This document shows, piece by piece, positions 1-64,000 of a stretch of 64,000 nucleotides of DNA. Every line of letters begins with the position of its first letter. The first letter of the stretch is position 1. Under the pieces are notes generated by a model. The model worked only from the letters and a program-made list of their open reading frames with translations. It was not told where the DNA came from and did no database searches. The stretch lies in assembly GCA_950295325.1 (NCBI GenBank), contig OX485809.1:932001-996000 (forward strand), in the 5' to 3' direction. The translations under genes were made by a program, and so were the position numbers. Origin of the DNA: Polytrichum commune (taxonomy: Eukaryota > Streptophyta > Polytrichopsida > Polytrichales > Polytrichaceae).

Positions 1-288
1 GAAGTGATCAACCTGGTCTGGCATCCTAACCTATCCAGTTTCTCTCCCTCTTCCGACAGACCGTTCTGGCTACAGGTGATTGGGGTCCAATAAATCTAGG
101 ATAACTAGGTGACCCGTACCGCTTTCCATACTACCCCTCCCAGGTCCTGTGGGACCTCATCAGAAGGTCGGATGGCGTAAGTTCGAGTACCCCTTGCAAC
201 CTTACCCAACCCTAACAATGGTTTTCCCACATAGAAGTTATACAAGCAAATGGAACAACGAGGCTTCACTCCCACTACACCACATAAG
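1..288. other. no gene seen
   Basis: Short open frames only, on both strands, with no recognisable motif or splice pattern. I see nothing supportable here. Confidence 0.4.
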
Positions 289-665
289 TGATCAACCCAA
301 TCCTGTAGTGGAGCTATGGATTCTCGTCCTTCCAGCAAGTGTGGAATCTTGTTTGTTTGTTAGTTTGTTTGTGTTGGGGCCGGTGATGCGCCACCGCTGA
401 CTGTACAGATTGACTAAGTTTGGTGACGCCACTCAAATTGACTAAGTTTGGCGATGGTGGGTTTTGTGATGGCAAGTGCCACTCGTTGAAACCAAGGTGA
501 TCAATATATGTTTTTTTTTGTAGGTAGGTACTACTTACAAGTCTTATCTCTTGTTCATGAATCCACTTTGGGGTACTAATTGCATAGTTTACCTGTAGGG
601 CATAACTCATTTTGGGGATCCTAGGTAACATGTGTTCAAACTTTGAGGATTCGTTGTTGATTCTT
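289..665. repeat. dispersed repeat R1, short copy
   Basis: Positions 310-390 closely match 11995-12070, including the GTTT-rich tract and the GGGGCCGG segment. Positions 431-660 match the tandem units at 13506-14010, including the shared GGGGATCCTA segment. The order is the same as in the 12-14 kb copy, but about 1.6 kb of its interior is absent. This looks like an internally deleted copy of one dispersed element; its class is unknown. Confidence 0.6.
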
Positions 666-1810
666 ATACCAAGTTTTTCCAAAAAACAACAAGAAAATGC
701 AGGATTGAACTTCAAACCTCGCTCAATCATGACTTGCTCAATATGTATGCGAGCTCAATATCTACATGTCCATATGCCGAAGGTGCTTAAATAACTCACA
801 ACACTTAGGTGACATCAATTGAAAAGAACAAAGAAATGATTGGAATTCACAAAGAATTGTATAAATTAGCAAATACAAGTGCGTTGTATCTTGAATCCAA
901 TATATCTTTAGGATTGAAGAAGCATATAATCCACATATCTTAATTCATTTATCTCAAGTCTCTTAGAGTCTTTTGCATGGCATAAACAACAATTACAAAA
1001 GAGAATAGTACATCAAAAAAATTGTGCTAGTTGAGGTGCTTTTGATAGATCTAATTACGCTTCTAATAAGAGGTGCTTCAAATGCAAGCGTAATGATTTT
1101 CATTCTTCCTATTTCTTTCTTCTAAAAATCCTTTGCTTCTAACCCCTTGCTTTTCCTTTAGTTTTCTCGGAAAAAAAACTCAAAATGGGCCTCATCCACA
1201 AGCACATTCCTCAAACCATACAAAAGCAAGTTCAAAATACGGTAGTCGAATGACTTAAGGCTTAAAGTGCCGTCCATAAATGCCAACCCCTAAGGCAGCC
1301 ATGTCATCCTATATTCCCCATGTTCCCCAATAGTTCGCACTATCAAGGCTAGAGCCAGTTAGGGTGCCCACTTCTTGTGTTTGTGGAGTCTTACATTTAC
1401 GAGCTGGATGAGGTTAATGAATATCAATTGTGTCCTACAATATCCTCAAATACATCAAACAACGGGCCTCTATGCGGTTCATGTAAGGATCGATACACAG
1501 GGTTGCGAGTGGTACTCCAGAGAGAGGCTTACTTACCAAGAGGATTAAAGAAGAGCTTAGTGAGGGTCTTCAATATTGGAAGTTGGAGCATTCGTTATGT
1601 ATAGCCATATATGATGGCATCCATGTCAAGGTTAAAAATGTTGTGCAGGCCATAAGAATCAAGTCGTTGGACTACTGTATTTTGAACATGCGTTTGTACA
1701 GTTTGAGAAATGTGTATGTGCATGATGCCCATTTTGAGTTTTTGGGGGGCTTGGGTGAATGAGGTTGCATGAAGTAAGTTAGGTGCTTTCAAGGACATAA
1801 CATTACTCAA
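666..1810. other. AT-rich non-coding stretch
   Basis: No supportable gene. The open frames are short, lack motifs and are scattered over both strands. Confidence 0.4.
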
Positions 1811-1937
1811 CACCTATTGTTTGTTTAGTAGACCCTCAAATTATAATAGTCGGATGCACAAAAAGTTGAGCAAGAGACTCAACTTTTTGAGCATACAATT
1901 ATTATATTATGAGGGCCCATTGAACAAACAGTAGGTG
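1811..1937. repeat. 127-bp imperfect hairpin
   Basis: The sequence folds back on itself over almost its whole length. Outer arms CACCTATTGTTTGTT (left) and its inverted counterpart ending GTAGGTG pair with scattered mismatches. The inner stem AAAAAGTTGAG/CTCAACTTTTT is perfect around a 5-nt loop. No target duplication was found at its edges. It could be a fold-back MITE or a small-RNA precursor. Confidence 0.65.
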
Positions 1938-2420
1938 CTAAGGGCCACTTCATACACGAGCCAAAAGCTGTGACCATGAAATTGTGAGAACCCAAAAGAA
2001 AGCGTTCAAAGGATAACCCAAGACACCTCCAAAATCATGTAGTGTGGTCACGGACTTTCAAGTGTAGTGTGAAGTCATATGTGACTAGGTCCTTAACCAA
2101 ATCCTATTTCAATGAATTTCTATTCATGCGGGTCCTCACATATAATAAATAGAACAAACCAATAGTTGTGAGCATTCAGAATGCCATGGTCTCCCGGTTT
2201 TGTGTTAGGCCTACCTCCAAGAAGTGGTTTATAAAATAGTCCAAGTGACCTTGAAACATGATCCATTCGATGCCATGTAGGAATCCATGTAGACTTTACA
2301 TCCATCTTGCATTCACATACTCCGTTGGTCCCTGAAGCGTAGTGTGAATTGAACTTGGACTGGCTCCGCCTTTTCCACCAATGAGAGTGCTTGAAGTGTA
2401 ATGGTCACGGCCTCTCAGTC
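1938..2420. other. no gene seen
   Basis: No motif, no convincing reading frame and no repeat structure noted. Confidence 0.4.
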
Positions 2421-2422
2421 TC

Positions 2423-3530
2423 GTGTGTGAAGTGGCCCTAGGTAATTTTACAGGCGTTCAGTGTTTGTTTCATTCTTTCATTTTGGAGTCAAGGGAACCA
2501 AAAGCAGTTTGCTCTGTCCAGTCACCGGACGAAAGAAGGTGCGTTTCTATATGCCTCCGTCCGTCGCCGTCGAAGAGAGAGACGAGAGAAAGAGAGAAAG
2601 AGAGAGAGCATGACCGTGGCGTGCATGAAGGAGGAGGAACTACGGCCTCCGCCATGGCCACACGCGTGCCAAGCTTTTTGCTCTACCCCTGGTGCCTCGC
2701 CTCACAATTGCGAACTTACCTCCTCAGAGCATTGGTTCCTTATCTTCCTCCTCCCTCCATCCTTTTCCATCGTCACTTCTTCCTCAACGTCAAATTGCTC
2801 AACCTCTGTATTCGATTGAACTCGATTTGTGTACTTTCTGGTAGGTGTGCTCTGGCATTGTGTTTGGCACGCATACGATTTGAATCCGACATTTTAGATT
2901 TTATTGAAATCTCATCAATACCAGTTGCGTAGATTGGTGAGTACTTTGGCTCCTACTCTACCCCTGCTCACATTTACCTCATCGCGCTTTCCTTGCTTAT
3001 CGTCCTCCCCCGGCCTTCCACTTTTCCATGTCCACTCCCACCCACTTCTTTACGCTACTTCCCATTTCCAACGTCTGTATTTGATCGCTTTGAATTCTGT
3101 GCAGTTTTTGGTAATGTTGCACTCGTATTATCTGGGAGGACGCAGTCGAGTAGACTTTGCGATCTGTGGAGTTTCTGAATCTCAAGTTAGACTAGTTGCG
3201 CTTGACCTGAAGGCCCCTGGTTTGGTTGCGCTCCACAGGCTCCAGTGGATATTCGGTTTGTTTTTTTCAGTTGTGAAAATACTGCAATGAAAGTTGCATG
3301 TCGTCCTCACACCACATCAATTTCCTGACCTTTCTGTTTGATCGACGTGGATTCTGTGTGACATTTTATATAATTTTTTTGATGTTGTGTCTGGAACGTA
3401 CGCACACAAGTTTAGAACGCGTGAAATCTGAATATTTTGTTAGAATAGTTGCGGTTGAATGATGAAACCTTGGCCCCTGGTTTACTTTGTGTTCAACAGG
3501 CGCCATTAGATACTAACTTTCTGAATAGCT
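2423..3530 (+). repeat. pyrimidine-rich region with three diverged tandem copies
   Basis: A GA-rich run (2570-2610) precedes CT-rich sequence. About three diverged copies of a unit of roughly 230-300 bp follow, near 2750-2960, 3030-3260 and 3310-3525. Each has a 'TCTGTATT(C/T)GATTG'-like segment; the last two also share 'GAATAGTTGCG'-like and 'GGCCCCTGGTTT' segments before a CAG. The pattern resembles duplicated leader and intron sequence of a plant gene, but no coding exon can be attached. The open frames here shift between copies and are not supported. Confidence 0.35.
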
Positions 3531-4378
3531 GCGCATTCACGTATTAAAGGCCTTTGCCACTCCATGTGTCAGGATGAATTTAGTCTGCCCAATTTGATGG
3601 CGGACGTGGAACAGATTGTACTGCAGCGCTGCTGAAGAATATTGTACATCATTCAGAGTTAGGGATGTGTAGAAATGATTAGGGATTCTCGTGTCCCGAG
3701 CCTCGTTGCGGTGGAAACAAGTCACTCTGTTGGGGGTCTTTGTTTCCACAGCTTGAATACTCGACGCTCAAGAGAAGTGCAGCAAAATTCCTGATCAGCT
3801 GAAGTTTTCGTACAGGACTTGTTGCAATTTGTGCCGAAGGTCGAAGGCTACGCCTCATGATCTGAACTCCTATCCCTGTGTCTACATATTCTCTCCTCAT
3901 CTTGTGGTTCGATCACAGTTACATTTCAAAAAACAAATTGGTTCATCAATCTGGTGGTGTGTTTTTAGATTCTTGTGTTTCGTGAGAGAGCAAGGATATA
4001 AGGTCATCTATCTTCACCTATGGGGCATCTATGGGGGGAACGTAGGACGACGTGGCCGCCTCAGGGGGCGGCATTTCTGGACAACACTTCAAGCTTCCTC
4101 CTCGAAGAATGATATTGTACTTTGTATGGAGTTATGAACATTTTTGGCTTCAACTTACATGGATGCCACAAACTCTTGACCTTACACTACTAGCTCACAT
4201 GTGGATCATATTAGGTGCAAATTATTAGTGCATCAACTGTGATATATTTTTAGTTAAGTATTTTCTAACTTTAACTTTTACGAAAATTTAACAAATTGTT
4301 CAACACTTTGAGTTTAAGAAAATAAACAATCATCTATAAGTGTTAAAAATATATACATCAAGCATTACATGACATCTA
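3531..4378. other. no supportable gene
   Basis: A 102-codon open frame at 3829-4137 has no motif and no plausible splice context. The rest is AT-rich. Confidence 0.35.
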
Positions 4379-4386
4379 AGTACATG

Positions 4387-5120
4387 CTCGGGGGGTGCAC
4401 TGTACTAAACATGTACGAGTATACGTGAGTGCACAGGAGGGGTATTGATTTGGACCTTGCCGTATTACGTATACATATGGTATACATGTTATAATTTATA
4501 GTTACGTACATATATGGAAGGCCTTTAAAAAGTATACAATAATTGTACTTGTATGGTACTGTTACTATACTACATATCATAAGTTTTCATATTGGATGAA
4601 ATCGTTTGGAAATCGTTTGGAAATCGTTTGGTAATCGTTGGATGGAGTATAGGGATCCAATTGACTTGATGGACCGTCCATCAAACATGGAGATTGGTTT
4701 ATGTTGGTATCAAAAAGGGGCTAATAACAAGTGGACATATGATCTTACTGATCATTTGATGATAGACTTAGAGACAATAATTGCATTGGCTACAATGACA
4801 TATATTGGTGAATCAAATGTTTATGAGTTACATCCGGGAGATGAAAAAGTTTTCAACGACTTTGCTCATGAAAGTTAGGATATTTTGTTATACATATTAT
4901 AGGGGTTGATTATTGTTCAAAAGTATATTTGTATACTTATGTTAATGACTATATATGAATGGATGTTTTTTGTGTATACATATTGTCACTTGTATATTTA
5001 TTGTTGCAATTGTATGTGTGTTACTTCATTTCACAAAAAATAACTTGTATATAGGGGGTTTTTAGAGTATGCAGTGAACACACGTGATTCTAGGTTTTAA
5101 TGAAAGGTGCACCCCCCGAG
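4387..5120. mobile_element. 734-bp DNA transposon with 8-bp target duplication
   Basis: The left end CTCGGGGGGTGCAC and the right end GTGCACCCCCCGAG are perfect 14-bp inverted repeats. They are flanked by an identical 8-bp direct repeat AGTACATG (4379-4386 and 5121-5128). An 8-bp duplication is typical of hAT-like and a few other DNA transposon superfamilies; the termini are not the classic hAT CAGGG. The element contains one short open frame (4606-4878) and a small tandem run of ATCGTTTGG(A) at 4600-4640. Confidence 0.85.
4606..4878 (+). CDS. hypothetical protein fragment inside the 734-bp transposon
   Basis: An open frame of about 90 codons lies wholly inside the element. Its first codon in this frame is TTG; the first ATG is at about 4642, so the true product would be near 78 residues unless an upstream exon exists. 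It is rich in Trp, Asp and Met and ends with an acidic HPGDEKVFNDF-like tail. I do not recognise the family. Codon use looks protein-like rather than random, so it may be a remnant of the element's transposase or a captured exon. It is too short to be a complete transposase. Confidence 0.35.
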   Translation: MEIVWKSFGNRWMEYRDPIDLMDRPSNMEIGLCWYQKGANNKWTYDLTDHLMIDLETIIALATMTYIGESNVYELHPGDEKVFNDFAHES

Positions 5121-5128
5121 AGTACATG

Positions 5129-5587
5129 TAGAATACTATCTTTCAAAACCAATTTGCTAACAAGGCACATTTCATCATTGTATAGCTTCATCGTGTCATA
5201 AATTACAACATTTTCAAATATTGCATGAAATGTTCCCTATTATGAATGTTCCGCTTTTATTTCATTGACCAAAAAAAAAGCAACAACTTGAGTCAGTAAA
5301 TTTCAATAAAGACACTTCCCATGGCAACTCATTGTACATGCATCACCCTTTCCACATTCTCATGACACAAAATTCAAATTGAAACCTAATTAATTGGTTA
5401 AAAATGTGTTTATATTAGTTTACAATGGAACTCAAGTACAATAGTGTGGGAAAGAGTGTTTCATTGACTCAGTCATTGTCATTATAGCATCAGATCGGGA
5501 CTAAAACAATGACCATATTGTATTGCATTCATGTCATTGCAACATGGTTGAAACACAAATTTATTACAAACTTCAAGGGATTTCAGG
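5129..5587. other. AT-rich, no gene seen
   Basis: No open frame of note and no repeat recognised. Confidence 0.4.
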
Positions 5588-5592
5588 GATCT

Positions 5593-7508
5593 TGTAATAC
5601 CAATTTTCTGGCCATAGCCTGGTAGAAAGGAAGAAAAAACTTTTCTTTTGTGATAAAGTAACTAAAAAGATGGATGAAAGTTAGTCTAGGATGAAAGCGG
5701 CAGGCTATAGGCCGAGGGAAGAAGTTTCAGGAGTTGCAACCGTCAGGAGCTCCGATCTTGATAAGCGGGCTATCGCCAGAGAGAAGACACTTCTCGTTAT
5801 ATCTACTGAAGCCATAGCTGTAGAGAATCAGGCTATAGGCGATAGAGTTAGACTCAAGCATAGTTGTTTTTTTGAAGTAGGATCAGAGCTGGAACATCGC
5901 CGTCTGTGATAGAGGGATGTAGCTAAGTAAGATGTAATTAGTTTGAGGAAGTAAAGACAGTTGCATGGAAATGTTGAGTATGGCCATAATATGTATGTGA
6001 TCATTATTGTTGAATCAGTGCACAAGTAGTTTGCACGAGTGAATGAAATTAGCACGACTTGAGTGGAAGGAGTTGAGTCAAGCATGAGGATCTGTGAGTG
6101 AAGAAGAGCGGCGACCAAAGAGTCTGTTGACAAATTAACGAAGTTGATATCGAAGTTGGAGACATATTGGAAAAAGGAGAGAGTGAAAGGTCGCAACCTG
6201 CATTGTGAAAGAAACCTGTTGGATTGAGATTGAGGAGTTATCTTAAGGTGGAAATCAGAGAGTGAGTGGCAGTGAGAGAGAGGAACGAAGCATAAAGAGG
6301 GATGGACTATCGCCGAAGTAAAGATAAATGGAAATGGCCATAGTCTGTAGTTGGGATACAGCGAAGTGAGAGCATCTGTAAGAACTTGAGCAAGAGTTGT
6401 CAGAACAGTAGGCATAGCCAAGGAGATCAGATTAAGGCTGAGATTACCGAGAAAGGAGAGCCGCAGTAGAAACAAGAGAGTTACAGAGCCAACCAAGTTA
6501 CTGAGAGATACACAGGAGAGAGAGAGAGAGAGAGAGCCTGCTGAGAGTGGCACAAGAGGAAGAACCGAGAGCTGGTAGGCATGGGCACTGGGAGGTCTTA
6601 TAACTGCCTATAGCCTGTGCGAGAGCGAGAGAGAGAATGAGGGAAAGAGAGTTGTCCGAGGTTATCACTAAGAGGGAAGCAATGAGGGCACCAGAAGGTC
6701 CACTTAAGTAACCGAGGTTGTCATGATGATAAAGTAGTTCTGAGTTGAGAGACATTACCTCGAGAGACAAGAAGTTTAGAGGGATTATCGAAACATGATG
6801 AGAATCGGAGTGTCATGATGATGTCGAGTCGATAAATAATCCAATCCACAAAGAACGTGCTTTGACATGATTAGGAATGAGAAAGATATGGTTTGATGTG
6901 AGAGGAATTAGGCTAGCCGTTGTAATAGGTTGTGTTGGAACCTAATGGCTATAGCCTATGTGTTATGTGATTATGGAAGAAGGATGCAGGAATTCAAGCA
7001 TGTCTTGTGTGTTGTGTGGGACAATGAAGAGCATGAGATAAGTGAATTTTTCATTATGAGTAATAAATGATAAATGAGATAAAGTGAAGGAACAAATTCT
7101 TTGAGCAATACAATTTGAATTATGATTGATAGCATTAAATAATCAATTAACGAAGGAAGAAGATACTAACCCCAATAGGATGAAAATCCATTGGAAGACT
7201 ATCGCCAAGATCCGAAAAGACTATTGCCAAAGCCATTGAGCTTCACAACTGCAATAGGTCAAAAACGTAGAGTGATAGAAAATTACCCCAAAGATAGGAC
7301 GGAATCACTCACGACTGAGGAAGCACAAAAGAACCATAAGAGGGGAGGAATGAAGAATTAAAGAAGGAATGGAATAAGAAAGAACCTAAGTTGTTATTAT
7401 GAACCTTAATCCAAAGTGACATTAACCCTTATAGACACTATCTCAGTCTTCCTGGAGACATTGTTCCCTGGGTTTTGTTGTTTAGAGAGAAACCAAAAAC
7501 TTACTACA
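5593..7508 (+). mobile_element. 1.9-kb LTR-like insertion (TG...CA, TSD GATCT)
   Basis: Begins TGTAATACC and ends ACTTACTACA, flanked by the 5-bp direct repeat GATCT (5588-5592 and 7509-7513). It has no coding capacity. The plus strand is strongly purine-biased, with a GA microsatellite near 6520-6537. The 3' end resembles that of the 2.6-kb insertion at 30118-32717: both have a CAGTCTTCC/TAGTCTTCC motif, then CCCTGGGT, then AAAAACT(T/A)ACTACA. This fits a solo LTR of the same broad retrotransposon family. The long minus-strand open frame inside (5828-6553) is a product of the purine bias. Confidence 0.75.
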
Positions 7509-7513
7509 GATCT

Positions 7514-8079
7514 CAAAGTGGTTTAGCGGGTGGAATTTGAGATAGATCAATTATAAACTATACCCAAGGTTGATAGCATGTTGGGCAAATTATTCCCATA
7601 AATATTAATTTCAAAAAGGGCTTAGGCGGTCTGTAAGAACTTTTATGAAAAATTAGGCAAATATGTATATGGATATTCATCCATGTCATGACATAGCATA
7701 TCCTACACACAAATCCATGTAATGTAACTTATTTTTCATTCATTCATGACTTGGGATTGAGCTTTCCAATGCACCAAATTTCCCAACATTTAGGCATTTT
7801 GATAATTATTTTTCAATAATTTAGACCATAAAGCCCAACGATTTCCAAAAGGTAATAGGCTTAATTATTTTCAATTATTTTCCCCAACTTGCTAAAGTTT
7901 GTGATGTTGTTTTCTATGCACCAAATTGCACCTTCTACAAACTTGTTTAATAAATGGTCAGAGAGGTAGCCTATCATATGGTTGTATGATTTGTGATTTA
8001 CAACTGCACCTGTGAACATGTGTTGCGGCACCTCGGTTGAATAAATGAAGTTTGTTGCATACGGAATCGTGTTTTTTTC
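7514..8079. other. AT-rich, no gene seen
   Basis: No supportable coding or structural feature. Confidence 0.4.
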
Positions 8080-10690
8080 TTAATTAGGAAATAAAGCACA
8101 CATTTGTGGGGTGCTAGTTTTTCTCCTTTTTAAGACAACAATGAACAACTGGCAACCTTCTAATAGGTGAGAGACTATATTTGTTGAAATTGAGATACAA
8201 TCTGAAACACCTTCCACAGTGCTACATAGGTAAAAAATGTAGCCATAAGTTTGCACACTGTCAGGTTTAGGCATAAATTTGCAAAAAGTTACAATCAACT
8301 TGTAGATTGATCCAAAAGGAGGATCCAAATCAATAGTGTTCTGTGCGTTCCATTGCAAGCAGAGCGTGAATTGCGTTTCAGGTTGATAGATTAAGTATGT
8401 AAGGGCATAAACAAAGTCCAACCTCCTATTTGCACACTAATTGGAGTATCATGAAAGCCACTTTTACTTTTCATACAGGTAGAAAATTTGTTTTAAGGTG
8501 TAGTTGTTCAAGGAATTGGATATGCCGGAGCATTATGTCATTCTACACCTAGCCGTTTCGGAGCAAGGATTCAATATGTTTGAAGTGAAGGGGGTAAAGA
8601 TGTGGACATTATGCCTTGACAAGTGTGATTTAACAGTCATCCATTATTTCTTTGCAACCCTCGTATTGTACATACTACTCTACATTTGGCCGCACTTCAC
8701 AAAAGTCAGTCCAATGCTAGTTTGATATAACTAATAAAGGCTCATGAATATTACATTGTATGAGATCCATGTCAACTAGATATTTGAAGTTCACACTACT
8801 TGCAATACATCTGATTTAGATGTGGAATAATTCTTAGGTCCCAACCAATGTTGGACTAGTATAAACCCAAATATATTCATGGGTATCAAAAATCAATATC
8901 AAGAATGGTATTATTATAGAACCTACCCATGGGTATCAAAATTGGAATACCAGTCAAATATTGATATTTGTTGGGTATCTCAAGGTGAGAGAATCTTTAC
9001 TATACTGGCATGCGTTTTCTTAGAGGCGAAGGCATTCATGAGTCACGACTGAAATAACAATATAACTTTGTAGCAGAGACATATGACCAACTCTGAACAC
9101 TTGTGTGTGTGCAGAGTTGTTACAATTGGCAACTTGGGAGTTCTTAATTTTATCTCTAAAACTGTAACTTTCAAAGGACAATTGCCAGGGTTTGCAGATA
9201 AGAGGTCTCGAAAGTTGGAATGCTTCTGCCAAATTAACATGTAAAGTGGATCTTCCAGGATTTAACAGCGGCAATAACACTTTATAATGTCCTTGTTTTG
9301 TATTGGAAAGTGCTAATGCAAGTAGGAAACTTCCAATATTCACACACTCTGAACCTTACCTTTTGAGAGGACATTGAGTCAGCTACCTAGTAAAGCAGAT
9401 GAATGAAACCCTTAACATCGCCAACATGATTTAGTTGTTCAAAACTGTTCTAGCCCAGATGAGAAACATGGTTCACAATTCTAATTTACCAATTCATGAA
9501 GCAGTCTCAATCTTTGACAGTACATGGCTTCTTGCATTTACAAATCCCTCAAGCTATAATGGCCACTTTGTTGTAGGAGGTTATGAACTCTGGCAATTGT
9601 CAGCACGACTTGCTTCAACTTGAATTGCAAAGAGCTTCATCTCTTGGAAGTCTTCTTTTTTTCCTGCAACAACCCTTCTCTTACATCAACGTCGAGTTCG
9701 TGAATTGCATTGTGTGTGTTGCCCCCTGTAGGGCAATCCCAAAACATGACGTCTTCCTTGGTAGCATTTAATATTTATCAATGGCTTAATATTCAGGGCA
9801 TTGAATCTTCGTTGGGAAGAAATACATAGGGACAAATTGTAAATCTTCTGAGTTCAAGCCTCGGTCTATAAACAAGGATTCAAGTACAACTGGACTTTTT
9901 GGAAGTCCAGAAATCATTCATGTCTTGATTCTTAAATATATCAAAATTCTATGTACATCATTTTTCAAAAGCAGGCAACCAAGTTTGTAGAGGCAACTCT
10001 TTTTCTACGGACTTAGTTTCCTTTGTCTTAATTCAAACAATTGCATTGGTGGATGTAACCACACATAACAAGTTCTTGTACCTAATCTTCAATTAAAAGC
10101 ATAACTACACATAACAAAGTTCATGTACCTAATCTTCAATTAAAAGCAAAAGGAATAATTGCAAGTATGCAAAATCATGTAATGTCATTTATTCTAGTTT
10201 TAATTTGAATACCAACCCAAAATTTGAAAAAACTGACATGATTTCTTTTGGTTAAGAACATACGCAGGTTCAGTTAGTAAAGAACATACCACAAAAGAAT
10301 TCGTAATATGATGAGGTGTATAATTGAAACCTTACATCTTACATGGAAATTGACATTTTTGGTGAGTTTAGGTTTACCTCGATTCTTGACCTTCCGAATC
10401 CTGGCATTGTGAAGAGATGGTGAACTAAATTGTGTTTTTACGTGACATGGCAACGTGGCTATATGAGCCATACTGTGAAGGCCACGTATGTAAGACAATT
10501 GCGCAGTACATTCTGAATTCAAGCATTCTACAAATGAAAGTTCTATTTGTGATTCCCTTAGTAACCTCATTTTTGTAACGTGCAGCTCATGAAAGAATCT
10601 CCTTAATGAAGCCTCCACATTGTGTGACTCTCTTCCTTTGAACTTCCTAATGTAAGCTGCATAACTTGACGAAAAGAGAACACTGGTCAA
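8080..10690 (-). pseudogene. possible scattered exons of a degraded gene
   Basis: Three separated minus-strand stretches look more protein-like than their surroundings: 10650-10370, 9343-9100 and 8421-8080. The first could start after a TTATGCAG acceptor and stop at a CGAG|GTAAAC donor (about 10378). The second encodes a Leu- and Asn-rich segment. I do not recognise a family, and I could not join the pieces into one frame with confidence. This may be a decayed cellular gene or coincidence. Confidence 0.2.
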
Positions 10691-10956
10691 GTAAAAATCA
10701 CTCTCAAAGAATCTCGACTACACCATGGCTTACTATCAGTCAAGAGTGCAACAAGGACACCATTCCAAAAGCAAGTCCAAAGAAACTAGTATGCAAAATT
10801 TTGAATCCCATGCATACAACCCCCTAAGCACCAAAAAATTTCTGAGACCATTACTATGAATTAGTCAGAAAGAAATGACATTAGGGGCACTGCTGCTTCC
10901 AACTCCCAAATATTTAGAGCCAGGTAAGCTTAAGGCGATCTGGGAATGCAGAGCTA

Positions 10957-11597
10957 TCGTAGACATGCTACTGACCGTGCAGCACCACTTACCGTGCATG
11001 TCACAATACTCCACCATGCCACTTACCGTGTACTTTTAATCTCGGCCGTCAAATTATATCACATGCAATCTCAACCGTCCGATGTCTCTCAAACTCAATC
11101 ATGACCGCGCCAATGACCTAAAACATCACTGTCAACTCACACTCATCATGGAGTTTCCTTCAGTCAAATCACATAGCAAGGTGTAGATGTAGCAATTTGA
11201 TGAAGATGAAAAGAGCAGACCTTGCCAGGGCCAAAAAAGAAGCAAAAATTCAACAACAACTTGAGAAGAAAATGGCTACACAAGTCAAAAGGACAATATC
11301 AAAACCTCATCAATTTCCTATGCCTACAAAGAAGAGGGCAACATTTGTAGCTCCTTTAGTGAAACCTAACATGCACGGTTAGTGAATGGCACATTGATCA
11401 CACATTGATGCATATAGTTGTGAACTTGATTGTAGAAAGGTTACAACTTTTCAAATACAATTGTCATTTCATTTTACCACAATACTCTCATCTCATTTAC
11501 TAATTACAATTTTTTTTTTAAAATTAAAAAAGGTTTAACCCACCTTGTGGAAAACCATTTGAAACCCAAATATGCACGGTTAGTAGCATGTCTACGA
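10957..11597. mobile_element. 641-bp MITE with 25-bp TIRs
   Basis: The terminal inverted repeats (10957-10981 and 11573-11597) match at 24 of 25 positions and begin TCGTAGACATGCTACT. They are flanked by TA on both sides (10955-10956 and 11598-11599), which fits a TA target duplication of a Tc1/mariner-like element, although a 2-bp match is weak. Subterminal CCGTGCA motifs recur inside near both ends (about 10996, 11027 and 11370). The interior carries one small basic open frame. Confidence 0.8.
11200..11382 (+). CDS. small basic hypothetical protein within the MITE
   Basis: ATG at 11200, 60 codons. The product is Lys-, Arg- and Gln-rich and starts MKMKRADLARAKKEAKIQQQ. It looks like a helical, nucleic-acid-binding or nuclear-targeting segment. 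No family is recognised. It could be an exon remnant of the parent transposase or a captured host fragment. It overlaps a subterminal repeat at its 3' end. Confidence 0.25.
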   Translation: MKMKRADLARAKKEAKIQQQLEKKMATQVKRTISKPHQFPMPTKKRATFVAPLVKPNMHG

Positions 11598-11599
11598 TA

Positions 11600-11994
11600 T
11601 AGGAACTCCGGAGCACGAAATAATTCCAGCTAGTTTCACGTCCATCTCTTCAACCAACTCCTGATGAAGTTGGGATCAAGCCTCTCCAAATCACCCCCAA
11701 AAAATCTTAACCAGTTAATTCCCCTTGATTCTTTGCCCTCGTATGAGGCCGAAAGTCCACCAACTTAGGTCAACACATATTTTCAAACCCTTTGAAGGCC
11801 ATGATTTCGCTCTCCCTTTACCGCAGAGCATCTCGATCGCATAGATTCCAACTGACATGACTGGTCAGGATTCTGATACGGAGATTTCTTGTTTCTGATT
11901 TCTCAAAAAAAATTCTCGAAAGATTGATCGATCAATCGGTTGTTCGCATCATGATATATAGGCTCACTAAGATGCTTGTTGAATTTTTTAGAAG
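11600..11994. other. no gene seen
   Basis: Nothing supportable. Confidence 0.35.
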
Positions 11995-14010
11995 TGGAGC
12001 TATGGATTCTCGTCCTTCCAGCAAGTGTGGAATCTTGTTTGTTTGTTTGTTTGTGTTGGGGCCGGCGATGTACAGATGCCATAGATGGATGAATGTTGGA
12101 TGGATTTTAGACAATAAGGGTGGATGTATTTTTTGCGGTGCACTTGTGGAAGAAACTTGGGCATGGATGGATGACTGTTGGATAGATTGCATATGAATGG
12201 GTGTTAGGGTGGATGTACTTTTCTCGGTGGACTTGCATAAAGAATTTGGGGCCCAACCACACATTGCGTGCAACTACAAGGACTGGATAGTTACTTGATA
12301 AATTTTCTCTTGGATTGCTACACATTGGTCAAATTTTGGGTGAATGGTCATAACACCCTTCCGATAGGGAAGGGGGAACATTGATTACTATTGTAGAGTC
12401 GAACAATTGTTAGTTCTAGCCAAATTAATCCTTGAGTCCAAGTCAAAAACCCTTTTTTAATCTAGTGAGTTTAAATTGGGATGGATCATCAACCAATCTA
12501 TAGGAGTGAGGGAATTATTGCATAGGAGTGTAACTCTTATTCATCCAACAAAATAACATTAAGCTTGGAGATTACCTTTTAAAGGTGATTTGACACTAGA
12601 ATTAGTTTTTAAAACTTTGAATTAGTCTAGTCCAAGCCATTTGAGATGAAATAACCACAAACCTATAGGGGGTCAAATTTTTATGTTAGATGGATGAGAG
12701 GTACTCTCGTTTGCGATAAATCCCTCTCTCCCAAACTATAAGGGACAAGTTTGTACTATCGTCCCCTTCTTATGTGCCATGAAACCAAACCTATCAAATA
12801 TATCAAAATAACATCATGAATCTTGTTTATATGATTTATCTCCTCCAAGACACATAACTTAACACATGACTTGTTCACATACACACCATTACATGTCATG
12901 GGAACAAGCCATGTCAGTGGTCTTGTGTAGTGATGTTACTTGTTGACATATTTATTACTACATGAATCTTGCTGACATGACTTGTTCCTTCAAGTTGGTA
13001 TGTTGATTGTTGTTCCATAATTCATTTGAAATGATCAAGGATGTCTAGATGCCTTTCTATGGGCACATGTGTTTTTTTAGGAGCATTAAAACTACAACTC
13101 ATATAGTTTCTCATAAAATTCCTATCGGTCTTATTCTTAAAATTGTACTAATTCATGTAGGTCATGTAATTTTAGTGAGAGTGTAATACCGCAAAAGAAA
13201 ATATGGTTTGGCATTCCTAAAAAACTAAAACACATGCTCTCCTCTTGTGTCAATAGACATAAATAAATAAAATAGCATTCCTCTTCCTTATTTTAGATGG
13301 CAATAATAGGAGAGTCCCATTAACCCCTTACCATCAAAAACATCGAATTTGGTAGCCCTACTAGGGGGAGTGGGGCTCGGGGGCACCAATCAATTGCTTT
13401 TTTTTGGGTGTGTTTGTGTGAATGTAAGTTAGAAATCGAGATAGGGGTCTTGGTAGCCATCTTTTGGCTCCACTTTCACTTCCGTGTAAATTTCTCTTCT
13501 TAACAAATACTACTTGTAAGTCTTCTCTCTTGTTCATGAATTCACTTTGGGGTACGAGTTGTATAGTTTACCCGCAAGGCATAACTCATTTTGGGGATCC
13601 TATGTAACATGAATGGGTCATCCAATGTGCTGAAACTTTGAGGATTCGTTGTTGATTCTTACGCCACTCAAATTGACTAAGTTTGGTGACGGTGGGTTTT
13701 GTGATGGCAAGTGCCACTCGTTGAAACCAAGGTGATCAATATATGAACTCTTTTGTAGGTAGGTACTACTTGGAAGTCTTATCTCTTGTTCATGAATCCA
13801 CTTTGGGGTACGAGTTGCGTAGTTTACCCGCAGGGCGTAACTCATTTTGGGGATCCTATGTTACATGAACGGGTCATCCAATGTGTTCAAACTTTGAGGA
13901 TTTGTTGTTGATTCTTACGCCATTCAAATTGAATAAGTTTGGTGACGGTGCATTTTGTGATGGTAAGTGTCACTCATTGAAACCAAGGTGATCATTATCC
14001 AAACTTTTGC
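11995..14010. repeat. dispersed repeat R1, long copy with two 256-bp tandem units
   Basis: 11995-12070 matches 310-390. The right end holds two tandem units with a period of about 256 bp (starting near 13508 and 13764), both matching 421-660. Each unit has the CTTGTTCATGAA, TTTGGGGTAC and GGGGATCCTA segments and a repeated TTGA(C/A)TAAGTTTGGTGACGG core. The 12.1-13.5 kb interior is unique AT-rich sequence without a coding frame. The coding class of the element is unknown. Confidence 0.6.
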
Positions 14011-15860
14011 GTAGGTAGATTTGAAAGCTACATAGATGGATTTGAATCTACTTAAGGTATGTGAGCATCTTGAGGTCACTCCTTGTTACGGGACCTCTAT
14101 ATTTAAGCGGTATATGGTAAAGCTTGAAGTTAACAATGGATGAACAACAAAATATCAAAAATGTTATCACCATTGTAGTGACACTGAAAACACATATCTT
14201 ATGATGAAGTTGAACTTTGTGCTTGGAATAATCACCATTTTAGAGTCAATAGTTGACAAAATTGGGAGGGTCTACACGATCCTTTAACCCCTTATTTCCC
14301 ACGCCCAATTTCCTCAATTATGCCCAAAAAATGTGACCTTAATTTCAACGATTATAGTTGGAGATCTAAAGTTTTGTTGACAAATCCAACCGTATAGATG
14401 TTTTTAGCTTAGAGGTGAATACTCACAATCCAAATTTCAAGCGTTGAAGATTGTCATGTAGGAGAGTATAATAGGAATGGCAATAGTGTTCTTGAGGGGC
14501 AATGATTTAGAAATGAAATTAGGGTTGGTTTTTGTGCATGCAAACACATGTAGGGGCCTCTTGGACATTCAAGGGTTAAATCCGGATGTAGGACATATCA
14601 ATTTTGTTAGCTATTGAACCTAGGATGGTGTTTGTTTATTGAGCACATAATTCATTCTCGTTTGTACCACATGTGTTTCTCGGTTGTCCATTCTTAACTA
14701 CAAACTTCGTTGAGTACTTCTCAAATATAGGGGTCCTATTAAGTTAGCTAAATGTTTTAGCTAAACATTGTAAATTGAACACTTAAATTGTCACATAAAA
14801 TCCACATGGCACATACCTTAAAGAAGTCGGGCCTAGTTTGGTTACCTATCTTTATAAAACACATGTATATTGGTGGTTGATTGCAAATTTAGGAATAGGC
14901 ACCAAAAAGACACTTGTTAAAAATATGTTGGACTACGTGCTTAAAATTTGTTACCACTCCATGTTTAGTAGGCAAAACAATTAGCGTGGGGGGGGGGGCT
15001 ATTTAGTCTTCTTATGTGTCAACAGATTTTGATATTTCATAATAACTTAAGATTTGCCCTAAACCTTCTAGGATTATACATGGAGATACAATTGCAAATG
15101 AGCAATAAATTTCAACATCACAAACTTGAGTAATATAAGGCAACAAACAACAAAAGTAACAACAAAAACAACACATCTACCTCAAGGTAAGTGTGGCTAA
15201 TTTGGCCACTAATCTTTATCGGTCATGTATATTTGAGTGGTGTGCAGTTAGGTGTGGAATTATGAATGGATTTTGAAAAGGCATATGCTTAAAATAAATT
15301 AGACTATGTGCACAAACTTTGTTGGCCAATTCAAGATTCAACAGTCAACATTCAACAATCAGCAGGAGCGTACACGACAGTTTCATGGCTCCGGCAATTC
15401 GACTTTGCAAAATCATACCAAGAACAAGGGAAGTTAAAAAAATTCTATAGATTGTTGCTAAAATCTCATATCACATGTGAGGATTCAAGAAGAATCTAAA
15501 ATTCAAAATCCAAGTTGAGAACCATGACGACCAACTAACACCAACCATTTGACACCATTCACCTTAGTGGTCCACAACAAAATCCTTAAACAAGTGGTTA
15601 GTTGCAAGAGTTCTTTACCCTAGTTTTATCTTTCACTTGTGACCAATTATGGTTGGCTGTCCAACCAAAGACCAAACTTGGACTCATTTTAAAGACCACT
15701 TTACATCAACCATCATTTGCAACTAAACTCCACTTGAAAAACGAGCTACTAACACCATATGCGACCGGTTCTAGTTGGTTGCCAAACTTTGACCCATTTT
15801 AGAGACCACCCCTAGGCCTCCTCCCACATGGCAGAGCCAATAAAAGAGGGAAAAATCACA
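14011..15860. other. AT-rich non-coding stretch
   Basis: No gene is supported. A poly-G run lies at about 14988-14998. Short frames near 15308-15499 and 15602-15802 have no motif. Confidence 0.35.
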
Positions 15861-15889
15861 CCCTGCTAGTGAGACCTGGGTGCCGCGCA

Positions 15890-16778
15890 CATGAGCGATT
15901 GTGCGCCGCTCTGCCTCGCAGGCCGGATGAGAATCATCCGGTCACAACAGAGCCCGTCCGCCCTCCGCCGGCGAGGGTGGCGAAGCGGACCTCCGCCCCA
16001 GCCCCAGGGTTGCAGGCTTCGCCGCCCTCCGCTAGTAGGTCCCTCACCATGTGTAAACCAAATGTGGATCAAGAAGAATGACCATGCACCAAAAAATGAA
16101 CGTATTGATTTTTTTAATACATGTCCAAAAGAGAGCCATTTTGAGAAAAATTCAAGTTTGACCTATCTTTTGTCTTCTCTTGGGCTTCACTTGTCCTCAC
16201 TTCTTGTTAATGTATCGAAGATGTGCCTCGCAAATATTTTCACAACAATTCTTACAAAAAATAAGAGCAATTTAATTTGTGCATGTTCAATGTAAGGTAC
16301 ATGTGACATGTATCTTGTGTTGGCACTATTTTAAATAGGATATTTAATATTTGTTTACATTTCATGTTGCTACAACCGTATCTTGCTTAACACTAATTAT
16401 CAATTCGTTAATAATTAATGTTGAAATATTTTCTATAAGATATGTCGGGATTCTTCTTTTATCGTAGTTAGTATTTTTCATGTCCCTAATAAAACTAATT
16501 TAAAACATCTAACTTCCACATATTACCATAGTTCATATTTAGTGTTTGCATTTACATTTCATGTTACTTACTTTCACAGGGTTATTGTTATTTTAAAATA
16601 TCCAAGAAAGGGGGGAGGGGGTGGGTGGCGGAAGGCGGGGCGGGACCGCACAGCCTGGCCCGTCAGCCACCGTGAGGTGGACTGACGGCCCCCCCCCCGC
16701 CGACCAACCGCGGGGGGGCACCCGACACTTCGCCAGGCGGGGGCTGAGGCCCCCCTTACCTCATGTGCGCGGCACTCT
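15890..16778. mobile_element. GC-rich inverted-repeat element, about 0.9 kb
   Basis: GTGCCGCGCACATGAG near 15891 is mirrored exactly by CTCATGTGCGCGGCAC near 16762-16777. Both ends continue into very GC-rich blocks (15890-16050 and 16610-16780), while the middle (16080-16580) is AT-rich. The layout fits a non-autonomous DNA transposon, but no target duplication was identified. Open frames over the GC blocks run on both strands and are composition artefacts. Confidence 0.5.
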
Positions 16779-16849
16779 GTTCCTGTACAATAGGCCGGGC
16801 CCGACAGTTTCTTGGAAGCGGAGATTTGGGTCTGACCCGTTCCGCTGTG

Positions 16850-17084
16850 GTCCTGCTCGCCATGCTTGGCCATGGCCATTCCTCGGCTACTCTTTCTTTC
16901 TGCACACCTCTCACCCTGCTCTTCCTCTCCAACATAGCGTCTCTCTTCTCTCTCGCAGTCTCCATCTCACTGCACGCCCTCGCTCCAGAGGTTCTCCCAA
17001 GCCACGGCAATCCAAATTTGATGCACATCTCGTCATTCGGGTGCTTGATCGCTGCTTCTTCGCCAAAAATCGGTGTACACAAAG
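16850..17084 (+). other. candidate non-coding leader exon
   Basis: A CT-rich tract (CTCTTCCTCTCC and CTCTCTTCTCTCTCGCAG) is followed by a GT-rich donor-like AAAG|GTACGTGC at about 17084. This is the usual look of a plant 5' leader exon followed by a first intron. No downstream coding exon could be linked except, possibly, the frame at 19757-20311. Confidence 0.3.
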
Positions 17085-17254
17085 GTACGTGCTGTGGATT
17101 CCTGCGTGTCGGTTTGTGCTTTTCATGTAATCTTAATGCGTGGATGGTGTAAAGAAACTGTCCTCATAAGTGGCAAGGTCAGGCTAGCTAAAGTTCTGTC
17201 GGGGTATTTACGGATGTTCTTGTTTGTTTGAGGTGTTCTGTTTTCTTTTCCCGA

Positions 17255-17715
17255 GCTCTTCATGCATTAGTTAGCACTGGTATTGAAGAAGAGGTAGTAT
17301 TGTCTGAGACCTCCATAGCTGCGGCGGAGGAAAGATGAGTAGGTCAAATTTTGTTCTGTTTACCTTCTGGTTCCATCGATTTCTTGATGTAGGAATCGTA
17401 GTTTGATGTAGGTTTTGTAGTTTTCGCACTAATATGAGTAATTCGACGAGTAAAGTACACTTAAAAGCATGGCTTCTTGATTATGCGATTTAATTGCCTT
17501 CTGAAATGTGAGCATACGAATGGTCCGATATTGTTCCATCGGGGTGATTTGCTAATTATGGTCGTTCTCATTCCGATCGTTCTACATCCTTTTTCCCGAG
17601 CTCTTGATGCATAGTATTGGTATTTGAAAGTTGCTAACAAGGTCCGAGACCTCCATAGCTGCAGTGGAGGAAAGGTCAGTAGGTCACTTTTTGTTTTGTG
17701 TACATTCTGGTCATT
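17255..17715. repeat. diverged tandem duplication, period about 330 bp
   Basis: 17255-17375 and 17597-17715 share CCGAGCTCTT, GAGACCTCCATAGCTGC, GGAGGAAAG and AGTAGGTCA segments in the same order and orientation. Confidence 0.6.
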
Positions 17716-19750
17716 TTCTCGTTTGAAATCGATTCCTTTGAACTGCTTGGTTCCAACAAATTAAAAATATGTTCCAGGATGTATAATTGAAGGTTCACCG
17801 GATCATGCTCATGACATTAATTGAGGTATTTGCAACGGCTGCGTAGTCTGACGCGATATGGCGGAATGTTCAGATCCTATTTCATCTCCTAGGTTCCTTG
17901 TACGAATTGTCTTGATCAGCTGGATGGCATTGTGAACAACAAACTTTTGGTCTACGCTGTATGATGTTTGGCTTCTGATGTTACTATTTAAGAGTGTACA
18001 GTAGCTCACCTTAAGTTGCCTATTCACAAGTTGTTTATTTTTTTGTGACATTGGAGTGATCCTTCAAATCAATGGGACTTTTCGTTGGGAGTTGGTCCCG
18101 TATGAGTTTCTATTGGTTGTTTTGCATACAATATCATCACCTTTCTCTTGGGTGCTCTTCCGTCCGTGTGCGGGAGAACGGTTTTGGAGAAGCCTTGCAA
18201 GGTGCCCAAATCTGAGCTACTTACTGAAATATCTTCCCACATGTTTTTGATGCTTGCAGCTACTCCGTAGACGATGGTTGTTGAATAGTAACCATTGGTT
18301 GGAGCTGTCTACGGGGATCATTATTGCTGGCGGGGGGCGGGAGGAGTTGCCACATGCGGAATAGAGATCTGTGCAAATAACTGAGACTTGGGAAGAATCA
18401 GTCGCAGCAATTTGTAAGTATAAGTATTGATTTGTGTTTATGCTATGTATACAGTTTAACATGTGAGAAGTTGGCGTTTGTAAGTGCTTATTACCAAGTG
18501 CATGAGGACTTGAACCGACAGTTTAGTTTTGTGCCATGTTTTTTCCTACCTCTGGAGATGTAGTAGAAATTCAAGTCTAAGAATCCATCATTTGGCTATT
18601 GCCAAAAATGTCTTTTTCATTCTAGTTGTTTGTTTCTTTCAAGTTGTTTCCAATTGAGTATGTAACTCTAAACGCTTTGGATGACTTGTTTTTCCTGCTT
18701 CTTATTTTGTGGTTTATTGGTTATTGGAACCTCAAGACTTACAAGGGGATCTTGTCTAGTCATTGCAATACATGTGATGATTGCGGCAATTGCTCTTGGT
18801 GTACTTAGTTTAGTCCTTGTAAATAATTCTCCTTCATGACTAAACAATGAATTATTTGAGCGTTGATGTAACTCACTATATGATCATGAACAAGTCTTCA
18901 TTCTTGAGGTGGGTGAGGATGTCGGTTGTGCTTTTGGATGTGTTGCAGATTTCTTTGGTTAGTTTGTTGACTATTTTGTTTAATTTTTTTGATGTTGGGT
19001 TTGGAGAACATGGCGGTATAGTAGGTATAAGTGATTTTGGGTTTCAACACTGTGTTGAGAATTTTTGATTTTCTTGTTTGAGCTAGCTAGGAAGTTTGGG
19101 AGTAATTTGCTTTCGTTGGTGGTGACAAGAATTTGGAGTATCTTGCATCAATTGTTTTGATGACAAGAATCATCAAAACCTAATATGGTATGTAGTGTAA
19201 TTTGTAGCACATGAGAATTGTCATGGATTGTGGTTGTATATATTTTGTTGCTATATATTTTGTATGGAAAAATTAGTTCCACTCTGTAGTTGCTTCAAGA
19301 AAGATGGACCTAGAGAAAACTAGATTAGCCCATTTAGGGCACAAAACTATGAGTCATAGCATTGGTCGGCAAGGCGCACTTGATTGTTGCATCGCTAAAA
19401 CTATTCATTGGAAGTGGCAATGTGTACCATGTACATCTTTGCATATTATGTATATGTGACCTTTTTACATTTTGTTTGTGAAGCTAATAGCATTTTGTAA
19501 CTCCAAATGATAATTAACACTAAATAATGCCTTTTTGTGTAGTCTAGAAGATGTGCAACTACCATGACATTCATTTTTGAGATCATAATAATAAAATTAT
19601 TATTGAGATTGTACTTTTTTTCATCCGGAAATTTGGAGGTTGGAGGTTGACCAAATTTTGCAATGTCTTTTGGAGGGAAACTTAACTACTATTGTTGCTG
19701 ATTCTTTGGAGATTTTGCTAAATCTACCTCATTCAAATTTTTTAATTGCA
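17716..19750. other. no supportable gene; possible intron sequence
   Basis: T-rich plus strand with short unconnected frames. The composition would suit a long intron between the leader at 16.9-17.1 kb and the exon at 19.76 kb, but no splice pair can be proven. Confidence 0.3.
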
Positions 19751-19756
19751 GATTAG

Positions 19757-20311
19757 GACAATTGTGATTCACTTACAAGGTTGTGGCGTGCAAATCAACC
19801 AACTATGTATTGGTGGATTGTTTTGGAAAATAAGATGTGTTTCGTCATGGCCAAGACTTTGCAATTTGTTCGCATGATTTGGGGTTTCATAAGTATTTGG
19901 TTCGTAAAGTTTGGGACATATGTAGGGAAAGGACAAAAACAAAGCAATGAGCTTGGAGATATTTTGAAGTGGCAAAGGGAGGAAGTAACCAAACTTCAAG
20001 AGGTCCTCAAGGCGAAGCAAGTGTTGAATGAAAAACAATGTAGAAATCTTGTTCAAAAGCTTGACCAAGTTGCATTTTATGTGAATGAGATGATCACATC
20101 CACTAAGGAGACGACTAATAAATTTGGGCTTGTGGTTGGGGAGTTATGTCGCACAACTCGAAAAGTAAGAATATTGGTCGAAGATTGTGGGAGGCAAGAA
20201 TGGTGCGATGCAATGACCTTCCAAATGAACAATACAGAGGCTTTTCGAGAACTTGTGGATGATTTGGAATGTTTTTGGGATGCAATGCGAGAAAAATATT
20301 TGGCTATCTAA
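19757..20311 (+). CDS. partial hypothetical protein with coiled coil, ends at a transposon border
   Basis: The frame opens just after a TTAG acceptor-like site at about 19753-19756 and runs for about 184 codons to a TAA at 20309-20311. The start codon is not visible, so this is probably a 3' exon. The product has an aromatic/hydrophobic N-terminal part, then a Lys/Glu/Gln-rich segment likely to form a coiled coil (centre about 19930-20080), and a Trp- and Glu-containing tail. The stop codon abuts a CACTATATTCG transposon terminus at 20313, so the natural C-terminus may have been replaced by the insertion. No family recognised. Confidence 0.4.
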   Translation, partial: DNCDSLTRLWRANQPTMYWWIVLENKMCFVMAKTLQFVRMIWGFISIWFVKFGTYVGKGQKQSNELGDILKWQREEVTKLQEVLKAKQVLNEKQCRNLVQKLDQVAFYVNEMITSTKETTNKFGLVVGELCRTTRKVRILVEDCGRQEWCDAMTFQMNNTEAFRELVDDLECFWDAMREKYLAI

Positions 20312-20312
20312 A

Positions 20313-20350
20313 CACTATATTCGGTAATTGGAGACTTTTTGATGATTTTG
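20313..20350 (+). mobile_element. transposon terminus CACTATATTCGG
   Basis: CACTATATTCGGTAATTGG followed by AGACTTTTT matches the outer end of the inverted arm at 26980 (CACTATATTCG, then TTAAATTGAGACTTT). It is probably the left end of the fold-back family element that fills 20.3-26.1 kb. The matching right end was not found. Confidence 0.5.
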
Positions 20351-20639
20351 AGACTATTTAAGGACATGGATTTCACATGTGTAGGAAGGAACATTCTATA
20401 AACATGCTATGTTCTCAATTTTGGATACAGTTATGAGACTCAAATGCATGCAATTATACATACCGAAAATAAAAAATGGGATATATAAAAATATTTGCAT
20501 ATACAAAATTGGTATCATATTTATTGAATACGGTTGAAATACAAAATAGAAGTGGAATATCCAATATTTGGGCCAAAGTCCTTAAAATATAATCAATCAC
20601 CAACCAGTACATGCGACAACTAATTGTATGTCGATATGA

Positions 20640-21475
20640 CCTATATGTCTGGATCGTCAATACAACGTACTACTTTTATTTTTGCAATATTAGCCTTTGC
20701 AGCCGTTTCATTTTCTTCTGCTTTAATGGCCTCCATGGCTCTGAAGATCTCGGATCTGCAACTCTAACCTTGTTTGTTCACTGGTCCGGAATATGTGCCA
20801 TTCGTTTATATTTGCCGACCGGCTACCAAATTGTGGGATGTGGTATTGTAAGTGGAATACGAATGCGTTTGCGAAACCGAATGTTTTGCACTCCTTCGGA
20901 GCGCCAAACAATGATCGGACTCGCAAGAAGCAATCTTTAGGGTTCTCCTATCTAATGACAAAGTCGAGAATGAACGGCCCACATTCGAGTACAGTGGGGT
21001 CTGAAACAACGACCACAAATTTATATAATGAAGAGGGTTAGTATAAGTGGGCGCAATTAAAGATGCAAGTTCGAAAACCCGAGAAACGGAAATGCACTAA
21101 TACATGGAAATCATCAAAGAAAAATTTTAGAAGGCCAAAAGTTGGGCACCTTAGCCTTGGGCGTGTTGGTTTGAGCTTTGGGGACATCCATGGGGTAAGA
21201 TACAAGCACGACAGGGACGTTCGTAAACGTCCGGACATCAATTCGGAGTTCCTCCATGCAGAGGCGTCTGGTTGACCGTGGGGTTGCGAACGTGCTTCTC
21301 ATTGCGGAGGAGATGGAGATGGAGATGAAGATGGAGTGTAGTTGAGTTTTGCTACCTTTGCAGGAGGGCTACCCACAACTCCGTCTTCAAACCCATAGTC
21401 TTTGGAATAATCAACAGCAGAGCCGGCATCGACGACCTAAAATTGGAATAGTGAAGGCATTAAAACGTCGCTCAT
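20640..21475 (-). other. possible captured or degraded exons next to the fold-back
   Basis: On the minus strand, a segment at about 21433-21338 opens after a CCAATTTTAG acceptor and encodes an Asp/Gly/Ser-rich run. A second frame (about 21302-21114) encodes a 60-residue Pro/Thr-rich segment. A donor-like TTG|GTATGAG lies at the arm edge (21476), leaving an intron of only about 42 bp if the two are joined. This may be the next exon of the fold-back family gene or unrelated captured sequence. Confidence 0.25.
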
Positions 21476-21667
21476 ACCAAGGACTAGGACAACATCAAGA
21501 TCAATCCATTGTTCCCGTGAATAACCCTCACATGGTGGAAGGATTTCATCATCGTCATTGGGGACACCAATCGTACTTTCATGTTCCACGACAGCTATAA
21601 AGTTGCTACCATAGCTTGATGCTTCCGAAGACAATTCAAACGCACTATCACCGGCGTTAGAATCCAT
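21476..21667 (-). CDS. 5' coding end of DUF7869-family transposon gene (left arm copy)
   Basis: ATG at 21667 on the minus strand, preceded by a CTTGTAG acceptor. It encodes MAMDSN/MDSN-type acidic, Ser-rich sequence ending SREQWIDLDVVLVLG, where the arm stops. It is identical to the right-arm copy at 25634. The WI/VNLDVVLV core is shared with the N-terminus of the full gene starting at 33182. Only the N-terminal part is present, so this copy cannot make a transposase. Confidence 0.6.
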
Positions 21668-21810
21668 GGCCACTAGCTACAAGAGAGCCAAATGAAGAGT
21701 ATGTTAAAATATCCCATTTAATAAATTTCATGGATGATTATAACGCTTATTGTCAATGAAACACAATGTGGGCAATAGTGGCTTTCATGGCGTGCAAACA
21801 AAGACATATT

Positions 21811-22869
21811 GGTATACGAACGCACGTCCGTATACCTCCATGTAACAACGTTATTAGTGCAAGCACACGCGCATCCGGATACATCTGTTTGTGGATAGTC
21901 GGCGCAAAGGTTCAGACAACAAAAACACCAGAGATTTATGAACGCGCATTTGTAAATCTCATCGTGGTCAGAGAGGTCAATGTCAAGCGTAAAGGCTTTG
22001 GCAAACTATACAACATAGGTTTACGGATGCGTGTCCGTAAACATCCGTATGTCAAAAGTTAGTGTTGTCCAAGACATAGAGGTTTAGGGAACCAAGAGGT
22101 CCATGCGCCACTTACATGTATACCCAGGCCTTACGACAATACGAATTTGAAGAGAATAACATACACGCTTTCTATTGTGTTTTAACAATGTCAAATTTTA
22201 GTACTATGACACATGTAGGTTACGGAACGCGAGTAGGTTTAATGATGTGATGTAAATTTGGGGACATAATGCTCAAGGCATTAAAGGCTCAATTCGCCAA
22301 GAGGTTCTACGTTCACGGACGCGCTTCCGTAAACTTCCATGACACTACAGTCTCCTTGCCATACTCTACATGACATATGGGCATCATATCATTTTAGGTG
22401 TCATACAAAACTATAGCACCAAAGGTATGCATGTTTATGGACGCGCGTCCGTAAACCTCTGTACCTCATTACTAGCTCAACAGACATGTTCAAAGCAATA
22501 GAGATTCAATGCACCAAGAGGTTTGAGGTTTACGGACGCGCATCCGTAAGCTTCCATGACACTACAGTCTCGTTGCCATACTCTACATGGCACATGGTCA
22601 TGATATCAGTTTAGGTGCCATACCGAACCATGACACTACAGTCTCGTTGCCATACTCTACATGACACATGGTCATGATGTCAGTTTAGGTGCCATACCGA
22701 ACCATGGCACTAGAGGTATGCAAGTTTACGGACGCGCGTCCGTAAACTTCCATGACACTACAATCCCGTTGCCATACTCTACATGTCACATGGTCATGAT
22801 GTCAATTTAGGTACCATACCGAACCATGGCACTAGAGGTATGCAAGTTTACGGACGCGCGTCCGTAAAC
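21811..22869. repeat. family-1 palindrome array, left arm
   Basis: About nine copies of a palindrome with consensus TTACGGACGCGCGTCCGTAA lie at about 21811, 21862, 21932, 22018, 22311, 22433, 22528, 22722 and 22846. The copies nearest the loop are perfect and those nearest the gene are more diverged. The inner copies sit in a tandem unit of about 124 bp with ACTACAGTCTCGTTGCC and CATACCGAACCATGGC segments. The array lies 0.14-1.2 kb upstream of the ATG at 21667. The layout suggests binding sites for a symmetric DNA-binding protein. Confidence 0.85.
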
Positions 22870-23334
22870 TTCCGTTATTTGCGGCGGCATAATAGGATCT
22901 ATACCTCCGCAAAATAAAAACCCAGCACACTACAAGGGTTTAGAGAGCGCAACCCACATCTGAGATGCAAAAAGAGTCCCTTAGTGAGGGGATGTCCCCT
23001 TAAGTAGTGATCGTTTTCCCTTGGATCCGTTTTTCGACATAGGATACTATCACCAACTATGTCCTAAAAATAAAACCCTAAGATTTCTCCATTCCATGTG
23101 CCATCCTTATAATGGAACGTGTATTCATGGCGGACAACATCCATAGACCATGAGTCCACATAATGACAAAAGCAAAAGGCATCTATTGGCTAATAATATT
23201 TGAGCATTATACATTATTGGTAGGTGGTTTATAATATTGAAATGCCTAATATTAAGAATTCATTGTAGAATTAGTAGACAAAAATTATAGAATCATAGAA
23301 AAAATCGATCACATCAACAACAATAGTATATCAA

Positions 23335-23368
<34 letters not shown>

Positions 23369-23920
23369 TCAAAATTCAAAATTTTTATTGTTTTGCATAC
23401 AATGTAATGATATTCACTACAATATCATGTTATCTCATGTCATCTTGCATTTAATATTGCAATTACATTAAATGTTGTTTTTGTTGGAGTTAATTTTGTA
23501 TGGTGACATGTATTGTTGTGTTAAGTACTCAATTATAGAATATCAATATCAGACCTTAAAAACCATTCATCAAAAGTAAAGGTTTAAAGCAAATGGTTCA
23601 ATATGGTTCAAAACATAAATTTGTTAATCTTACATAGCCTTCTTTAAAATTAACAAATTTTAAGATTAACAAATTTATGTTTTGAACCATATTGAACCAT
23701 TTGCTTTAAACCTTTACTTTTGATGAATGGTTTTTAAGGTCTGATATTGATATTCTATAATTGAGTACTTAACACAACAATACATGTCACCATACAAAAT
23801 TAACTCCAACAAAAACAACATTTAATGTAATTGCAATATTAAATGCAAGATGACATGAGATAACATGATATTGTAGTGAATATCATTACATTGTATGCAA
23901 AACAATAAAAATTTTGAATT

Positions 23921-23966
<46 letters not shown>

Positions 23967-24432
23967 TTGATATACTATTGTTGTTGATGTGATCGATTTT
24001 TTCTATGATTCTATAATTTTTGTCTACTAATTCTACAATGAATTCTTAATATTAGGCATTTCAATATTATAAACCACCTACCAATAATGTATAATGCTCA
24101 AATATTATTAGCCAATAGATGCCTTTTGCTTTTGTCATTATGTGGACTCATGGTCTATGGATGTTGTCCGCCATGAATACACGTTCCATTATAAGGATGG
24201 CACATGGAATGGAGAAATCTTAGGGTTTTATTTTTAGGACATAGTTGGTGATAGTATCCTATGTCGAAAAACGGATCCAAGGGAAAACGATCACTACTTA
24301 AGGGGACATCCCCTCACTAAGGGACTCTTTTTGCATCTCAGATGTGGGTTGCGCTCTCTAAACCCTTGTAGTGTGCTGGGTTTTTATTTTGCGGAGGTAT
24401 AGATCCTATTATGCCGCCGCAAATAACGGAAG

Positions 24433-25490
24433 TTTACGGACGCGCGTCCGTAAACTTGCATACCTCTAGTGCCATGGTTCGGTATGGTACCTAAATTGAC
24501 ATCATGACCATGTGACATGTAGAGTATGGCAACGGGATTGTAGTGTCATGGAAGTTTACGGACGCGCGTCCGTAAACTTGCATACCTCTAGTGCCATGGT
24601 TCGGTATGGCACCTAAACTGACATCATGACCATGTGTCATGTAGAGTATGGCAACGAGACTGTAGTGTCATGGTTCGGTATGGCACCTAAACTGATATCA
24701 TGACCATGTGCCATGTAGAGTATGGCAACGAGACTGTAGTGTCATGGAAGCTTACGGATGCGCGTCCGTAAACCTCAAACCTCTTGGTGCATTGAATCTC
24801 TATTGCTTTGAACATGTCTGTTGAGCTAGTAATGAGGTACAGAGGTTTACGGACGCGCGTCCATAAACATGCATACCTTTGGTGCTATAGTTTTGTATGA
24901 CACCTAAAATGATATGATGCCCATATGTCATGTAGAGTATGGCAAGGAGACTGTAGTGTCATGGAAGTTTACGGAAGCGCGTCCGTGAACGTAGAACCTC
25001 TTGGCGAATTGAGCCTTTAATGCCTTGAGCATTATGTCCCCAAATTTACATCACATCATTAAACCTACTCGCGTTCCGTAACCTACATGTGTCATAGTAC
25101 TAAAATTTGACATTGTTAAAACACAATAGAAAGCGTGTATGTTATTCTCTTCAAATTCGTATTGTCGTAAGGCCTGGGTATACATGTAAGTGGCGCATGG
25201 ACCTCTTGGTTCCCTAAACCTCTATGTCTTGGACAACACTAACTTTTGACATACGGATGTTTACGGACACGCATCCGTAAACCTATGTTGTATAGTTTGC
25301 CAAAGCCTTTACGCTTGACATTGACCTCTCTGACCACGATGAGATTTACAAATGCGCGTTCATAAATCTCTGGTGTTTTTGTTGTCTGAACCTTTGCGCC
25401 GACTATCCACAAACAGATGTATCCGGATGCGCGTGTGCTTGCACTAATAACGTTGTTACATGGAGGTATACGGACGTGCGTTCGTATACC
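24433..25490. repeat. family-1 palindrome array, right arm
   Basis: Mirror copy of the array at 21811-22869 in the right arm, upstream of the ATG at 25634. The units and the 124-bp spacing match, with only isolated substitutions noted. Confidence 0.85.
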
Positions 25491-25633
25491 AATATGTCTT
25501 TGTTTGCACGCCATGAAAGCCACTATTGCCCACATTGTGTTTCATTGACAATAAGCGTTATAATCATCCATGAAATTTATTAAATGGGATATTTTAACAT
25601 ACTCTTCATTTGGCTCTCTTGTAGCTAGTGGCC

Positions 25634-25927
25634 ATGGATTCTAACGCCGGTGATAGTGCGTTTGAATTGTCTTCGGAAGCATCAAGCTATGGTAGCAACT
25701 TTATAGCTGTCGTGGAACATGAAAGTACGATTGGTGTCCCCAATGACGATGATGAAATCCTTCCACCATGTGAGGGTTATTCACGGGAACAATGGATTGA
25801 TCTTGATGTTGTCCTAGTCCTTGGTTGTGTTATTCCCGTGGCCGATGGTGTTTGTTGGAACTTGAATCCCAAGGATTGTATTGATGTTAATCCCCTTGGG
25901 GAGGAAGATATTGGGGTATGCCTCTAA
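25634..25927 (+). CDS. 5' exon of DUF7869-family transposon gene (right arm and beyond)
   Basis: ATG at 25634, ten bases after a CTCTTGTAG acceptor (AG 25623-25624). The first 64 codons lie in the fold-back. The exon then continues past the arm with a segment of the form PVADGV.W...PKDCID....GEEDIGV, which aligns with PVAEGI/AVAEGICR...PQDCIDE..LGTEDVGV in the minus-strand gene at 33182. It reads to a stop at 25927 or could splice at GGG|GTATGC near 25916. The continuation jumps to a catalytic-core fragment at 25930, so the middle of the gene has been deleted. A non-functional relic of a second element family. Confidence 0.6.
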   Translation: MDSNAGDSAFELSSEASSYGSNFIAVVEHESTIGVPNDDDEILPPCEGYSREQWIDLDVVLVLGCVIPVADGVCWNLNPKDCIDVNPLGEEDIGVCL

Positions 25928-25929
25928 AT

Positions 25930-26092
25930 TTATACGTGCAACTTGACAATTGTGCCAAGGACAACAAATATCGATACGTTTTTTGTTTTTTTATCATTGC
26001 TTATAGCCAAGGGTATTTTCAAAGAAGTGTTTATGTTTTTTTTTATGGTTGGTCACACGCACGATAACATTGATGCTTCATTTGGACGTTAG
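25930..26092 (+). pseudogene. fragment of DUF7869 catalytic core
   Basis: Encodes LYVQLDNCAKDNKYRYV, matching LRVQLDNCAKDNKSRYV in the intact gene on the minus strand. It then has frame breaks and ends with a VGHTHDNIDASFGR-equivalent (about 26047-26089). It stops at the codon pair Gly-Arg, the same point where the inverted copy at 44620 begins. A GAC|GTTAG donor-like site follows, with a TTTTGTAG acceptor-like site at about 26400, so the end may be an old exon border. Confidence 0.65.
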
Positions 26093-26149
26093 ATGCTTCA
26101 TTTGATTAATTCACACGGATAAATAATAACAAGTTTCTAAAGATAAAAA

Positions 26150-26345
26150 TTAATCGAGAAGATTCTACGCACACCTGCGTAGTAACCTCTTGTTTGTATC
26201 CGCCTATAGATTATTCTTGCTTTATCACTAGCTCAATTTGGGATAGCACCAGTCAATGTAACCAACCCGATTCGAACCCGGGTTGATATAGACCTAATAC
26301 CAGTCTCTTACATAACTCGCATCCACAGGCGGATGTCTCGAAACC
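26150..26345 (-). repeat. tRNA-like/SINE-like relic
   Basis: The minus strand carries CCCGGGTTCGAATCGGG, close to the pol III box B / tRNA T-arm consensus, and a weak box-A-like TGTAAGAGACTGG about 30 nt upstream. A proper 5-bp T-stem and acceptor stem cannot be drawn, so it is not a functional tRNA. A tRNA-derived SINE or chance similarity is possible. Confidence 0.3.
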
Positions 26346-26976
26346 TAGTAGCTACGTACATATTGATTATTTCTAATATCTAACTGCCTTGCTTTTGTAG
26401 ATTGTGGGCCTTAATTCAACCCGTGAGCGTGACCCGGACATATTGAATGTGTGAAAGATCAGACAGCAATAGCTTGTTATGTGTACGATATTCGATATTG
26501 TGAAGTCGATAGTCGATAGTCGATATTATAGAAATTTTATAGATTACAATTATATTGCATGATTGTATTACTTTACGGATGTGGAATCCAACCTCCCATG
26601 CGCTATCAAATGTGTCTTGCATGTTTTTTTTACGGATGTGAAATCCAAAACTATATAATATTGCATATGCTAATTTGCAAATTCTTATTAACATTGTCAA
26701 ATTATTTTAAGTATTATTGCGTTTGGGATGTGCCGTTCAATTCAACCATAATTGGATAAGACCATTATATTTGGGATACGCATCCAAGAGTCTACGAAAT
26801 AAAAATAAATGGTTATTTATTGATTCGTTCAAAAATACAAAATAATTGTGAATTTTTGTCATTGAAATATTGTGTTCGGCATAGTTTTGATTATCATCTA
26901 TATATTTACTATATTTAGAAAAATATATATTCATTACATATGGCTTCTTAAACATAACGTTGCCATTTGTTCCCTA
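26346..26976. other. AT-rich, no gene seen
   Basis: Short frames only. It lies between the fold-back family relic and the outer end of the 1.6-kb inverted arm. Confidence 0.4.
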
Positions 26977-28575
26977 TAACACTATATTCGTTAAATTGAG
27001 ACTTTCTCTAGTCTCAAATTAATATATGGATCAAACAACATTCCGTGTTCCGAAACTATATTGCGAACAATCTCAAATATATTATATGTTCTAATATCCC
27101 AAATCTATTATGTGTGGACATAAGCACATATGGTAGAGCACTCAACACCAACTTCATCAACAAAAACACTTTGGGTAGAGCACTCCAAACTAGTTTCATC
27201 CAATAAACATATAAAATGGTTTATATTATTAGCATGGTCAATAAAATATAGACATTGCAACATACAAAGTGCATGCAATAAATGCATTTTTCTTCAATGG
27301 ACAATTTAGTCCCAAACTTAATAAAAAAATGAACTTCACATTTGTATTGAAATATAGTAAATGAATATTCATCCAACCCCAAACAATATAGCATTCGCAA
27401 GTTCTACCCAAACTTTGCCCCAAGTTTGAGGAGCACACATATGAGTAATATATATTCGTCGAATTACATATTACACTATAATCATGCTAACACAATCCTA
27501 CCAACTTCTCATTTAACGTGGGTTGCTTCTTCTGCGATCCGAGCAAGGTTGTCTTTTGCAAAAGTTATGTACTTTTGAGGGATGGACACCGATCCACTAT
27601 GATTTTTCCGTGGTTTCCATGCTATGAATATGGAATCTGTATCTATCCAAGATGGACCATGCTCAGAATCCACCTTCCACCGAAAGTTAGGGTTTGTATC
27701 CCAGCCTGTATAATGCCGAACAACATCTTCATTCCGTGATGTCGGTCGGTAGTACTCTACTTGTATTTGTCGAAAATGAGGGCTGGAAGTTACAAAATTT
27801 GGTTTGGACAAAGCTCTTGCCACCCACACTGGCTTTGCATATGTCTCATCTCCAGGATGCAAAATGAGCATATAACCTTCATGACAATCCACTGCAATGC
27901 GGAAAGATGGTGGCGGACGACTACTAGCAGGCCCCACGTAATGGTCGTCCACATCAAACTCCTCTCGAACCTCTCCATTTCCCAAAAGACTAGCCTCCGA
28001 AGCTTGTACATTGACACGTGTTTGTGGCCAAAACCCATGCCTTAAAGTAAGGGGTGTATCTTCATGAAGGTTTGCCAAAGCGCCACGAACACGTGTCCAA
28101 TATTGTATCCAACTTCCGTAACGAAGCCAACACGATCCACCAACATCCGCTACCCTCAAACTCTCCCAATATTGTATGAAGCCTGATATGCCTTTACAAA
28201 TGTCCTCCAAATTCTTCATGGGTATTGGTTTGCAAGGCTTAGGCTCTCCGTCAGGCAACATCGTCCTTCCTTCCCCATCAACACGCCATACAAGGAGACC
28301 CTCCGGCGGGCTCCAGTCTTGTGATGTGCACAACAACTTGTATTGCATGGCGGGGACACCATCGTCACGCACGTAGAACCGAAATTGTTGTGCCTTCGTA
28401 TGCCCGATCAATCGGTGAGCTCCGCTTCGAATATACGGTTCTATAAATGCCTTGAAGTCTGGAACCTCCTCTATCATATGTGGGATGACGGGAATGTTCT
28501 CCAAATCCATGTACGACTTCATCAACAATGGGATTGTTGGAAAATCCTCCTCGCGCAACTTCATGCTCCACCGCC
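26977..28575 (-). repeat. left arm of a 1,599-bp inverted duplication
   Basis: It matches the reverse complement of 44620-46218 over the same length. I noticed one coding difference (His/Arg; CA against CG at about 27857). The outer end is CACTATATTCG (from 26980). The arm covers the last third of the transposase gene plus about 530 bp of 3' flank. The two arms are 16 kb apart and face each other. Confidence 0.95.
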
Positions 28576-31500
28576 CAAAGGACGCATCAATATCATCGTG
28601 CGTGTGGCCTACCAATAGAAAGGACACAAAAACCTCCTTGAAAATGCCTTTCGCAACCAACAACGACCAATATGCAAAAACATATCTACTTTTATTGTCC
28701 TTCGCACAATTGTCCAATTGGACACGCAGAGTTGGGGGCAAATTCTTGGCAATCACATCTTCACTTGGTGGCTCCGGCAATGAGTGCACGCATACATCTC
28801 TTCCATCCAAGACCGCTTCATATAGAGGTGTTGATCCCGAGTTTTCAAATAGCAATCTTGATGAATAGGACGGCGGTTTCTCCAAATCACGTAAAAGCTT
28901 TGCAAATGACCCTATCGTGTGGTTTGAATCCCCCGGATACAAATCAAGAGCATAATGAGCATACTTGACATCTCCATGCCCATGTGCAATCATTCCTGCA
29001 AAGGCAACCCAATGGTTTAATATTCAACTATAACACCAAAAAATTCACATGGTGTACATGTATGGCCCCAAGTACAAACCTAAACGCACAAATTTGTGTT
29101 TAGGTAATGCAATGCAATTGTTATCAAAATCACCTGTAACCGAAACAGGAAGCTTAAAAATGCCGTCCGTGGCTTTTATTCGATTTGCAAAACATGGTGA
29201 GGCTGTTTTGGCATGGTCCATTTTGTCATGGATGATTGTAAGGACTTCCAAAGGCCTGGAGATGGACAAAGCTCTATTTGTGTAGTAATCATTACGGTGT
29301 GCCTCTTGCATGTTCACATGCTTGAAATAGTTCATTTGATGTGCGGCATAGGACTCTGTCCCCATCGTGTGTGCATCTCGAAGGCGTTTCAACTTCTCGC
29401 ATTTGGAACAACGGGCAAATTTGTCGCCTCGTCTTTTTGTGATGTATTCGCTAAAGTGAGATTTTTTGATAGCACTCAGTTTCGACAACGAAATAGGGTC
29501 CAACCCGGCCTTCTCGCCAACTGCGTTTACGTCCAACAATATGTCTTTCCATTTCGTGCCTGTAGGAAGAACCTTCTCCACAACCTTTTCACCGGTTGCG
29601 AGTGTCCGTGTTTTGTGCGGCATTGCATCGGCAAGGGGGACAATGATGGTTGCCAGAGTAGCTGTTGCTTGTCTCGTTGCTTCTCTTGGTTTCTTTAAGC
29701 CCGTGTTCCCATGGTGACGGGCACGGCGGCCTTCATTGGCATACGCGGCTTGTCTATAAAATTCCGCTTTCGACACACCGTGAATGGTGTACCATGCCGT
29801 ACAACACACGTCTATGCTCTCAAGGGTGATGACCTTGCGACCCGCTCCGTTCACATGTATCGCCCTATGGACATCAAGTTTTTTGGTGGATCTTAGACGG
29901 AAATCTCCAAGCCACATTTCTTCACGGATGGCCTTCAATTTATCTCTTGGGAACAATTGGCAACAACGATGTACACAACAATCCTTCGTAGCAACTTCTC
30001 TAATAGACTCCTCACAGAGCAACCTTTGACGTTTACACTTATTTGCAGACGGAGTAGGACGTGTCAATGTTTCGTACTTCCGAAGGCCTTTGCGTGGCCG
30101 AATGTTTGCTTGGAGCTTGTGATATCATTTTTTGGATAGGATAGGTGATTTTTGACTTTGAAGGGAGGTGAGTGACAAATTATACTCAAGACTCACAGAA
30201 CAGTGATAAACTAGGTGATTAGTCACTCAGGAATGGAAACAGGCAGGTATGGTAGAATATTACTTAGCTGCCCGTAGTATAGAAGATATCAGGAGTCATG
30301 AAATTCACATGTGACAATTAAAAGAAGCCCCTGATATCTTAGCTAAAGTCAGTCACCACCTTTCGGGACAGGAAGATAAGAAGGAGGAGGAAGAGGAGAG
30401 AAGAGAGAGAGATTTTTTTTGTGTTAGACCTTCCTCTCGAGAAGAGAGTGATTTTGTAGTCTCTCCCAATCACTGGGTGTGAAACCCTTAAGCTCCATTG
30501 TAAATCATACTCTTTGAATATATCAGATTGTAAATTCAGCGATATATATATTTTGTACACGTTGTTTGTGCAAGTGGAAATTGATTACCTTGTTGCTCAT
30601 GTAGAATTCGATTCAGGAGTGTGAAACTCTTGAATGGGAGAAGTGTGAATTTCATGTATGTGTTGAAGTCAGACTCGTACAGAAATTTCTTGGACAATAT
30701 CTTAAGGTTTCAACTACAGAGGAGTAATTCCTCGGTGATTATAAGTGCCCGGGTGTGAAGCCCGAGGATTTTATCAGGATACCCATCTGATTAAAATTCA
30801 GATACTTTTATTCTCCACACACTTCAACTCCCATGTCTGAGAATATTGTAGACTTGAAATTTGAGCAGTGCATTACCTTATGGGTGAGAAAGAGTAATAT
30901 GGTTTCTCATTAATCCTCTTCCCTGAGTGTGATACTCTTGTGCAAGAGAAGTGTGTGGTAACTACAATTGTTTTGTGAACCATACTTGGACACATAGCAA
31001 GCTGATTTCACAATTCCTAACTCTTGTTATGTGTGGTAATGAATGCGGGAAGGGAGAAATCTGTCGGGAGAAGAATTTGATAGGGGATGTGTTACTCCTA
31101 TCTAAACAATTAAAGAACTCATTCTTGTTGTGAAGACAGAATAGAATCAAAATATCTTTGATAGTGTTTTAAGGTGGCAACTCTCGAAAGAAGTCACCTA
31201 GAGACTAAGTGAGCCTGGTGTGAAGCCGAGAGACTCATTGTGCATCTATTCCTGATAAATGACATACTACAATGCAGTAAACTGTCACATTCCCGCTTGA
31301 GTTGGGATTTCTGGAAGTGAATATCCGGAGAAAGAAGGAATATGAGGATGAGTATGATGTGGATAAGGGTGTAACAATGTAACCGAGCACCTGAGATGGG
31401 GATTATAATTTAGTTCGAAGCAAGTCATCAGGCTCGAACGTTTCCCGAAATACTCTTTATCAGAATCACTCAGCAGTTATCCCCTCCGCTTGAGGGATTA

Positions 31501-33182
31501 ATAATTAACATACCCTGGTCTGGTAGCGCTTAAAGATGTGAATTCTTTATTGTGTTCCAGATGAATTAACTCTGAAGTCAAATAATCTTCGGAGTAGAAT
31601 TAAAGTGAAGATTTGAATGATAGGAGGAGTACGACCTCAGTATCTTATTCCTTAGAACTGGAAGAATGAAGCTCTCATGCCTCAAGAAGCCCAGAACAAT
31701 AATTTTGGGGTTGATCGTATAAATTGCGAACAACAACTCGTTTCCCCATCATGGTGTTAAAGTGGCTTATTTGGTGAAATTAGATTGAAGTCTAACAACA
31801 AGAGGAAAGTGAAAATAGTCTGTGACAGTAAGTGAAAGTGGAATTCAAACATCGATATTCCTTCATAGGTTCTGCTCACACTGACAGGAAGCCTTTTGAC
31901 TTGATACACCATTCTTCGAGCAAAGGAATTGGTGAAGCCTTCGATTCACATTCGAGGGGCATTTCAGTCAGTACGTAAACATTCGAGGGGTTCCTGTTGA
32001 ATTGGTGAATCTTGTGCATTGAGATACAGGAGCGGAATCTGTTGAGGAGATCTCTTTGCGGTCGACGGAGAGGTAGCAGTTGCGCAATGAAGGCGAAGCT
32101 GTGGAGTTAGGAGGAGCGTCGTGCCATTTAACCCATATCGATTGGGGTAGCCAGGAAAGGTAAGTATAAAGCCCATCCCTTCTCTTACGCTAACGTGACT
32201 AGACGATTCTCTATGACACTAAGACTGTTACTCGCTACTGGTTACTAGTTACTGGGCACTGTTACTAGACGTTTCTCTCTGGGTTACTAAACGTTTCTCT
32301 GGATACTTGTGACCAGACGCTTATTTGGAACTGGATACTAGACGTTTACTTGTGACTTGACACTAGACTGTTACTGTTCTGGCCCGGTCCGCTTCAGACG
32401 TTTCTCTCTTCGTTCCCGGTTCGTGGTTTCTGTCACTTGTAACTAGACTTTTATCAAAATTCCCTAAGTCCTAATTTTTACAAGTATAGAAATGTGTCAT
32501 TGTTTGAGTAATGAATAAATTTATTTATGATAAGTGTGTGACAAGTCAAGTCACATGAGAATGGATTAATTGTGATAATTAAGTGTCAAACTCATTCCCT
32601 CACCCTTTTGATCTATCGATCGACCTTATCGTGACAAACTAAAGATACATCTGACACTCATTTAGTCTTCCCTGGGTGTTTTTTGAGCTGGAACCCTGGA
32701 TGAAAAAACTAACTACAGAGCTCCTGTTGGATTTGGACGTGTCGTCGCTCATGGTCGCGCAAACTAACCCCCTCAATTGTCACATTCCTCAACGGCCACC
32801 TTCGCAACGAGAACCTATGAGTTGGATTGACTTCCGAATGTACAAGTGATTCTAATATAACAACTCCAACGTCCTCGGTGCCAAGGGAGTGTTCATCAAT
32901 GCAATCTTGTGGATGTGTGTTACGACAAATACCCTCCGCCACAGCAACTCCACTGTCATTAACAAGTACCACATCCAAATTCACCCATGAAGCTCGTGAA
33001 AGCCCCGCACATTCCACAATGGGGCAAAAAGGGTCAGATGGCGAAGGACTCCCCAAATGACCTTCATCTGCACTGTCATCAAAACTATCCTCCCCGACAA
33101 TGTCTAGCTCATCCCCAGACAGAGATTGGGTGCTGCCCATGTCTTCAGAGAAGGAATCCCCTCTTCCACCAACTCCCTCCAT
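27509..33182 (-). CDS. DUF7869-type transposase, split by an LTR-like insertion
   Basis: Minus-strand gene. The ATG at 33182 follows a TTTGTGTAG acceptor. The reading frame runs to 32718, is broken by a 2.6-kb insertion (30118-32717, TSD GAGCT), and resumes in frame at 30112. Exon 1 then ends at 29134 (ACAG|GTGATT). A 138-bp phase-1 intron (29133-28996, TTTGCAG) precedes the last exon, 28995-27509. Without the insertion the product is about 976 residues. Visible parts: an acidic Ser-rich N-terminus; a VNLDVVLV segment; a Cys-rich CCVHRCCQLF region; CSKC; a HDKMDHAKTASPCF segment; then the core LRVQLDNCAKDN and VGHTHDDIDASFGRW, which resemble the RNase-H-like core of DUF7869 proteins common in transposon-derived genes of mosses and ferns. 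The family call is from memory. It probably catalyses transposition. A 1.2-kb palindrome array lies directly upstream. Confidence 0.75.
30118..32717. mobile_element. 2.6-kb LTR-like insertion in the transposase gene
   Basis: Begins TGTGATATCA and ends AACTAACTACA, with 5-bp direct repeats GAGCT at 30113-30117 and 32718-32722. It has no coding capacity. Repeated GTGTGAA(A/G)C(T/C)C and AGAGAAGTGTG motifs occur in the middle, and ACTAGAC(T/G)(G/T)TT motifs at 32200-32460. The end resembles that of the 5593-7508 insertion. Removing it plus one GAGCT joins ...QIQQEL to QANIRP... in one uninterrupted frame. Best explained as a large solo LTR. TATA-like and polyadenylation-like AT runs are present but not assignable. 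Confidence 0.9.
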
Positions 33183-33385
33183 TGCGCCTACACAAATGCA
33201 CATGAAACCTCAACAAACATGGACACAACGTAAGGGTCCAAAAAAATCAAATATTGGAAAATGCAAAACATCACGATAAATGGGGACACTGAGGATCAAG
33301 ACATTTGCAACACAAATGCAATGTGAGCTCCCAATACTATGCGCCAGTCCACAAAATGTTCCACAAAATATTTTGGGTGGGAGTT
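33183..33385 (-). promoter_or_regulatory. short leader/acceptor region upstream of the transposase ATG
   Basis: GCATTTGTGTAG|GCGCA lies immediately 5' of the ATG at 33182 and looks like a splice acceptor, which would place the palindrome array in a 5'-leader intron. The fold-back family gene and the ParB-like gene have the same arrangement (an acceptor at or within about ten bases of the ATG). Confidence 0.5.
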
Positions 33386-34585
33386 TGGGTCGGCCGACCT
33401 AAACCCTGTGGCACCAGGGATTGAGGGCCATCCACACCTTGCCCGTGGGATAGGGTCGGGTTCCGGTCGACCGACTCAAACCTTGTACAATGATGGGTTG
33501 AGGGCCATTTAGAATTCCATCACGCTGTGGGGAAAATTTTGGGTCGACCGACCCAATCCTTGTCATGGTCAACTACAACCTCCGAAACTGGGGAAGGGGT
33601 TGGGTCGACCGACCCAATCTTTGACGGGGTTAATCCACCCACACTGGATAGGGGTTTGGGTCGGTCGACCCAAACTTTCACAGGCTAAATCCATCCACAC
33701 TGGGAAGGGGTTTGGGTCGACCGACCCAAACTTTCACAGGGTAAACCCACCACACTCGGAAGGGGTTTGGGTCGGTCGACCCAAACTTTCACAGGGTAAG
33801 TCCACCCACACTGGGAAAGGGTTTGGGTCGGTCGACCCAAACTTTCACAGTGTAAATCCACCCACACTGGGAAAGGGTTTGGGTCGGTCGACCCAAACTT
33901 TCACAGTGTAAATCCACCCACACTGGGATGAGGTTTGGGTCGCTCGACCCAAACATTACATATGATGGGATAAGGTTCCTACTCTGTCCGTCCAAACCTT
34001 CTGAGTACCTTGGGTAAGGGCCATTAACAATTCGTTCACGATGTGCGAAAAAGTTTGGGTCGACCGACCCAAACCTTTTGAAAGGTTTTACGATAAACGC
34101 CCATAGTGGGGTAGGGGTTTGGGTCGACCGACCCAAATCTCAGAAGGGTCAGACTAGACCCCCCCCCCCAACACTAGTGAGGGGGTTTGGGTCGACCGAC
34201 CCAAACCTCACAAGGGTCAGACTAGACCCCCCTCCCAAACACTAGTGAAGGGGTTTGGGTCGACCGACCCAAACCTCACAAGGGTCAGACTAGACCCCCC
34301 CCCAACACTAGTGAAGGGGTTTGGGTCGATCGACCCAAACCTCACAAGGGTCAGGCTAGACCCCCCCCCCCAACACTAGTGAAGGGGTTTGGGTCGACCG
34401 ACCCAAACCTCACAAGGGTGAGACTAGAACCCGCCCACACTAGTGGAGGGGTTTGGGTCGATCGACCCAAACCTCAGAATGGTCAGACTAGAACCCGCCC
34501 ACACTAGTGGAGGGGTTTGGGTCGACCGACCCAAACCTCACAAGGGTCAAACTGAAACCCGCCAACACTAGTGTCGACCGACGTA
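33386..34585. repeat. family-2 palindrome array (about 19 units)
   Basis: Repeated core TTTGGGTCG-NN-CGACCCAAA. The central pair is AC, GT, AT, CT or GC, so units with AC or GT have an orientation. There are about 19 units near 33387, 33450, 33541, 33600, 33656, 33712, 33768, 33825, 33879, 33935, 34056, 34119, 34188, 34256, 34322, 34391, 34454, 34519 and a partial one at 34571. Spacing is about 56 bp in the gene-proximal half, with a shared CTTTCACAG linker. It is about 65-68 bp in the distal half, where the linker includes CACTAGTG and AGGGTCAGACTAGA. The first units are degenerate. The same core occurs in all three introns of the ParB-like gene. Confidence 0.95.
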
Positions 34586-35222
34586 TAATACAGCGTATAA
34601 TGCGGCATATAATGCAGCGGATATTGAGAGGTGTGTGGAATTTCATCTCATTGCAAAGTTCACTGCGGACTTGCATGCTGTGAATAGGTCCTCATGAACA
34701 ACAGCGTGAACGAACCTCGAAGTACAGCTCCGACTAAGAGTTCTCTCTACGAATTCAGGAGTGGGAGAAGAGCAAAAAAGAACCAACTTTTGGGGGGTGC
34801 GCCCCTTTATACTATCCACCTCCACTTGCCCGACTTCTTCATTGGATGCCTTTCCCGCCTTCTTATTTCAAACCTCCTGACAGAATTCCCCGTTTTCTGT
34901 TTATTGTAGAAAATGCGCATCTTTCAATGCCCCTCTCATACCCCAGCCGTCATATGTCTTAGTCTATGATATTTAATCTTTTTTTGGTTTTGTGTGTATA
35001 TGACATACGACATTGGGAGGAAGGGTGGCGGCCACATTAATTTTTTCAAGTGTCACAATGGTATATTTTAACCAATATGTATACCCAACCACAACTCCAT
35101 TCAATGCTTTCAAGTGCAAACCTATTTAGGTGGGGTTGGGGCCATTTGGAGGTTGCAATTATGAGAGAGTTTCCAAGGCTTGAGGCCATTGTCATGATGA
35201 ATAAAATTATTTATTTGTCTCC
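34586..35222. other. intergenic, between the two divergent element genes
   Basis: Contains small ATA-repeat hairpins (34580-34625: ATAATACAGCGTATAATGCGG-like steps) and possible leader sequence for the minus-strand gene. No coding region supported. Confidence 0.35.
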
Positions 35223-35242
35223 CCTAAACCCTAAACCCTAGA
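35223..35242 (+). repeat. interstitial telomere-like run
   Basis: About two to three tandem copies of CCCTAAA, the plant telomere unit. Confidence 0.6.
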
Positions 35243-35397
35243 ACATTGCGGCTCTGTTATCTCGCATGGAAGTGTGGCAATGATAAACGTATGTGGACGT
35301 TGTTAAGGGGATACTAACTAGCAATGTCGCTTTTTGGTTCAATCTTTTAATGTTATTTCAATCCATCCTCAAGTTCACTTCAAGTTTACTAATGTGT

Positions 35398-36245
35398 GTG
35401 ACCAAAACATCCAAAGTTGGACCCTAAACCCTTATAACATCCACAACATGAAATACGTATTGACAAAATACAAAACCAATTAGTATATCATGTTTAAACG
35501 TCCCAAATAACATATTAACATGATCAAGATTGTATTTACTATAACCTTCCTATTAGACTCTTCTTCATATTATGCAAACAATATCTGTTATATCTTTCTC
35601 CATTATCCAATACATGTGGAGGGAACAATGAATAAGAACATGATTGCGTGAATGGCTTCATTTGATGTTGTGCTTCTCTTATTTACTTTTGCATCACATT
35701 CCATATATTAAATACATCATGAACCATGGTTTATTGGCGACTATGTGATTCCCTAAAGTGAGCAAAACATCCAAAGTTGAACCCCTTACCCCTAATAACA
35801 TCCACAACATTTCATGTTATTTGAATAAACACAAGACCATTCACTATATCACGTTTAAACGTCCGTAATAACAAATAAACATAATCAAGATCGTCTTTTC
35901 TATTACCTTCCAGTAAAAACCTATTCTCACCAGTAAGTCAATGTTATATGTTAATATTGGATAGATTAATATGTTATAAACCTAACTCCTAAACCCTAAA
36001 CCCTAAACCCTAAATACAAAAATTCGTAGTTGTTCACTGCTACCTCCACATACAAACAACATGAACTTTATCTTGCGCCATTATGTAATATACGTGGAGG
36101 GAACATTCAATAACAACATGATTGCGTCAAAGGGCTTCATTTGATGTTGTGGTTCTCCGATTTACTTTTATATCACATTCGAAGTACATATATCACGATC
36201 CATGGTTTATTGGCGACTATGTGATTCATTCAAGTGAGTATGTAA
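35398..36245. repeat. diverged tandem duplication with embedded telomere-like repeats
   Basis: 35398-35760 and 35761-36245 are two copies of one unit. Shared segments, in order: AAAACATCCAAAGTTG, ATCCACAACAT, GTTTAAACGTCC, GTGGAGGGAACA, GCTTCATTTGATGTTGTG and CATGGTTTATTGGCGACTA. The second copy carries an extra segment with about four CCCTAAA units (about 35993-36015). Confidence 0.8.
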
Positions 36246-36674
36246 GGGATTTACTAAAAACTTGAGCATGTTAGCATTTCGACATAAGGATCATGCAATT
36301 CCAAACCCTGAGAAAATGCTCTTGGGGAAGGTATACATTTAGCAAACACATTCAAATATCCTAAATTTCCGAATTTCATGTTGGGGGACGGGGGTTATAT
36401 TTTTTATTCATTGCATATTGTGTGAGTTCTTGGCATCATTGGTAAAGTCTAAATGTCAACGATTACATCGTTAAATGTCACGCAATTGTATTATTTTTCT
36501 AACTTGCTCAAACAAAAGAGAAACCAATGATTTCAACTTGTTTGGGAAATTTAGGTTATGGTGTCATGTGAGTAGGGGTTAAGTCTTAGTTTTAGCATAA
36601 CGTTGCGTTGTAAAAATGCATTAGTTGTATAAATGGTTTCATTTTGTAGAATACCGCATTTGATGTGCACCTTA
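36246..36674. other. no gene seen
   Basis: AT-rich, with nothing supportable. Confidence 0.4.
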
Positions 36675-37205
36675 TGGGGCATTCCCACTTGACATTAGTT
36701 AGAAGTAGTATTAGTCTAAATGCGGTTTTAGTTATCTAGGTTTCACACATATGGCTCTTTTTAGTGCCGAGCCTAGGTGGCAAATGATGTGGCATGGCTT
36801 AAAAGTGGAGGTTTTAAGCCTCAACCACCGACGCTCCCATCGGTACCTAAACATTAGGCAAGAATATAGGAATTTTAAAAGTGTCGCCTCCCACCCTTGT
36901 GATTGGTTGCTTTTTAGTCTTAGCTATGAGGGCACGAGGAGCTTCATTAACAAAAACCGATGGTAAGATAGGTGAGTAGTAAGGCATTTGGGGATGGGAC
37001 AAAAACTACCCAACATTCATTGCTTGGTAGATAAAACCATGAACATGTGTGAAAGCTACTTAACTAAAACCTACTTGAAAATCTCCGGAGCAAGTTCTTG
37101 TAGGTGCATTGGGATAGTTGGATGCCTCCGCTATAACCGAGGGAGCTTTACCCGGTCTTTATAAAATAGTGAGGGTCTTAACTAAAGTCAAGTGGGAATG
37201 CCCCA
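36675..37205. mobile_element. 531-bp Tourist-like MITE (PIF/Harbinger type)
   Basis: Terminal inverted repeats TGGGGCATTCCCACTTGAC extend with one mismatch to about 27 bp. They are flanked by the 3-bp direct repeat TTA (36672-36674 and 37206-37208). TTA/TAA duplications and GGGGC-type ends are typical of Tourist elements. The open frame at 36751-36966 is inside and has no motif. Confidence 0.85.
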
Positions 37206-37379
37206 TTAGGGTACTCCAAAGTGTCTTGAAAATACTAATGCCCGCTAAGGGTTTACAGTTTGGCTTTAGGATTTAGGGTTCCCCGTAATCCTAATTCCGT
37301 TGGTGCCCTAATCCCGTTGGCACCCTATTCGTGCGGTTGGGGGCCAATTCCCGAGGCATACAAAACCCCAGCCGTCACA

Positions 37380-38317
37380 ACTTTTCGCTCTTTCTCTCTC
37401 TCTCCGCGCCAAGCATTCGCTCCGCGCCTCTTGTGGAAGCGCCGCCTCTCCTGAAGCGCCGCTTTCGCGAAGCGCCGTGGCGATTCAGGGTGGCGATTTT
37501 CTTCTCTTCCCTCCCTTCTTGTTGCTTTGGCGCCTACTGATTCTTCTCCTTCCCTCCCTTCTCTTGCTGTAGAAGTTAGGAAGTGTTTGCAATAGAACAG
37601 AAACCTAAGGAGAGAGTTTTAGAGTGCGTGAGAGTTAGTAGAGTGATTGTTGTAGAGTGAAGTAAGTAGAAGATTGTTGAAGGGTTTTCCAACATTCTAA
37701 GCTTGCGGGTTTTGGAGGTTGTATTGTAGTTGGAGAGTTTGTGAGATTTAGGAGTTCTATAAGATAATCAGGAGGTGTTTGAGAGATACAAAAGCCATTT
37801 GAGAGAGTCAGTCATTGTTTTGAGAGATTCACTTGTTCTTAGGGATTCAGAGGTTGTTTGAAACACTCAATTGTTGTTTGAGAGATACAAAAGTCATTTG
37901 AGAGAGTCAGTCATTGTTTTGAGAGATTCACTTGTTCTTAGGGATTCAGAGGTTGTTTGAAACACTCAATTGTTGTTTGAGAGATACAAAAGTCATTTGA
38001 GAGAGTCAGTCATTGTTTTGAGAGATTCACTTGTTCTTAGGGATTCAGAGGTTGTTTGAAACACTCAATTGTTGTTTGAGAGATATCTAAGTCATTTGAG
38101 AGAGTCAGTTATTGTTTTGAGAGATTCACTTGTTCTTAGAGATTCAGAGGTTGTTTGAAGTATTGAATTGTTGTTTGAGAGATTCAAAAGAGATCTAGGA
38201 GTTGTATGAGAGATTGTGGATTTGTGTGAGAGGTTACATTCAACTGTTTCTGTGTTATTGGAAGAAGAACACCTGTTCTAAAGCAACTGTTTACAACAAC
38301 TGCTACATACAACAAAG
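37380..38317 (+). other. candidate 5' leader exon of the ParB-like gene
   Basis: Starts in a CTCTTTCTCTCTCTCTCC tract typical of plant leaders and ends at an ACAAAG|GTATTT donor at 38317/38318. The acceptor TTTTCTTACAG at 38950 then delivers the ATG. The leader contains the 99-bp tandem array at 37781-38176. The extent of the exon is inferred; the transcription start is not visible. Confidence 0.45.
37781..38176 (+). repeat. 99-bp tandem repeat, four copies
   Basis: Copies start at 37781, 37880, 37979 and 38078, each beginning GAGAGATA, and a degenerate fifth begins at 38177. The period is exactly 99 bp. Copies 1-3 are almost identical; copy 4 has a few changes. Each contains sub-repeats of TTTGAGAGA. 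Confidence 0.95.
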
Positions 38318-38950
38318 GTATTTTCTTTTATTATATGCAATAAGTGTTTGTCAATTGAAGGTATTGTAGCATACACAACGCATAAGCATTGTATATGCTA
38401 CGTGCCAACTTTTAAAAATTACATTAAAATAGGAAAGTTTGGGGAGACGACCCAAACACGGCCACAGGTTTGGGTCGGTCGACCCAAACACAGCCTCTTG
38501 TTTGGGTCGACCGACCCAAACACAGTCTCTTGTTTGGGTCGACCGACCCAAACACAAAACAAAGCATCATGTTTGGGCCGAACGACCCAAACACAGCCTC
38601 TTGTTTGGGTCGACCGACCCAAACACAAAACAAAGCATCATGTTTGGGCCGAACGACCCAAACAACGTCTTCTAATTATAAACTCATAAAGAAATCCATG
38701 ATTTTTGCATCAATATAAAATTCACATCCACTAAAAAATAATAATCAAGGAATGTATCAAGGAAAAGTATCAAGTAATCCTGCATGTCACAAACAATATA
38801 AAATGCAAATCCACCCAATAATCAAAACATTCTTATTATCAATACAAATGATGCTGAAATATATAAATATACAATCCACCTAAACCTATTCATGTCGTAG
38901 ATGTTTGGGTCGAACGACCGAAACTAACATTGCACATTATTTTCTTACAG
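38318..38950 (+). repeat. leader intron of the ParB-like gene with six palindromes
   Basis: GT...AG interval (GTATTT...TTACAG). Six family-2 palindromes lie at 38469, 38501, 38533, 38572, 38604 and 38643; two of them have GGGCCGAACGACCC cores. Degenerate copies lie at about 38438 and 38902. Units alternate in a 71-bp higher-order repeat that includes CACAAAACAAAGCATCATG. Confidence 0.85.
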
Positions 38951-41900
38951 ATGGCTCCAAAGAAAAGACCCGGCGAAAGGTGGTTCATGCCTGCGCCGGA
39001 CATGTTGCGGTAGGAGCACGAAACCCCGCAGGATGACTCCTATTCCCCTAAGGACGGGCTTGTCCTCGCGTGGTCTATACAAGTGGTTAAGGGTTCGCAA
39101 TACAAAATGATTTTTGTTGTGAAGGTTGGGACCGTGGAAAAGCACACATGGGCTACTCTTACGGGGTGGGAGGTGGCATCGGTTCAGTCTCTTGGAGACT
39201 ACGTGGATGTCATCCTCGAGAACAACGCTGTCCAGAACGCGCATATGTTTATGCACCAGTTCTCCGAACCCTTTGACGCTATCTATGCAAAAGAAACATG
39301 TGTAGAACCAGACGTCATCAAACCGGAGTCCATATTCATCGATAACAGTACATCGAACACAAAGGTGTCGAGCAGATTCACGAAACTAAAGCATGCAATC
39401 AGCGTGCTCAACAAAGCCCTGCAGAGCAAAACCAAGTCTCAGCAACCCGTGAGGCGGAAAGCAACCACAGAGGAAGGAGCAGGGTCGTCAAGACCTCAAT
39501 CGGTGAGGAAGCCGCGACCAGTACCGGCTGACTCGCGGAGGACCACTCCCTCCCAAACACCTGCGGATAGCGAGACGCCTACACCTTCTGGGAGCCGTCA
39601 AACAACTCCATCCAAGAGGGGGAGAGAGTCATCTGTGATGACTGACGAGCCAGTCTCACCGGAGTTGCGCATGCCGAAGCCCGGCGAAGAGGTGGATGCA
39701 GGGGAGCTGCAGAAAATCGTGAACAATTTCACGACGAAATGCTCCCACTGTTTTTTCATGGGCAGGGATTTTAAGTTCGACGTGAACATCAGCCAGTGCC
39801 ATCTAGCGCCACCGGAGAAGTGTGTCCGGGCAAAGGAGGACGCCTACGTTGACTGGATAATCGCGCAGATCGTTTGCGAGCAGTTTAAAGACGACAGGCA
39901 AACGATAGTAGTGATGCCACAGGGTCTCAAGAAAATGCCTACACCTGAAATGTGGCCCACAATTCAGAAGGGCGATTTTTGGCTCATAGACGGCCAGCAC
40001 AGCGTGGAGGCATCCAAGAAAATCCAACTCATGAATGAGTGGGATGATCCGAACAATCAGAAGGAAAAGCTGAAGGTTTGGAAGGCACTAGTGGTGTGGT
40101 CTGACGACGAGACCAAGCTCAGCGACATCTCCCGGTACTTCAATATGGGAAATAAGAAGAGGGCCTACCAAGCTTCCTGGATAAAGAATATCATGGCCTC
40201 GCGGGAGGTGTGGGAGTTCTATGGTAGGCCTCCCAAGGAGAGGGAGAATGCGAAGGACAAGAATCCCAAATGGGAGGTGAGTATTGTTTAGGTCGACCGA
40301 CCCAAACTCCTGATGCAGCCTTGTTTATTTAGTTTGGGTCGACCGACCCAAACTCCTGATGCAGCTAGTTTATTTAGTTTGGGTCGACCGACCCAAACTC
40401 CTGATGCAGCTAGTTTATTTAGTTTGGGTCGATCGACCCAAACTGTTGTTGCAGATGTTGGTCATGATATGGGTTGGAAATCACATGTACATATCTAACA
40501 CGCATTCAAATGTTCTGTTTTGTGGACGTGCAGGATTTCAAATACCAAATGATCAACAAATTCTCCTCCATTGATAATTCGAGCCACAAGCAGAAGAAAT
40601 ACAGCGACCTCAAGGGGGAGATTTACTTGATTACAGCATCTGACTCAGTTTGGAAGAAGTGGAAAACCGTGTTTGAAAAGCACGAGACGGGGGATTTGAT
40701 CGACCCCGACACTGGCATTTTCTTCAGCCAAACCTCGCGCTTCAAGCAGATGAAGCCTCTCGTGAGAGAGTTCTTTAGAACTCTTCAAGGGCTGTCAGAG
40801 ACGGAGGTGGAGAAGGCGGCATCTCACATCCTGCACGTGGCAGCCACGGCAAAGAGGTGTTGGGTGCACCCGAAGATTGTCTTCCAAAAGCCCAAATCCT
40901 TCGTTCCTTCATGCTACACCATGAAGGAATGGACGGATAACAGGAAAAAGAAGACGACTATCGTGCAGGAGCTGCATAAACTAGTGCCAGAGAGGAATAT
41001 TGTCGTGGACGGCGAGGTCCATGAGGCTAACTGGAGAGCATTCAAAGCTGAATATAAGTTCACCAGTGCCTCCATGGCGGCTCTAATAAGGGAAGCGGGG
41101 GACGACTTCTTGCGGGCCAAGATGGTGAAGGGTGGGAAGAACCGGGCGCTTCCGGATCACACAGCGCGTGCGTTCTCGAACTTCATCAAGGAGAAGAAGA
41201 TTGTCCAGTTTGAAGGGGAAGCGTACTTCAACCTTGTCACCACCGACCCGTTGAAAATTCAGGGTTGGCCAGGTCAAGACGCCAGAATGGCGATAAGGAC
41301 GAAAGCAAGGGACCGCTTTCCTTTTGGGATGATTGATTTCAGGAATATTCCTGGAAGCTCATTTGAGGGCACGATGAGCACCCTCTTCTATGACCCCTTC
41401 CTATCTAAGTTCGTCGATTATGCAAGCCCTAAGTTCAGGGAGGTAGATATCTGGCTTTGGATAGTCGAGGATAGGAGGGCGGAGCAGGTGTACGAGCTTG
41501 TCCGGAAACTGCAGCCGGAGTATGCAGTCTCCAAGTCTCACTACATCGCCGCACCGGCGGAGGGAGCTTACACGACGTTGAGGGACAAGAAGACCAAGTT
41601 CGTCAACGTCTTGTGTTTGTACTTCGTGTACAAAGCGGAGTTGCTGAAGGTGCCGAACCACCCTATATCCCGGATGGACAAACTCTTCCAAGTTCCAGAA
41701 GGGTTGGGTGTCAACAAGTGCCTCTACGACGAGGCTAAATACGCGAACTATCCTTTAGATGAGCTGCGGATGGAATTTTACGTGAGAATGATGAGGACGC
41801 TGACGAGGAGAGGGGATTGCATCTTCAACGTCTTCGGAGGCTCTAAACCTATCTATGCTGCCATGGTAAGCGACTTTCTATAACTCGTGCGCAGTTTGGG

Positions 41901-42612
41901 TCGATCGACCCAAACTAGGCTCTGTGTTGGTTTGGGTCGATCGACCCAAACTAGGCTCTTTGTTGGTTTGGGTCGATCGACCCAAACTAGTCTCTTTGTT
42001 GGTTTGGGTCGATCGACCCAAACTAGGCTCTTTGTTGGTTTGGGTCGATCGACCCAAACTACACATTGTACTTGGTCTTGTTTATGTCCCTCGCCTAATT
42101 CTAATGTCTATATAACTTGGATTGTGTAGATGTCGGGGTTGAGTATATACTCCTACATAGAGGATGGCGATCTGCCATTTTACAGGACGCAGAGATCGTT
42201 GGCGAAGAAGATGGACATCCTCGATTGGATCCCGGGTAGCTACGTCGACGAGGTTGTTCAGGGGGGCGAAAACCCTCTTGATAGGCTGAGGCGGATCAAC
42301 CCGGAAGAAATGGCCATGAGGGCCACAACCCAAGAACCCGAACCTCTTGTCGGGTTGCATCCGGGCAATCCGTCCCGCACAGAAGGTGGCGATGTCGAGG
42401 AGGAGGAGGAAGAAGAGGAGCACGAGGAGGCGGAGAAGGAAGGCGACGTGGAGGAAGGGGCAACGGGCTTCACGCAAGAATCCGAAGCCCCTCAACGGAA
42501 GAAGGCGATGCGGGCGGCAACCCCGCAGAGTAAGCTCGTGCCCGTCCTGACGGTGGACGATTGTGAGCCCAAAAGGGTGCCCACATTTAGTCTTAGACCC
42601 TTGAAACGTTAG
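38951..42612 (+). CDS. ParB-like / DNA-methyltransferase-like protein, element-encoded, with in-frame TAG
   Basis: Three coding exons, 38951-40276, 40534-41865 and 42130-42612, are joined by phase-0 GT-AG introns (GAG|GTGAGT, GTGCAG|GAT, ATG|GTAAGC, GTGTAG|ATG). The total is 1,046 codons before the stop. The ATG sits directly after a TTACAG acceptor. Codon 21 is TAG (39011-39013), but the frame continues open on both sides, so this copy is probably mutated (CAG to TAG is the simplest change). Residues about 158-235 are a Ser/Thr/Pro/Arg-rich linker. About 265-435 resembles a ParB/sulfiredoxin-like domain, with GDFWLIDGQHSVEA (IDGQH at 346-350). About 700-886 resembles a beta-class N6/N4 methylase with YDPF (728-731) in place of DPPF/Y and GDCIFNVFGGSK (FGGS at 876-879) in place of FxGSG, so catalysis is doubtful. 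The last exon is acidic (eight consecutive Glu). ParB-plus-methylase fusions are known from phages and plasmids; a role here in site binding or anti-silencing is inference. Confidence 0.65.
40277..40533 (+). repeat. intron 2 of the ParB-like gene with four palindromes
   Basis: GTGAGT...GTGCAG. Units lie at about 40288, 40333, 40378 and 40423 in a 45-bp tandem repeat (linker CTCCTGATGCAGCTAGTTTA-like). Three have the AC centre and the last has AT. The first unit begins 10 bp inside the donor. Confidence 0.95.
41866..42129 (+). repeat. intron 3 of the ParB-like gene with five palindromes
   Basis: GTAAGC...TTGTGTAG. Five perfect TTTGGGTCGATCGACCCAAA units at 41894, 41931, 41967, 42003 and 42039 form a 36-37 bp tandem repeat with linker CTAGGCTCTTTGTTGG. 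Confidence 0.95.
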
Positions 42613-44203
42613 TTGATGCACTTTGAAGTAGCATGTTACTTCACAAAAATATAAAAAGAGTGAAATGTTAGTCTTAGAAGTACCATGTTGTAAGAGGCTA
42701 GGATGTGAGTTGTTATTGTGTTTTTACCTTCGGAAGGATTTGAGTGAATGAGGATAAGTAAGGAGAACTTGGATTGAGTAGTTAGTGAGTAGGCTAGTAC
42801 AAATGGATGGAGACAACCAAAGTGACTCAAGAGGCAAGTGCATTCGAATTGGGATGAATGGAGGATCACATGGAGCGCACAAGTGGACCACCTCATCATG
42901 GCCACTTAATGGGGAAGGCCCAAGGAAGAATGCAAGGTGGAGGATAAGCAAATTCTCAAAACACCAATTAAATCACGAGTTAAGCATCGTGGTTTGAATT
43001 AAGTGGTGAGCGACGATTTGGGAAAGTAAGGGGAGAAAGTTATGGCGGCGGAAAGCGAAGGAGGCTAAGTTTGGGTTGAAGCATCCCAAGTTTGGTAAAG
43101 TGTGGTAGGTAGAAAGCCAAGGCTAGTTAAATGTTCGAATTAGGATCCTTGTTGATCATTTGAGGGAGGAAGGCTTAGAAGATAGGATTGGCGCCTACTA
43201 AGTAGGAGGAAATCTCAAGGGCTTATCGTGAGCCTTGAGGGTGCTCACCCCCTCAAGCTTACTATATAATCCCTCATTCTTCCCTCACTCATCCTCTCTT
43301 TCCTTTGTGCTCCAAGGCACCCCACGAGTTATAAGTGTGGGTGTGGGAAGCCATATTGGAGCACATGTGTGTGCTTAGTTTTTAGTTTGAGAGCCAAGGC
43401 TTGTTAGCCTTGAAGAGGGCTTGACCTCTTGGTAGAATTAGTGTTGACGTGAAGGATTTTAAAGTTAATTCATGATTCCAATTTGTGGTACTTAAAGTTC
43501 ATGTTTTGAATACACGTGGTTGCAAGTTCCATGTTTAAGAGTTGAGCACTTGATGTTGTGATGAGTGCAAAAATATACTTGTGTGGATTAGTTAGTCTTA
43601 GTGAAGTTAGGAAATTCTCTCTCCCCCTCTCCTCTCTAGGATTTTAGGATTTTAGGATTAGAGAAGAATTGTGTGATTAGAAAGGGGTTGTTAGTAGAAT
43701 TAGGGAAATTAGGTAGGAAGATTAGTTAAGGGCTTGAATAATTAGTGAGGTAGTTGGGGATTACAACTACAAAGTTGTGGGTTCATGAAGGAGCTGGGTT
43801 TATGAAGGAGCTGGGTTTGTTTAGTTAGAAGCTAAGGAGCTGGGTTCATGAAGGAGCTGGGTTTATGAAGGAGCTAGGTTTATGTAATTAGAAAGTAAAG
43901 AGATGGGTTCATAAAGGAGCTTAGTAGATAGCCTACCTAATTAGCTCATAGACAAGTAGTTAGTTACATTATGTTAGTTAGTGTTATGTGTGGCTTTCAC
44001 AAGTAAATGTATTTGAGATTGACTATAGAGAATAGTGTTTTTTTTTTAACACTTGCATCCTCTCTTTAAAAATAAACCACGTGCACAACTTAAGGGAGAA
44101 TGTGGAGCACTCTCGCGATGGCAAGACAAAGGAAGCAAAGACCAAAGGTGCGAGGGAGAGATTGACATAAGTCACATAAGTATTTCTTAATACTTAAAGG
44201 CTT
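42613..44203. other. 3' flank of the ParB-like gene, no gene seen
   Basis: Purine-rich plus strand. A short degenerate tandem repeat of GAAGGAGCTGGGTTTATG-type units lies at 43785-43880. No coding frame supported. Confidence 0.4.
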
Positions 44204-44416
44204 ATGTACGGTATGGAGACACCAAGTGAGACCTCTTATAGTAGCGATACGGAATACACAAGTGATAGTTCAAGTGGTAGTATAGAGTCAACGGCACGGA
44301 CTCCATTTAGGAGAGGGATATCCTTAAGGGCTTGTGTAGCTAAAGCAGCCGGATGGACGTTAGAAGCAAACAAAGACAAAATAGCACCCGAGCATAAGGA
44401 GGTTAAAATAACATAG
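44204..44416 (+). CDS. small Ser-rich hypothetical protein
   Basis: ATG at 44204, 70 codons, stop TAG. The N-terminal half is Ser/Thr/acidic (SETSYSSDTEYTSDSSSGS) and is followed by a basic hinge and an Ala-rich segment. Protein-like composition but no known family. It may be a separate small gene of the large element or the first exon of something truncated by the inverted arm at 44620. Confidence 0.3.
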   Translation: MYGMETPSETSYSSDTEYTSDSSSGSIESTARTPFRRGISLRACVAKAAGWTLEANKDKIAPEHKEVKIT

Positions 44417-44619
44417 TTAACTTGTGCATTCTCCACATACGTATTGAAATCGTACATTGAGTTGTTAAAAGTGAAATTCCAGTTAAATCCAAGACCACTT
44501 GAAGGGTGAACCTTGCACTATGGACTCATCCAAGTCCAAATCCAATACCGCGGAGGAATGTGAGCCCAAACCCACTACTCGGACTACGGACGCTTAAGGG
44601 TGGGGGGTTTGGCCTCACA
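44417..44619. other. junction segment before the right arm
   Basis: Ends in GGCCTCACAG, an acceptor-like sequence immediately before the first duplicated base at 44620. No gene of its own. Confidence 0.4.
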
Positions 44620-46218
44620 GGCGGTGGAGCATGAAGTTGCGCGAGGAGGATTTTCCAACAATCCCATTGTTGATGAAGTCGTACATGGATTTGGAGAACA
44701 TTCCCGTCATCCCACATATGATAGAGGAGGTTCCAGACTTCAAGGCATTTATAGAACCGTATATTCGAAGCGGAGCTCACCGATTGATCGGGCATACGAA
44801 GGCACAACAATTTCGGTTCTACGTGCGTGACGATGGTGTCCCCGCCATGCAATACAAGTTGTTGTGCACATCACAAGACTGGAGCCCGCCGGAGGGTCTC
44901 CTTGTATGGCGTGTTGATGGGGAAGGAAGGACGATGTTGCCTGACGGAGAGCCTAAGCCTTGCAAACCAATACCCATGAAGAATTTGGAGGACATTTGTA
45001 AAGGCATATCAGGCTTCATACAATATTGGGAGAGTTTGAGGGTAGCGGATGTTGGTGGATCGTGTTGGCTTCGTTACGGAAGTTGGATACAATATTGGAC
45101 ACGTGTTCGTGGCGCTTTGGCAAACCTTCATGAAGATACACCCCTTACTTTAAGGCATGGGTTTTGGCCACAAACACGTGTCAATGTACAAGCTTCGGAG
45201 GCTAGTCTTTTGGGAAATGGAGAGGTTCGAGAGGAGTTTGATGTGGACGACCATTACGTGGGGCCTGCTAGTAGTCGTCCGCCACCATCTTTCCGCATTG
45301 CAGTGGATTGTCATGAAGGTTATATGCTCATTTTGCGTCCTGGAGATGAGACATATGCAAAGCCAGTGTGGGTGGCAAGAGCTTTGTCCAAACCAAATTT
45401 TGTAACTTCCAGCCCTCATTTTCGACAAATACAAGTAGAGTACTACCGACCGACATCACGGAATGAAGATGTTGTTCGGCATTATACAGGCTGGGATACA
45501 AACCCTAACTTTCGGTGGAAGGTGGATTCTGAGCATGGTCCATCTTGGATAGATACAGATTCCATATTCATAGCATGGAAACCACGGAAAAATCATAGTG
45601 GATCGGTGTCCATCCCTCAAAAGTACATAACTTTTGCAAAAGACAACCTTGCTCGGATCGCAGAAGAAGCAACCCACGTTAAATGAGAAGTTGGTAGGAT
45701 TGTGTTAGCATGATTATAGTGTAATATGTAATTCGACGAATATATATTACTCATATGTGTGCTCCTCAAACTTGGGGCAAAGTTTGGGTAGAACTTGCGA
45801 ATGCTATATTGTTTGGGGTTGGATGAATATTCATTTACTATATTTCAATACAAATGTGAAGTTCATTTTTTTATTAAGTTTGGGACTAAATTGTCCATTG
45901 AAGAAAAATGCATTTATTGCATGCACTTTGTATGTTGCAATGTCTATATTTTATTGACCATGCTAATAATATAAACCATTTTATATGTTTATTGGATGAA
46001 ACTAGTTTGGAGTGCTCTACCCAAAGTGTTTTTGTTGATGAAGTTGGTGTTGAGTGCTCTACCATATGTGCTTATGTCCACACATAATAGATTTGGGATA
46101 TTAGAACATATAATATATTTGAGATTGTTCGCAATATAGTTTCGGAACACGGAATGTTGTTTGATCCATATATTAATTTGAGACTAGAGAAAGTCTCAAT
46201 TTAACGAATATAGTGTTA
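44620..46218 (+). repeat. right arm of the 1,599-bp inverted duplication
   Basis: Inverted copy of 26977-28575, ending ...CGAATATAGTG (46205-46215) plus TTA. It abuts the CACTA subterminal repeat with a short shared TTAAC. Identity to the left arm is nearly complete, so the duplication is recent or maintained by gene conversion. Confidence 0.95.
44631..45686 (+). pseudogene. 3' part of the DUF7869-type transposase (inverted copy)
   Basis: Encodes the C-terminal 351 residues, from MKLREEDFPTIP to the stop. I noticed one residue different from the minus-strand gene (Arg for His in LILRPGD). It lacks the LDNCAKDN and VGHTHDDID core motifs. The copy begins within Gly-Arg|Trp-Ser right after a CACAG acceptor-like site, so it could still be spliced to an upstream exon, but no upstream exon of this gene is present. 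Confidence 0.8.
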
Positions 46219-46740
46219 ACACCATTCACACTTACCCGAACTATGCACATGTGAGACTGTACAAGACTCACAAAATCCAACTTTTTTGAGGGGGGGGGGG
46301 GTTTACCTCCTTTTGCAAGTAACCTGCACACTCACAAACTAGCAATTGGGAGCCTAGCCACAACAGCAAAAAAATTGAACGGTTTCGTGCCCATGGCGTC
46401 TGCACACAACAATTAATGTCGCCAAAAAATTGAACGGTCCTGTGCCAACTATAAACACTGCAGACATCAAACAGATTATTGGAAGGTTATTGCAAAACAC
46501 CATTCACACTTCCCCGATCTATGCACATGTGAGACTGTACGGGACTCATGAATTCCAACCTTGTAGACGGGGGGGGGGGCTTTTTTTTGCCTCCTTTTGC
46601 AAAAAGCCTGCACACTCACAAAGTAGCAATTGTGAGCCTAGGCACAGCAGGAAATAAATTGAACATTCCCGTGCCCATGGCCTCTGCAGACAACAACTCA
46701 TTCCGCAAAAAAAACTTGACCCAACATGTGCCCAACTTGT
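46219..46740. repeat. subterminal tandem repeats of the CACTA element
   Basis: A unit of about 195 bp occurs at 46219-46413 and again, diverged, at 46497-46695 (CACCATTCACACTT, ATGCACATGTGAGACTGTAC, a G-run, CCTCCTTTTGCAA, CACTCACAAA, AATTGAAC...GTGCCCATGGC). A partial AATTGAACGGTCC...GTGCC unit lies between them. Clustered subterminal repeats are usual at CACTA ends. The terminal CACTA itself was not seen; the end appears cut by the right arm. Confidence 0.7.
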
Positions 46741-47088
46741 CTGCAATCAACAACTACTCGCAGTGATGTTGTATCGACACAATCACAAGGTCATCATCAA
46801 CAATTGCCACCACAATAACTAAGCCTCAGATGCCATCTCCATGTTGGGGTACTGATTCATATCTCTACGCTGCCACGAGCAAATATGTGCATTGTCTCAT
46901 ACCCATGAAGTTGCATCTATGCATCGACACTGCCATCGTGATCTTCTCCTATCAGGCACATGGACCAATAATGAAAGCCTAGCTGTACTGCATAACACAT
47001 TACTTTGCCTGAGGGAAGTTAAGTTTGAACTCTCCAGCGCTACTCACCAAATTCGATAGTAACAGGGTTCCAACTCTGTATTCAGAGT
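46741..47088. other. CACTA 3' region, no gene
   Basis: Non-coding sequence between the subterminal repeats and the transposase stop codon. Confidence 0.4.
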
Positions 47089-50000
47089 TTAGGGTGCATT
47101 CCTCCTACGCAACCTTCTTTGATTGTTTCCCCGTTCCACCCCCCTGGGTGCTTGTGGTCTTCCGCGTTGGTGTTCCTGGTGTCTCTCCCCCCTCACTAGT
47201 GCATTTAACCGTGCAATCTCTGCAGCTGGAACTGCCTCCCCAGCATGTCTCACAAGTGGGCGGAATTGTGCAGCATTCATGTCTCGCGGCAATTGCAAGC
47301 CAATTAATTCGCCAGATATCCCCAGTATCTGTTCGTCATCGTTATCTACTACTCTCCTTGACCGCGGCTCTTTCTGCATCACCACGCTCCACCCACGGTG
47401 CAGCCAGTCCGGAATGAAGAACACCTATTCATTGTTTCCAGAGCGTCAAGAAATTATTGTCTTGCATGTGAATTTCAGCCACACAACCATCTTTGTAAGG
47501 TGCACATCAAAACAATTGTAGCAACATTATCAAGCTCCAAGATGAATCCACATGTTTAGAGAGACAAAATTACTTGTCTGACTGTGGCTGGCAATACATA
47601 TGGTTCCGTGTTTCTTGGAATTCGATCATTGAAGCGTACCACCGTGAAGCCAAATTGGTCTACCTTTGTTGATGACCGTGGCCCAGGATCATTGCGGATC
47701 CAGGATCCTCGAAATACAACTCTCCTTTGGGCTGAGTACCGCACCACGATAATCTCTTTCAAGACCCCAACCATGCTCACCCCCGCACTTCGTCCTTCCT
47801 CCGCACCAAAAATATTGGCGATGCCATAATCCTGCGTCACAAACCCAGGATTGTCCCCCTCGTTTGCCACTCTGTAATGATTGCCATAGGCCCACATCTG
47901 TTGGTAAGTCTCAGCATCCCTTGAGGGTAGAGCTGATAGCCGGAGTAGTTCAATGTCGACATTGTTTGAACCATGGGCATTTACCAACATTGTTGTGTAC
48001 TGGGGCAGCCACTCCACAAAGTCAGGGAGGCCATGCATAAGTGCATCTGGATACCTGTGTTGCTCTCTTCGTGAAAGCCCCCGTGCTGTAGCGTCCCTCC
48101 TAAACCGCTCCCTTTCCGACTCCAGCTGCTCTGTAAGGGCATGGTACTCTCTAAAGGCACACAAACTGAAAGTAATTATAATGTTGATTGGAACATTCAC
48201 AGTGAATGGGTTGTTTTACATGGTTTGCCCTATGACAATTCAGCACGGGGGGACAAAAAACTTACCTCCAAGGCTCGCTGGTCGCATCAGAGTTCCTAAT
48301 AATCCACGAATGGATTCCCCGTCGTTCCTCACTGCTAAGTTCTCGGTAAATTGCTTTTCCTTCCAACAATTCTCCGCAATCTCCCAACTCCTCCTCGTCG
48401 TCCCAAATCCGACGACGGGTGTGAGGATACAATTTCAAGTATTCGGTGCAAAACCCCAAGGCTTCGTCAAATACATAAGCGTTCGCAATGGCACCTTCAG
48501 GATGTGCCCTGCTCCTAATATATTTTTTCAAAACATTCAAGTGCCTCTCCACCGGGTAGCACCAAACATTAGCAATTGGACCACACAACTTGACTTGCCT
48601 AACTAGGTGAATTGGCAAATGGACCATAATGTCAAAAAACGAAGGAGGAAACCATATCTCCATTAAGCACATGGTTTCCGCTGCGAAATGTTGCAGACGC
48701 TCTAATTCTGCTACATTTATGACTTTCTTACATATCATGGTGAATAACCTCGCCAAACGAATGATAGCTTGGCGAGGGCCCGAGCCCATAAGGTGTCTCA
48801 AACAAACTGGGAGTATAAATTGGAAAAAAATGTGGAAGTCATGTGACTTCATGTTACCGATTCTGTTTTTGATGATGTGCTTCTTCATTGGCCCACAATA
48901 TCCCGTTGGAACTGATATACCGCTCACCTGCTCCATGAATATTCTTTGCTCCTCCTTCGTGAGCACATACGACGCCGGAGGCTTCAAATAATGCCCACCT
49001 GCTACCGGTCCTCGTCAAAGCCACAAATGTTCTCGTATCCGCTCCTCCTCCATGTCTCGCCGCGAAGCTGCAGTGTCTTTTGCACCAAAAATCAGTTTCA
49101 ACAAGCTCTCGCAGATGTTACGCTCAATGTGCATGACGTCCAGAAGATGCCGAATCGGAAGCCTCTGCGGCCAAATCTAGTGACACGTCACATATCCTCC
49201 AACATTGTGCATGGTTTGCAAACTCAGTGTGAGTAATCAACAAACATCACAACATGAAGTTCTGGACATCTACGTTAACAATATGCTCACACCATTACAA
49301 GGATATGAGTTCCATTGTAACAACCAGCATGTTCTTGCAACCATAACAGTGAGGAATGCAACAACACTTGCATGTGACAAATAAAGCATGGGTGATAAGG
49401 TTGGCAGAGTTATCTACACCTGGGGGCCCTTGAGGAGTGTGTGACCCCTCCATATCACTTGTCCGGCAGAATACATTTAGAACTGATCATAACCATGGTT
49501 TAGGGTTACTAACCTCAAAAACCCAAGTTTAAGTTATCCAGTATCTACCCGGGGTGTTAAGTGCCCATTGGTACAGACAAAAATGATTGTTCGGCATTTC
49601 AATTGCCGTTTAAATAACATTTCCAGGCAAACAGTTTAAAACATACTCCAGGAGGTCAGTTTTCCAATTGCGGAGCCAGGCTCCGCAACATAGGCATTAT
49701 AGCAGCACATCCCCACAGTAGACACAGTTCCTTCTTAACCACTGTGGCTGCGAACGCTAAATTCTCCAAGCATGTAGGCTGGATGCATGTATGGACGTGC
49801 ATGATCACAATATACCAGCACCATTTCAATGTAAGTTCAACAAAGTGAATCCACCTGCATATACCTCCAGCCATGGTTGAATCACTGACCTATTAACTTT
49901 GAGTACAACAAAGTAAGTACTTATGATGCCTGGCTGCCTTGATCTATAAGTGTGTTTATGTGGCATGGACGGATTGGCAAAAATGGTACTTATAATGACT

Positions 50001-53000
50001 TTATAATAAAGGTGCCGACTATATATTCAGATTCAACTATGATTTAATTTTGTGCAAGTGTGCCAAGATATGAACATCATGATGCTAGTACCACAGGTTA
50101 TAAAATGAATGATAATCTGAACAAATACATGACGACAGACTAAAGGTCGCTACAACATATGCTATAGTGGTGATTGGAACTTCAAGACCATGCCCAGTGA
50201 TATTTGACCCCGATACACTTTAAAACTGAACCTTCCAATCAACATTCAACCTACAAAGCCCAACCAGAAAGAAATACCTCACTTACATAGATTAGAGATG
50301 TGACAAGAGGAAGGCAATGGACAAAACCTAAAGACACCGTGCATGTCCACTACAATATACACAAATGGGCCTTACTTCAATCACATGAAGACACGTCGAC
50401 TACATGAACCAGCCATATATAAGATATTTGGACATCCTGAACAGCAACTCTGCATCAAGGTGCAACACACAAACATTTCCAGAATCCTCCCAAACACCGA
50501 TATACGCACACAAGCACTCTGAAGCTGAAAGGAGAAACGAGGAATAAGCAGATGAACTCCTTAGTCTGTTGCTATTGAACACCCGTGTAGTTACTGGGAT
50601 ATATTACAGGGCGTCTAACACATAGAGATGTGTTGTGAACAAGGTTAGATTGCTACCATGAGCAATGTACTCCAAACATTCTGATAATTGGTATCCATGA
50701 CATTGACCATGAACACGTCTTCTATCACCCACAACAGATTGAATCCCCCATGCAATATTATCTTGATTGCACATGCACATGACACAGACTCGCATAAACC
50801 AACGATGAGAGTCGGGCACAAGGTCATAATAAAAACAAGCAATCTGCCGCCATTGTGGTTTTGAGCACTAACCCTCCAATACGGTAATTGGTATAATGCG
50901 GATACCCTCTTTACGCCATGCACCTTAGCTGGAAACTCAGCGTCCTTCTCCATGCCGCCACCATCAATGTACGCCTCCGATTCATGTCCACGCCTGATTG
51001 TTTGGTTTCCGGTGAGTGGTTCTTCTGCGATGTCGTGATTGGCTTCACCATCAAATGCTGCGTCCGGTGCTCGAAAGTAGTAGTCTTGTGGAAGATACCG
51101 CCGATGGCAATTGCAATACAAGTTTTTTTGAAGAATTCTTGATCTCCGCGATATTGTATGTGGGCCGCATACAGGGCAGGCTTTGAACCCTTTTGTTGTC
51201 AGTCCAGATATAAGCCCATAAGCCGGAAAATCATGTAATGTCCAAATCAAAACTGCCCTTAGATTGAAGATTGACCTTCCCATGTGAGCTCTGGCGTCCC
51301 GTGTAGGAACCCCTGTCCGACTCCAAAGCTGTTGTAGTTCATCTACCAATGGTTGTATGAAAACATCAATATTGGAACCAGTTAGACTCAACTTCGTTGG
51401 AATCAAAAGACATAACATCACAAAGTATTTTTTTGTTACCATCCATGGAGGTAAATTGTAGTTGAATACAATCACCGGTGTCAAGCTTTGGGTGCTGCGT
51501 TTCTCCGAGTATGGGTTCATGCCATCTAGGGCAAGTCCCAAATGCATATCCCGTGGATCCTTGCCAAACTTGTTGTTGCCAGCTTCAGGCTCCAATTCTG
51601 TGTGCACAAAATTCCACTGTGGAGAATCAGCTGTATGTCTCATCTTACCATCTGCTGACTTGTGGAAATGATGCCATACATTTAACTTGGATAACCTCTT
51701 TGAACTAAACATTCTTTGCAATTGTGGAATCAGAGGGAAATGACGTAATATCAATGTCGGGACCCGAGACCTCCCGCACATTTTATACCTATCATGGTCA
51801 CAAACTGGACATTTTTCTGCATCCTCTAAATCCCCCTTAAACAAACAACAACCCTTAGGACATGCATGTATCATGTTATACGCCAAGCCGAGTCGACGTA
51901 AAATTGTGCTTGCCTCATACTCTGTTTTTGGTAGGCAATTGCCCTGAGGCAAAATGCTCATGCTCAGGAGCATAAGTAGCTCATTCAAGAACGAGTTCGA
52001 CACACCATGTGTCTTGCAACAATTCACTATAAGTAGTGTCGCACACAACATCGACAATGTACTGCCCTCATACAGGGGCAGTGTCGCAACCCTTGCTAGT
52101 CCCCCTTGACCATCTTGCCAATTTTCAATTCTAGCAAAGGTTACGAGTGCCTAACCCTTCGCATACCGCCATGCTAATGGTTAGCTCCTTTAACCCCGGA
52201 CCAATAGTTCATAGGAGGGAACCAACCCTCCTACTTTGCTTTCGGGACTCACCCCTTAATCGGTAACCCATTTCCCCAATGTGGACTTCCATCCATGGAA
52301 GTCCAATCCTATGTTGATCATCGCGTTGCCGGAGCAACACTACAACAACCCGAACCATACTAGGCAACTATGGCCTCACAATGGGCCAATGCCCATGGAG
52401 GCCTTGCCGTTCGGCCTCGGGTGGGTGAGGCCACACCACCTCACCCATATAAGCCTCTAGGACTCTACACGGAGCCCCTACCCCACCGCCAACCAACCTC
52501 TTGTCTCTCTACCAAGAGTTGGGGCCAAGTGGACATTTTCCCTTAGCTGCTGGGCCTAGAACCCCCCCAGCAGCTTCAGACCATCATAACTTCCTTGTAT
52601 GATGTCTGATCATAACAACCAACCACTCCATCCTCATCTACGCTTCACGTAGATGCCGATGGACTCCTCGCTTGCCCCATTCGGGCAAGTCTTGAGGAAG
52701 TTATGCCTGTTTGAACCTTGGCAGTCCCGGGAATCACTCCCAGGCACTGCTGTACCAGGGCGCTGTCCCGGGACAGCGCCCCACTCAAATGGCCATAACT
52801 CCTAGCTCCCACCTCCGCTTGAGGTGATCTTGAGCATTCTAGAATCACCACGCCATGAGCTACGCATAGCTCATGGCCTTACCCTCATGCCTCCTAGTCT
52901 TTGTGGGTGGGGAGGCGTTCCCAACGCCCGGGGCCCTCACCCACACTAGGATCACTTGGGCCCTCTCACCAACGGCGCCACAAGTCCCGGGTGTCACTCC

Positions 53001-54080
53001 GGGGTCCCCCTTGTGCCCATGGTGTTTCGGGCACTCCTCATGGAGAGGTGCGCGACAGGCAGTGTGGCAGCGATATCAATCTCGGGATTGGATCCCATTC
53101 GATCATTCAGAATTTGACCCAACAACTCTTCCACATCCTCATTGTCAGTGGACATGTCGTCGGATGAAGACCAGTCATCCCCAGCGGAGCTGTCACTTGA
53201 GTTTTCTTCTGGGTCGTCGTTGCCTGCTCCAGCTCCTGATGCTCCCAGCCTCTCAGGGTCGCCCGACATTGATGGATTCAATCCAAGGCTTGAAGTGGAA
53301 TTGAGATTAGATTCCATGTCAGCACCGGACTCAAACAGCTGCCCTGGTTGAGGAGCAGGGATATCTGCATCACTCTCCTCCGCGTTCATGGACTCATCGC
53401 CATTTGATTGACGGCCTCCAGACGCTTGCTGGTCTGCTGCTGACGCCTCCCGAGCAGAGGTCGAGGTACTCACAGCCAGAGATGCACGCACGTGGATGTC
53501 GTCCGCACGCGTGAACGCGTTCCTCACCATCGTACCGATTCCAACTCCCTCGTCCAGTGCTATCTCTACCACTGGCTCGTGAAGGCCAAGAAATGCTCTT
53601 GCGTGAGTGCCAATGTGTTGGTCCCATTCTTCGTCAGAGGAGTCGCATTCATCACCCTGTATCACAAATCGATATTGACTTATAAATGCATGTACATAAT
53701 GCCAGGCTTGCTGAACCACCATCAATGAATGTGCACTTCCTCAAATGCTGACCTCAAACATTATGTGAAGATGTGATTTACCTGGGTCCACCCTCTGAGG
53801 GCACCATGCCTGCCCCGATGCCTCAAGTGGCGCGCAACCGTGGTGCTCTTGTATGGCCGCCTCCGGCCTCCACATAGATTACAGGGACACCTATATCTAG
53901 ACGTCTCATTTCTTCGTGCACGTTCTTCATCTCTCTGTTGCAGTTTCAAGTCCCTTGCCTGGATGCGGTGTGGATGATTTAGTGGCAATCGAGTTACGTG
54001 TTCATCCTCCATAATAGTAATATTGATGTCCTGCCACTGCACAAGATCGGGCAACTGCCTTGTGTCAATCCATTCAGCCT
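47089..54080 (-). CDS. CACTA (En/Spm) TNP2-type transposase, split by a solo LTR
   Basis: Minus-strand exons: 54080-53782, 53656-53063 joined to 52081-50873 once the solo LTR is removed, 49176-48266, 48165-47574 and 47424-47089, all with GT-AG borders. Counted from 54054 they give 1,305 in-frame codons. The upstream start exon is not identified. Domain order: a Cys-rich motif CPCNLCGG with ARHLRHRG; an acidic Ser-rich region; LYEGSTLS and THGVSN; CPVCDHDR; DGMNPYS; the transposase_21-like core with ACPVCG; LPYWR and HLLDVMHIERN; a DUF4218-like block (YPVERHLNVLKKYIRSRAHPEG); a DUF4216-like block (GVLKEIIVVRY...VVFRGSWI); a C-terminal FFIPDW...WSVV. Defects: the solo LTR and an in-frame TGA at 49017-49015. 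The intron 50872-49177 is long (1.7 kb). Confidence 0.9.
49177..50872 (-). other. long intron of the CACTA transposase gene
   Basis: Donor AGG|GTTAGT and acceptor CACTAG|ATTTGG join LPYWR to IWPQRLPIRHLLDVMHIE. No gene inside is supported; a nested insertion is possible but I found no termini. Confidence 0.5.
52082..53057. mobile_element. 976-bp solo LTR in the CACTA transposase gene
   Basis: Begins TGTCGCAACCC and ends GTGCGCGACA, so the termini are inverted TGTCGC/GCGACA. It is flanked by the 5-bp direct repeat GGCAG (52077-52081 and 53058-53062). GC-rich interior with several short hairpins and no coding frame. Excision of one GGCAG plus the insert restores ...IDIAATLP-LYEGSTLS in one frame. 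Different family from the 2.6-kb and 1.9-kb insertions. Confidence 0.93.
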
Positions 54081-57000
54081 CTGTGAGTGGCTACTAATAA
54101 TGTTTCAGAGTTGTGAACAAAGCACCCTTGGAAACTAAAACCTACAACGTCATTGAGAACAAACCTAGATTATGCCCAAACAACTGGCAAAACTGTAGAT
54201 ATTAAGTGCAAACACGTACATCATTAGAACGTTCCACTTCCCGAGAAAATTCATCGCACTCCATCGAGAAGCATACCCTGGAAGTAATCTATTCATACTT
54301 TGGCAAATCCCAAACACCGCAGAGGTATTTTATACGTGCGACTCATCCAGTGCAAATATATTGTCAAGCCCACACAATTACAGCAGTTCCGTAGGGCACA
54401 GAGAGTGTTGACCATGCATAAGGAAGATTACACATTTGTTTGCCTCGAGAGAATGACACTCCTATGTAAGATGTGTGGATAATGGCTTTGTTGCCTCGAT
54501 GAGTGTATCAAATGCATGGCGGCTACATGAACCTGCTAAAATCAAATCACCCAAGTTTGTGAAATTGAATTCATTGAATCACTTACCCAGTGTGTCCAAC
54601 TGTTGCTGCAGCAATCACGTTGAACTTTGCATCAGGTGCCAAGGGTAGCTGCTTTTTAACCTATTGGAACTGTCAAAATTTCTGGTCGCCCGTGCCTATC
54701 ACACGGTTCCACCTGTCAAGATTAATACTTTACAGTAATAAAACCCATGCGGCATTAGTATATCCTCTCAATGTCCAAGTAATGCAAGACATTACTCTCA
54801 AAGATGTGACGCTGACTTCTCTTTCAACTTCTTCTCTACACAGTCCTAGCATAGTATGGTGCTGCCCCTGAGGTTTAATCTTGGTGCACAAAATTGTATT
54901 TTCTTCTTGAAATTTGCGATATTGAGGGTATATTAAAACTTCAAACAACCTCAAATCAACCTGGGGGGGAACAGATCAATATCTCCTGCACCTACAGTGT
55001 GCCATTCAACTTACATGCAGAAAAACTGGATACTGCCACTCGAAGAGTCCCATTCCAAGTTGTTTACAAACTCATGGCCCGACATAAAGGCACTATATTC
55101 ATGCTACATGTTCTTCATGGAGGTAATTCATTCAAGGTTTTTGGGCTCGGAAAATTACCTCACCGTTGCTCACTTGAGAAAGAATTAGTGAGTCAAACAT
55201 AAGTCAAGGGAATCACTTGTAGATCGCCAGATAATAATGCCATGAAATGCGATAAAATCAACCAGGCCGGGATCCAACTACTATAATGATGTAAAGCATA
55301 GTGGCTCATCTCAAAACCTACCCAATTTCAGCAGATTGAAATGCTGTGCACAACCAGCAGACTAAGCGATTCAAGAGAACCTATATAAAACCTAGTCCTG
55401 AACATTGGATTTCACAGGCGAAAGAAACCTCACCATCGAGGGTTGACTGAGAGTTTGTGATCTTTCATCATTCCCAACACTCTTGAAGAATTTCTCTCCA
55501 TAGTGCACCCCAATGCTATACAATTACTTGTACGTCTCCGGGCCAAACTCCACGCCAGTTAGCAACATTTCAACCCACGACACACAGAGACCCTACCTTT
55601 ATCCCACCAGGGCAAACTGACCAATTGTGGCCAACACAAATTGTGGATTTAAGTCTTCCTCGGTATCTGGTACTCCATTCTCTCGATCTGTTGGAAATGT
55701 CGGCCGAGTCGAAGCGCGATGGCATCAAGCTCTGACGTGGCTATAGCACTCCCATATCTTTTCCCAGCTGTTGCAAATAAATATCATTATCTTCCACTGC
55801 GAAAGCGGATTCATATTCAGAGAAACGACAATAAGGTTGCCAAGCGAAGAGTTCATTGTTTTTAATATCATGCAGATCAAACTACAATGAATGACACATG
55901 GAGCATGGACTACTGAGTAGAGGTGGAGAGGACCTTCTAAAACAACAGCTTTTATTTAGAAGTAGAGCCCCATTTTGTTTCGCTCTTCACAAACATGGAT
56001 GTGCTCACAATCTCTAGCGTCTGAATTTGGTTTAGTTTGTAGGGGATACCACAGACCAGTCCTTACTATGAAGCATTCATCTTCAAGGAACAATTGCAAC
56101 AGGGGCTCACTATTAATTATCCGCTTCCAACAGATGCATACGCACGTTCTGGGACTAGTGTAGTAAAGAACATAGTAAATCTACTCTGTCAGTGCACATC
56201 AACTTACATGTCATGGTCGTGTGTTCTCAATTCACCTATCAGAGGCATGCTAGACGATCTGGCACCAGTGCATGTGCACACCAGGACATTCTATGTGTGA
56301 CCACAGAAGCAACTGGAGCAGAGCAACAACAAGCAATGCGGATATGTATGAGGACACCCACATCATTCTCCCCACATCGGTGGAAACAAACGCCGCTATA
56401 CGGAATATAACCTTGCCAGATCCATCTTTGGTCAGTTCCGGCGATCCTGGCTACGATAAAACAAGTGTCAATCGAAAGCCGACCTGCAAAACATGATTGC
56501 AACATGGTATTTAGATCGCACTCCACATCAACATACATAAGACCGAGCTTTCACAAGACTTCTGACATTGTGAACATACGGATGGGAATGACACATAACC
56601 AAAGGATTGCCAAGGTTCCAAAAATTAAGCATGGCAACATGTTCAAGATCTATGTAAGACGATTGGCGCGATGCACCGTCCCAAGCCGAATCGTCCAGGA
56701 GATGAAGATGGCGGTGTGTAGGGAAAGCAAACTCTGACGTATGGATTGAAGAGAGGATGATCCCTGCTCCTGGCACACCTCCGCTCTGCAACACGAACAA
56801 CCCAACGTCCTTCACCATTCATTCAGCTCTTTTTGCCCTTCTCTCCACCCCATGTTGCTCCTCACAAAACCAATTGCAGTGCATTCTCCTGAAAGGCTTT
56901 GCCTCATCGTCAAGTGCGGAGAGAAACATGATCTCCTGGCGGGGGAGACATGGTCGGCGATGACCAGAGTGGCGACGCCAAAAAGGTGGAGTTCCTCCCC

Positions 57001-57447
57001 GCCGGCGAAATTCTGGAAAGCACGCCTGCCCGAGACTACCCTGACCGAAGATGCACAACTGCCCTGCCCGAAAACCATAATCGATGGCCCACACCGCTGC
57101 CCGTGGAGCGGCGTAGGGGGGGGGGGCCCGGCTAGGGGCAATAATGGGACAGAATACCAAGGGAGTGGGAAGGACATCAATCTAGCCCCATCATTACCGG
57201 GGGCTGGATTTAACTTTGAAGAACACCTTTGCCATCCCGCCATAATTGCGCATGAAGATGGTGCCATGTGGTACGTGGATTCGATGTAGCCATCGTCCAT
57301 GATTTTGCCACGTCAGTGTCCTTCCCGCTTCCAGCATGCTAGCACTGCCACTATCCTATGCCTAGTCTCCAGAGAAGGCCCTTAATTCCTCCAAGACACT
57401 AGGCTTGGCAGTTGGCCAACTAGAGAGCCAACGCCAAACGACGAGCG
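54081..57447. other. interval between the two divergent CACTA genes
   Basis: No supportable coding region. It should contain the upstream exon and promoter of the minus-strand transposase and the promoter of the plus-strand gene. The GC-rich block 56900-57200 contains long frames on both strands, which I attribute to composition. Confidence 0.35.
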
Positions 57448-57630
57448 ATGTCGTCCACCTCCGGGCCCAACCATCCTGTGCATGTCTCCTTCACGTCTAA
57501 CTCACCTGCTCCTCTACCCTTCCCCATGTCATCGCACCCCTTTGCGTCTGTAACATTCACCTCTGCGCAACACTTGTTAGTGGACTTCTTCGTGAGGTCT
57601 GAGGATTTTTTTGGTGGGTCTTGTAAGGTG
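57448..57630 (+). CDS. candidate first coding exon of the TnpA-like gene
   Basis: ATG at 57448 opens a Ser/Pro-rich frame (MSSTSGPNHPVHVSFTSNSP...) that could end at TGTAAG|GTGATC (57630) in phase 0, which suits the phase-0 start of the exon at 59622. A further short exon is possible at 59323-59370 (TTTGCAG|GTAATG...ACACAG|GTACAA, 48 nt, phase 0). Linkage is inferred only. Confidence 0.3.
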
Positions 57631-59621
57631 ATCGTGCTTCAAGGCAGTGCCAACCACAGTGGATGCAAATGCTCCGTCAGTTGTTGTCGGGGTGGGATCT
57701 GGAGCTTGGAACTCGCTGGTCTGCTGTCTTGCATGTAGGGCTGTATGGGCAATTGCATACTCAATGTAGTGGATGGTATAATCTGTGCACTGGCAGAATA
57801 ACGGTCGTCCCAATTTGTGGTGAATACTGTGCTTGAGACTGCATGTGTTATGTTGGTCAATCTTGAAAATGAGCATTCGTCGGAGAGTCCTCGCATCTAG
57901 TCAATATTGTGGCATCTTCGTCCCTCCGAGGTTCTTTGGTAGCAACTGAGTTCATTGCTAAGGTCATCTCGATGCTGCACTGACACCATTTCTAGCAACT
58001 TTTGCAGATACCCACCAACCCCAAGTGGAGAGCACCTGCTGAGCCCATTTAAAAAAACGCACAGTGGCGTTCATGCCGAGAAGGCATTGGACGAGCAACA
58101 GATCTCAAACACTCTACATGTATTTACTTGGGTCCAACCCACCTCAATTCAAAAGGGTTGTTTTGAGGCCGGGCATTTCACCCAATGGTGGTTGTGGAAA
58201 TCAAATTGGACTAGTTTTGGGATTAATTAGTGGATGATGCGCAGGATTGTGTTACATGAGAGATGAGCCATTTCAAGGGAGAACGATGAGCATGCTAAAC
58301 CCCAATCATCTGCGAACTGATATGCCCATGTGTCTCCTCTCGCCAAGTTGTGTTCTCTGGATTATTATTTCGATTATGGATGTTTGAGTGCCCCATGGCG
58401 AGTCTCATTGGTCCACGTTCGTTGTTAAATACATAAACCACGAGGTGTTACGTAGGTTAAGAGCAAAGATGAAGGTGTTCATTGGTGTTCTTGTCTATCC
58501 ACAGTTAAACTAATGCAGTGGACCATAAATGGAAGCAACTGTCATACAGATGAAACCCACGAAGTACATACTGATAAGTGGGAACTCCTGGATATGCAGC
58601 CTTGAGGAAGTGACGCACGGGTGCGAGACAACACCGACAGGAGCTGCTGCATGAAAGAGCAACATTGCTGACATTCCCTGGGTCGGAGCAAGTCCATTGT
58701 GAGTGAACTTGTATTATACTCGTGCTGTCTTGACCATTTTTTCCTCGTCCTATTCAAATAATTTGCCATGTTGAATTAGCATTGTTGTCAATAACAACAG
58801 CGAGTTGATTTGAAGAGTGCACACCATCCTGAGCTTCCACACAGAACTTGAATAATGAGGAAAACTAACCACAAGCCACCGAGGACAAACTCTAAGAGAA
58901 TAACAGGGAGTTGTCCACACAAATACCCTTGTTGGAAGCACAGCCATCCGTCTTGTTCAGCTGTTTGATATGGATTGTGAAAGTGCAGCGTGCGCATTGT
59001 AGTTGGAAATCAAGCATGTTTTTTGTGCAAATCAAGGATGAAACTCATGTTCACATAGCCTAAACACAGGGATTTACCATGGCGGACCAATACGAGCATG
59101 TCAACCTCAGGGACTATGATGTTGTGCGGAGCACGCAATTTGCGGATGACTTGACGCGGGGGGTACATGACTCCTCCCAATTGTTGTCCACGTTTATCAA
59201 ACATTGACGCTCGGCTTTCTAGGACAGAGGTGTGCAAATCATGAACTTCGCAGGTTGCAGGGTGTAGGATCATTGAAAAGTTGTGCAAGTGAAATCCTCA
59301 TTTTCTGCATTTGCGTTTGCAGGTAATGAGAGTCGAGCAGTCACAATCCCAGAGATTCGATGAAACACAGGTACAATGCTGACCCAAATTGTGTCTCCAA
59401 TTAGACAAGGACTTATTTCTCCAAAGGCAATGGTATTCAGGTGGCTTGAATGTTGACCGTGCCCTAATGCCAGGCATTGCTCTAACATGCACTGCCACTG
59501 TATTCTTGCCTCATTGTGCCGATAAGCCACAAACCATGAATGTAATGACACCAGGAGCAATTTCAAGCTTTGGATGTAAGTAGCACCCGCAACCAAGAAT
59601 GACAGTGTTCATTGTATGCAG
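57631..59621 (+). other. probable intron/intergenic region upstream of the TnpA-like main exon
   Basis: No strong coding signal apart from the possible 48-nt exon at 59323-59370. Ends in TGTATGCAG, the acceptor of the main exon. Confidence 0.35.
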
Positions 59622-62600
59622 ATATTTGGAATGCCTTATGCGGCCACCTACCATCAACAGCAACGAACAATCCCTTGGCAAACGCCACAGTCAGTTTTTG
59701 GCAACATGAGTGCTCGAGGCGGTTCCCTGTACAACCCGTGTATGGGTACGCCCATTGCACAATCGAGTCCATTCAACAACCAATTGTCATATCCTGCACC
59801 GCAAAGGGAAATTCAATTCGAAGGGCCATCCTCCAGCCACATGTTGTTGCATGTGCAGAATCTTCCACAAGGTGCAGCATATAACCAACATCCCAGATAT
59901 ATGCAAGGAAAATTCGACTACAGCGCCCAGCAATTCCAGGGATTACCTCCAGAGCACTCACATCCTCGCTCACGGGGACAAGGTTTGGCTATGGATGATG
60001 CAAGTGGACAGGTCATGCTGGGGACTAGTGCACCCTCCGCACAAGGTAATTGTGGGGTCCAGAGAGAATTGCAGGTCGGGAGAGATACGAGTGAGGTTCG
60101 TGGTCCTTCTTGCGTAGAGAAGAACTCTGACACTGGAAAGCCAACACGTCAGGCCAATCGTGCAACTGGTAGCGCACAGACCTCAACGGGGGGAGGGGCC
60201 TTGCCAGACCAGCATGACTCCGCTCCTTCGCAGACTCGCATGACCCATACAAGCAATAGCCCCATGTTGTTAAGTACAAACTCCAGTAAGTCATCCCCTC
60301 CTTATACGTCCTCACAAAGAAAACAACTTAGGGTAGAAGAGAAGTCTTATTTAAAGGAAGTGAAGAGATCCATTGCGGAGGGTAGAGTGCCACAAGTCCA
60401 GTTGCAACGGGACAACAATGGGAACATAGTGCAGTATAAAGCGCAGTTCTTGAACGCCTTAAAACTAGCTGCACTTGCTATCGTTCCATACGCTGATATA
60501 GACGTTAAAAATGCGTCTACAATGCAAGATATCATGGAGGAAGTGAAGAGGCAGTTTATATTAGAGAAACCTCTTCCAGAGGGCATGGTCGCCGGATTCC
60601 TACAACGTCTATATAAGAGAAATAGAGCAGTCTATCATCGTCATTGGATCCTACACGGTGACCATGGTAAGCCTGACGATTGTGCCTCAGCGGCATGGTT
60701 GCAATTGGTAGATTATTGGAAATCCACGGAAGGGAGCAAAGAATGTGAAAGGAACAAGGCAAATGCAGCATTGAAGAAAGGAACATCAGTACGTTTTCTT
60801 GCCCTCAAATCTGATTGTCATAACTTAAAGCACTTGGCAATCCTGGGGGACCCTGCTATGGTCCATCACAGTTGCATGTACTGAGATTGATTAGCTTGCT
60901 TTCATTAAGTTTCATGTTTCTTGGTCATTGCAGAGTCTGACATTCTGACCAGAAGTGTGCGAATGTTTATGTGCAGGAGAATGGCAGAACCGTATCCCGG
61001 GAGAGGGAACCCCTCCGTGCAGGTGTTGATGGTGTTAAACAGGCTCTGTATGTGCAGGACAGAGCATTCCCGGCAAAGGTATAAACACTCCCGCTCCTAA
61101 TTGCTACTAATGGCATGTTTATGTAGACCAATTCATTCCTGGCATTGTAAACTTGCACATTTTCAAAGTTAATCCATGCATGTTATATCCTTATTCCAGG
61201 CTGTGCATATTGCTCATCATGTGCAATTTTTTGTGGTTCAATGTTTGTGACAGCTGAAAGAAAATGGCTCCAATGTTACGGCGTTGCCCGGCCGATCCCA
61301 TGTATCACAAACATCAAAGATTTCATCTTCGGCCGACCCCGTAGAGCGACCACCCATGCTTGACATTAGTAACAAGTTGCATGCTATGGTGGACGAATTT
61401 GTTTCCAACTTAACCTCAGAATGTGACTCTTTAGTGCAGAACGTGTCCGCTCAAGGCCATAAAAATGTTGCTGACGATAGCGGACCAGAGTCTCCAAGGG
61501 CTGCAAGGCCGAGCAACCGCACGACGCAGGAGGTGCTAAAAGGATTGAGACGGCCTTCTGAATCCCATGTAATGGCCAAAACCAGCAGAGAAGGGAAGTC
61601 ACACCTGGAACATGGCAAGTCCTCCATGGTGGAAGGGAATAAAAGAGACAGGGACAATGGGAGGTCCTCACGCCATCCCTTGGAATTGAGATCGAAGAGT
61701 ACTACATTGGACCGTGTGGAGCACAAGGAAGAAAGCAGGTCAGTAGGTACCCTCTTCAATAATATTGTGTCCAGAGCTGAGGCAAAGCAACGCCGTCCTT
61801 CCCAGGATACTGCAGCAAGAGGTAAAATCTTTCATACCGTGGAGATTTTGTCATCGGACCATTCATCCGATGACAACCCTATTGCAATAATAAAATCAAC
61901 AAAGAAAAAGGTGGTCAAACAGAATAGCAAAAAGTTACAACCCTCAACCTCACGAGTAATATCAGCAGGGATAGGTAAACGAAGCCCGTCGACATCTCCA
62001 GAGAGCTCACATGTAATGAACTATAGCTATGAGGAAGATACCCAGAGTCTTGGCTCGAAGAATCCTCCTCTTGAAACATCCTTTCCAAAATTAAATTGGC
62101 CCGAGGATGGAGGGGATGAACCAGAAGAAGAAGAGATATGGAAGTCGGGTGAACAGAACGAGGCAGAACCCTTTAGTGAGTCACACAAGAAGCATGAAAG
62201 GAGCAAATTGAAGGGGGAAACGAGCCAGGAAGAAGACGATGAGTCCAACGATGAAGATGTTGAACGTCATCCAAATGGGACAGACACAGATGTTGAGGAA
62301 CTGCCAGTGTTACCAAAAGTCCCAGTAAAAAGGAAATTAATGAGTGAACCCAAGGGCTCTGAGCGGAGGACTCAAAGAGGTAGGTCGAAAAGCAACAGTC
62401 CACAACTGAAGAAGCAGAGGTGCCCACAGATTGACGCTTCTGTAATAACACAACTTGAATTTGGCAGACGACCTATAAATTCCGTAAGTATCTGATCAAT
62501 TTGTGGATGATTTTCGTGTTGGGGTATGTAATTGACATATGCATATTATTGGAAGGCGAACAATGAAGTTAATAAAAGTCATGTTGTGATTTAACATGTT

Positions 62601-63129
62601 TATTGCAAGTTATGTGTTGTAGAATCCAATCAGAGTACGTGTGAAGGTATGGGTGTTGCATCCGAAGTACGAAGGGAAGGTCGTAGCAGAGGCGTACGCT
62701 GGTATAAACCACAAGTCGAGGTGCATCAACGACGAGCAAGATTTGTGCAAGAAGGGGGAGCAAATGATTTCAGTCATCAGGGTGTTCTACAAGGATACAC
62801 CGGTGATGTTGAAGAAGGAGGGGCGTTATCCACAGCACGTCGCCTTCCTCGATCAAGTCGAGGGACTACCAAATACGCCCATATTGTGGGGTGTACCCTA
62901 CATTATGCAGATTCCGTCGATGGAGGAAATAACTCGCATGATGGGCAATGTTACGAACGTTGTTTGTGGGAGGGCTCAGTCTACTGCCATCGTTCAAGGT
63001 ATGCAAAGGAAAACACCGGAAGCAGCAGGCAAGAAAACTGAGTCTATGCAGACTGGCAAGGTGCGCAACAACGTACAACTAAGGAACAAAACCGACAACA
63101 AGAAATTGCATGGCAAGCACATCCCGTGA
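59622..63129 (+). CDS. TnpA-like / Ptta-En-Spm second protein of the CACTA element
   Basis: Exons 59622-60788, 60977-61078, 61254-62483 and 62623-63129 have GT-AG phase-0 junctions (TCA|GTACGT, GTGCAG|GAG, AAG|GTATAA, GACAG|CTG, TCC|GTAAGT, TTGTAG|AAT), giving 1,001 residues plus any upstream exon. The N-terminus is Gln/Asn/Ser/Pro-rich. A conserved-looking block of about 100 residues before the first junction (FLNALKLAALAIV..., then AAWLQLVDYWKSTEGSKECERNKANAALKKGT) resembles the plant Ptta/En/Spm transposase motif (W..L..YW.S...K..S..NK.N). The third exon is charged and Ser-rich, with RGRSKSNSPQLKKQR near its end. The last exon holds a compact KVWVLHPKYEGKVVAEAYAG segment. Known TnpA proteins bind subterminal repeats; the same role is inferred. 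Divergent orientation to the transposase. Confidence 0.65.
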
Positions 63130-64000
63130 ACCCATGTCAGGTGATTGCTAAGTTTGCACAACATGCCAATTTGAGTTGTCATGTTGAAGATATGATACTG
63201 ACCATCCATGTATCAAGTCAGCTCCATTCGATGAATCATGTTGCCGCATGTATATGTGTGGGCTGTTGATTATTTGTAGGATACTTGCATTGGAGGTAAG
63301 GCCTTGCTGTGAATTCTTGACATTTGCAGTTTGCATATCGAAGTGTGTAGTTATGAGCTGTCATTTTGGAATTGTGAGTGAGGCCATCGAAGTTCAATGC
63401 AACCAAAGTCGTATGTGGTCCGAGGATTCCTTGACAGAGTACTAAAATGCAGGCAATTCAATCGAAAGTGATGGAGAAGCGGTATCGTGTAGCATGCATC
63501 CAAATAAGAATTGGCAATAAACTACATAAACCATCTGCCCCTGTTGGTTTCAGATTTAAAGCTTGCTGCTCCATTGCTAAATAGCTTTTGGTTGTACTCT
63601 ATCAAATGCTTTGGTTTATATCTTTATCATTTACCTTAGATTCTGGGTATGCTTTGCAGCACATTCTGCTTGCTCACAATATTTATATGCTTAGGGGTTC
63701 ATCTGTATTCAACGGAGGAAGATTTATGATGTTGCCCCCTCCCACCCAGTAATGGAAGGTATGTGCCAGAATACCCTATCACATGCAGGAAATGACATCT
63801 GGTCAGACGAAAGTTTACTCTTGTCCATAATCTCACTTCAGGCCTGTGCACGAGCGAAGGATTTGTCAGTCATGCACATTGCTGCTGGCAGTTGTTGCCT
63901 CACATGAGTTGCTGTATAGTAGATTCCGTCTGTCGCGAAACCCTGATGCCATCGTTTGGGTTTTCCAATTACCGCATGTTGCTCAAAAATTATGGATTTA
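63130..64000. other. 3' flank of the TnpA-like gene, no further gene seen
   Basis: Non-coding. The right end of the CACTA element and its TIR are probably beyond the window; no terminal TAGTG with subterminal repeats is recognisable here. Confidence 0.4.

Follow-up and report, generated by a model that had tools for sequence, protein, structure and literature searches.

A transposon of Polytrichum commune that encodes a protein with weak similarity to ParB carries arrays of the 22-bp palindrome GTTTGGGTCGNNCGACCCAAAC, and different palindromes belong to diverged clades of the gene. The core and spacing of the palindrome are under selection, and the protein is under purifying selection. Judging from these sequence patterns, protein and palindrome very probably form a cognate pair in which the protein itself does the binding, and by analogy with known transposon proteins we lean towards anti-silencing as its main role.

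The gene and its palindrome arrays

In the window, by which we mean the whole 64-kb stretch analysed, there are 34 matches to the palindrome at up to three mismatches, compared with 0.03 expected in shuffled sequences. The features of the element are listed below, with units counted per compartment at up to four mismatches.

26977–28575, no strand assigned: left end of the element (AACACTATATTCGTTAAATTGAGACTTT...), with an inverted copy at 44620–46218
27509–33203, minus strand: divergent DUF7869 gene belonging to this element, with its pieces at 27509–28993, 29045–30067 and 32709–33203
33384–34535, plus strand: upstream array of 18 units, most of them spaced by 56 or 64–68
38318–38950, plus strand: intron 1 (5′ UTR), GT at 38318, AG at 38950
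38951–40276, plus strand: exon 2, 442 codons, TAG at codon 21, no palindrome units
39683–40276, plus strand: ParB-like domain with motif FWLIDGQHSVEAS, similarity weak
40277–40533, plus strand: intron 2, GT at 40277, AG at 40533, four-unit array at 40287–40442, spacing 45–46
40534–41865, plus strand: exon 3, 444 codons, no palindrome units
41866–42129, plus strand: intron 3, GT at 41866, AG at 42129, five-unit array at 41895–42058, period 36
42130–42561, plus strand: exon 4, shortened by an insertion at 42562–44619, no palindrome units in the surviving part
44620–46218, no strand assigned: inverted left-end copy, in the expected place of the true right end

The splice sites of all three introns fit, and the two introns of the coding region, introns 2 and 3, fall between codons. 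Intron 1 contains seven units, six of them in an array at 38469–38662 and a single one at 38904–38923. A preliminary description of this region had given six, four and five units for the three introns, with periods that differ from one intron to another; our recount agrees apart from the extra unit at 38904, and the period of 71 given for intron 1 is the sum of spacings of 32 and 39. The same description held that the exons lack the palindrome, which is correct for the window but fails in three full-length relatives, where two units lie in the exon 4 open frame; in copy E2 this counterpart of exon 4 is an open frame of 498 aa with both palindromes inside. It had overlooked the 18-unit upstream array, the TAG at codon 21 and the insertion that cuts exon 4. 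Copies E2 and E3 have one stop apiece in exon 2. Most of the exon 3 copies listed for the A-type gene and for its relative L054 are free of stops.

The upstream array, the largest of the element, occupies the non-coding DNA that separates the two divergent genes, and the ParB-like gene has its own introns loaded with palindromes. Both observations would suit autoregulation, in which the protein, bound at the promoter-region and intron palindromes, sets its own transcription and that of the DUF7869 gene and leaves silencing unaffected; dimeric proteins that read palindromic operators are commonplace. However, the 33 to 45 units per element found in three full copies, spread over introns, exon 4 and end regions, far exceed the needs of an operator, and we regard this explanation as unlikely.

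The transposon

The ParB-like gene is housed in a DNA element of 17–18.6 kb flanked by 4-bp target duplications, which show that elements of this kind (A-type) have moved. The copy in the window is broken. Its two left-end copies are 99.94% identical across 1599 bp, and the presence of an inverted left end in the place of the right end, together with the absence of a target duplication, shows that it has been rearranged. In copy E3 the DUF7869 frame is continuous and lacks the roughly 2.6 kb that separates the last two pieces in the window. A search of the window against Rfam at gathering scores gave no matches.

E2 has 33 units, 18 of them exact, and E3 has 40, of which 25 are exact. The densest and best-kept arrays lie in the interior of the element. 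Near the right ends of E1, E2 and E3 there are a few, mostly degenerate units, and one unit with four mismatches lies near the left end of E2, of E3 and of the window copy (in the latter at 27170 and again at 46006, one for each copy of the left end). These units, and the movement recorded by the target duplications, could be taken to mean that the protein is a helper of transposition that folds or pairs the element ends at the arrays, in the way that TnpA of En/Spm acts at subterminal repeats. This is quite unlikely in our view, as the dense arrays are internal and the left 5.3 kb holds no unit in E1 and a single one in E2.

Genome-wide distribution and selection

The genome contains 9731 exact sites of the palindrome, all with a 2-bp spacer; there are none with the spacers of 3–4 bp that were compared. 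The preliminary description had named two findings that would speak against it, absence of the palindrome from the introns of other gene copies and a distribution unrelated to the element, and neither was observed: introns 2 and 3 hold the palindrome in all 13 other copies examined, and among the first 100 sites listed, 81 lie within three A-type elements and 14 at two loci with a second lineage of the ParB-like gene (B-type). The remaining 5 are at two loci where the gene was not found; these are two of seven sampled loci with this first palindrome. Since one element carries both gene and palindrome, linkage by itself would produce an association. Many of the copies, moreover, are recent and not independent.

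Sequence conservation within the arrays bears on the proposal, already made in the preliminary description, that a fixed core is under selection while the linkers around it change. In seven of the nine arrays (in the other two, too few units shared a spacing) the core deviates at 4 of 666 positions compared with 110 of 1653 in the linkers (p = 3 × 10−12 by Fisher’s exact test). The most diverged of the copies compared with the window, E1, differs from it with pS of 0.74 and 0.64 (dS 3.7 and 1.4) and dN of 0.085 and 0.086, dN/dS in exon 3 being 0.06. Non-core identity between the two copies is 59% and 54% in introns 2 and 3, whereas the cores are 98.6% and 87.1% identical even though synonymous sites are near saturation, which argues for selection on the core and bears out that proposal. 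In intron 3 of E2 the core is kept no better than the remainder (0.809 vs. 0.818).

Tandem arrays readily expand and contract and perfect dyads can form stems, and one could therefore ask whether the arrays are a neutral, satellite-like expansion or are kept as RNA or DNA hairpins. We consider either extremely improbable. Neutral expansion is contradicted by the absence of 3–4 bp spacers, by cores conserved despite the near-saturation of synonymous sites and by the contrast between core and linker. A hairpin function would call for compensating changes in the two arms, and these hardly occur at the two pairs examined: simultaneous changes in the two arms were counted at 11 sites for C8 (22-mer pattern; complementary in six) and at none for G5. 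Arm pairing alone is thus not what is kept.

Diverged relatives and their own palindromes

A second array in the window has a different palindrome:

21812–25489, no strand assigned: second palindrome array, GTTTACGGACGCGCGTCCGTAAAC, 14 units at up to five mismatches, in two inverted groups

No exon of a ParB-like gene was found next to it. The palindrome alone led from this array to another element, L054, whose protein is 32–37% identical to that of the window gene and whose corresponding introns contain its own palindrome and none of the first. This blind test consists of one cluster, L054, and was widened by cluster checks for the L054 palindrome and for Bm, the palindrome of the B-main loci.

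A table of 13 palindromes by 31 loci is nearly block-diagonal. Four secondary dyads, one each in L007, L019, L021 and L040, were left out of it; in both L019 and L021 two dyads tied for copy number, and the one to use was picked by judgement. The off-diagonal entries are those of b19 and b38, similar words that match each other’s loci, of b35, which matches L020 (7) and L025 (3), where the word is similar, and of b27, with one match in E2 and one in E3. As the motif definitions come partly from the tabulated loci, the independent tests are the scan for the L020 clade, the L054 introns and the L054 and Bm clusters. An unbiased dyad finder detected clusters in 20 of the 27 B-type loci and none in L022, L028, L031, L033, L037, L039 and L043; when the word of the clade is counted as well, three of the 27 (L022, L037 and L039) still have none. 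In control runs, clusters of at least three appeared in none of 54 Markov-resampled sequences and in two of nine genuine window stretches lying outside the element, both of which were the L054 palindrome.

For the L020-clade palindrome, 13 of 16 genome-wide clusters lie upstream of exons of the same clade, compared with 0.015 expected, and three have no same-clade exon; conversely, 6 of the 19 exons of that clade have no exact site within 10 kb. This test covered 30 of 131 rows from other clades. Matching-clade genes were also found at 7 of the first 8 listed clusters of the L054 palindrome and at 9 of the first 10 of Bm, which gives 29 of 34 clusters examined for the three palindromes pooled; two of the site listings comprised the first 50 of 502 and the first 50 of 878 sites, all on contig C1. 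The link between gene and palindrome suggested in the preliminary description is borne out at the level of clades, in the table and in the L020-clade, L054 and Bm tests.

In three of the six B-main loci the first palindrome is present in addition to Bm, the loci’s own word, which a rule of one protein, one word does not predict. The occurrence of the first palindrome in both the A-type lineage and part of B-main would be understandable if the palindromes were sites of a host protein, picked up repeatedly by different elements with the ParB-like gene as a mere passenger. Such a shared factor predicts one word, yet the words differ by clade and are uniform within a clade, making this scenario decidedly unlikely.

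In 10 of the 13 palindromes each arm has a CpG no more than 6 nt from the centre, compared with 12.7% of background 6-mers; the count is 9 of 11 before two more words of the table are included and 10 of 16 when three secondary dyads are added. This could be a hint of methylation sensing.

Relationship of the protein to ParB

The name ParB used in the preliminary description is not borne out as it stands. The ParB-like family phrog_1033 gives weak matches to L054 (E = 0.0098, the best), to the window (0.046) and to the B-type domains (best 0.04), of which 8 of 20 match weakly; these are the 20 of 27 domains in alignment A1, six with internal stops and L007, whose exon is in two pieces, having been left out. 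The weak matches centre on the DGQH/DGNH motif. The Pfam ParB family (PF02195, ParB_N), on the other hand, has no match in exons 2, 3 and the part of exon 4, and its four matches in the genome, on contigs C10, C12 and C23, include none at ParB-like genes. A- and B-type domains align with each other over 17 columns, which is not significant, and a single-sequence AlphaFold2 model of the domain has a mean pLDDT of 34.8. Among solved structures the best E-values for the A-type were 0.88 and 1.2; the match of the B-type profile to 50 residues of a ribosomal protein (E = 0.0069) and the best NCBIfam match (E = 0.044) were attributed to chance. Pattern searches for relatives in viral contigs and in bacterial and archaeal genomes returned 17, 1 and 35 stretches, none of which was confirmed by tblastn. 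The companion gene of the B-type locus L007 has no usable Pfam match.

The weak ParB matches and the clustering of palindromes beside the gene would fit a ParB-type clamp that loads at parS-like sites and spreads along the element, serving segregation or open chromatin. In the A-type, some of the arginines that would belong to the bacterial CTP motif appear to be replaced, and we know of no need for partition in a chromosomal transposon, so that this explanation appears very unlikely. The suggestion of parS-like sites in the preliminary description is not borne out, as nothing points to segregation and the nearest functional analogue is VANC/VANDAL.

Proposed mechanism

These results lead us to propose that the transposon-encoded protein, as a dimer, would recognise the palindrome in the non-coding DNA of its element, that is, in the divergent promoter region, the introns and the few degenerate units near the ends. 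Bound at the arrays, it may mark the element and remove or block silencing (DNA methylation) of its own family, and it would leave other families, whose words are different, unaffected.

In a more elaborate and, to us, doubtful version, a eukaryotic transposon clan would have built an addressable anti-silencing system out of a ParB-type clamp with parS-like palindromes, each family having its own word. The protein would load at the arrays, spread over the element and keep it free of methylation, and CpG-bearing half-sites would act as methylation sensors. In one lineage the domain would have been fused with a methyltransferase-like stretch; some elements would bear the palindrome of another family and be served by the protein of that family.

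Comparison with known systems

To our knowledge, sequence-specific self-recognition by transposons is known mainly from VANC and partly from TnpA. The present system appears to be an independent instance that combines long palindromic words with an unrelated protein, and with two gene lineages and about a dozen palindromes in one genome it offers a natural series of protein–site pairs from which to learn how such proteins change their target word. The clade-matched words look like a home-made tag by which each protein finds, and perhaps shields from silencing, only its own kind, and the first palindrome in part of B-main raises the question whether elements take over the words of others. If anti-silencing is indeed the role, the proteins would constitute a set of addressable demethylating proteins. 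In the titles and opening lines of abstracts that were listed, with subscription papers outside the scope, we found no description of the system.

Bacterial ParB/parS shares with it weak sequence similarity and palindromes clustered near the gene, but here there is no Pfam ParB match, the carrier is a eukaryotic transposon, the sites number dozens and include introns, and there are many clade-specific palindromes. The binding sites of TnpA of maize En/Spm are short, subterminal repeats, whereas dense repeats just inside both ends were not found here and the dense arrays are internal. The likeness to TnpA is that of a transposon-encoded protein, linked in the maize case to demethylation of its own element (PMC10398659). 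Fungal DNA transposons of several lineages carry TET/JBP dioxygenases, anti-silencing-type genes such as the one proposed here; these encode an enzyme rather than a motif-reading protein, and the consulted part of that report describes no palindrome at either end of the shared gene region (PMC12730594).

The A-type element has a DUF7869 gene and 4-bp target duplications, in contrast to the 9–11 bp duplications of MULEs, and on both counts falls outside that group; both also set it apart from VANC/VANDAL. VANC of the Arabidopsis VANDAL elements binds a motif, with loss of methylation demonstrated (PMC5735166, PMC10398659), and arrays of the VANC21 motif lie in introns, intergenic and terminal non-coding DNA (PMC5735166). 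VANC domains are given there as DUF1985 and DUF287 (PMC5735166), for which Pfam yields no match in exons 2, 3 and the part of exon 4, nor in exons 2 and 3 of L054. The two systems share a transposon-encoded protein; arrays of a short motif placed, within its own family, in introns and in intergenic and terminal non-coding DNA; motifs that differ between related families; and tandem repeats that turn over around the motif. They differ in that the motif is 9 bp there and a palindrome of 18–24 bp here, and in that binding and methylation loss were demonstrated there, while the present system is known from sequence. The best reading by this analogy is that the palindrome system would work like VANC/VANDAL without being a member of it, through an unrelated protein.

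The palindrome and its element

The first palindrome, TTTGGGTCG-NN-CGACCCAAA, has 34 matches in the window at ≤3 mismatches, compared with 0.03 expected, and 9731 exact sites in the 408 Mb genome searched, in which its reversed control has none. On this assembly the window corresponds to C7:932001-996000. The dyad mostly extends by one base per side (G before in 67/71 and C after in 69/71 units of nine arrays), and both flanking bases are present in 102 of the 107 exact units of the window and of E1, E2 and E3, three other element copies fetched whole. The preliminary description had placed arrays in all three introns of the ParB-like gene, and its intron coordinates and unit counts held on re-examination of the window sequence; it had overlooked a seventh unit in intron 1 and an 18-unit array at 33384-34535.

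Model of the ParB-like gene of the window, derived from the sequence
38318-38950, intron 1, in the 5' UTR
38951-40276, exon 2
40277-40533, intron 2
40534-41865, exon 3
41866-42129, intron 3
from 42130, exon 4

E1 (18,084 bp), E2 (18,616 bp) and E3 (16,952 bp) start with AACACTATATTCGTTAAATTGAGACTTT and finish with its inverse (in E2 a variant of that inverse), flanked by what we read as 4-bp duplications (AAGT, CCTT and TTAT, respectively). Each contains minus-strand frames of a DUF7869 gene (identified by Pfam in the window copy), a palindrome array between this gene and the divergent ParB-like gene, and, downstream of the latter, a frame containing VLDLNGVLVQCVHCPR, which we take from its motif to resemble an NIF/FCP1-type phosphatase. 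Two palindrome units lie inside the exon-4 open frame of each copy (E1:19668 and 19737; E2:19120 and 19189; E3:19383 and 19452) and translate as FGSxDPN.

The window copy is broken. Its codon 21 is TAG, exon 4 is cut at 42562 by 2,058 bp of inserted DNA (to 44619), an inverted left end stands in place of the right end (26977-28575 compared with 44620-46218, 99.94% identical over 1599 bp), and there is no target duplication at its ends. The inner edge of the inverted copy (44620-46218) meets the end of the insertion, and a recent aberrant event is therefore likely. The insertion ends in TGTGAG/CTCACA; related stretches occur at L006:447-2725, where a palindrome unit is interrupted with an apparent ACGAC duplication, and at L005:1938-3547. 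Elsewhere in the window, minus-strand matches to Transposase_21 (tnp2), DUF4218 and DUF4216 at 50648-52057 and 47559-48987 apparently mark an ordinary CACTA-type element.

Conservation of the palindrome

The preliminary description had called for a survey of introns in other gene copies, and the palindrome is present in introns 2 and 3 of all 13 copies of the window's lineage (A-type) considered, namely E1-E3 and ten more (L044-L053) picked across the identity range of 95 listed rows (1235 first-look candidates). The ten carry 3-6 units each in intron 2 (36 in total), 1-5 each in intron 3 (26 in total), and none in exon 3. By our tally against fetched loci, 81 of the first 100 listed genome sites fall within three A-type elements. 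Two loci with a second ParB-like gene lineage (B-type; L006 and L007) contain 14, and two loci (L004 and L005 with neighbours) without such a gene by tblastn contain 5.

Deviations from the array consensus affect 4/666 core positions compared with 110/1653 linker positions in seven of the nine arrays (Fisher 3e-12), a comparison with some bias from locating units by the core at ≤4 mismatches. The consensus units of the nine arrays (window and E1) are identical at each of the 18 core positions and at the flanking G and C; beyond these, 3-5 of 9 agree at a given position. Over exons 2 and 3, the E1 and window proteins share 85-87% identity (dN 0.085 and 0.086, pS 0.74 and 0.64, dS 3.7 and 1.4, dN/dS 0.02 and 0.06, respectively), and the core is 98.6% identical in intron 2 and 87.1% in intron 3, compared with 59% and 54% in the non-core alignment. 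The contrast is smaller against the closer copies E2 and E3 (exon 2 dN/dS 0.16 and 0.11), and is absent from E2 intron 3 (core 0.809, other 0.818). No site in the genome has a 3-4 bp spacer. Both arms are changed at C8 in 11 sites by 22-mer pattern (six complementary) and at G5 in none; as simultaneous arm changes are rare, the palindrome sequence itself is kept, beyond mere pairing.

Different gene lineages carry different palindromes

The strongest test of the gene-palindrome pairing is a blind case. A second palindrome, GTTTACGGACGCGCGTCCGTAAAC, turned up in a dyad-finder control at window 21812-25489 (14 units in two inverted groups), where the window has no match to exons of A-type, B-type or L054; its inner 22-mer has 878 exact genome sites. 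L054, the one cluster fetched, contains a diverged relative of the window gene, with 32% (exon 2) and 37% (exon 3) protein identity and the same intron positions. Within L054, GTTTACGGACGCGCGTCCGTAAAC occupies upstream DNA, the intron 1 region and introns 2 and 3; no copy of the first palindrome is present, even when 5 mismatches are allowed. Among the first 8 listed GTTTACGGACGCGCGTCCGTAAAC clusters, all on contig C1, 7 (49/50 sites) are ≤12 kb from an L054-clade exon 3 (0.039 expected), with no site inside that exon, and none of the 8 is that close to any of the 12 A-type exons listed on C1.

The B-type gene of L006 and L007 encodes a ParB-like domain with DGNHR and a downstream stretch weakly similar to N6/N4 DNA methylases (E 0.014, below cut-off), in which the catalytic DPPY motif usual in such enzymes appears replaced. 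The gene spans L006:4515-7719 and, at the other locus, is covered by L007 with L018. Querying the genome with the L006 domain returned a main group (B-main) and a diverged one with 42-50% identity. Among 27 B-type loci (25 fetched, plus L006 and L007), the dyad finder detected clusters in 20, and a count table (≤4 mismatches) palindromes in 24, with none in L022, L037 and L039. Loci of one clade have a common palindrome, and different clades have different ones: CCCTGTGCGTTAACGCACAGGG (Bm) occurs in 6/6 B-main loci (with a single match in L006 and three in L043), and the others are GGGTGCCGTNAACGRCACCC, GGGTGCCGGCAACGGCACCC, GTGTCTCGGTCCCGAGACAC, GGGTTCGGCGCCGAACCC, GAGGTCACGGATTTCATGACCTC, GGGGTTTCGGTACCGAAACCCC, AATTCTGCACNTGCAGAATT and GGCATCTCGGATCCGAGATGCC, some words being alike. 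Palindrome labels change 14 times on the domain tree compared with 19.2 in shuffles (as low in 0/200), near-copies among loci contributing to the low count. Three of the six B-main loci (L006, L007, L041) also contain the first palindrome besides Bm, possibly having captured another family's word.

Two further tests used genome sites independent of the fetched loci. The palindrome of the L020 clade has 35 exact sites genome-wide in 16 clusters, 13 of which, with 28 sites, precede an L020-clade exon by 0.28-3.7 kb (0.015 expected); 13 of the 19 such exons (≥71% identity to L020) have a site within 10 kb. Of 131 listed exons of other clades, 30 were checked, and these have no cluster at distances up to 15 kb. 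Among the first 10 Bm clusters listed, which are all on C1, 9 are upstream of a B-main exon.

Identity of the protein

The ParB-like protein has no trustworthy match in Pfam, NCBIfam or PDB. Its commonest PHROG match is phrog_1033, a ParB-like partition protein (E 0.0098 for L054, 0.046 for the window, 0.29 for L001; 8/20 B-type members, best E 0.04), spanning the DGQH/DGNH/EGNH motif in the five of five cases with the span shown. Pfam DUF1015, presumably of ParB/Srx fold, recurs weakly (6/20 B-type members, best E 0.031; L054, E 0.17). The ParB profile PF02195 has four matches in the assembly (contigs C10, C12 and C23), perhaps in bacterial DNA, and searches of viral and prokaryote contigs yielded no confirmed relative. 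Near its start, exon 2 of L054 (L054:6284-7486) is weakly similar to YEATS (Pfam E 0.013, below cut-off), a likeness not seen in the window copy.

Possible function

A CpG lies ≤6 nt from the centre in both arms of 10/13 palindromes and in at least one arm of 11/13, compared with a background of 12.7% for CpG-bearing 6-mers; the dyad finder, which required each arm to include G or C, may favour such words. This hints at a protein reading methylation state. By analogy with VANC of Arabidopsis, the ParB-like protein would most likely remove DNA methylation from its own transposon family. The main rival to such anti-silencing is autoregulation, with which it is compatible. None of the literature listed (titles and abstract starts) describes a ParB-like lineage with palindromic words; sequence-specific self-recognition by transposons is of a kind already known. 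As described in PMC5735166, VANC21 is transposon-encoded, its motif is arrayed across the non-coding DNA of its own family (introns, intergenic and terminal regions), related families bear other motifs in arrays that expand and contract, and VANC strips DNA methylation from its own family. The array anatomy of the moss elements agrees with that of VANC21.
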